IMG/VR virus record: IMGVR_UViG_3300035664_000056
Location: 1 to 31,076 of that record
Reading direction: 5' to 3' (one strand)
Source of the DNA: a virus
DNA length: 31,076 nt
Part shown: positions 1-31,076 of the stretch, piece by piece
How positions within the stretch are numbered: the stretch's first letter is position 1
Layout of the letters: each line of letters begins with the position of its first letter
The notes under the pieces: generated by a model
Seen by the model: the letters and a program-made list of their open reading frames with translations, nothing else
What the model was told of the DNA's origin: nothing
Databases searched by the model: none
Program-made: the position numbers and the translations under genes

Positions 1-887
1 ACGAAGAAGAACAAACACCACTAGAGGCTGAGGCTGAAGCTACTGAAGAAGTAGAATCAGAAGAAGCAACAGAAGAATCAGATGACGAAGCTGAGGAAGA
101 AGAACAGTCGAAAGATGAAGTTCCTGCTATCCTTAAACTTAAAGTCAATGGTGAAGATGTTGAAAAACCACTAGACGAAGTAGTAGCATTAGCTCAACAA
201 GGCTTAGACTACACGCAAAAGACACAACAAGTAGCAGAACAACGCAAAGAGCTAGAAGCCTATGCCCAGCAAATACAAATGCAGGAGCAAGCCTTTCAAG
301 AGCAAATGCAACTTAACAATGTCTTAATTGAAGATGTAGCAAAAATCACATCATTAGACCAACAATTAAACCAATATGCAAACGTGAATTGGCAACAATT
401 GTCTGATAATGATTTTGTGGAAGCACAAAAACTTTTCTTTACATACAACCAACTACAGCAAGAACGTAGTCAACTTGTTTCACAGTTTGAAGCCAAAAAG
501 CAACAAGTCGTTCAGAAGCAAACGCAATTGATGTCTGAGAAGATAGCAAAAGGAAAAGAAGTTCTAGCAAAAGAGATACCAAATTGGAGTCCTGAGACTA
601 ACCAAGCATTGTTATCTACTGGCAAGGACTATGGTTTTTCAGATGCCGAACTTAACTCAATTGTTGACCCTCGTCACGTAAAGGTATTGCATGACGCTAT
701 GCAATGGCGAAAACTTCAACAGAATTCAACTGTAAAGAAAAAAGTATCAAGTGCTAAGCCAGTAGTGAAACCTGGTTCTAAAGATACTAAAGCGGAAGCT
801 AGCTCTGCTCACCGTAAATTACGTGAATCATTACGTAAGACTGGTAAGTCAGATGCAGCTCAAAAACTTATCGAAAACATGCTTTAA
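1..887 (+). CDS. Capsid scaffolding (assembly) protein, 5' end missing
   Basis: The frame that ends with the stop at 885-887 is open back to the first bases of the window, so the start lies upstream and the protein is partial. The first internal ATG (279) is not the real start, because the residues before it are clearly part of the protein. The visible part starts with a very acidic Glu/Asp stretch, then a short folded-looking segment around PAILKLKVNGED. A long Gln/Lys/Glu-rich coiled-coil stretch follows, and the end is basic. Acidic, coiled-coil-rich proteins just upstream of the major capsid gene are typical phage scaffolds, which line the inside of the procapsid and leave before DNA packaging. 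The next gene is the capsid protein, 18 bases on. The role is inferred from composition and place; no enzyme motif is visible. Confidence 0.8.
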   Translation, partial: EEEQTPLEAEAEATEEVESEEATEESDDEAEEEEQSKDEVPAILKLKVNGEDVEKPLDEVVALAQQGLDYTQKTQQVAEQRKELEAYAQQIQMQEQAFQEQMQLNNVLIEDVAKITSLDQQLNQYANVNWQQLSDNDFVEAQKLFFTYNQLQQERSQLVSQFEAKKQQVVQKQTQLMSEKIAKGKEVLAKEIPNWSPETNQALLSTGKDYGFSDAELNSIVDPRHVKVLHDAMQWRKLQQNSTVKKKVSSAKPVVKPGSKDTKAEASSAHRKLRESLRKTGKSDAAQKLIENML

Positions 888-905
888 TTTACAAAGGAAA
901 ACATT

Positions 906-1859
906 ATGTCAGAATCAGCAACCAATACCTATACGGGTAAAGGTATAGCGGAGTCATTTGAAGATATTATCTTTGATATTTCTCCAGAAGATACACCTTT
1001 ACTCTCAATCGCAAAAAGAATGTCAGCAGGTCAAACTTACCATCAATGGCAAACAGATACACTTGCAGCCGCAGGTACTAACCGTGCACTTGAAGGTGAT
1101 GACTCAACATTCTCAACATTAGCAGCAACAACAGTATTAGGTAACTATACTCAAATCTCAAGCAAAACAGTTCAAATTTCAAACACATATGACGTAGTAC
1201 GTAAGTACGGTCGTAAGTCTGAAGTTGCTTACCAACTTATGAAAGCTGGTAAAGAAATGAAGCGTGACATGGAGTATGCTATCGTACGTAACCAAGCATC
1301 ATCAGCAGGTGGCGCAGCAACAGCTCGTTCATCAGCAGGTATTGAGTCTTGGATTACTAACCGAGTATTAGCTACAGGTTCTACATCTGGTACAACTCCT
1401 GGTTTCTCAGGTGGTACAGTTGCAGCTCCTACAGACGGTACTCAAGTAACATTCATTGAAGCAGACTTAAAGTCAGCATTACAATTGGCATGGACAGACG
1501 GTGGCGAGCCATCATTAATCCTTATGTCAGCAACTAACAAAGCACGTTTCTCTGGCTTTGCTGGTATTGCTACTAAGTTTGTAGATGTACAAATCAAAAC
1601 ACAAGCTACTATTACTGGTGCAGCAGACGTTTACGTTTCTGACTTCGGTAATCACACTGTGAAACTTGACCGTTTCATGCGTGACCAAGCAGTTTTATGT
1701 GTTGACCCAGGCTATGTTGGTTTAGCTTCACTACGTCCTTTAAGCAAAGAAGAACTTGCTAAGACTGGTGACTCAACTAAGTATCTATTAACAGCAGAAT
1801 ATGCTTTAGTAGTTCAAAACCCTGACGCACATGCAAAAGTGCAAAACGTAGGTGTTTAG
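906..1859 (+). CDS. Major capsid protein, SU10/DUF5309-like HK97 fold
   Basis: The product (317 residues) has the opening typical of the SU10-type capsid family: a short TNTYTGKG start, then EDIIFDISPEDTPLLS, a QWQTDTL segment and a QISSKTVQIS segment, and a basic helix with KRDMEYAIVRN. These proteins form the HK97-fold shell of the phage head. An AAAGGA ribosome site lies about 8 bases before the ATG. The gene directly follows the scaffold gene, as expected. A strong hairpin follows the stop codon (1877-1902). Family membership is recalled from sequence pattern, not from a search; the shell role is very likely. Confidence 0.9.
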   Translation: MSESATNTYTGKGIAESFEDIIFDISPEDTPLLSIAKRMSAGQTYHQWQTDTLAAAGTNRALEGDDSTFSTLAATTVLGNYTQISSKTVQISNTYDVVRKYGRKSEVAYQLMKAGKEMKRDMEYAIVRNQASSAGGAATARSSAGIESWITNRVLATGSTSGTTPGFSGGTVAAPTDGTQVTFIEADLKSALQLAWTDGGEPSLILMSATNKARFSGFAGIATKFVDVQIKTQATITGAADVYVSDFGNHTVKLDRFMRDQAVLCVDPGYVGLASLRPLSKEELAKTGDSTKYLLTAEYALVVQNPDAHAKVQNVGV

Positions 1860-1876
1860 TAATTAGATGTGATATG

Positions 1877-1902
1877 ATAGAGGGAGTTAATTCTCCCTCT
1901 GT
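1877..1902 (+). terminator. Hairpin after capsid gene, possible terminator
   Basis: AGAGGGAG (1879-1886) pairs perfectly with CTCCCTCT (1893-1900) across a TTAATT loop, and the stem can extend by a T-G and an A-T pair. It fills the only sizeable gap near the capsid gene. The following bases (GTTGTATTTAT) are T-rich but have no true T-run, so it may be a partial terminator or an mRNA-stabilising end that raises capsid output over the genes behind it. Confidence 0.55.
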
Positions 1903-1914
1903 TGTATTTATACT

Positions 1915-2238
1915 ATGCCAATATTATTTGACCACAATAGCGTAACAGGTGTAAGTCAGTACTTTGACTATGACCCTGCTAAAGATACATACTACCTAAC
2001 CTCTACTCAAGATGTGAGCAGCATGTTAGACAAGATTAAACAAGCAAGAGATAACCCTGAGATTTGGAACAAAGGTGTTAAAGAAGAATGGGCACACTTT
2101 GCTAGTATTCCACCTGTAGTGGAAATGCAGTTAAAGCAAAAGGGTATAGACATGTATAACCCTAATCAAACAAAAGAGTTAATGAAAGAAATAAACGAAA
2201 ACTATCCTTACCTTAAGTTGACTACAAAGAGTGGATAA
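1915..2238 (+). CDS. Small conserved phage protein next to capsid gene
   Basis: This 107-residue protein opens with ILFDHNSVTGVSQYFDYDP and has DVSSMLDKIKQARDN and a central HFASIPPVVEMQL stretch. I recall the same layout (a short beta-rich start with a TG turn, then a helix with a 'IPxVVxMxL' core) in small proteins just after the capsid gene of many podoviruses and uncultured phages. No function is known to me. There is no clear ribosome site before the ATG, and the gene follows the capsid hairpin by only 12 bases. Its end overlaps the next gene (GTG start at 2231) by 8 bases, which suggests coupled translation. Confidence 0.75.
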   Translation: MPILFDHNSVTGVSQYFDYDPAKDTYYLTSTQDVSSMLDKIKQARDNPEIWNKGVKEEWAHFASIPPVVEMQLKQKGIDMYNPNQTKELMKEINENYPYLKLTTKSG

Positions 2239-3559
2239 AGAAGAATTAAAGAAAGTACAGTTAGCAATACACGACCTCATACAAAAAGAAGAGTATGACG
2301 TAGCTTTACCTATTATTAACGAAGTGTTAATGGTCTATCCTAATGATGCAGCTACATTACATTTTCTAGGTTACATCTGGTTAATGGGTGATAAGCCTGC
2401 ATTTGCATATCAGTTATTCCGTAGGTCATTACAAGAGTCACCAAGTAATAAAGCATTATGGACATCTCTAGGTCGTGCATGTCATGAAATGGATATGTTT
2501 GAAGAAGCTATACAATACTTCTTAAAGTCAGCAGAATTAGACCCTAGCTATGCACTAGCTTATGCTAACGCTTCAGCTTCACTCGTTCAGATGTCACGTT
2601 GGGATGATGCAGAGAAGTCTGCAAAGATGGCTCTAGAATGCAATCCTAACGAGCTACACGCACAATTAAACCTAGCTCATAGTTACCTAGCCAAAGGTGA
2701 ATGGGAATTAGGTTGGGCAGAATGGAACAAGTCATTAGGTGGTAAGTTCCGTAAAGAATTATCTTATGGTGACGAAGTAAGATGGGATGGCTCATCCGGT
2801 AAAAACTTAATCATCTATGGTGAACAAGGTTTAGGTGATGAGATATTCTATGCTTCATGTATTCCAGACGCTATAGCAATTAGTAACAAAGTCTACATAG
2901 ACTGTGACGAAAGATTAGAAACATTATTTAAACGTAGTTTTCCTAATGCAGAGGTGCATGGAACACGTAGAGCAAAAGAAGTGGAGTGGACAAATGACAT
3001 TACAATTGATGCCAGATGTGCTATTGGCGGGTTACCTCAGTTTTGCAGACCAACGAGCAAGTCTTTTCCTGGGACTCCTTTTCTAGTACCTGATAAAGAT
3101 AAGGTTGAAATGTGGAAAGCCATGTTTAAACCATGGGGTAAAACAGTCATAGGTATCACGACTAAAGGCGGTACATTTAGAACAAACTCTAAAGGCAGAC
3201 AGCTTACAGAAGAAGATTTACAGCCACTACTTAAACGCAAAGACATACAGTTAGTTAGTCTTGACTATAGCGTAGAACGCAAAATTGAAGGTGTTAAGTA
3301 CTTAGAATTAGCATCTGACGCAAAAGATTATGATGACACAGCAGCTCTTATAGCAGCTTGTGATATGGTTTTAGGGGTCAATACTACAGCTTTACATTGT
3401 AGTGCTGCTATGGGCGTTAAAACATGGTGCTTGGTACCTAAATACCACCAATGGAGATATGCTCAAGTAAGTATGCCTTGGTATAGACACATGAGACTAT
3501 TCTACCAAGATGATAAAACATGGAATGAAGTCATAGAAAACGTTACAAATCAGTTATGA
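2231..3559 (+). CDS. TPR protein fused to a GT9-like glycosyltransferase domain
   Basis: The start is GTG, inside the end of the previous gene. Residues about 5-160 form three to four tetratricopeptide repeats (for example NKALWTSLGRACHEMDMFEEA and the DPSYALAYANASASL stretch). From about 190 a glycosyltransferase-like domain begins with GEQGLGDE (197-204), the glycine loop common in TPR-linked GT9/ADP-heptose-type transferases. Near the end, LGVNTTALHCSAAMG (381-394) matches the sugar-nucleotide-binding stretch of that fold, followed by the VPKYHQWRY region. It probably moves a sugar from a nucleotide donor onto a protein or glycan in the infected cell. It overlaps the FkbM methyltransferase gene by ATGA, so the three sugar-related genes look like one functional group. 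Donor and acceptor cannot be read from the sequence. Confidence 0.8.
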   Translation: MDKEELKKVQLAIHDLIQKEEYDVALPIINEVLMVYPNDAATLHFLGYIWLMGDKPAFAYQLFRRSLQESPSNKALWTSLGRACHEMDMFEEAIQYFLKSAELDPSYALAYANASASLVQMSRWDDAEKSAKMALECNPNELHAQLNLAHSYLAKGEWELGWAEWNKSLGGKFRKELSYGDEVRWDGSSGKNLIIYGEQGLGDEIFYASCIPDAIAISNKVYIDCDERLETLFKRSFPNAEVHGTRRAKEVEWTNDITIDARCAIGGLPQFCRPTSKSFPGTPFLVPDKDKVEMWKAMFKPWGKTVIGITTKGGTFRTNSKGRQLTEEDLQPLLKRKDIQLVSLDYSVERKIEGVKYLELASDAKDYDDTAALIAACDMVLGVNTTALHCSAAMGVKTWCLVPKYHQWRYAQVSMPWYRHMRLFYQDDKTWNEVIENVTNQL

Positions 3560-4155
3560 AATTAGCAGGCAACACTTATTTACCAGATAGTGATGAGTTC
3601 TTTGTCAACTACTTTAAATTAGGTGATGTGTTTGAAAACAAATCACTAGATATTGCAATAGAACATGTAAAGAAATGGGATGTTGCAGTAGATGGTGGTG
3701 CACATGTAGGTAGCTGGTCTAGGTTTCTATGTGATAAGTTTAATCTAGTCGCATCCTTTGAACCTAACCCTGATAACTTTGAATGTTTAGTAGCAAATAC
3801 TAAGAACAAAAACAATATTATTCTGTCTAAGTTTGGTCTATACGACACTCATCAAGAGTTTGCACTAGCAAGTGGTAATAACACAGGTTGTTGGCACTTA
3901 TCTGAAGGTAAGGGTATTAAAGTAATGCCTATGCCTGACTTCGGTGCATTAGACTTCTTAAAACTAGACGTAGAAGGTTTTGAACACAATGCTATTGCAG
4001 GCATGATAGACCAGGTTAAACGTTATAGACCTGTAATTGTGATAGAAGAAAAAAGCCTAGCACATAAACCACTCACATACGAAGCAAGAAATCTATTAGA
4101 AAGCATTGGCTATAAAGAAGTAGGTCAAGCACATAAGGATATAATCTTTGCTTAA
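3556..4155 (+). CDS. FkbM-family SAM-dependent methyltransferase
   Basis: The 199-residue product carries the SAM-binding motif I as VDGGAHVGSW (45-54), the acidic end of strand 2 as FEPNP (68-72), and DFLKLDVEGFE (133-143). The last, with its LDVEG core, is the hallmark of FkbM methyltransferases. This family usually O-methylates sugars or small polyketide-like acceptors. It overlaps the previous glycosyltransferase by ATGA, and its own stop overlaps the TTG start of the next. This points to methylation of a glycan made by its neighbours. A DNA methyltransferase is unlikely: there is no target-recognition domain and no DPPY or PC motif. Confidence 0.88.
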   Translation: MKLAGNTYLPDSDEFFVNYFKLGDVFENKSLDIAIEHVKKWDVAVDGGAHVGSWSRFLCDKFNLVASFEPNPDNFECLVANTKNKNNIILSKFGLYDTHQEFALASGNNTGCWHLSEGKGIKVMPMPDFGALDFLKLDVEGFEHNAIAGMIDQVKRYRPVIVIEEKSLAHKPLTYEARNLLESIGYKEVGQAHKDIIFA

Positions 4156-4768
4156 CATAACATTTCTTCATGTAGGTAAAGATGTAGATATGCCTACAAA
4201 AATGGTAGCTTCTGTAAAAGAAGTGATGCCAAATGCAAACATAGTTCAATTATCAGATATGAATACGCCAATTATAAAAGGCGTAAATACTATTATTCGT
4301 AAAGAATATAACGGTCTTATTATGTTATTTAGATTAGAACACCTAGCTTCATTAAGAGGCAATTGGGTAACGCTAGATACTGACATGATAATCAAGAAAG
4401 ACTTATCTCATGTATTTAACCAAGACTTTGATGTAGCTTTAACTAAACGCTATGGCTCTATTATAGATACAGAAGGTAATGATATCGTTAAGCTCATGCC
4501 ATATAACGCAGGTGTTATGTTTTCTAAGAACCATGAGTTTTGGATAGAAGCATTAAACAAATTAAAGAGTCTGGATAAAAAAGCACACGAATGGTATGGA
4601 GACCAATTAGCTATTAAGTTAATTGCAGATACAGATAACTATAAAGTATTAGAACTATCTTGTGATGAATATAACTACACTCCAAAAGATAAAGAAGAAC
4701 GTAAAGATGTATATGTTTATCATTTTAAAGGTCAGCGTAAAGACTGGATGATGAACGGACAATATTAA
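4148..4768 (+). CDS. DXD-type glycosyltransferase (GT-A fold)
   Basis: Translation most likely begins at TTG 4148, overlapping the FkbM stop. The first residues (LNITFLHVG) form the expected first beta strand, and the next in-frame Met (residue 15) would remove it. The motif TLDTDM (75-80) contains a DXD metal/nucleotide-sugar site. YNAGVMFSKNHEFW and the final HFKGQRKDW look like the acceptor and C-terminal regions of GT8/GT32-like enzymes. Length (206) is near the minimum for this fold. It follows the TPR-glycosyltransferase and FkbM genes and comes 10 bases before the adaptor gene. The likely role is transfer of a sugar to a virion protein or to host surface glycan; which one is not visible. 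Confidence 0.78.
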   Translation: MLNITFLHVGKDVDMPTKMVASVKEVMPNANIVQLSDMNTPIIKGVNTIIRKEYNGLIMLFRLEHLASLRGNWVTLDTDMIIKKDLSHVFNQDFDVALTKRYGSIIDTEGNDIVKLMPYNAGVMFSKNHEFWIEALNKLKSLDKKAHEWYGDQLAIKLIADTDNYKVLELSCDEYNYTPKDKEERKDVYVYHFKGQRKDWMMNGQY

Positions 4769-4778
4769 AGGATATTAA

Positions 4779-5387
4779 ATGGCATTTACAAACTATACTA
4801 GCTTTGTATCAACAGTAGAAAGCTATCTAGCGAGAACAGACTTATCAAGTGTTATCCCTGATTTCATTCAGATGGCACAGTTAAGAATGAGTCGTGATTT
4901 ACGAACAGAAGCTATGTTAAAGGTAGCTACGACTACACCTTCTGATAACAAGGTAGCGTTTCCTACTGACTTCTTAGAGTTAAGAGAAATGCACTTCCAA
5001 GGTAACCCACCTATTATCTTAGAGTATCAATCACCTGACTTGTTCTTCCGTAATGGTCAAACATCATTATCAGGTCGTTCACATTACTTTACAATGTTAG
5101 GCACAGAGTTCCAATTTGCACCAAGTCAAAACTCTGATTACACTATTCAGATTCTATATTATGCTCAACCTACATTTATCTCTACTACAACATCTAGTAA
5201 CTTGTTCTTAGCATACTACCCAGACGCTTTACTTTACGCCACATTAGCAGAAGCAGAACCGTATCTTATGAATGACCCTAGAGTAGTAACATGGTCAGGA
5301 TTATATGATAGAGCCATTGCTAATATTAAAACAAGTGACTTAGGTCAAACATACGCATATACCACATTAAACGTAACACCGAGATAA
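4779..5387 (+). CDS. Head-tail adaptor (gateway) protein
   Basis: This 202-residue protein has the layout of podovirus adaptors. The helical N-terminus carries SVIPDFIQMAQLRMSRDLR. Short beta segments follow (PTDFLELREMHF and QILYYAQPTF). A C-terminal helical stretch carries DALLYATLAEAEPYLM. These proteins bind under the portal and connect it to the tail. AAAGGA stands 6 bases before the ATG. The place after the capsid genes and before tail genes fits. P22 gp4 or T7 gp11 types are both possible parents; I call only the general role. Confidence 0.75.
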   Translation: MAFTNYTSFVSTVESYLARTDLSSVIPDFIQMAQLRMSRDLRTEAMLKVATTTPSDNKVAFPTDFLELREMHFQGNPPIILEYQSPDLFFRNGQTSLSGRSHYFTMLGTEFQFAPSQNSDYTIQILYYAQPTFISTTTSSNLFLAYYPDALLYATLAEAEPYLMNDPRVVTWSGLYDRAIANIKTSDLGQTYAYTTLNVTPR

Positions 5388-5396
5388 GGAAAAATT

Positions 5397-5783
5397 ATGT
5401 CAGAAATAAGCACCTATTTAGAAAACGCACTTATTAATGCAACTCTGAGAGCAACAACTTTTACATCACCTTCCACAGTATATGTATCATTATGGACTTC
5501 AGACCCTACAGACGCAGGTAGTGGTACAGAAGTTAGCGGTGGCTCATACGCTAGACAATCAGTAACTTTTGGCGCACCTTCTAGTGGCTTATCTACTAAC
5601 AATGCTGACGTTACATTTCCAACTTGTACATCTTCATGGGGAACAGTAGGTTGGATTGGTATTAATGATGCAGTATCAGGTGGTAACTTACTTTATCACA
5701 CACCATTAGACGTAGCTAAAGCAATTACTACTGGCGATGTATTTAAAATTGCTACAGGTAACTTATCAGTAGAGTTATCTTAA
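5397..5783 (+). CDS. Minor tail protein, Gp80-like beta-sandwich
   Basis: The 128-residue product starts with a helix (TYLENALINATLRATTF). A VYVSLWTSDPTDAGSGTEVSG stretch follows, then SYARQSVTFGAPS, the central ADVTFPTCTSSWGTVGWIGI and a LSVEL end. This order matches a widespread small phage tail protein family (mycobacteriophage gp80-like, as I remember it), usually coded next to fibre genes. It is probably a fibre-tip or tail-surface component. The ATG is preceded by AAGGAAAAATT. Its neighbours are the adaptor and the long fibre. The exact role in the particle is not known to me. Confidence 0.72.
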   Translation: MSEISTYLENALINATLRATTFTSPSTVYVSLWTSDPTDAGSGTEVSGGSYARQSVTFGAPSSGLSTNNADVTFPTCTSSWGTVGWIGINDAVSGGNLLYHTPLDVAKAITTGDVFKIATGNLSVELS

Positions 5784-5813
5784 TACTTAGCGTTAAACGA
5801 TAAAGGAATATAA

Positions 5814-8800
5814 ATGGCTTTAGTAATAAAGGATAGGGTCAAAGAAACATCCACGACTACTGGCACTGGTACGCTTACACTTGCTGGAGCTACTACTGGC
5901 TATCAATCTTTTAGCACAGCTATCGGTAATACAAATACAACTTACTATACTATCTCTACACCTACAGGTTCAGAATGGGAAGTGGGTATTGGCACAGTAG
6001 CAGCAGGTACGTTAGCTAGAACAACTATCCTTGCTTCATCTAATGGTGGTAGTGCTGTCAATTTTAGTGCTGGTACTAAAGACGTATTCGGTACTTACCC
6101 TGCTGGTAAAGCTGTTTATTCTGATATTGAAAGTGATATTACTATAAATGGATTAAGAGTAGGTAAGGGTGGTGGTGCTGTAGCTACTAACACTGCTGTA
6201 GGTTTCCAAGCTATAAATGCTACTGCTACAGGAACTTTTAATACTGCATTAGGTTATCAAGCATTAAATGCTAATACTTCAGCAAGTCAAAACATTGCTG
6301 TTGGTTATCAAGCATTAAGAGTTAATACAACTGGTCCAAGAAATACTGCCGTAGGTGATAGGGCATTAGCAGCAAATACTACTGCTAATGATAATACTGC
6401 TATTGGTTATATATCATTAGTTAATAATATTACTGGATTAACAAATACAGCTTGTGGTGGTGGTACTTTAAGTAATAACACTACTACTAATAATAATACA
6501 GCAGTTGGTTATTTTGCATTAAATGCTAACACTACAGCCGTAGCCACATTAGGTTCTATCACAGGTGGTTCAGGCTATACAGATGGTACATATTCTGCCG
6601 TAGCTATGACACCAGTATCAGGTGCTACATTCCTTACATACCCAACAGTCAATGTTACAGTATCAGGTGGTGCAGTAACAGCAGTTACATTAGTCACCAA
6701 TGGTAGAGGTGCATCAGTCACTACAGCTACAGTTTTAACAGTGGCAGCAGCTCTTATAGGTGGTACAGGAAGTGGCTTTAGTATTCCTGTGGCTACCTTT
6801 GCAGCAGGTTCTAACAATACAGCGGTAGGTTCTAGTGCTTTAACTACTAATACAACAGGCAATAATAATGTAGCAGTAGGTATAAATGCTTTAAATCTTA
6901 ATACAACTGGTATTACTAACACAGCAATAGGTGCTTCAGCATGTGCTGCAAATACTACAGCAAGTCTTATTACAGGCGTTGGTTATCTTGCTTTAACAAG
7001 TAACACAACAGGTACTAATAATACAGCTTTAGGGGCAAGTGCCTTAAGATTTAACACTACTGGTGCTAGTAACACAGCAGTAGGTGTAAGTGCTTTAACA
7101 GGTAATATTTTAGGTGCACAAAATATTGCTGTTGGTGGTAGTGCATTAGCAGCTAATACAACAAATGTAGCTACACTAGGAACTATTGTAGGTGGTACTG
7201 GATACAATGGTGGAGCTTCAGGTGGACCATTAACTGTACAAGCATCATTATCTAGCGGTTCTACTGCTACTACATACCCTACACTTTCTATTACAGTAAC
7301 TAGCGGTGTAATTACTGCTGCTACTTTAGTCACTAATGGTGTAGGATTTAAAGATACAACTACAGTATTAACAGTAACATCTGCCGCTATGGTGACAGCA
7401 GGATTCGCTGCTGGTGGTTCAGGATTTACAGTGCCTGTAGCTACTTTACAATCAGGTGGTGATAATGTAGCGGTTGGTCATCAAACTTTACTAAGTAATA
7501 CTACAGGTTCTTTCAATACAGCCGTAGGTAGACTTGCCTTACAAAATAATACAACTGGAGTAAGAAATACTGCGATTGGACAAGCTGCTTTACAAGCAAA
7601 TACTACAAATAATTTTAGTACTGCTGTAGGTAATAACGCATTAACTTTAAGTAATGCTATAGCAAATACCGCTTTAGGACAAGCGGCTGGACAAGCAGTT
7701 ACATCAGGTACAGGTAATACATTACTTGGATATAATTCAGGTTTCTCAGGTACTAACAACCTAACCACAGGTTCTAACAACACTATTATTGGACAAAACG
7801 CAGCAGCATCATCAGCAACTGTATCTAACGAAATAACACTAGGCAACGCATCTGTAACATCACTAAGAGTACCAGGCATAGCAGCTACATTTGGTACTGA
7901 TAACTCTACTATATCTACGCTAACTGTGGGTAAGGGTGCAGGAGCAATTGCAACTAATACAGCAGTAGGAGTGTCAGCATTAAATAATACTAATGCTTCT
8001 AGTGCTTTTAACACTGCTGTTGGTTTTAATGCTATGGCATCTACCACAAGTGGTCAGTCCAATACTGCTATGGGTAGATTAGCTTTAAATACAAATACTA
8101 CAGGCGGTCAAAACACTGCAATAGGACAAGGTGCTTTAACCAATAACAGTGCTTCTGGAAATACAGCTTTAGGAAATTCTGCATTAAATTCTAATACATC
8201 AGCAACAGGTCAAGTAGGATTAGGTTACCAATCTTTATTATACACGACTACAGGTGCTAGTAATACTGGCGTTGGGTACTCATCACTACAAAATAATACA
8301 TTAGGTGCTAATAATGTGGCAGTTGGTAGAGATTCTCTTATAGCTAATACTACAGCAGTAGCCACACTAGGTGCTATTACTGGTGGTTCAGGATACACTA
8401 ACGGAACATATACTGGTGTAGTCATGACGCTTTCATCAGGTACAGCCGCAGGTGTTTATCCTACAGCTACTATTGTTGTTGCAGGTGGAGCAGTTACTAC
8501 AGTAACTCTTACAGCGTTTGGTTCAAGATTCTTAGACACAACCACAGTACTCACAGCTCCTGCTGCATCTATCGGTGGAACAGGTAGTGGATTCACAGTA
8601 CCCGTAGCAACACTAGCTACAGGTGGTAATAACACAGCAGTGGGATATCAGGCATTAAATGCTAATACGACAGCGAGCGATGTTGATGCTTTTGGATTTC
8701 AATCAATGCTATCAAACACTACTGGGATTGCAAATACAGCTTTTGGTGCTAGAACATTAAGACTTAATACTACTGGTATAGGTAATAGTGCTTTTGGTAA

Positions 8801-9419
8801 TCAAAGAGCTGGGGTTATAGCAGCAGCTTTAGCTGCTAACACTACAGGTAATTTTAATGCTGCCTTTGGAACTGGAGCATTAGCTGGCAATGCTACAGGT
8901 ATAGGTAGCTCTGCATTTGGCTATTCAGCTTTAAGTTTATGTACTAATAATAATAATTCTGCATTTGGATATTTAGCTTTAACTACTCTTAGTAGTGGAC
9001 AATCAAATACAGCTATTGGCGGACAAGCAGGTCAAGTAGTTTCAACAGGCAGTCAAAACACATTATTAGGAGCTTTTGCAGGTAATAGTGGCACTAACAA
9101 TCTTACTACTGGCTCTAACAACATCATCATAGGTTATAACGCTGCTGCATCATCAGCAACAGTGTCTAATGAGATAACAATAGGTAATGCTTCCATAACA
9201 TCTTTAAGAGTTCCTGGTCTTACTCTTACAGTAGGTGCTAAATGGATAAATGTAGGCACTAGCACAGTAGCAGCCTTAGTAGCTGCAGCAACAGCAGGTA
9301 ATGGTGCAAGAGCTTTTGTAACAGATGCCTTAGCACCAACATTTGGTGCGGCAGTGGTAGGCGGTGGTGCAGTATCAGTTCCTGTATATTCAGACGGAAC
9401 AACTTGGAATGTTGGATAA
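5814..9419 (+). CDS. Long tail fibre with NTAVG repeats and three nested modules
   Basis: AAAGGA lies 8 bases before the ATG. Residues 1-105 are a typical fibre attachment domain (DRVKETSTTTGTGTLTLAG, then EWEVGIGTV and FSAGTKDVFGTYP). From about 112 to 1135 the protein is mostly copies of an approximately 20-24-residue unit of the type NTAVGxxALxxNTTGxxN. This resembles trimeric adhesin head repeats, so the protein is probably a trimeric beta-roll fibre that binds the host surface. The repeats are broken at residues 243-329, 452-545 and 849-934 by versions of one module (listed separately). The body is doubled: each half starts with a VGKG(G/A)GA-ATNTAVG stretch and ends with SNEIT-GNAS-TSLRVPG. 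The C-terminus (VTDALAPTFGAAVVGGG to the end) is a common phage fibre end. Many antisense open frames here are codon-bias artefacts. Confidence 0.88.
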   Translation: MALVIKDRVKETSTTTGTGTLTLAGATTGYQSFSTAIGNTNTTYYTISTPTGSEWEVGIGTVAAGTLARTTILASSNGGSAVNFSAGTKDVFGTYPAGKAVYSDIESDITINGLRVGKGGGAVATNTAVGFQAINATATGTFNTALGYQALNANTSASQNIAVGYQALRVNTTGPRNTAVGDRALAANTTANDNTAIGYISLVNNITGLTNTACGGGTLSNNTTTNNNTAVGYFALNANTTAVATLGSITGGSGYTDGTYSAVAMTPVSGATFLTYPTVNVTVSGGAVTAVTLVTNGRGASVTTATVLTVAAALIGGTGSGFSIPVATFAAGSNNTAVGSSALTTNTTGNNNVAVGINALNLNTTGITNTAIGASACAANTTASLITGVGYLALTSNTTGTNNTALGASALRFNTTGASNTAVGVSALTGNILGAQNIAVGGSALAANTTNVATLGTIVGGTGYNGGASGGPLTVQASLSSGSTATTYPTLSITVTSGVITAATLVTNGVGFKDTTTVLTVTSAAMVTAGFAAGGSGFTVPVATLQSGGDNVAVGHQTLLSNTTGSFNTAVGRLALQNNTTGVRNTAIGQAALQANTTNNFSTAVGNNALTLSNAIANTALGQAAGQAVTSGTGNTLLGYNSGFSGTNNLTTGSNNTIIGQNAAASSATVSNEITLGNASVTSLRVPGIAATFGTDNSTISTLTVGKGAGAIATNTAVGVSALNNTNASSAFNTAVGFNAMASTTSGQSNTAMGRLALNTNTTGGQNTAIGQGALTNNSASGNTALGNSALNSNTSATGQVGLGYQSLLYTTTGASNTGVGYSSLQNNTLGANNVAVGRDSLIANTTAVATLGAITGGSGYTNGTYTGVVMTLSSGTAAGVYPTATIVVAGGAVTTVTLTAFGSRFLDTTTVLTAPAASIGGTGSGFTVPVATLATGGNNTAVGYQALNANTTASDVDAFGFQSMLSNTTGIANTAFGARTLRLNTTGIGNSAFGNQRAGVIAAALAANTTGNFNAAFGTGALAGNATGIGSSAFGYSALSLCTNNNNSAFGYLALTTLSSGQSNTAIGGQAGQVVSTGSQNTLLGAFAGNSGTNNLTTGSNNIIIGYNAAASSATVSNEITIGNASITSLRVPGLTLTVGAKWINVGTSTVAALVAAATAGNGARAFVTDALAPTFGAAVVGGGAVSVPVYSDGTTWNVG
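6540..6800 (+). repeat. Inserted fibre module, copy 1
   Basis: Residues 243-329 of the fibre. The module opens VATLGSITGGSGYTDGTY, has a YPTVNVTVSGGAVTAVTL core and closes with GTGSGFSIPVATF. It begins right after NANTTA and is followed by SNNTAVG, so the surrounding repeat resumes in phase. I recall the same Gly-Tyr-Thr-rich unit in other marine phage structural proteins. Confidence 0.8.
7167..7448 (+). repeat. Inserted fibre module, copy 2
   Basis: Residues 452-545. It opens VATLGTIVGGTGYNGG and ends GGSGFTVPVATLQ, with YPTLSITVTSGVITAATLV in the middle. It is about seven residues longer than copy 1 because of extra residues near both ends. It is inserted after AANTTN and followed by GGDNVAVG. 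Confidence 0.8.
8358..8615 (+). repeat. Inserted fibre module, copy 3
   Basis: Residues 849-934. It opens VATLGAITGGSGYTNGTY, has YPTATIVVAGGAVTTVTL inside and ends GTGSGFTVPVATLA. It sits after IANTTA and before GGNNTAVG. It resembles copy 1 more than copy 2, especially in the first 20 residues. Confidence 0.8.
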
Positions 9420-9433
9420 TTAAGGAGCAATAA

Positions 9434-9790
9434 ATGGCAATAAATTACACATGGTCAGTAACATCTATGTACACTCTACCTGAAGTAGAAGGTGAAACAG
9501 ATGTCGTAGTATTAGCACAATGGGCTGTATCAGGCACAGATGGCACATACTCAGAAACATTAGGTAGCAACACAACACAATTCACTATATCTGCTGAAGA
9601 CCCTAACTTCACACCTTACGATGAACTCACAGAAGAACAAGTCGTAGGTTGGATTAAAGACACCTTAGGTGCAGATGGTGTAGCAAGTTATGAAGCTACA
9701 ATTGCAGGAAGTATAGATGCACAAGCTAATCCACCTGTCACACCTAGCGAACAACCATTACCATGGGTAACACCTAGCGAAGTAGTGTAA
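9434..9790 (+). CDS. Small fibre-associated phage protein, function unknown
   Basis: AAGGAG precedes the ATG by 6 bases. The 118-residue acidic product starts INYTWSVTSMYTLPEVEGE, followed by TDVVVLAQWAVSGTDGTYS, a LTEEQVVGWIKDTLG helix and a Pro-rich end. I recall similar small proteins beside fibre genes in marine myo- and podoviruses, with a beta-rich first half and a helical second half, but know no proven role. It could be a fibre chaperone or a minor tail protein. It lies 14 bases after the long fibre and 2 bases before the next gene. Confidence 0.72.
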   Translation: MAINYTWSVTSMYTLPEVEGETDVVVLAQWAVSGTDGTYSETLGSNTTQFTISAEDPNFTPYDELTEEQVVGWIKDTLGADGVASYEATIAGSIDAQANPPVTPSEQPLPWVTPSEVV

Positions 9791-9792
9791 TA

Positions 9793-10332
9793 ATGTTAGG
9801 CTTTTGTGCCATATCTGAAGCACCTATAAGTGACTTAGGTGTACAAGACCCAGCCTTTAGAGCTTCTGCACAAGTCAACGGTTATGCCTATGTAACTGCT
9901 AACGGTAATCGCATTAGCTCATTTTCTGGCTCTATAAATGGAATAGCTACTGTTATAGCGGATGCTAATCGTGTTATTTCATTTAGTGGTGCTATTAACG
10001 GTCTTGCTTCAGTTACAGCATTAGGTAATGTTAATTATTCAAGTAATGGTAGTATAAATGGTTATGCTTATGTTACAGCACTAGGCAATGCAAATTATAG
10101 TGGCAATGGTACAATTAATGGTAACGCTACTATTATAGCAAAAGGAGTAATAAGAGGTGAAGGATGGACACCTATTACTCCGGGCGGAGAAACATGGACA
10201 GACATTACACCATCAACAGATACATGGACAGCAATGTCACCATCAACAGATACATGGTCAGATGTAACAGCAGGAACAGAGACTTGGACTGAAATTAGTC
10301 CTGGTTCAGATATATGGCTTCGTCAAGGATAG
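9793..10332 (+). CDS. Repeat-containing tail or fibre protein
   Basis: The start (MLGFCAISEAPISDL) is a known opening of small phage tail proteins. Residues about 25-120 hold five copies of an approximately 22-residue unit with the core INGxAxVTAxGN. The last 50 residues hold five copies of a shorter, about 10-residue unit with Trp-Thr/Ser (TWTDITPSTD, TWTAMSPSTD, TWSDVTAGTE, TWTEISPGSD). Both look like beta-strand repeats of an extended fibre. The gene lies between a fibre-associated gene and another fibre gene, with only two bases after the previous stop. The receptor target is unknown. Confidence 0.7.
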   Translation: MLGFCAISEAPISDLGVQDPAFRASAQVNGYAYVTANGNRISSFSGSINGIATVIADANRVISFSGAINGLASVTALGNVNYSSNGSINGYAYVTALGNANYSGNGTINGNATIIAKGVIRGEGWTPITPGGETWTDITPSTDTWTAMSPSTDTWSDVTAGTETWTEISPGSDIWLRQG

Positions 10333-10349
10333 TTTAACAAGGATAAAAA

Positions 10350-11186
10350 ATGGCAAAGAATAAAATTTCAGAGTTTAGTGCAACCGCAGCAAATAATACA
10401 GATATCACCAATATTAATATTGCTGAAGGATGTTCTCCAGCTAACGTAAACAATTCTATACGTTCACTTATGGCTTTACTTAAAGACCAACAAGATGGCA
10501 CAAGTGGAGATAACTTTACAGTAGGTGGTAATCTTACTGTTACTGGAACTACAACTTTAACTGGTGGTTTAGCATCTGCACTTCCTGTAGCAAGTGGTGG
10601 TACAGGAGCAACTACAGCTAGTGGCGCTAGAACATCTTTAAGTGCTGCTGTAACTGGAGCAAATGGTGACATTACATCACTTACAGGTTTAACTACTCCA
10701 TTATCAGTTGCACAAGGTGGCACAGGAATTACAGCACTTGGTACAGGTGTTGCTACTGCATTAGGACAAAATGTTTCAGGTTCAGGTAGTATAGTATTAG
10801 GAACATCACCTACTTTAACTACTCCTGCATTAGGTACACCAAGTGCAATAGTCCTTACTAATGCTACAGGCACGTCTAATAGTTTAAACGCAGGTATTGG
10901 TGTTAATCAAACTTGGCAATTACCAACAAGAGTATCAGGCACATCATATACAAATAGTACAGGTAAGCCAATACAAGCATTAGTTACTTTTAATGTTGAT
11001 ACAAGTGGAAGTGGTACTGTTGTTGTAGTAGTAGGTGGAGTTACCATTTCATCACAAAGCCATACTATTAGTTCAAGTGGCGGTGCTATTCCATATTCAA
11101 CTGCATTTATTGTACCCAACAGCACAGCATATACTGTTACCGTTACAGGCGGCACAAGTATTGCAACTTGGGCTGAATTAAGATAA
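10350..11186 (+). CDS. Tail fibre protein
   Basis: The first 45 residues (KISEFSATAANNTDITNINIAEGCSPANVNNSIRS stretch) are a very common phage fibre N-terminus. Then come GNLTVTGTTTLTGGL and two ASGGTGATT / AQGGTGITA turns, the collagen-free glycine hinges seen in many fibres, and LGTPSAIVLTNATG. The C-terminal 100 residues are a Ser/Thr/Val-rich beta domain that ends in ATWAELR and could bind a receptor. AAGGATAAAAA precedes the ATG. The stop overlaps the next start as TAATG. It is probably a second, shorter fibre of the particle. Confidence 0.8.
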   Translation: MAKNKISEFSATAANNTDITNINIAEGCSPANVNNSIRSLMALLKDQQDGTSGDNFTVGGNLTVTGTTTLTGGLASALPVASGGTGATTASGARTSLSAAVTGANGDITSLTGLTTPLSVAQGGTGITALGTGVATALGQNVSGSGSIVLGTSPTLTTPALGTPSAIVLTNATGTSNSLNAGIGVNQTWQLPTRVSGTSYTNSTGKPIQALVTFNVDTSGSGTVVVVVGGVTISSQSHTISSSGGAIPYSTAFIVPNSTAYTVTVTGGTSIATWAELR

Positions 11187-12799
11187 TGCCTACACAGCGC
11201 ATACAATTTAAAGAATGGTTACCAGACCAACCATCTATTTTAGATACAGTATCAGAAGCTAATAACGTCATTCCTTTAGCTGTAGGATATGGTCCATTTA
11301 AGTCAGCAGTAAACTATTCAGGTGCAGCTACAGAAGACCTTAATAATTGCTTTGCAGGCAAAATTAACAATGACGTATCTATATTTGCAGGTGGAGCAAC
11401 AAAGTTATTTAAAGTATCCTCTACAGACTTATCTATGGAAGATGTTACAAGAGCAGCAGGTGCATATACAGGTGTTAATAGATGGCAATTCGTTCAGTTT
11501 GGAAATACAGTATTAGCTTCCAATGGTTCTGAAAAAATACAAGCTTATGATATAACATCATCTACAGACTTTGCAGACTTAGCAGCCGCAGCTCCTGTAG
11601 CTAAATACATTACAATAGTTCGTGACTTTGTAGTAGGTGCTAATATAGGTGCTGGCACATACCCATCACGTGTTCAATGGTCAGATATTAATGATGAAAC
11701 AGATTGGACTCCTGGAGCTGCATCACAAAGTGATTTCCAAGAACTTCCTGACGGTGGTGACATTACAGGTATTACAGGCGGAGAGTTTGGTATTGTATTC
11801 CTAGAAAAAGCCATTGTGCGTATGTCATATATTGGCTCACCATTATTCTTTCAGTTTGACACTATCTCACGTAATGTAGGTTGTGTAGAAGGTGGCTCTA
11901 TAGCACAATATGGTGGTGTAACATACTTCTTATCAGATGATGGTTTCTATTCATGTAACGGACAACAAGTTACAGGTATTGGTTCAGAAAAGGTAGATAG
12001 ATACTTTTATGCTAATGCAAACATTGGTGATATTGACTCTATATCAGCAGCAGCAGACCCAGAACGTAATTTAATTATTTGGAACTACACAACAGTTTCA
12101 GGTAACAGAGCATTACTTATCTATAACTTTGAAACACAAAAATGGTGTGAAGCTGATACAGATGTAGATGTGTTATCAACATTAGCTACTACAGGCACAA
12201 CTTTAGACGGTATAGATACAGCTTATAACGTAACAGCAGGTTCTTTTGTAGTAGGCAAGTCATATACTATTAGAAGCATAGGCACAACAAACTATACACT
12301 TATAGGTGCAGTAGCTAATACTGTAGGCGTATTATTTACAGCTACAGGTGTAGGTTCAGGCACAGGTGTTGCTATTGATATGGCAGCAAGTGCAGCAGCA
12401 CTAAAGACTGTAGATACTCTTACAACTACACTAGACGATAGACTATATGCTGGTGGTAAATTCCTATTTGGTGGTGTTCGTGATACTAAAATTATCACAT
12501 TTACCGGAACTAATGCTACAGCAAACATTATCACAAACGACCTAGAATACGGTTATAACTCTGTGCTTACTCTTATCAGACCTTCTGTAGATAATGGCTC
12601 TGCAAGCGTTTCTGTGGCTTCTAGACGTATGTTAAACGATACTATTACTTATAGTTCATCTGTAACAGCAAGTGAAGAAGATAGATGTTCTGTAAGAAGT
12701 GCAGGTCGTTATCATAGAATTAGCCTTACCCCTACTGGTGCAGATTGGCATTCAGCTATTGGTTTAGATTTGGATTACACAACACAAGGTAATAGATAA
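11186..12799 (+). CDS. P22 gp10-like tail hub / DNA stabilisation protein
   Basis: The 537-residue product begins QRIQFKEWLPDQPSI and has the stretches VIPLAVGYGPFKS, FGNTVLASNGSEKIQAYD, RVQWSDINDETDWTPG, ITGGEFGIVFLEKAIVRMSY and YFLSDDGFYSCNGQQ. This is the beta-propeller pattern of podovirus tail hub proteins such as P22 gp10, which plug the tail below the adaptor and hold packaged DNA. A foreign-looking module interrupts the last third at residues about 349-397. Starts and stops overlap as TAATG on both sides. The call rests on recalled family pattern and on its place among adaptor, fibre and ejection genes. Confidence 0.8.
   Translation: MPTQRIQFKEWLPDQPSILDTVSEANNVIPLAVGYGPFKSAVNYSGAATEDLNNCFAGKINNDVSIFAGGATKLFKVSSTDLSMEDVTRAAGAYTGVNRWQFVQFGNTVLASNGSEKIQAYDITSSTDFADLAAAAPVAKYITIVRDFVVGANIGAGTYPSRVQWSDINDETDWTPGAASQSDFQELPDGGDITGITGGEFGIVFLEKAIVRMSYIGSPLFFQFDTISRNVGCVEGGSIAQYGGVTYFLSDDGFYSCNGQQVTGIGSEKVDRYFYANANIGDIDSISAAADPERNLIIWNYTTVSGNRALLIYNFETQKWCEADTDVDVLSTLATTGTTLDGIDTAYNVTAGSFVVGKSYTIRSIGTTNYTLIGAVANTVGVLFTATGVGSGTGVAIDMAASAAALKTVDTLTTTLDDRLYAGGKFLFGGVRDTKIITFTGTNATANIITNDLEYGYNSVLTLIRPSVDNGSASVSVASRRMLNDTITYSSSVTASEEDRCSVRSAGRYHRISLTPTGADWHSAIGLDLDYTTQGNR
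12230..12376 (+). repeat. Hitchhiking module inside the tail hub protein
   Basis: About 49 residues of the tail hub follow the pattern AGSFVVGKSYTIRSIGTTNY, then a GAVANTVGVLFTATG stretch and GSGTGVA. The same small unit recurs, as I remember, in unrelated phage fibre and tail proteins, where it appears to move as a cassette. Here it sits between the NVT and IDMAASAAALK stretches of the host protein. Confidence 0.6.
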
Positions 12800-13596
12800 T
12801 GGCACGTAGTGATATGTACCGTAAACTACCTTGGACAGGTGGTGATGCTAGAAGTGTAGCAGAGATTGTAAATAACCTTGTAGAAGGTAAAAGCAACAAT
12901 ACTGGTGAAGTTACTTTAAATACAGGCTGGGCTACAACTACCACAATATCTGATGAACGTATAGGTTATAATTCATATATAGGTTTAATGCCTATATCAG
13001 ATGCAGCAGAAGCAGATACAGCACCTTATGGTTCATTTAGTAATAATACAGACCAAACAGCACCAAGCGTAGGCTCAACTGCTGTAGTAGTTTATGATAC
13101 AACAGAAGAGTCTAACGGTGTTTATTTATCTAGTAGCAGTCGTTTAAATGTAAGAAATGCTGGAACTTACAATGTTCAATTTTCTCTGCAATTAGTCAAT
13201 AAAGATAATGCACCACAATATGCAGATATATGGTTTCGTGTAAATGGAACAGATGTTCCAAGAAGTGCTAGTAGGTTTGATATTCCAGAAAGAAAAAGTG
13301 CTTCTGACTGGGGTCATATTGTTGGAACAGTAAATATCTTTTTAGATATGAACGCTAATGACTATGTAGAAATTGCAGGAACAACATCAAGTACATTGGT
13401 TGGGCTTGAGCATTATGCAGCAGATGCTATTATTCCTAGACCTGCTATTCCAGCAGCTATTGTAACAGTAAACTATATTGCACCATTATCTATGGACAAC
13501 GTATATATTAGTGCACAACAAACAGGACAAGCTACTCTTACTCACTTTGCAAATGACACATCCAATAAGACATATCGTTATATAATAGTAGCGTGA
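12799..13596 (+). CDS. Virion surface protein with inserted C1q/TNF-like sandwich
   Basis: Residues 1-75 (DARSVAEIVNNLVEGKSNNTG, then TTTTISDERIGYNSYIGLMP) and the last 35 (NVYISAQQTGQATLTHFAND to YRYIIVA) look like the two halves of one small conserved phage protein. Between them, residues about 76-228 resemble a jelly-roll of the C1q/TNF type (NGVYLSSSSRLNVRNAGTYN, then DIWFRVNGTDVPRS and HIVGTVNIFLDMNANDYV). Such folds often bind sugars or proteins on the outside of particles. The gene overlaps its neighbours as TAATG and GTGA. The domain reading is from pattern memory; its place in the tail gene row supports a structural role. Confidence 0.7.
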   Translation: MARSDMYRKLPWTGGDARSVAEIVNNLVEGKSNNTGEVTLNTGWATTTTISDERIGYNSYIGLMPISDAAEADTAPYGSFSNNTDQTAPSVGSTAVVVYDTTEESNGVYLSSSSRLNVRNAGTYNVQFSLQLVNKDNAPQYADIWFRVNGTDVPRSASRFDIPERKSASDWGHIVGTVNIFLDMNANDYVEIAGTTSSTLVGLEHYAADAIIPRPAIPAAIVTVNYIAPLSMDNVYISAQQTGQATLTHFANDTSNKTYRYIIVA

Positions 13597-13991
13597 TATT
13601 ACATTACATACCTAAAGACCAACTTAGGACTCATTGGGAGTTTATTAAACATGGTCTTGAAATAGTCAGAAGCAAAGGTCATCCTGAGTGGTTAGTAGAG
13701 GATGTCTATTGTGATTGTTACGAACAACGCTCTATGGTATTTCTAGCTGTAACCGATAACAAACCTTATGGCTTTGTAGTATTACAACCTATAGGTAAAA
13801 CACTTCATGTATGGGCTGCATGGTCTACGATTAATAACGAATTATTACTTCAACAAGCGTTTCAAGAAATACAACAAATAGCAAAGAACGGTCAAAAGAC
13901 TAAAGTAACATTTAGTTCTCAACGTAGAGGTTGGGAACGAAAAGCAAAACAAATGGGTTTTAAACCTCAAACATGGGAATTTAATATTTAA
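13593..13991 (+). CDS. T7 gp13-like GNAT-fold protein
   Basis: The start is GTG, overlapping the previous TGA (GTGA). The 132-residue product has YCDCYEQRSMVFLAVTDNKPYGFVVLQ, the first strands of a GNAT acetyltransferase-like fold. It goes on with LHVWAAWS, and ends in a helix plus RRGWERKAKQMGFKPQTWEF, the typical final GNAT segment. Small proteins of this type lie beside the ejection genes of T7-like podoviruses (gp13), where they help morphogenesis or are enclosed in the head. The classical acetyl-CoA loop is not obvious, so catalytic activity is doubtful. Confidence 0.7.
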   Translation: MILHYIPKDQLRTHWEFIKHGLEIVRSKGHPEWLVEDVYCDCYEQRSMVFLAVTDNKPYGFVVLQPIGKTLHVWAAWSTINNELLLQQAFQEIQQIAKNGQKTKVTFSSQRRGWERKAKQMGFKPQTWEFNI

Positions 13992-13998
13992 GGAAACA

Positions 13999-14391
13999 AT
14001 GATGGGTATGCCAAATCAAAATTCAGCTTCTGCTGGTCAAGTATATTATGACAATACTACAGGTCAATATTACACCAATAATCAACCACAACAATCTAAT
14101 AATCCATTTGCTCAATTGTTTAGTCAATCGCCAGAACTAGCTGCAATGATGCGTGGTAATAGAAATTACATTGGTGGCAGTCCGTTAAACAATACTTATA
14201 ATCCATTGCAAGCTAATACAATGCAATCTAATGAAATAGCTCCATATCCAACAACAGAAAGTTTGTTTCCTGGGCTTAATGCTGGTTTAACACAAAACAT
14301 GCAAGGCACAACTTATGGTATGCCATCATCAGGCGCAGGTAGATTTTTAACTAGCGGTCTAATATCAAACAATACATCTAAAGGTCAATAA
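13999..14391 (+). CDS. Gln/Asn-rich virion-associated protein, unknown
   Basis: AAGGAAAC stands just upstream of the ATG. The 130-residue product is unusually rich in Gln, Asn, Ser and Gly (for example GQVYYDNTTGQYYTNNQPQQ) and has no membrane segment or known motif. One hydrophobic helix-like bit (PFAQLFSQSPELAAMMRGN) could dock onto another protein. Its place between the gp13-like gene and the ejection protein genes suggests an internal virion or assembly role. I do not recognise the family. Confidence 0.6.
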   Translation: MMGMPNQNSASAGQVYYDNTTGQYYTNNQPQQSNNPFAQLFSQSPELAAMMRGNRNYIGGSPLNNTYNPLQANTMQSNEIAPYPTTESLFPGLNAGLTQNMQGTTYGMPSSGAGRFLTSGLISNNTSKGQ

Positions 14392-14393
14392 CT

Positions 14394-15512
14394 ATGAAAT
14401 TATCTAACTCATTTAAATTACTTAATCCTATTTGGATTATGGATAACTTTTTAACATTTTATGGTGGTGGTGGCGCTCCAACTAGCTCTACAACTACATC
14501 TGGTATTGACCCATCTGTAAAACCTTATGTAACTTATGGTCTTGAACAAGGTAAGCAGTTATATGAAGGTAACACTCCACAATACTATGGTGGTCAGACT
14601 TATGTAGGACCTTCACAACAAACGCAAGCTGCTTTACAAGCTGCACAGAATCGTGCTATGGCAGGCAATCCTTTACTTCCTGCTGCTCAACAACAACAAC
14701 AAAATGTAATTAGTGGTCAATACTTACAAAACAATCCATACTTTAACCAAGCTCTTGCAGGTGCTGCACAAGGTGCTACACAAAACTACAATGATGCTAT
14801 TGCTGCTGCTCAAAGCTCTTTATCAAGAGCAGGTCGTTATGGTTCTAACGTAGGTGCTGATATTCAAAACAGAGCTGCTAGTACATTAGCAAATACACTA
14901 GCTAATAAATATGGTGAGCTTGCTTATCAAAACTATGGTGCAGAACGTGGTAGACAAGAAGCTGCTGCTATGGGCGCACCTGGTCTTGCACAAGCTGATT
15001 ATGCAGATATTCAACAATTAGCTAACGTAGGTAAAACTGCTGAAGATTATCAATCTCAAGCATTGCAAGCTGATATTGACAGATTCAATTACCAACAAAA
15101 CTTACCGTATCAAAAACTACAAAACTACGCTAATCTTATTGGTCAAACACCTATGGGAAGTGTATCTACTACCCAATCATCCGGTGGTGGCAAGATTGTA
15201 TGTACAGCTATGAACGCTGAATATGGATTTGGTAGCTTCCGTAACGCTATTTGGTTAGCTCAATCTAAAGACTTAGACCCAGCATACGAAAAAGGTTATC
15301 ACGCTCTATTCTTACCATTAGTAACCTATGCTTATAAGAGTGGCGAGAAAAGCACTCTACAACGCATTTTAAGGGGTGTTTTAGAGCATATCGCAAGACA
15401 TAGGACTGCTGATATCTGGAAACAAAAAAGAGGTAAAACTAGAGATACTTATGGCATGATTTATCGTGCTATCTTAGAGCCTATTTGCTACGTAGTCGGA
15501 AAGGCTAAATAA
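14394..15512 (+). CDS. Ejection-type internal virion protein with hydrophobic leader
   Basis: The first 22 residues (LNPIWIMDNFLTF within them) form a hydrophobic leader that closely resembles the start of the next gene. The middle (about 35-250) is Ala/Gln/Gly-rich helix with SSLSRAGRYGSNVGADI and NTLANKYGELAYQNYG, a pattern I recall from phage internal proteins. The last 110 residues form a distinct domain starting KIVCTAMNAEYGFGSFRNAIW with YHALFLPLV and a basic helix, also seen in several podovirus proteins. It probably travels in the capsid and is injected with the DNA. Start and stop overlap neighbours by TAATG or nearly so. Confidence 0.7.
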   Translation: MKLSNSFKLLNPIWIMDNFLTFYGGGGAPTSSTTTSGIDPSVKPYVTYGLEQGKQLYEGNTPQYYGGQTYVGPSQQTQAALQAAQNRAMAGNPLLPAAQQQQQNVISGQYLQNNPYFNQALAGAAQGATQNYNDAIAAAQSSLSRAGRYGSNVGADIQNRAASTLANTLANKYGELAYQNYGAERGRQEAAAMGAPGLAQADYADIQQLANVGKTAEDYQSQALQADIDRFNYQQNLPYQKLQNYANLIGQTPMGSVSTTQSSGGGKIVCTAMNAEYGFGSFRNAIWLAQSKDLDPAYEKGYHALFLPLVTYAYKSGEKSTLQRILRGVLEHIARHRTADIWKQKRGKTRDTYGMIYRAILEPICYVVGKAK

Positions 15513-16252
15513 TGAAATTGTTTAACTGGATTAATCCTTTATGGATTATAGATACATTCTTTACTATGCGTCTTGAACCAATTACAGCAACTTCAGCATT
15601 AGGTGCTATGTTAGGTGCTGGTGGTACTGCTGCTGCAAATGCAGCTATTACAGGTGCTGGCATAGGTGCATTAGGTAGTGCAGCTACAGGTAGTGACCCA
15701 CTTAAAGGTGCTTTAATAGGTGGTGCATTAGGCGGTGGTGGTTCTTTATTAGGAGCAGGTGGTGGTGCAGTAGGTAGTGCTAGTGAAGCTACAAAAAATG
15801 CTGCTAATGTAGCATCAAATATTACACCTGAAGTAGCCACTACATTTATGAATCAAAATATATCACCATTATTAACAAATGAAGCCACTAGAGCTGCTGC
15901 ATCTTTTAATCCAAGTCAATTTGCTGTTCAAGGATTTTCAGATGGTGTTATGAATCAGTATGCACCAAACTTTGCAGACATTGCTATGGGTAAATCTGCT
16001 GACTTTACAGGTGGTGGTTATGGTGGTAGTTTTTTAAATAATATTGGTCAATCATCTTTAGATGCACTTAAAAACAACCCAGTACAAACAGCAGGCTTAG
16101 GCATGGGCATATATGACAGAATAAATGCTCAACCACAGCAAATGCAAGCACAACCAGCCCAAGTAAGTCGTGGTAAAGGTTCAGTACAATATGAACCATT
16201 ATTAATGACACAAGTACCAAGACGTAGATACCCATTATCATTATTAGGATAA
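15512..16252 (+). CDS. Glycine-rich internal virion protein with hydrophobic leader
   Basis: The start overlaps the previous stop (TAATG). The leader (INPLWIIDTFFTM within the first 20 residues) matches that of the previous gene. Residues about 28-90 are a glycine/alanine-rich, membrane-prone stretch (ALGAMLGAGGTAAANAAITG, then GALIGGALGGGGSLLGAGGG), typical of glycine-zipper helices in phage ejection proteins that enter the host envelope. The C-terminus is polar, Gln-rich and ends with RRRYPLSLLG. It likely belongs to the DNA-ejection set. The family name is unknown to me. Confidence 0.68.
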   Translation: MKLFNWINPLWIIDTFFTMRLEPITATSALGAMLGAGGTAAANAAITGAGIGALGSAATGSDPLKGALIGGALGGGGSLLGAGGGAVGSASEATKNAANVASNITPEVATTFMNQNISPLLTNEATRAAASFNPSQFAVQGFSDGVMNQYAPNFADIAMGKSADFTGGGYGGSFLNNIGQSSLDALKNNPVQTAGLGMGIYDRINAQPQQMQAQPAQVSRGKGSVQYEPLLMTQVPRRRYPLSLLG

Positions 16253-16255
16253 ATC

Positions 16256-17458
16256 ATGGCATTATTTGATAACAACCCATTGTATAACAATATATCATCA
16301 CTTACTAATCCAGTCACATCAGGGCTTGGTGGTTTGTTTGACGGTATGAGTGTATTTGGCACTAGTATACCAACAGGAGTTTTAGGCACTGGTGAAGAAG
16401 ACAAATTACGAAAGCAAGCATTATTACAAGGTTTATTAGGAACTGCCGCAACATATTTAGCTACTCCTAAAAACTTAAACACAGGAAGTGCATTACCATA
16501 CCTAGGAAAAGCATTTTTAGGTGGTATGGGTGCATCTCAAGACGTAGTAGATAAAGCTGTCAGAGCAAAATTATTGGCTGGTAGAGATGATAACTTATAT
16601 AACGTAGATGGTGCTTTAGTAGACAAATCTGGTAAGGTTATATATCAATCACCAACAAAACAACAAAAAAGAGACACTGCTGTTGTAGACGGAGTTGTTG
16701 TTGATGTTAATACAGGTGAAGCAGTCTACACATCTCCTAAACAACAAAAACTTAATACAGATGTTATTGATGTAGGTGGTAAAAAAATTCTTATTAATAA
16801 AGATACTGGCGAAGCAATACAAGAATATAAAACTACTACTCAACCAAAAGAAATAAAATACACAATTCAAAATGATGCAAGTGGTCAAGCTGTTTATGTT
16901 CCAGATACACCTGGCGCACAAGCATTAGATATGCAAGGCAGACCAATAACATATAAACCAGCACTTTCACCAGACCAAGCAAAAAGACAAGAAAAATTAG
17001 AAAAAGCAAAAGAAATTCCAGATTTGCTTAAAGAAGCTGAATCATTATTGCCTAAAGCTACAGGAAGCGGTCTTGGTGCAGCTAGAGATGTTGTAGCAGC
17101 TATTGGTGGAAAATCTACAAAAGGAGCTCAAAATCTTGCATCATTAAAATACATTCAATCTCAACTTATTTTAAAAATGCCTAGACTTGAAGGTCCACAA
17201 GGTGTTCTTGACTTGAAATTATATGAATCAGCAGCAGCAGATATTGGAAATCCTTATGTTCCAGCAGAAACTAAAAAAGCTGCATTAGATACAATTAAAC
17301 GTCTTAGCACTAAATATGATATTAATGAAACACCAAATCAACCTACTCAACAAACTAATGTACAAGCACCTGCTAGCGGATTTAAAGAAGGTGCAAAAAC
17401 TAAGTCTAAAAGTGGTAAACCAATGATATTTAGAAACGGTCAATGGGAGTATGAATAA
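16256..17458 (+). CDS. Ejection / DNA transfer protein with KQQK-DT repeats
   Basis: The 400-residue product starts with a Gly-rich hydrophobic region (about 15-105). Then come short repeats of the form KQQKxDTxVVDxGG with a KILINKDTGEA core (about 133-200), similar to those in phage injection proteins. The C-terminal third has LPKATGSGLGAARD, then LILKMPRLEGPQGVLDLKLY and ESAAADIGNPYVPAETKKAAL. I recall this strongly from prophage 'DNA transfer' proteins. The end is basic with a Trp-Glu-Tyr tail. It probably enters the host with the DNA. The stop overlaps the next ATG as TAATG. Confidence 0.72.
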   Translation: MALFDNNPLYNNISSLTNPVTSGLGGLFDGMSVFGTSIPTGVLGTGEEDKLRKQALLQGLLGTAATYLATPKNLNTGSALPYLGKAFLGGMGASQDVVDKAVRAKLLAGRDDNLYNVDGALVDKSGKVIYQSPTKQQKRDTAVVDGVVVDVNTGEAVYTSPKQQKLNTDVIDVGGKKILINKDTGEAIQEYKTTTQPKEIKYTIQNDASGQAVYVPDTPGAQALDMQGRPITYKPALSPDQAKRQEKLEKAKEIPDLLKEAESLLPKATGSGLGAARDVVAAIGGKSTKGAQNLASLKYIQSQLILKMPRLEGPQGVLDLKLYESAAADIGNPYVPAETKKAALDTIKRLSTKYDINETPNQPTQQTNVQAPASGFKEGAKTKSKSGKPMIFRNGQWEYE

Positions 17459-19020
17459 TGGCTAGAGTTCCTTTAGAAGATTTGCCAAGTAATTTAATGC
17501 CATCTAGTGACCTACCATTAGAATTACCTACAATTAATGTAGTGCCAGAAGATGATTTACCATCATCTATTCTTAAAAAACAAAGAAGTATGACAGAACA
17601 AATAGGTCGTGGTTTAAGTTCTATTGCTAGAGGTGCTGCTGTTCCTGTAACAGGTGCAATTGCTGGTGGTGCATTAGGTGGTCCTGTTGGTGCTATTGCA
17701 GGTGGATTAGCATTACCTGCTGCTGAACTTTTAACTAAAGGTATTAATTTAGCATTGCCAGATAGATATGATATTCCATCTCCTACATCAACAGTAGAAC
17801 AAGGTTTAACTAAATTAGGTTTTCCTGTTCCTGAAACACAAACAGAAAGAGCCTTGCAAGTTGGAGGTAGTGCATTAGGTGGAGTTGGTGGTCAGGTAGG
17901 TGCATTAGGTCAGTTAGCTAAAACAGCTACAACACCTGTTGGTCGTGGTATTGCACAAACATTATCACAACAACCTGTAAGACAAGTTGCAGCAGCATTA
18001 CCTGTAGGTGCTACATCACAATATGTGGCAGAAGAAACAGGTAGTCCTTTAGTTGGTATGGCAGCAGGTATTGCAGCAGGAATACCATTTGCTGTTGGTG
18101 CTAAAGGTACATTACAAGCTCCTACTGTTCAAGAATTAAAAGGACAAGCTGGTCAACAATACAAGTTTGCTGAAGATGTAGGTGCTGTGTTTAAAAAGAA
18201 CTCCTATAATCAATTTGCTAATAAACTAGAATCAACATTAGCTAAAGAAGGTTTAGATAAAACATTACAGCCTAGAGTGTTTGCAGCGTTAGAAAGAATT
18301 AAAGACACTAAAAACTCTAATGTAACGCTTGAAAACATGGAAATATTAAGGCGTATTGGTCAAGCAGCAGGTTCTAGTGCAGACGCATCTGAAAGACGTT
18401 TATCAAGTATTATGATTGATAACCTAGACGACTTTGTAGAAAATGCTCAACCTGGTCAATTATCTAAAGGTTCGTCAGAAGCTGTAAGAGCTTTAACAGA
18501 CGCTAGAGAATTATGGAAACGTGCTAAGAAAACAGAAATTATTGATGACTTAGTAGCAAGTGCAGAATTGCGTGCAGAAGCAAATTATAATCAGTCAGGT
18601 ATAGAAAATGCACTAAGACGTAAATTAGTTAATCTTGCAGATAACCCTAAAAAATTAAGAGCATTTAGTAAAGAAGAGCAAGAATTAATTAAATCTACAG
18701 CTAAAGGTGGTTCAGTACAAAATGCTTTGCGTTTATTTGGTAAACTTGCACCAACAGGAGCTATCTCTGCTGGTATATCTGGAGGAGCTGGTTTTGTAGC
18801 AGGTGGTCCAATGGGTGCTATAGGCTTACCTATTATAGGTGGTGCAGCTAGACAAGGTGCTACACAATTAGGTTTGCGTAACATAGAACAATTACGTAAT
18901 AGACTTGCTACAGGAAATGCTCCTATTCCACAAGTATCTACTAGAAGTCTTATTGGTGCTAGAGAAGTTGCAGCACCTATTATTAACCCTATCACAGGAT
19001 TATTATCAGAGGAACAGTAA
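17458..19020 (+). CDS. Large ejection protein with glycine-zipper membrane segments
   Basis: This 520-residue protein has several Gly/Ala-rich hydrophobic segments: residues about 60-90 (IAGGALGGPVGAIAGGLALP), about 150-165, about 198-215, and about 430-465 (ISAGISGGAGFVAGGPMGAI). Between them lies a long, mostly helical polar domain (about 225-425). This order is usual for podovirus internal proteins that form a channel across the host envelope during DNA entry. No transglycosylase motif is visible. It overlaps the preceding gene (TAATG) and the small gene after it (TAATG). It is the last and longest of the ejection set. Confidence 0.7.
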   Translation: MARVPLEDLPSNLMPSSDLPLELPTINVVPEDDLPSSILKKQRSMTEQIGRGLSSIARGAAVPVTGAIAGGALGGPVGAIAGGLALPAAELLTKGINLALPDRYDIPSPTSTVEQGLTKLGFPVPETQTERALQVGGSALGGVGGQVGALGQLAKTATTPVGRGIAQTLSQQPVRQVAAALPVGATSQYVAEETGSPLVGMAAGIAAGIPFAVGAKGTLQAPTVQELKGQAGQQYKFAEDVGAVFKKNSYNQFANKLESTLAKEGLDKTLQPRVFAALERIKDTKNSNVTLENMEILRRIGQAAGSSADASERRLSSIMIDNLDDFVENAQPGQLSKGSSEAVRALTDARELWKRAKKTEIIDDLVASAELRAEANYNQSGIENALRRKLVNLADNPKKLRAFSKEEQELIKSTAKGGSVQNALRLFGKLAPTGAISAGISGGAGFVAGGPMGAIGLPIIGGAARQGATQLGLRNIEQLRNRLATGNAPIPQVSTRSLIGAREVAAPIINPITGLLSEEQ

Positions 19021-19178
19021 TGGTTAAGTTAGATACAGAAGCTAAACTAAATACGCATGAAGAGATTTGTGCGTTACGCTATGAACAAATAAACGCAAGA
19101 CTTAAGCGTTTAGAGCAAATACTTTTAGGCACAGCAGGTTTCGTTATTGTATTTTTGTTGACACAATTTACAAAATGA
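19020..19178 (+). CDS. XhlA-like small lysis protein (coil plus one membrane helix)
   Basis: This 52-codon gene overlaps the previous stop (TAATG) and the next start (ATGA). The product has a charged helix with AKLNTHEEICALRYEQINAR, then KRLEQIL and one C-terminal membrane segment (GTAGFVIVFLLTQF). The layout, amphipathic coil followed by a single membrane helix at the end, matches the XhlA type of phage lysis or holin-associated proteins. Its place before a metallopeptidase and a holin supports this. A spanin component is the main alternative, but no lipobox is visible. Confidence 0.72.
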   Translation: MVKLDTEAKLNTHEEICALRYEQINARLKRLEQILLGTAGFVIVFLLTQFTK

Positions 19179-19534
19179 CATTTATCACAGAGAACAATAT
19201 AGCAAACCTATATTCAGCTCTGATAGAAATGCCTATATTTGACGAATATAAACTACCGCCATCATCTAAAGTAGACTTTGTAATAGTGCATGACGATACT
19301 ATATGTGGACAATATGAACCACCAGAACAAGGTGACCCTCATATTATTACTATATCTACTGCACGTCATTCTCATCTCTATCCTGTCTTAATGACTCTAT
19401 GCCATGAGATTATCCACATGTGCGTATATTTAGACTCACCTAAAACAGAACAGTATGCTAGTCATAAAGGTTTATTCTTAAAACTACAAAAGCGTGTAGC
19501 CAAGATGTATGGCTTTGACCCTAAGGAACTATAA
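19175..19534 (+). CDS. SprT-like zinc metallopeptidase
   Basis: The 119-residue product carries the zinc-binding HEIIH (77-81) inside TLCHEIIHMCVYL, with His97 in ASHKGLF as the likely third ligand and Glu78 as catalytic base. After it comes VAKMYGFDPKEL, the end typical of small SprT-like phage proteins. In cells SprT/Spartan proteases cut DNA-bound proteins, but phage versions have no proven substrate. The gene overlaps both neighbours (ATGA and 1-base TAATG) within the lysis-like cluster, so a role in lysis timing or in clearing bound protein before packaging could be considered. The fold call is solid; the function is open. Confidence 0.85.
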   Translation: MTFITENNIANLYSALIEMPIFDEYKLPPSSKVDFVIVHDDTICGQYEPPEQGDPHIITISTARHSHLYPVLMTLCHEIIHMCVYLDSPKTEQYASHKGLFLKLQKRVAKMYGFDPKEL

Positions 19535-19899
19535 TGGACCCAATCACCATGTTATCTGCTTTTGCTCCAGTCGTAATGGACTTAGGCAAATCTCTTATTA
19601 ATCGTTTTATAGCACCTGACCAATTCAAGCCAGCCACTATAGAACAGTATTCACAAATGAAATCTATTGACTTAGAGTTCTTTAAGGTAATGAATGAAGC
19701 AGGCTCAGGTAACCCATCTTATCCTTGGGTAGAAGCTATTACTAGACTTATGCGACCTATGATTGGTCTTATCGTATTAGGCACATGGGCTACAATGCAC
19801 CTACAAGGTATGGCTACACAAGAAGTAGATAACTTTGCTAGTGCTGTAGGATTCTATTTATTTGGTGAACGTAGTCTGTTCTATATCAAAAAGAAATGA
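19534..19899 (+). CDS. Holin, three-membrane-helix family
   Basis: The 121-residue product carries the stretch SGNPSYPWVEAITRLMRPMI, followed by membrane helix GLIVLGTWATMHL and the final FASAVGFYLFGERSLFYI. I recall exactly this order from the 3TM holin family of phages. An N-terminal hydrophobic helix (MLSAFAPVVMDLGKSL) completes it. Holins collect in the host inner membrane and open it at a set time, releasing or activating the cell-wall enzyme. The gene sits just before a small membrane protein and the DUF5675 gene. Confidence 0.85.
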   Translation: MDPITMLSAFAPVVMDLGKSLINRFIAPDQFKPATIEQYSQMKSIDLEFFKVMNEAGSGNPSYPWVEAITRLMRPMIGLIVLGTWATMHLQGMATQEVDNFASAVGFYLFGERSLFYIKKK

Positions 19900-20054
19900 T
19901 ATTTCTAAACATACTTAACTTTGTTGGCTTATCTATACTTAAATTTATTGTAGTAGGAATGTTATTGCTAGTCATGGGTATTGCTTTAATATTTATGGCA
20001 ATTATGGATTATCTTACTATTTTTTTAAAGTACATTAACTCTTATGTTGATTGA
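19896..20054 (+). CDS. Small membrane protein, possible second holin factor
   Basis: This 52-codon gene starts ATGA over the holin stop and ends inside the next gene (11-base overlap). The product is almost entirely hydrophobic: NFVGLSILKFIVVGMLLLVM, then GIALIFMAIM and a short tail with LKYINSYVD. It has one or two membrane helices and few charges. Position next to the holin suggests a holin partner, antiholin or host-membrane effector. There is no family I recognise, but tight coupling on both sides supports expression. Confidence 0.65.
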   Translation: MIFLNILNFVGLSILKFIVVGMLLLVMGIALIFMAIMDYLTIFLKYINSYVD

Positions 20055-20433
20055 AGTTAAAAGGTTTGAATTTAAAGATACACATACTATAGGCAAGATG
20101 TATGTAGACGGTGTATATGAGTGTTATACGTTAGAAGATGTAGTTAGAAATGGCACTAAAGTCTTAGGTAAGACTGCTATCCCTGCTGGTGAATATAAAC
20201 TTATTATAGACGCTTCTGTACGATTTAAACAAGACATGCCACACATACTAAACGTTCCTGACTTCACAGGCGTTCGTATTCATTCAGGCAACACTTCAGC
20301 AGATACAGACGGATGTATATTACTTGGCTCAACATGGGCAGGTAAAGACTTCATAGGTAATTCTAAAATAGCTTATAAGAAGTTCTTTGACAAACTAAAG
20401 AAAGCTAAAACAGCTACTATTAAGATATGCTAG
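20044..20433 (+). CDS. DUF5675 protein, candidate cell-wall enzyme
   Basis: The 129-residue product shows CYTLEDVVRNG, then KTAIPAGEYKL, VPDFTGVRIHSGNT and DTDGCILLG. The invariant His-Ser-Gly-Asn-Thr and Asp-Gly-Cys stretch (about 77-93) belongs to the DUF5675 family, which I remember as having an L,D-transpeptidase-like arrangement with a His and a Cys. It may act on peptidoglycan. It sits next to holin genes, where an endolysin is expected, but catalysis has not been shown as far as I know. Overlaps tie it to both flanking small genes. Confidence 0.78.
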   Translation: MLIEVKRFEFKDTHTIGKMYVDGVYECYTLEDVVRNGTKVLGKTAIPAGEYKLIIDASVRFKQDMPHILNVPDFTGVRIHSGNTSADTDGCILLGSTWAGKDFIGNSKIAYKKFFDKLKKAKTATIKIC

Positions 20434-20534
20434 ATTATCTTATCTGCGATATCCTTTGTGCTATAGACCACTTTAAATATGTATTACTCATGTTAATTAT
20501 TTATCTAGTATATAATAAAGTATCTCAACTTTAG
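20427..20534 (+). CDS. 35-residue membrane peptide
   Basis: The ATG lies 7 bases inside the end of the DUF5675 gene and the stop is 8 bases before the exonuclease gene. The predicted peptide starts MLDYLICDILCAIDHF and has a membrane helix (YVLLMLIIYLVY). No clear ribosome site is seen, but the overlap could couple translation. It may be a lysis-cluster membrane peptide or chance; the fact that it exactly fills the gap is the best support. Confidence 0.45.
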   Translation: MLDYLICDILCAIDHFKYVLLMLIIYLVYNKVSQL

Positions 20535-20542
20535 AGACTACT

Positions 20543-21280
20543 ATGAAAATATTATTAATTGATATAGAAGTAGCACCAAATACTGCTCATGTCTGGGGTA
20601 TCTTTGACCAGAACATCTCTATAAACCAATTACTAGAATCATCTTATACTTTATGTTATGCAGCCAAGTGGTACGGTGAATCTAAAATTATGTTTGACTC
20701 TATCCAAAAATCTGGCAAACAAAAGATGCTAGACTCTGTGCATAAACTTCTTGATGAAGCAGATGCCATAGTCCACTACAACGGTTCTAGGTTTGATATA
20801 CCAATACTACATAAAGAGTTTTTATTATCTGGTATGCCGCCTCCAGCACCATCCAAACAGATAGATTTATTACAAGTAGCTCGTAGACAGTTTAGATTTG
20901 TTTCTAACAAACTAGATTATGTTGCACAGGCTTTAGGATTAGGTAGTAAAACAGCACATGAAGGTCATACTTTATGGGTCAAGTGTATGAATGATGACCG
21001 TAAGGCATGGAAAATTATGGAAGAATATAATAAAAATGATGTTATATTACTTGAGAAAGTCTACGATAAATTTAAGGGTTGGATTAAACAACATCCAAAT
21101 CATAACGCATATTCTGCTGACGTTTGTTGTCCTAATTGTGCTTCACGCAAATTACAATCTCGTGGAACTCAAAGAAGTAGAACTGCTATCTATCAACGCT
21201 TTCAATGTCAAAATTGTGGGTCGTGGGCAAGGTCTGTTAAATCAGAAAAGATTGCCAAAGATTCTTTAGTAAATATATAG
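20543..21280 (+). CDS. DEDDy 3'-5' exonuclease fused to a zinc ribbon
   Basis: Residues 1-175 form an RNase H-like exonuclease of the YprB type. Motif I is LLIDIEVAP with Asp7 and Glu9, motif II is VHYNGSRFDIPIL with Asp85, and motif III is Tyr162-xxx-Asp166 in YNKNDVILL, so it is of the DEDDy class. Residues 195-230 are a separate zinc ribbon with CPNC (196-199) and CQNC (222-225), spaced by basic residues that could contact nucleic acid. It probably trims DNA or RNA ends. It lies on the late strand behind the lysis genes, away from the other replication genes. The start has only a weak ribosome site (AGAGACTACT). Confidence 0.82.
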   Translation: MKILLIDIEVAPNTAHVWGIFDQNISINQLLESSYTLCYAAKWYGESKIMFDSIQKSGKQKMLDSVHKLLDEADAIVHYNGSRFDIPILHKEFLLSGMPPPAPSKQIDLLQVARRQFRFVSNKLDYVAQALGLGSKTAHEGHTLWVKCMNDDRKAWKIMEEYNKNDVILLEKVYDKFKGWIKQHPNHNAYSADVCCPNCASRKLQSRGTQRSRTAIYQRFQCQNCGSWARSVKSEKIAKDSLVNI

Positions 21281-21287
21281 GACAATT

Positions 21288-21464
21288 ATGCAACGTTCAG
21301 ATGTAGAAATTATATGTAATCACATGCTAGGCAGAATGATTGTATCTTGTGAAGCATTACATGGCGATAGCACTATTGTCATTCAGCTAGATGATGACTC
21401 GCTTATAGAAATTAGTGGCGAGGAATTATCGCTCTACTCCGAACTTACTCCATTAGATGATTAA
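21288..21464 (+). CDS. Small acidic phage protein, unknown
   Basis: This 58-codon gene lies 7 bases after the exonuclease gene, with AGGACAATT before the ATG. The product is acidic, with MLGRMIVSCEALHGDSTIVI followed by an Asp-Asp-Asp turn, ISGEELSLYSEL and a final Asp-Asp. Alternating hydrophobic residues suggest a small beta sheet. Small acidic beta proteins of this kind can be inhibitors or DNA mimics, but I do not recognise it. Confidence 0.6.
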   Translation: MQRSDVEIICNHMLGRMIVSCEALHGDSTIVIQLDDDSLIEISGEELSLYSELTPLDD

Positions 21465-21476
21465 AAGGAAATTAAT

Positions 21477-22421
21477 ATGAAAGTAATTAGAGGTCTTGTT
21501 GTTGATGACAATGGAAATCCATTGCCTAATGTACCACAACTTACAAAACAAGATATTAAAGAGATGGCTCAACTTGCTGCATCTGGAGCGTCTATGGTAT
21601 ATCCTCCTATTGGTATTCCGTTAGGTGCTTATGAAGCATATCAAGGTTATGCTAACCAAAATCCTATTCAAGGTTTATTAGGTGGATTAACTGCTGGTTT
21701 AGGAGCATTGGGTACTGTTGCACAAGCACCTGGTATGGCATTAAAATATGCAGAAGGACAGCGTAAAATGTCTCCTGTAAATCTTAATATTGAAGCTACA
21801 TCTCCAAGTATATTACAAAAAGCTAGTGAAACAGCAGGTGGTCGTGCATTATCAGATTTAAGATATGGAGCTGCTCAAGAAGGTGCTGCTGCTAAAGGTA
21901 TGCAGTATGCCAATGTACCTCCATCTAAAGTGCAAGGTGTATGGGTAGACCCAGCAAGTAACGTAGAGGAATTTAATAGAGTATATAGTCAAGACTTAGG
22001 TCCTATTAATAGAATGAATATTCAAAAATCTTCACCATTACAAGAATATGCTCAATCAATGGGAGGCGACTTAGGTCAATGGGGAGTAGGAGCTACACGT
22101 TTTACTAAGATACCTATGAACTTAAACAAAAATGCAGCTAATGGTATTTTATTTGAAAACGTATCATCTAAACAAATTATTGATGCTGGTAAAAAACTTA
22201 ACCCTAAAGGTGGAGTGGTATCAGCAACACCTAATGGTGGTATGTTAGTGTTTGACCCTAATGGTGCTATGACTGCTAAACAGTTAGCTAGTGAATTAAA
22301 AGGCGTAGCTAAGAGTCCTAAATTTGGACTCCTAGATTCTGCCTATTATGATACGAGTGCATTTACACAAGGTCAGTACATGAACCCAGTAGATACTCTA
22401 ATCAAAGGATTAGGGTATTAA
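21477..22421 (+). CDS. Unknown 314-residue protein ending the late region
   Basis: AAAAGGAAATT precedes the ATG. The product begins KVIRGLVVDDNGNPLPNVPQ and then has a Gly/Ala-rich stretch (about 35-90: GASMVYPPIGIPLGAYEAYQ, then GLLGGLTAGLGALGTVAQ) like the ejection proteins. The C-terminal 200 residues look like a folded domain with FNRVYSQDLGPINRMNIQK, GQWGVGATRFTKIPMN and FGLLDSAYYDTSAF. A virion-associated effector or ejection protein would fit, but there is no recognised family. The end overlaps a minus-strand gene by 12 bases and carries a terminator-like hairpin. Confidence 0.7.
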   Translation: MKVIRGLVVDDNGNPLPNVPQLTKQDIKEMAQLAASGASMVYPPIGIPLGAYEAYQGYANQNPIQGLLGGLTAGLGALGTVAQAPGMALKYAEGQRKMSPVNLNIEATSPSILQKASETAGGRALSDLRYGAAQEGAAAKGMQYANVPPSKVQGVWVDPASNVEEFNRVYSQDLGPINRMNIQKSSPLQEYAQSMGGDLGQWGVGATRFTKIPMNLNKNAANGILFENVSSKQIIDAGKKLNPKGGVVSATPNGGMLVFDPNGAMTAKQLASELKGVAKSPKFGLLDSAYYDTSAFTQGQYMNPVDTLIKGLGY

Positions 22422-22428
22422 CTTTTTT
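22395..22428 (+). terminator. Likely terminator of late transcription
   Basis: ACTCTAATC (22395-22403) pairs with GATTAGGGT (22408-22416) over an AAAG loop, with one T-G pair. Six T follow at 22423-22428 after a 6-base gap. It lies at the point where + and minus genes converge, inside the last codons of the + gene. The gap before the T-run weakens the call. Confidence 0.55.
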
Positions 22429-22586
22429 ACAATATCATCCAATTGTGAATATACAAGAAGCTGTACATGACGTTTAAGATGACTTCTATTTAAGTCTTTA
22501 TCATTACTTAAATCTACTTTGTTTTTTAAAATAGACTGTACAGCCTTTGTTAAGTACTTAGTAAAAGTGTTGATATTACACCTCAC
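22410..22586 (-). CDS. Small basic protein of unknown function
   Basis: I choose the GTG at 22586, with GGAAAG just upstream, over the longer frame that would begin inside the previous gene. This gives 58 residues and an 11-base overlap with the gene before it. The product has NINTFTKYLTKAVQSILKNK, then a charged NDKDLNRSHLKRHVQLLVY and a final DDIVKKLIP: helical, basic, no membrane segment. It closes the left minus-strand operon. No family is recognised. Confidence 0.6.
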   Translation of the reverse strand: MRCNINTFTKYLTKAVQSILKNKVDLSNDKDLNRSHLKRHVQLLVYSQLDDIVKKLIP

Positions 22587-23025
22587 TTTCTTTCCAAGTA
22601 TTACCATTTGCAATACTCCTATCATTAAAACCACCAACTAATAAATACTCTTTATATGGCTGTGTTTTATCTTCAGTCAATACATAAGGTTTATTATATT
22701 TGCCAATATTAATGTCAATATAAAAGGCAGTATTAAAGTAGTCAATTTGTGAGTTTGACTCATCATACCATTCACCAACCAATTTTATAGTATCTAATAC
22801 TTCGTTTAAAAATTGTTTAGCTTTTCCTTCATAATGACTAGCAACATGATAAACATTCACTTGTTGATGAGTGCTACCAAAATTAATATCACCGGATACA
22901 ACATTTACTACTAATGTTGAATGATATGAATTTCTAGCTAATGTTGCTTTAATACCATATTTTTTAAATATAGGTTTTAATGCAGCATGTATTTTTGTTT
23001 TAGTTTCAGTATTAATGTAAGCCAT
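22576..23025 (-). CDS. LPD29-like protein, unknown role
   Basis: The 149-residue product begins INTETKTKIHAALKPIFKKY, followed by ATLARNSYHSTLVVNVVSGD, VNVYHVASHY and a FLNEVLDTIK helix, then YFNTAFYIDINIGKYNKPY. I recall a family of mobile-element and phage proteins (large polyvalent protein-associated domain 29) with the same opening and the 'S-H-S-x-V-V-V-x-S-G-x-I-F' type of strand. Function there is not established. Its start overlaps the clamp stop as TAATG, so it is probably made together with the clamp. Medium confidence for the family, high for the gene. Confidence 0.75.
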   Translation of the reverse strand: MAYINTETKTKIHAALKPIFKKYGIKATLARNSYHSTLVVNVVSGDINFGSTHQQVNVYHVASHYEGKAKQFLNEVLDTIKLVGEWYDESNSQIDYFNTAFYIDINIGKYNKPYVLTEDKTQPYKEYLLVGGFNDRSIANGNTWKESEV

Positions 23026-23675
23026 TATGCAGCCTCCTTTACAGACTCTTTAGGTTCGTCAAATAAAAATTTTGGTTTAGTAATAATTGCATCATTAACA
23101 TTTTTTAATGGGCAAATAATACCAACACAATCAGACTCAACATCTACTAAAGCTGCTTTGTCACCATTTTGGCTTAAATATGCTTTCTTAAATTTAATGC
23201 CAGATATATACTCAGCAGCCTTATTAAAGTCATTAAGATATGTAAAGTCATAATTACCAGGTTCATTAGATACTGACTCTGGAAATACTCTTCTAAAGTC
23301 AGGGTACGTTGCCTGAATTGGTAATGTTTCTAATTTGACTGCATCACTAATAACATCAATTTTCTTAACTATTTTATCTTCAACAGTTAAAGTTATTAAA
23401 CCCACATCAACTCGTGGTTTAACTTTTAATAAAGATTCAATAGTTTCAATCGGAATAATAGCTCCAATAGTATCTCTACCATGTTGCGTTTCACGATTAT
23501 AGATAGCTGCACTTAATAGTCTATGACCATCAGTTGCAACAAAGATAGTGTTATATTTATTAAACTCAACATAAACACCATTAAGATAATGCCTTATATC
23601 TTTTTTACCTACAAAAAGTTTTAAAGCCTTTAAATGACCAAAAGTTACTACTACTTCATACTTAAATGTTTCCAT
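23025..23675 (-). CDS. Shortened beta sliding clamp (DnaN-like)
   Basis: I choose ATG 23675, 7 bases after AAAGGAG, instead of an upstream TTG. This gives 216 residues. RHYLNGVYVEF (28-38), VATDGHRLL (46-54) and YPDFRRVFP (124-132) match the order of the second and third domains of bacterial beta clamps, and CVGIICPL corresponds to the end of domain III. The first domain, about 120 residues in cellular DnaN, is missing. The protein may form a ring that holds a polymerase or other replication factors on DNA. It is the first gene of the operon behind the promoter at 23742-23769 and overlaps the next gene (TAATG). Confidence 0.82.
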   Translation of the reverse strand: METFKYEVVVTFGHLKALKLFVGKKDIRHYLNGVYVEFNKYNTIFVATDGHRLLSAAIYNRETQHGRDTIGAIIPIETIESLLKVKPRVDVGLITLTVEDKIVKKIDVISDAVKLETLPIQATYPDFRRVFPESVSNEPGNYDFTYLNDFNKAAEYISGIKFKKAYLSQNGDKAALVDVESDCVGIICPLKNVNDAIITKPKFLFDEPKESVKEAA

Positions 23676-23704
23676 GTTACTCTCCTTTAGCAAAATTTCT
23701 TGTT

Positions 23705-23734
23705 CGCCTGCAAGTGGATTGATAAATCGGCGAT
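23705..23734 (-). other. Possible stem-loop in the clamp leader
   Basis: On the minus strand the leader contains TCGCC then GATT, and further on AATC then GGCGA. These can pair as a nine-pair stem, with an 8-base bulge on one side and a TATC loop. It lies between the promoter and the ribosome site of the clamp gene. It could be a control or mRNA-stability element; it could also be chance. Confidence 0.3.
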
Positions 23735-23741
23735 ATGCAAA

Positions 23742-23769
23742 TCTTATATAATTGATATTTACATGTCAA
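23742..23769 (-). promoter_or_regulatory. Sigma70-like promoter of the clamp operon
   Basis: On the minus strand TTGACA (23764-23769) is followed after 16 bases by TAAGAT (23742-23747). The -35 box is perfect and the -10 box keeps the key T, A and T. It lies 67 bases upstream of the clamp start in an AT-rich gap with no gene. Its design is the same as the promoter at 27641-27668. Confidence 0.75.
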
Positions 23770-23812
23770 GCATTTTTTTCATTATTTTTAAATATTTTAT
23801 AAGTTATTGATT

Positions 23813-24187
23813 TTATACGTAATTATTAGATGACTGATACCAAGCATCTATATAGTCTTTTAATCCTTCTATCCCATTACCAAGAATAACAAGTTTATCC
23901 TGGGTAACCTTATAAAACTTATCTACCTCAGTACCAGTATCGTCACTATATCCATTTATAACTAACACAGTAAATTTATCTTGGTCTGCTAATGCTTTTA
24001 ACAGTATCTTTTGACCTAGAGATATATCCTCATCTTCACGCTTCCACTCTCCAATAAGAAAGTTTCCACGCCTTTCAAAAACCATGTCAATGTTAGATGG
24101 CATAGCTTTTGGATTTTCTAGTATTACACCTCTTAAAAAGCCAAAGTCTGTATGACTAGCATACGCATTACGCATAGCATTAGACAC
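23813..24187 (-). CDS. PD-(D/E)XK nuclease-fold protein
   Basis: The product (124 residues from GTG 24187; ATG 24175 gives 120) has PSNIDMVFERRGNFLIGEWK (30-49). Asp34, Glu47 and Lys49 form the D...ExK pattern of PD-(D/E)XK nucleases. GQKILLKALADQDKFTVLVI after it fits the next helix and strand. The N-terminus (SHTDFGFLRG) is of a type I remember from phage resolvase-like proteins. It might process recombination intermediates or act as a packaging or host-DNA nuclease. The GTG start overlaps the preceding small gene by 8 bases; neither start has a clear ribosome site. It is the last gene of the long minus-strand run, ending 44 bases before the -35 box of the clamp promoter. Confidence 0.72.
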   Translation of the reverse strand: MSNAMRNAYASHTDFGFLRGVILENPKAMPSNIDMVFERRGNFLIGEWKREDEDISLGQKILLKALADQDKFTVLVINGYSDDTGTEVDKFYKVTQDKLVILGNGIEGLKDYIDAWYQSSNNYV

Positions 24188-24332
24188 AGATTACAGTGCC
24201 ATTATAGACCTGACAGACGGTTACAGACCCATCAGGTGCTAGTATAGTAGTAGTTTGCCCTATAGCATTTTCTGTTCCCCAAATAGCTAGTGCAGCTAAA
24301 ACAGTAATAAATATCCAATAGATTTTACTCAT
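24180..24332 (-). CDS. Small secreted protein with two cysteines
   Basis: The 50-codon gene begins inside the end of the DUF3310 gene (8-base overlap). The product starts with a signal-peptide-like stretch (MSKIYWIFITVLAALAIWG), cut probably near NAIGQ. A mature part of about 25 residues with TTTILAPDGSVTVCQ and a final VICV follows. The two Cys could form a disulfide in the periplasm. I recall similar 'QTTT-APDGS-CQ-GTVIC' peptides in other phages without known function. A role in envelope change or superinfection exclusion is a guess. Confidence 0.7.
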   Translation of the reverse strand: MSKIYWIFITVLAALAIWGTENAIGQTTTILAPDGSVTVCQVYNGTVICV

Positions 24333-24603
24333 CATCAAACCTCTGAAGTTGAGCTTCTAATTCCGGTGGAATATAATCTGCATCATCATCTTGTGTAGCC
24401 TCTAATAACTTGTTCTTATACCAATCAGACTTTTGTAAATCTTGTTGTGGATTATCTTTAAATGGATAGCGTAAGTCATACTTTAACTTACATCCTTTTA
24501 GATACCCAATGTACTCTTCTTTAGTCAAACGACTTTTAATTACATCTATTGCTTCTATGCCTCCCACCAAGTAATGCGGTGGTCTATTCACTAAATCAAC
24601 CAT
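24325..24603 (-). CDS. DUF3310 protein (T7 gp1.7-related)
   Basis: The 92-residue product has VNRPPHYLVGGIEAIDVIKS, then LTKEEYIGYLKGCKLKYDLRY and DLQKSDWYKNKLLEA. The PPHY, ID-I and YLKG-KY-RY motifs define DUF3310, which includes the nucleotide kinase-like gp1.7 of T7. Such proteins probably adjust nucleotide pools during phage DNA synthesis, though activity varies. AAGGGGAT stands 5 bases before the start, inside the end of the small membrane gene before it. It shares the early operon with recombination genes. Confidence 0.85.
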   Translation of the reverse strand: MVDLVNRPPHYLVGGIEAIDVIKSRLTKEEYIGYLKGCKLKYDLRYPFKDNPQQDLQKSDWYKNKLLEATQDDDADYIPPELEAQLQRFDDE

Positions 24604-24606
24604 TCT

Positions 24607-24723
24607 TTATCCCCTTAGAAAAAATAAATCAATTAACTGATAACAACCATAAAAAAACCAACCTATACCACCAACAATCAACAGCCATACTATTACATCT
24701 AATATCTTTTCTGCTCTTGCCAT
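24607..24723 (-). CDS. 38-residue membrane peptide
   Basis: The ATG at 24723 follows GGAG by 9 bases and lies inside the end of the winged-helix gene. The peptide starts ARAEKILDVIVWLLIVGG, continues through IGWFFYGCY and ends near FFLRG: one membrane helix with a charged start. It stops 3 bases before the DUF3310 start and carries that gene's ribosome site at its end. It may be a membrane effector; no family is known to me. Confidence 0.65.
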   Translation of the reverse strand: MARAEKILDVIVWLLIVGGIGWFFYGCYQLIDLFFLRG

Positions 24724-24962
24724 CTGCCATACTCCCTTCCTACAGTTACAGATACATATTTTCTATTCTTAAATCTTTTATCTAATTCATTGCTATAAGT
24801 CCATTTAGGCAAAATCAAATATCCTTGACTTTCCAAGTATTTCAATCGTGTTCTAGCAATGACGCATTCTTGCACAATTTCTTTAATGCTGCAACCAGGA
24901 TGTTCAGCAACATAGTTTATAACAAACTTTGCTTGTCTTTGGTCATCTAGTTTAGTGTACAT
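24699..24962 (-). CDS. Winged-helix DNA-binding protein
   Basis: The 87-residue product shows AKFVINYVAEHPGCSIKEIV, then ARTRLKYLESQGYLI and a strand (KYVSVTV), the order of a winged helix-turn-helix with recognition helix and wing. It could be a phage transcription regulator of the early operons. The last residues (YGRWQEQKRY) are basic. Genes on both sides overlap it. A related-looking winged-helix gene begins at 30906 on the other strand. The target site is unknown. Confidence 0.75.
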   Translation of the reverse strand: MYTKLDDQRQAKFVINYVAEHPGCSIKEIVQECVIARTRLKYLESQGYLILPKWTYSNELDKRFKNRKYVSVTVGREYGRWQEQKRY

Positions 24963-25101
24963 CTTTTACTCCATGCAGTTGTTCTATAATTCTAACAAAT
25001 TGTATCATTCTTTCTAAAGTCATTGGCTCATATCTTGTTGGAAATACTTTACTATAAGCCTTCATTATCTCTTCTTGCGTAAGTGGTTTAGAGTCCACCA
25101 T
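24952..25101 (-). CDS. Small early phage protein
   Basis: This 49-codon gene lies between the 78-residue gene and the winged-helix gene and overlaps both (14 and 11 bases). GAGGCAC stands just before the ATG. The product has SKPLTQEEIMKAYSKVF and ends FVRIIEQLHGVKD. The opening LTxEEI and the closing F-R-IE-HG pattern recur in small prophage proteins as I remember them, without known function. It is probably all helical. Confidence 0.65.
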   Translation of the reverse strand: MVDSKPLTQEEIMKAYSKVFPTRYEPMTLERMIQFVRIIEQLHGVKDVH

Positions 25102-25324
25102 GTGCCTCCGTTAGTTTCTTACTATCGTATCTTGATAATCCTTTATATTCCTCTACAGGCTCACCAAGAAATAATGGTGTTATCTTAATATGATGCGTTG
25201 TGTTCTTTAAGTCGTTTAAATACGACAATTGATTAGGGTGAAATGACCATAAATAAGATTTCTTTAAGTCACCAGACCTAACATCAAACTCCTCATAAAG
25301 CCATGCTACAGGTTCTTTTTTCAT
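25088..25324 (-). CDS. Small phage protein with EPVAWLY motif
   Basis: The 78-residue product starts KKEPVAWLYEEFDVRSG, with HPNQLSYLND and KITPLFLGEP later. Many small phage proteins begin with EPVAW and end a beta unit with TPLY or TPLF, as here; their function is not known. The start overlaps the previous stop as TGATG, and the end overlaps the next small gene by 14 bases. Expression in the early operon is likely. Confidence 0.7.
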   Translation of the reverse strand: MKKEPVAWLYEEFDVRSGDLKKSYLWSFHPNQLSYLNDLKNTTHHIKITPLFLGEPVEEYKGLSRYDSKKLTEAHGGL

Positions 25325-25701
25325 CAGTAAAATGTAAGCCTTCCTATTTTAGTTTTTTTGTGTTTGCCGTACCATTTAGCTTTTGACGGCATAGAGTCGT
25401 CATGGAAGTAAATAGCATCTGCAATTGGATTTGCAAATTTATGAAAAACAATTGTATCAAGTACCAAAAGTTTAGTCTCCAAATACGTCTTTTCATTAAC
25501 TGGCTCGTGAGTAGGGTCTGTAACCCCAATAAACTGCCCATGAGAATAAACGACACCACATACAGAATGACCCCAACGACCAGAGTGAAGGCGATTACGG
25601 ATAACATTAACAATAGCAATACGTTCATTTTTTGTTGACCCCTCGTGATATGCTGCACTAGCGTAGCATACTATATCCATTTCTAAAGACTGTATATCCA
25701 T
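25324..25701 (-). CDS. SleB/CwlJ-like cell wall hydrolase
   Basis: The 125-residue product has ASAAYHEGSTKNERIAIVNV (15-34), with Glu20 as the likely catalytic acid, followed by IRNRLHSG and VCGVVYSHGQFIGV (47-60), the standard order of the SleB/CwlJ (hydrolase_2) lytic fold. The family cuts peptidoglycan. There is no signal peptide. AAAGG lies 6 bases before the ATG. It is odd that a wall enzyme is coded on the minus strand in the early block, far from the holin. It could be the endolysin proper, or help at DNA entry or septum control. Confidence 0.85.
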   Translation of the reverse strand: MDIQSLEMDIVCYASAAYHEGSTKNERIAIVNVIRNRLHSGRWGHSVCGVVYSHGQFIGVTDPTHEPVNEKTYLETKLLVLDTIVFHKFANPIADAIYFHDDSMPSKAKWYGKHKKTKIGRLTFY

Positions 25702-25725
25702 TATAGACCTTTCATGGTTTTCTTG

Positions 25726-25754
25726 TGTCTAGTAAATCCACATAAGCGTATAAT
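25726..25754 (+). promoter_or_regulatory. Candidate promoter of the pqqA-like gene
   Basis: A perfect TATAAT (25749-25754) lies 34 bases before the start codon. At 17 bases upstream the -35 position reads TGTCTA, a poor match; TTGTGT at 25723 is better but 20 bases away. The gene is isolated on its strand, so it needs its own promoter. The -10 box is good and the -35 weak. Confidence 0.45.
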
Positions 25755-25787
25755 TCTACTATAAATCTAGAAGAAAGGAGAACTGCC

Positions 25788-25859
25788 ATGTGGACAACAC
25801 CATCAGCAACTGAAATGCGTTTTGGATTTGAAGTAACAATGTACGTAATGAATAAATAG
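25788..25859 (+). CDS. pqqA: PqqA-like PQQ precursor peptide
   Basis: AAAGGAG (25774-25780) lies 7 bases before ATG, an ideal ribosome site. The 23-residue peptide begins MWTTP, has MRFGFEVTMY in the middle and ends in Asn-Lys. Glu15 and Tyr19 form the E-x-x-x-Y pair that PqqE joins and from which PQQ is made; the GFEVTMY block and the Trp2/Pro5 start are the typical PqqA pattern of gamma- and betaproteobacteria. No pqqB-E or dehydrogenase gene is in the window, so the peptide would have to enter the host's own PQQ pathway, which serves methanol and other alcohol dehydrogenases. The gene is alone on the + strand inside a minus-strand block, as expected for an added 'moron' gene. Similarity is from memory; a chance match of this quality with a perfect ribosome site is unlikely. 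Confidence 0.88.
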   Translation: MWTTPSATEMRFGFEVTMYVMNK

Positions 25860-25875
25860 TGTGTATAGTGTGTAT

Positions 25876-25903
25876 GGGGATGCTCCTAGAAAGGAACATC
25901 CTC
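25876..25903. terminator. Hairpin between pqqA-like gene and ssb
   Basis: GGGGATGCTCC (25876-25886) and GGAACATCCTC (25893-25903) pair with one mismatch and one G-T pair around TAGAAA. The gap lies between two converging genes and the hairpin includes the end of the SSB-like gene. There is no T-run on either side, so it may only slow transcription or protect mRNA ends. Just before it a 9-base unit (TAGTGTGTA) is doubled at 25857-25874. Confidence 0.4.
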
Positions 25904-26122
25904 ATCTGCACCTTCAACAGCAGGTTTAAGTCTTTCATCAGTTGCAACCATTGCTACAGCACCACTAATAAACTTACCATTAGCACCTTCTCTTACCCAA
26001 CCCGATAATGTAAATTCAATACCATCTACATTTAACTTGCCTCGGTAGTCTGGTCGTTTAGGATTATCACCTTTGTCATTCTTGTTTAATGTAAATGTGT
26101 TCGTGTTATCGTACTCAGCCAT
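25886..26122 (-). CDS. Small SSB-like protein
   Basis: The 78-residue product contains DYRGKLNVDGIEFTLSGWVR, a strand pattern like an OB-fold, and ends GADEDVPF. An acidic tail closing in Pro-Phe is the signature tip of single-strand DNA-binding proteins, which docks partner proteins. The length is under half of a cellular SSB. AAGGAG precedes the ATG by 6 bases. It belongs to the operon with the YqaJ exonuclease and DUF1071 annealing protein, so it probably covers single strands made by the exonuclease. Confidence 0.75.
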   Translation of the reverse strand: MAEYDNTNTFTLNKNDKGDNPKRPDYRGKLNVDGIEFTLSGWVREGANGKFISGAVAMVATDERLKPAVEGADEDVPF

Positions 26123-26125
26123 ATA

Positions 26126-26275
26126 TTACTCCTTAGTTTCTTCTGGTTTAGTTTTAAGTTGTTCTTGCCCTTGCCCTTGTATCTTTGGTATTAATTGATT
26201 TACAGAATCAAATGGTAATTTTGATAATGCTAACAATACCAAGTTTACTTCTTCTACAGTTAATTCTAATTGCAT
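26126..26275 (-). CDS. Small conserved early phage protein
   Basis: The 49-codon gene fits between the exonuclease and SSB-like genes; its end carries the ribosome site of the latter. The product has LELTVEEVNLVLLALSKLPF followed by DSVNQLIPKIQ and a Gln/Lys/Glu tail. The pattern TVEEVN-L-AL-KLP-LI-KI is one I recall in small phage and prophage proteins, without known function. It is probably a two-helix protein that binds another replication or recombination protein. Confidence 0.7.
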   Translation of the reverse strand: MQLELTVEEVNLVLLALSKLPFDSVNQLIPKIQGQGQEQLKTKPEETKE

Positions 26276-26277
26276 AC

Positions 26278-26901
26278 TTACTCCTTCAGTTTTAAAATTG
26301 TTTGGTCTACTTCATCTAAAAACTTAATAACCTCAGCTTCTAGGCTTGCTATTGTATCATTACATCTGTCAACCCTTGCTACAAATAACTGTAGTTCTTC
26401 AGGGAAGTTAGGATTATAGCTTACAAAGTCTACCCACTTAGCACCGGTGCAAGCTAACTGCCATTGCATTTGTGGAATGTATTTACTAGGAACTGACTTG
26501 CTCATAAGCGTATTAGTATGGGTTGTTTCTATAGGGCATTTAATCTCTATAAGACCTGCATACTTACCCTCTTCTTCTGCATTTACAGCTCCGTCTGGGC
26601 TAGCACCACTATTCTTAATAACAGGATGGTCAAAGAAACCTACTTCTGTTACAGATACTACTTTAGATTGCATATAAAGCTCTCTAGCAACACTTTCTCT
26701 TTCAATACCATCTAGCATAGCTTGATTAACAAAGCTATCTCCTTTCTTACCTGTAAGACGTTCTGATACAAGTTGGATAAGGTAGTTTTGACGAGATGTA
26801 GATACGCCTGTTTTAGTCTTGGCGATAACATCCGATATTCTGGATGCTGTCACCTTGCCTAGACGTTGCTGAAACCACTCATCTGTGCGTTGTTCTATCA
26901 T
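26278..26901 (-). CDS. YqaJ/lambda-type 5'-3' exonuclease
   Basis: The 207-residue product begins IEQRTDEWFQQRLGKVTASR, the standard YqaJ opening. It has GASPDGAV (99-106) with Asp103 and LIEIKCP (117-123) with Glu119 and Lys121, the metal-binding D...ExK set of lambda exonuclease. It probably degrades one strand from DNA ends so that the DUF1071 protein can anneal the other. Start and stop overlap neighbours (4 bases upstream). Length is normal for phage YqaJ proteins. Confidence 0.92.
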   Translation of the reverse strand: MIEQRTDEWFQQRLGKVTASRISDVIAKTKTGVSTSRQNYLIQLVSERLTGKKGDSFVNQAMLDGIERESVARELYMQSKVVSVTEVGFFDHPVIKNSGASPDGAVNAEEEGKYAGLIEIKCPIETTHTNTLMSKSVPSKYIPQMQWQLACTGAKWVDFVSYNPNFPEELQLFVARVDRCNDTIASLEAEVIKFLDEVDQTILKLKE

Positions 26902-27299
26902 AGGAAATCCTTGCTAGATACTGCCTTTAGAGTTGGTTGTTCTGACTCTGGAATATCCTCACCGCTATAGATGTAAAGACCAATACCATGTAACGCAATA
27001 GCTTTAGCTAAACAACGCTGCATAGCTGTATTAACTGCCATAGCGTCAGGGTTAGGTATTGCTTGGTTTCTAAAGTTAAGCACAGGTAATTGTGCAGTCA
27101 TAGACTTACCAAACGCATGGACTGTGCAGAATACCATAAGTGTTTCACCAAACTGTTTAGGTTCACCATATCCCCATGAAGCTGTTGGGTCTTGCTGTAG
27201 AAGAGTGTCTACAGCCCAAGCCCATGATAGATATGATAGACCATTCTTTTTTTCAATGTGGTCTGATACATTAATTTTTCGTAGTTCGTTATAGTTCAT
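26898..27299 (-). CDS. DUF1071 single-strand annealing protein (Sak3-like)
   Basis: I choose ATG 27299, with AGGAGAG just before it; the longer frame from 27374 adds a Gln-rich stretch that overlaps another gene. From this start the product (133 residues) reads NYNELRKINVSDHIEKKNGL, then SYLSWAWAVDTLL, GETLMVFCTVHAFGKSM, AVNTAMQRCLAKAIALHGIG and LYIYSGEDIP. This is the DUF1071 pattern, a Rad52-like phage annealing protein. With the YqaJ exonuclease next door it forms the two-component recombination system. The role is well supported by family and partner. Confidence 0.85.
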   Translation of the reverse strand: MNYNELRKINVSDHIEKKNGLSYLSWAWAVDTLLQQDPTASWGYGEPKQFGETLMVFCTVHAFGKSMTAQLPVLNFRNQAIPNPDAMAVNTAMQRCLAKAIALHGIGLYIYSGEDIPESEQPTLKAVSSKDFL

Positions 27300-27456
27300 C
27301 TTTCTCTCCTGTTGTTGTAATTCTTGTTGGTGCTGTTCCATCATCACCTGGTCGTAATGTTGTTGTTGTGACATTTTGTTCTCTCTCCCATTTATCGTTA
27401 TCTAATTTAAGTTCGTCATTCAATCGTTTAAGAATATCTGCTATATGTTCTAACAT
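27289..27456 (-). CDS. Small helical early protein
   Basis: ATG 27456 follows GGAG by 7 bases and is preferred over ATG 27468 or earlier starts. The 55-residue product begins LEHIADILKRLNDELKLDN, an amphipathic helix, then has a Thr-rich flexible end. Its tail contains the ribosome site of the DUF1071 gene, and the two genes overlap by 11 bases. No function is known. Confidence 0.6.
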   Translation of the reverse strand: MLEHIADILKRLNDELKLDNDKWEREQNVTTTTLRPGDDGTAPTRITTTGEKDEL

Positions 27457-27518
27457 ATAATTCTCCATGTGAAGTATGCTATAAAAATTATCATAAAGCA
27501 AATAATATATTTACTCAT
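27450..27518 (-). CDS. 22-residue membrane peptide
   Basis: The ATG overlaps the stop of the gene before it (ATGA) and its own stop overlaps the next start. The peptide is one hydrophobic helix (KYIICFMIIFIAYFTWRI). Overlaps on both sides suggest coupled translation rather than chance, though such a short frame cannot be proven from sequence. Confidence 0.5.
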   Translation of the reverse strand: MSKYIICFMIIFIAYFTWRIIC

Positions 27519-27610
27519 ATTGCACCTGCTAACTTACCCATGATTTGTAAGCAAAGCCATACATAAGCCCAAAATGCTACTGCTACTACTATCATTGTTT
27601 TTACACTCAT
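27515..27610 (-). CDS. 31-residue membrane peptide, first gene of early operon
   Basis: AGGAGAG lies 5 bases before the ATG, one of the best ribosome sites in the window. The peptide has one membrane helix (KTMIVVAVAFWAYVWLCLQI) and a short polar end. It is the first gene after the promoter at 27641-27668, so it is probably made early and in quantity. Its role may be at the host membrane; the family is unknown. Confidence 0.65.
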   Translation of the reverse strand: MSVKTMIVVAVAFWAYVWLCLQIMGKLAGAI

Positions 27611-27640
27611 GTTTCTCTCCTAGTTAAAATTACAATAGTT

Positions 27641-27668
27641 ATCTTAATGACCTAAAATAACTTGTCAA
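27641..27668 (-). promoter_or_regulatory. Sigma70-like promoter of the right early operon
   Basis: On the minus strand TTGACA (27663-27668) and TAAGAT (27641-27646) are spaced by 16 bases. It lies 31 bases before the first gene (start at 27610). The -35 box lies inside an 11-base palindrome, ACTTGTCAAGT (27660-27670), which might bind a repressor. The design equals the clamp promoter. Confidence 0.75.
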
Positions 27669-27710
27669 GTATTTTCTATAAAAAAAATAGTTTGCATATA
27701 GAATTTACCT

Positions 27711-27905
27711 ATGTTAGTGTTTTACTCCATGGAGATATTGCGTTACATTATATTAGATGAATTTGACGGAAAACCGCTAAGAGCCTTTAGTAACAAGGCA
27801 TCGGCTCTATGGTTTTTAGAGTCAAGACCTAGTTGTAAGCTCCATATTTTGCCTAAAGCAAAAGTTGTGCCAATGTCAGAACTTTATGAAGAATGTTTAT
27901 TTTAA
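27711..27905 (+). CDS. Small conserved phage protein, first gene of + replication run
   Basis: The 64-residue product contains LRYIILDEFDGKPLRAFSNK, then ALWFLESRPSCKLHILPKAK. I recall related phage proteins with GKPLR-F, A-WF and C-L-VLPKA, with no known function. ATG 27711 and ATG 27729 are both possible and neither has a ribosome site. The first lies right where a transcript from the TAGAAT box at 27699-27704 would begin. The end is 10 bases before the next gene. Confidence 0.65.
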   Translation: MLVFYSMEILRYIILDEFDGKPLRAFSNKASALWFLESRPSCKLHILPKAKVVPMSELYEECLF

Positions 27906-27915
27906 GGAGAGTATT

Positions 27916-28059
27916 ATGAGTGAAAAAGAAGTTTTATATTATATACAAGGGTTTTTAAGAGGTATAAGCCATGATGATTCATTATTAAATTCAGAAATAT
28001 TATTTAACTGGGATGAGATGATTGACAAGGCTTTATACGGAGATGATGATGCGAATTAA
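27916..28059 (+). CDS. Small acidic protein, unknown
   Basis: AAGGAGAG lies 5 bases before ATG 27916, so I choose this over an upstream Met at 27865. The 47-residue product starts SEKEVLYYIQGFLRGISHDD and ends with an acidic DKALYGDDDAN. It is probably helical, with no known family. The ribosome site of the next gene is inside its end. Confidence 0.65.
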   Translation: MSEKEVLYYIQGFLRGISHDDSLLNSEILFNWDEMIDKALYGDDDAN

Positions 28060-28648
28060 AAACTGGGATAAGTACCAGCATTACAAGCATAAGAGTGATA
28101 TGAAGTGGTTTAAATGTTATGGTCGTGATATTTTAAATGACCCTGATTTTATGAAAATGGATGATATAAAGCAAGCAACTTTATTCAAATTATGGTGTTT
28201 AGCTAGTGAGTCAAATGGCAAATTACCACAAGTATCAGATATTGCTTTTAGATTTAGAAAACCTATCAGCTTTGTAGAAAAATTAGTAAAGGAATTAGAT
28301 ACTTGGCTCATAAGAAATGAAAGTATAGAGAAAGTCTATACAAATACTATAACAGATAAGAGTAGATTAGATAGAGATAAGATAATAAAACCCATTGTGC
28401 GGTTTGAAGAGTTTTGGAATACATATCCAAATGTTCGTAAAAATAATAAGAAGGGTTGTTTAGAAAAATGGCAAGCAAAAGACCTTGACTTAATAGCTGA
28501 TAAAGTTATAGGCTATGTCAATATGATGAAAGAAACTAAATCATGGAAAGAAGGGTTTGTGCCAGCACCTATGACATTACTTAACCAAGAAAGATGGGAT
28601 GATGGAACTGTAACTAATATACGCAAAGTTTGGGAAGGTGGCATTTAA
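28049..28648 (+). CDS. Replication initiator / helicase-loader-like protein
   Basis: Three ATG codons stand in a row; the third (28049) has GGAG at 6 bases and gives the usual start RIKNWDKYQHYKHKSDMKWF. Residues 1-95 are like a winged-helix phage replication domain (ILNDPDFMKMDDIKQATLFK, then LWCLASESNG). Residues 115-195 carry FEEFWNTYPNVRKNNKKG, KWQAKDLD and FVPAPMTLLNQERWDDG, the FW-YP and P-TWL-N-RW type of end seen in phage proteins that bring in the replicative helicase (lambda O/P- or DnaT-like). The helicase gene follows directly, sharing a base (TAATG), which supports the role. 199 residues. Confidence 0.8.
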   Translation: MRIKNWDKYQHYKHKSDMKWFKCYGRDILNDPDFMKMDDIKQATLFKLWCLASESNGKLPQVSDIAFRFRKPISFVEKLVKELDTWLIRNESIEKVYTNTITDKSRLDRDKIIKPIVRFEEFWNTYPNVRKNNKKGCLEKWQAKDLDLIADKVIGYVNMMKETKSWKEGFVPAPMTLLNQERWDDGTVTNIRKVWEGGI

Positions 28649-29571
28649 TGAATTTAGGAGAGGTCATTGATAAGCTAACCGTAAGTCAATCAACTATTCA
28701 AGAATTTTATAATGAGGGGTATAGCCATGCAGAGTTTAAAGTTAAAAGTACGGATATATTTGCTAATGACTTGGTCAAGTATTTTGGTGAGGAAATTCAT
28801 AGTGGTAAATCGCTTGGCTGGGTTAAGACGGAAGATAAGTTCCGTGTTAGGATGGGGGAAATAAGTTGTCTGACTGGGGTCAGCGGTCATGGTAAATCGC
28901 TCTGGATTTCACAAGTAATATTAGCAATGATGAAACAGAATACTAAATGTTTGATTGCTAGTATGGAAATGAAACCAGTGCTTACTCTTTCACGCATGCT
29001 GATAAATACATTAGGTTCAGCAGAGCCAACAGATGAATATATTAAAACATGGACAGATAGAGCAAAAGATAAATTATTTATTTATGACCAGTTAGGAACT
29101 ACTACTTCAGAAGATATGTTTGCAACTTTATTTTACGGACGTCATGTTCTTGGTTGTGAAGTGTTTGTTATTGACAGCCTTATGAAAATGAGTGATATTT
29201 CAGAAGAGTCTTTAGAGAAACAAAAATTGTTTGTTGATAAGTTAGCTGTAATTAGTCGTGATTTAAACATACATATCTTTTTAGTGGCTCATACTCGTAA
29301 GATGAAAGATGAGTCAGAGATACCTGACGCTACAAACATCATGGGCAGCAGCCATATTCGTAACCTCGTAGATAACATCATTATGGTTTGGAGGAACAGG
29401 GCTCGTGAGAAATTAGTAGATGAAGGAAAAACTCCAGAAGAAGAATTAAAAATTATTCCTCATGCTAAAGTATTTGTGCAAAAGCAACGCAATGCACAAT
29501 GGGAAGGTTCATTTAACTTTTGGTTTGACCCTAAAGGTCTTAAATACAAGGAGAGTCCAAATGCAAGGTAA
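28648..29571 (+). CDS. DnaB-type replicative helicase, no primase domain
   Basis: The start at ATG 28648 (TAATG overlap) is preferred over TTG 28630. Residues 50-300 form a RecA-like ATPase core: Walker A GVSGHGKS (77-84), a strand with CLIASMEMKP (101-110), Walker B EVFVIDS (171-177) and LVAHTRK (212-218). This is the DnaB/Twinkle helicase domain order. The N-terminal 45 residues are too short for a DnaB N-domain or a primase. It probably unwinds phage DNA at the fork after loading by its neighbour. 307 residues. Confidence 0.87.
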   Translation: MNLGEVIDKLTVSQSTIQEFYNEGYSHAEFKVKSTDIFANDLVKYFGEEIHSGKSLGWVKTEDKFRVRMGEISCLTGVSGHGKSLWISQVILAMMKQNTKCLIASMEMKPVLTLSRMLINTLGSAEPTDEYIKTWTDRAKDKLFIYDQLGTTTSEDMFATLFYGRHVLGCEVFVIDSLMKMSDISEESLEKQKLFVDKLAVISRDLNIHIFLVAHTRKMKDESEIPDATNIMGSSHIRNLVDNIIMVWRNRAREKLVDEGKTPEEELKIIPHAKVFVQKQRNAQWEGSFNFWFDPKGLKYKESPNAR

Positions 29572-29752
29572 GGATACAATAAATGATTTTTTAAAGGCTA
29601 TACAAAAGCATTTTGGTGAAGTAGAATATAAAATAACAACAAAAGATGGTGTAACATTTAGAAAAACGAAAGGATGGAGAGATGATAAAATTCAATTTCA
29701 ACCTAACAAGAATGAATTTACCAATATTAATAACCAAACTAAAGGAACTTGA
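29561..29752 (+). CDS. Small basic phage protein, unknown
   Basis: ATG 29561 follows AAGGAG closely (8 bases) and overlaps the helicase end by 11 bases; upstream starts lie inside the helicase gene. The 63-residue product has INDFLKAIQKHFGEVEYKIT, then TFRKTKGWRDDKIQFQPNK. Its small beta-rich middle and many Lys and Arg suggest nucleic acid binding. No family is known to me. The next gene starts inside it. Confidence 0.6.
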   Translation: MQGKDTINDFLKAIQKHFGEVEYKITTKDGVTFRKTKGWRDDKIQFQPNKNEFTNINNQTKGT

Positions 29753-30068
29753 TTTTAGTAAGGTTTGGAAAATACAAGTGACTGAAAAAAAACCCATACG
29801 TAATTTAAGCCAAAATGATTTATACTGGACATTACTTGAAGGTTTATCAGACCATTTAGGTTATACTAAAGATGAGTTGCATGAACTTATGAAATACAAG
29901 TACCTTAAATACGCTAAAGAAATAGCTGGTCAACCTGTAATAGTTGTTCCTTCAACTGCTGATTTAGATACAGCTCAATTTGCTGAGCTTATTGAAAATG
30001 TATTAAGATTTGCTAACGAATATGGATGCTCATTTCAAGATGGTTTACCGCAATACGAAACTCACTAA
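29682..30068 (+). CDS. ninB: NinB/Orf-like recombination protein
   Basis: The 128-residue product has KIQVTEKKPIRNLSQNDLYW, then GLSDHLGYTKDELHELMKYK and VPSTADLDTAQFAELIENVL with FANEYG. The order R-L-QN-LYW, LGYTKDELHE, PST-LDT-F-E-I is that of NinB, the lambda Orf protein, which loads or replaces SSB on DNA and helps annealing recombination. GGATGGAG lies just before the ATG. It overlaps the genes on both sides. Good family match from memory. Confidence 0.85.
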   Translation: MIKFNFNLTRMNLPILITKLKELDFSKVWKIQVTEKKPIRNLSQNDLYWTLLEGLSDHLGYTKDELHELMKYKYLKYAKEIAGQPVIVVPSTADLDTAQFAELIENVLRFANEYGCSFQDGLPQYETH

Positions 30069-30321
30069 ATTATTAAGACAATTACCTTGTCAACATTGTG
30101 GCATACAATCTGAAACAGTTTGTGCTGCTCACCGTAACGAGGGAAAGGGAATGGGTCTTAAAAATTCTGACGCATTATGTGCAGCACTATGTGTAGAGTG
30201 CCATGTTCAATTAGACAATGGAAAAGAACTGACACGAGAAGAACGTAGAGATATGTGGAATAGAGCATATATAAAAACCATGCAATATCTTTTTGAACAT
30301 GACATGATAGGAGTTAAATAA
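30040..30321 (+). CDS. HNH-like zinc protein (DUF1364 type)
   Basis: I choose ATG 30040 (VYRNTKLTKLLRQLPCQHCG), because upstream starts lie deep in ninB and this opening is the usual one. The 93-residue product has Cys17-x-x-Cys20, Cys28, AAHRNEGKGMGLKNSD with His31, and LCVECHVQLDNG with Cys51, Cys54 and His55. This matches small phage HNH-like nuclease proteins encoded in the nin region. It may resolve or nick recombination intermediates. The overlap with ninB is 29 bases, long for this genome. A GVK end and TAATG link it to the next gene. Confidence 0.75.
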   Translation: MVYRNTKLTKLLRQLPCQHCGIQSETVCAAHRNEGKGMGLKNSDALCAALCVECHVQLDNGKELTREERRDMWNRAYIKTMQYLFEHDMIGVK

Positions 30322-30602
30322 TGGGCAAAGGAAGTGCACCTAGACCTTTTACAGATAGAGAAGTATTTGAGGATAACTGGGATAAGATATTTAAAAAAGA
30401 AGGTATTACTTTAACTGAAGAAGAGTTAGCTAATGTTCTTATCATAGAAGATATTGTTAAGCATCACCGTAAAAAACAAAATAGTGATGATGTATCACCA
30501 CACACTTATGAATACGAACTCAATAAGTCTACCGGTGATGTAGAGAAAAGATTTAAAGACGGAATATCTAAACCTAACGAAAGTCAATTTGATGGCAACT
30601 AG
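30321..30602 (+). CDS. Small phage protein with GKGSxPRP start
   Basis: The start overlaps the previous stop (TAATG). The 93-residue product begins GKGSAPRPFT, has FEDNWDKIFKKEGITLTEEE and a charged middle (DIVKHHRKKQNSDD). The opening GKGS-PRP-S/T and NWD-IF is familiar from many phage nin-region proteins of unknown role. The second half is disordered and polar. The last 11 bases overlap the next gene. Confidence 0.68.
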   Translation: MGKGSAPRPFTDREVFEDNWDKIFKKEGITLTEEELANVLIIEDIVKHHRKKQNSDDVSPHTYEYELNKSTGDVEKRFKDGISKPNESQFDGN

Positions 30603-30909
30603 CCCAACGCAGTTAAGTCTTAAAAAATTACGAGAAGAAGGATACACATGTTGGATTACAGAGCATTGGAATAGTTATGCTAGGATACGTCAAGATTTAT
30701 TTGGTTTTATAGATATACTAGCTTTAAAGGGAAAAGAAACATTAGCTGTGCAAACAACTACAGCAACAAATATGTCAGCTAGAGTAAAGAAAATAGCAGA
30801 CCATGAGAATGTAGGTGCAGTTCGTGAAGCTGGTTGGACTATTCATGTACATGGTTGGCACCAAGACGATAAGAAGAAGTGGCATTGTAAAGTTAAGGAC
30901 ATATCATGA
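30592..30909 (+). CDS. Restriction-endonuclease-fold phage protein
   Basis: ATG 30592 is chosen over the TTG just before it. The 105-residue product has SLKKLREEGYTCWITEHWNS, RIRQDLFGFIDILAL (32-45) with Asp41, LAVQTTT (51-57) and VGAVREAGWTIHVHGW. The helix, D, strand, QTT layout is similar to PD-(D/E)XK folds, but Gln54 and Thr56 stand where E and K are expected. I recall this 'DLFGFID-LAVQTT' family in phages. It may bind or cut DNA junctions; catalysis is doubtful. Overlaps on both sides (11 and 4 bases). Confidence 0.72.
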   Translation: MATSPTQLSLKKLREEGYTCWITEHWNSYARIRQDLFGFIDILALKGKETLAVQTTTATNMSARVKKIADHENVGAVREAGWTIHVHGWHQDDKKKWHCKVKDIS

Positions 30910-31076
30910 GTAACACAGATAAAATACTAGCTTACCTTACAGAACCTAGAACTATAAATGAAATAGCACAGCATATAGAATCTAACTATCCTATTACAAA
31001 AAATATACTAACAGACATGAGAGATAAAAATATTATTCATGCTTATAAAGATAACGATAATAGACTTATGCACTAC
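30906..31076 (+). CDS. Winged-helix protein, 3' end missing
   Basis: The ATG overlaps the previous stop (ATGA) and the frame stays open to the window end, so the protein is partial (57 residues seen). NTDKILAYLTEPRTINEIAQ, then PITKNILTDMRDKNIIHAY and DNDNRLMHY follow the helix-helix-recognition helix-wing order of a winged helix-turn-helix. It is probably a regulator of phage genes, similar in type to the minus-strand gene at 24699-24962. Confidence 0.72.
   Translation, partial: MSNTDKILAYLTEPRTINEIAQHIESNYPITKNILTDMRDKNIIHAYKDNDNRLMHY

Follow-up and report, generated by a model that had tools for sequence, protein, structure and literature searches.

The best studied case of a short leader on an ejection protein is gp7 of phage P22. 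Its 20 N-terminal residues are cut off by a host protease prior to virion assembly, according to the accessible part of PMC4992974. The GenBank note on gp7 names OpdA as the enzyme removing these 20 residues. In the accessible part of PMC8402733, mature gp7 is described to start with Lys-Gly-Gly-Lys-Gly (KGGKG), procapsid binding is assigned to residues 21-154, which do not include the leader, and a burst of still about 60% is given for gp7 without its 20 leader residues. Entry of the P22 ejection proteins needs the scaffold (PMC4992974, PMC8402733, both in part). Among the P22-like phages the leader differs in Brookers and phiSG1, and APSE-2 has no leader and starts at the Gly stretch. The primary OpdA paper is said to be that of Conlin et al. 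from 1992. To our knowledge, the P22 leader has been known for decades and no function was assigned to it.

For T-even phages a conserved capsid targeting sequence (CTS) on otherwise diverse internal proteins is described in the accessible part of PMC3012670. Exchange of modules inside the P22-like ejection gene gp20 is known as well (Casjens and Thuman-Commike 2011, via the accessible part of PMC10883804), and PMC10386132 (in part) describes internal virion genes as highly mosaic. In the full-text literature searched, leader cassettes of ejection proteins were the subject of no paper; subscription papers are mostly outside its scope, and this absence is weak.

The window, i.e. the whole stretch of 31,076 nucleotides analysed here, is a 31-kb virus record with a SU10-type major capsid protein gene at 906-1859. 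In 5' to 3' order it carries a gp10-like stabilization gene, a gene at the needle position, an acetyltransferase-like gene and four further genes, called gene 1 to gene 4. This parallels the order gp10-gp26-gp14-gp7-gp20-gp16 of P22 and Sf6, with one gene (gene 2) added in the window. The gp10-like tail protein gene, which precedes the ejection genes (11186-12799, plus strand), matched phrog_3287 (E 6.3e-66), and its product name ('stabilization') is identical in the annotations of the loci L003 and L004. At the position of P22 gene 14 lies the acetyltransferase-like gene (13593-13991, plus strand), which matched phrog_610, as did its homologue in L003. It is separated from gene 1 by a small Asn/Gln-rich ORF (13999-14391), for which the PHROG and Pfam searches gave no significant match; the L003 annotation has no gene at this place. 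Gene 3 (16256-17458, plus strand) was assigned by position to P22 gene 20, the gene of the second ejection protein. The L003 gene syntenic with it, next after gene 2, matched phrog_2534, and P22 gp20 matched another part of this profile. Gene 4 (17458-19020, plus strand) takes the position of P22 gene 16, the gene of the third ejection protein, and was assigned by position only. Its PHROG label 'major head protein' (phrog_21712) is probably wrong, because a clear SU10-type major capsid protein is already encoded at 906-1859. In the segment between capsid and head-tail adaptor genes (2231-4768), three genes are TPR-glycosyltransferase-, methyltransferase- and glycosyltransferase-like, as read from their translations. 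A protein of 1,201 residues built of repeated 'NTAVGxxAL' units (5814-9419) is probably a tail fibre or adhesin, and a gene with a DNA polymerase III beta (sliding clamp) domain was found on the minus strand (23025-23693, E 1.1e-10).

Gene 1 (14394-15512, plus strand) codes for the first ejection protein of 372 residues. Residues 30-275 matched phrog_4287 'DNA ejection protein' (E 1.1e-13), and the ribosome-binding site AAAGG was read from the sequence at 14380-14384 (plus strand). The protein begins with the leader MKLSNSFKLLNPIWIMDNFLTFY of the NPxW class (14394-14462), which was identified by the ORF, a shuffle test and a leader HMM. It is followed by a Gly-rich, low-complexity linker (14463-14504), the ejection-protein body of about residues 38-262 (14505-15179, match to phrog_4287) and a C-terminal part of about residues 266-371 (CTAMNxEYGFGSFRN..., 15189-15506), all on the plus strand. 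The C-terminal part seems to be a portable module. For gene 1 as a whole the AF2 model was too poor for use (pLDDT 45.7, about 28-37 for the leader). Comparable in its homologous body (phrog_4287) and Gly-rich linker is gp46 of the Methylophilales phage Venkman EXVC282S. In contrast to gene 1, gp46 carries another N-terminal module (GDTELAH...GGSGTINP) in the leader slot and the C-terminal module is missing. The N-terminus of gp46 (L004 3791-3970, GDTELAH...GGSGTINPVTG) recurs in Phage DSL-LC04, there labelled 'tail tape measure', and in two Manatee Spring phages. Furthermore, the pelagiphage protein HTVC033P gp76, otherwise unrelated, ends with the C-terminal module of gene 1, which was also detected in contigs with the labels Ruegeria, Chloroflexi MAG, Flavobacterium SAG and Prochlorococcus.

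Like gp7 of P22 and Sf6 (phrog_598), gene 1 is the first ejection gene behind the gp10, needle and gp14 positions, and it encodes a leader of about 20 residues, then a Gly-rich stretch and then an ejection body. As in the P22 gp7 family, the leader is variable or missing among the relatives. From the same position and the same succession of parts we infer that gene 1 corresponds in function to P22 gp7. Sequence homology of the two was not detected. Profile comparison of the gene-1 body with gp7 found none (hhalign probability <1%), and in the PHROG search gene 1 fell into phrog_4287, with no match to phrog_598. The leaders examined here have no sequence in common with the P22 leader, and unlike it they are hydrophobic-aromatic and shared with a second protein.

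This second protein is the product of gene 2 (15512-16252, plus strand), a glycine-rich, zipper-like protein of 246 residues. The start of gene 2 and the stop of gene 1 share one base, and the gene-2 ribosome-binding site GGAAAGG (15498-15504, plus strand, read from the sequence) lies inside the end of gene 1. The gene-2 leader MKLFNWINPLWIIDTFFT (15512-15565, plus strand) was identified by the same three means as that of gene 1. Both ORFs lie where the preliminary description of this DNA had placed them; they span 14394-15512 (372 residues) and 15512-16252 (246 residues). The N-terminus of gene 1 reads MKLSNSFKLLNPIWIMDNFLTFYGGGG and that of gene 2 MKLFNWINPLWIIDTFFTMRLEPIT. Over the first 26 residues a local BLOSUM62 score of 55 was obtained. 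Shuffles of this pair gave a mean of 19.8 and a maximum of 49, and a score of at least 55 occurred in 0 of 20,000. Among the 903 pairs of N-termini from the 43 CDS of the window this pair ranks first; the runner-up scores 34. For the rest of the two proteins the score was 53 at a shuffle mean of 47.4, and 118 of 500 shuffles were as high. The two proteins are unrelated beyond the leader. Thus, a common N-terminal pattern with an unrelated remainder, as claimed in the preliminary description, was confirmed in both parts (55 versus a maximum of 49; remainder at shuffle level). To call the leader hydrophobic is fair, with 55-60% of F, W, Y, I, L, M and V compared to a median of 40% for the N-termini of the window. 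By inspection it does not appear to be a transmembrane or Sec-type sequence. Compared by composition only with the basic n-region, long hydrophobic core and cleavage box of Sec signal peptides, the leader classes have a net charge of -2 to +2 and cores interrupted by N, D or P.

Translation includes the leader instead of starting after it. An SD-like motif was found at 115 of 118 gene-1 leader starts, and third codon positions of the leaders are more variable than second ones. The variable sites at codon positions 1/2/3 number 9/2/10 for the MFKLHNW class and 6/3/12 for the MINLxNW class of gene 1, and 6/1/9 for the MFKYFN group and 6/2/11 for the MKLF group of gene 2. The ribosome-binding sites and this pattern of variation support translation of the leaders. 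Related phages have the leader as well. Hence one homologous tag, translated and recurring in relatives, is carried by two unrelated and probably internal (ejection) proteins, which agrees with the earlier proposal.

For the comparison with relatives, 200 loci with a body match were reduced to 119 distinct ones, 118 of which were used. The tree excludes Venkman L004, loci lacking a start or with an incomplete body, and those with identical starts over the first 900 nt. A pattern search of viral contigs for gene 1 gave 207 matches, 202 of which encode a gene-1 relative; 80 of them were kept. A separate pattern, M[FI][KN]L[HN]NW, gave 80 analysed matches, of which 65 are on gene-1 bodies, three on truncated gene-1 starts and 12 on other ORFs, mostly very short. 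Since loci fetched by leader patterns bias the counts, the subset not fetched in this way (67 rows including the window) is reported too. Some N-terminal leader was present in all 118 rows. Six hydrophobic classes (MFKLHNW.., MINLxNW.., NLSNW.., FLIPAL.., FGFD.. and NPxW, the class of the window) account for 114 of them, and four leaders are hydrophilic. In the FGFD class the start is ambiguous (two ATGs), the class assignment being independent of the start choice. A Gly-run linker was found in 116 of 118 relatives, and most gene-1 leaders end with FT[FL][YW] just before the glycines. In two more distant relatives (L236 and L237) gene 1 begins directly at the body, without a leader.

The tree was built from the 118 bodies with the leader left out. 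On it, the seven leader classes require 35 changes, with a minimum of 6 and a mean of 63.6 after shuffling. The classes are therefore clustered, yet they change often. For the 67-row subset 23 changes were counted (41.9 after shuffling). One case is the pair L017 and L018, identical over the 375 nt compared upstream and in the body, with a difference of about 110 bases from the start codon to the linker. The two share 5.3 kb at a median identity of 100%, and the leader gives the only 100-nt bins below 0.85. In 29 locus pairs both flanks are at least 92% identical, and seven of these differ in leader class. Such differences between near-identical flanks arose in at least five unrelated settings. 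Assembly chimaeras from metagenome data could in principle be the source of such swaps; against this stands their recurrence in these settings. Pairs such as L073/L173 and L086/L090 are mosaic in many places, and there the leader is therefore not the sole exchanged patch. MFKLHNW and NLSNW leaders on distant bodies (<0.80 nt identity) share 0.92 nt identity within their class. In four classes the codon agreement at identical residues was higher in the leaders (0.82, 0.72, 0.79 and 0.84) than in the bodies (0.65, 0.67, 0.68 and 0.67), as recent exchange predicts, but start-proximal codon constraints could be another source of it. For the fifth class, NPxW, the relation was reversed (0.508 in leaders versus 0.583 in bodies, nine pairs). 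These comparisons show that alternative leaders replace one another before the same gene-1 body. With high confidence, the leader is a discrete cassette of about 18-24 residues, recombining independently of the protein behind it.

Gene 2 is poorly conserved, and a pattern search of viral contigs gave a gene-2 relative for only six of 69 matches. Its leader was found in 22 of 109 loci; within the set retrieved without leader patterns the count is 15 of 64. On the gene-1 tree its gain and loss require at least 14 changes (109 loci) or at least eight (64 loci). The pairs L064/L070 and L055/L062, in which the gene-1 end is at least 96% identical, differ by 54 and about 70 bases, respectively, each time in frame and right behind the gene-2 start codon. 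Thus, the gene-2 leader was shown to be optional, an in-frame block directly behind the ATG that is either present or absent. The NPxW leaders of gene 1 reach maximum scores of 72-75 against gene-2 leaders and score 35 or less against other gene-1 classes, and the closest match of the gene-1 leader of the window is the gene-2 leader of another phage type. Therefore leaders have moved from one of these genes to the other as well. The presence of a leader on gene 2 is not tied to an NPxW leader on gene 1; both occur together in two of 22 loci. With the NPxW leader HMM, 3,923 RBS-preceded N-termini of the fetched loci gave 29 distinct matches at E <= 5.4e-10, all in gene 1 or gene 2, and the next followed at E 0.96. 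When the leader was sought on other proteins by two short tblastn runs against 50,697 phage records, no match was obtained, in a short-query mode that may be insensitive. In one record (H1) the gene-1 leader belongs to another class, and NPxW may simply be missing from those records.

The window encodes a YqaJ recombination exonuclease (26278-26901, minus strand; PF09588, E 3e-27) and a Sak single-strand annealing protein (26898-27374, minus strand; PF06378, E 7.1e-38), possible agents of the cassette exchange. This annealing recombination of the phage itself probably helps the exchange, and would use short homologies on either side of the cassette, i.e. the conserved RBS sequence upstream and the repetitive Gly codons downstream.

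Regarding function, a removable pre-leader is the likeliest reading by analogy to P22, at slightly below an even chance in our judgement; the main rival is a tether at the membrane interface. In the infected cell the ejection proteins would be synthesised with the leader as a removable pre-sequence, which would shield or briefly park the membrane-active protein until procapsid loading. A host peptidase may then trim it near the Gly-rich junction. Since tests of the P22 leader showed almost no function, the shielding is what we infer ourselves. Cleavage, suggested in the preliminary description, has its precedent in the OpdA removal of the gp7 leader. Only the bulk character would be kept in the leaders, i.e. 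about 18-24 aromatic, aliphatic and Asn-rich residues with the gene-1 end FT[FL][YW] before Gly, and unrelated leaders would therefore be interchangeable. The aromatic junction FT[FL][YW]GG is conserved in gene 1 and has no counterpart in gene 2, and thus there is no obvious cleavage site common to both. For the whole explanation, a swappable cassette that serves as a removable pre-sequence, the chances are about equal.

Alternatively, the leader could stay in the virion and act after ejection, when a Trp/Phe/Asn-rich helix would lie in the interface of the host membrane and the Gly linker would let the ejection protein build a conduit. The hydrophobic fraction (0.55-0.60 versus a window median of 0.40), the nearly universal flexible Gly linker in gene 1 (116 of 118) and the glycine-zipper-like gene 2 are in line with this. 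Several leader classes are moderately amphipathic (muH up to 0.61), but others are weakly so (about 0.4, window median 0.43). Hydrophilic leaders in four of 118 rows, relatives with leaderless gene 1 and the mostly leaderless gene 2 also argue against a tether, and the P22 counterpart is cut off before assembly, according to the accessible part of PMC4992974. We consider this reading unlikely.

Capsid targeting of the T4 or jumbo-phage type had been one idea of the preliminary description, besides membrane insertion. The leader would bind scaffold, portal or coat and carry different ejection proteins into the procapsid. A short N-terminal tag on two otherwise unrelated, probably internal proteins does resemble the T4 CTS, conserved among T-even phages on otherwise diverse internal proteins (PMC3012670, in part), and the scaffold is required for the entry of P22 ejection proteins (PMC4992974, PMC8402733, in part). 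Unlike the CTS, the leader is optional, variable in sequence and swapped, with seven classes on one body family instead of one sequence conserved on all targeted proteins. Of the 64 loci not fetched by leader, 49 lack it on gene 2; gene 1 of L236 and L237 has none, and the leader sequence changes between phages with near-identical flanks. The T4 prohead protease cuts at [LI]xE. The loose motif [LIV]xE was found in none of 22 gene-2 leaders and in 59 of 118 gene-1 leaders, and no protease was identified. In P22 the leader is off before assembly, residues 21-154 bind procapsids without it, and about 60% of the burst is kept after its deletion (accessible parts of PMC4992974 and PMC8402733). Optional occurrence, sequence turnover and the P22 result thus disfavour capsid targeting, which we regard as improbable. 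Least probable is a tolerated extension without protein function, in a low-complexity region where recombination turns it over: the burst of about 60% in P22 (PMC8402733, in part) and leaderless relatives (APSE-2 among the P22-likes, L236 and L237) would fit, but second codon positions are strongly conserved, all 118 main-set rows have a leader (114 of hydrophobic class), and leaders recur and do not drift.

A wider proposal we hold to be doubtful. A group of aquatic podo-like phages would keep a shared pool of short leader cassettes, rapidly exchanged on the first ejection protein. The annealing recombination encoded by the phage would copy them in both directions between this gene and the adjacent one, and selection would favour variation in the contact of the ejection proteins with host membranes or host exclusion factors. 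As in the intragenic mosaicism of P22-like gp20 (Casjens and Thuman-Commike 2011, via the accessible part of PMC10883804), modules are exchanged within ejection-protein genes. In contrast to gp20, what is exchanged here is a leader about 20 codons long, moved also between two genes. Nature offers many combinations of leader and body, some of them in otherwise identical sequence; hence, what a leader must be and whether it is cut become testable. In these phages recombination exchanges stretches of about 100 bases inside a virion gene, and a tag moves between adjacent genes.
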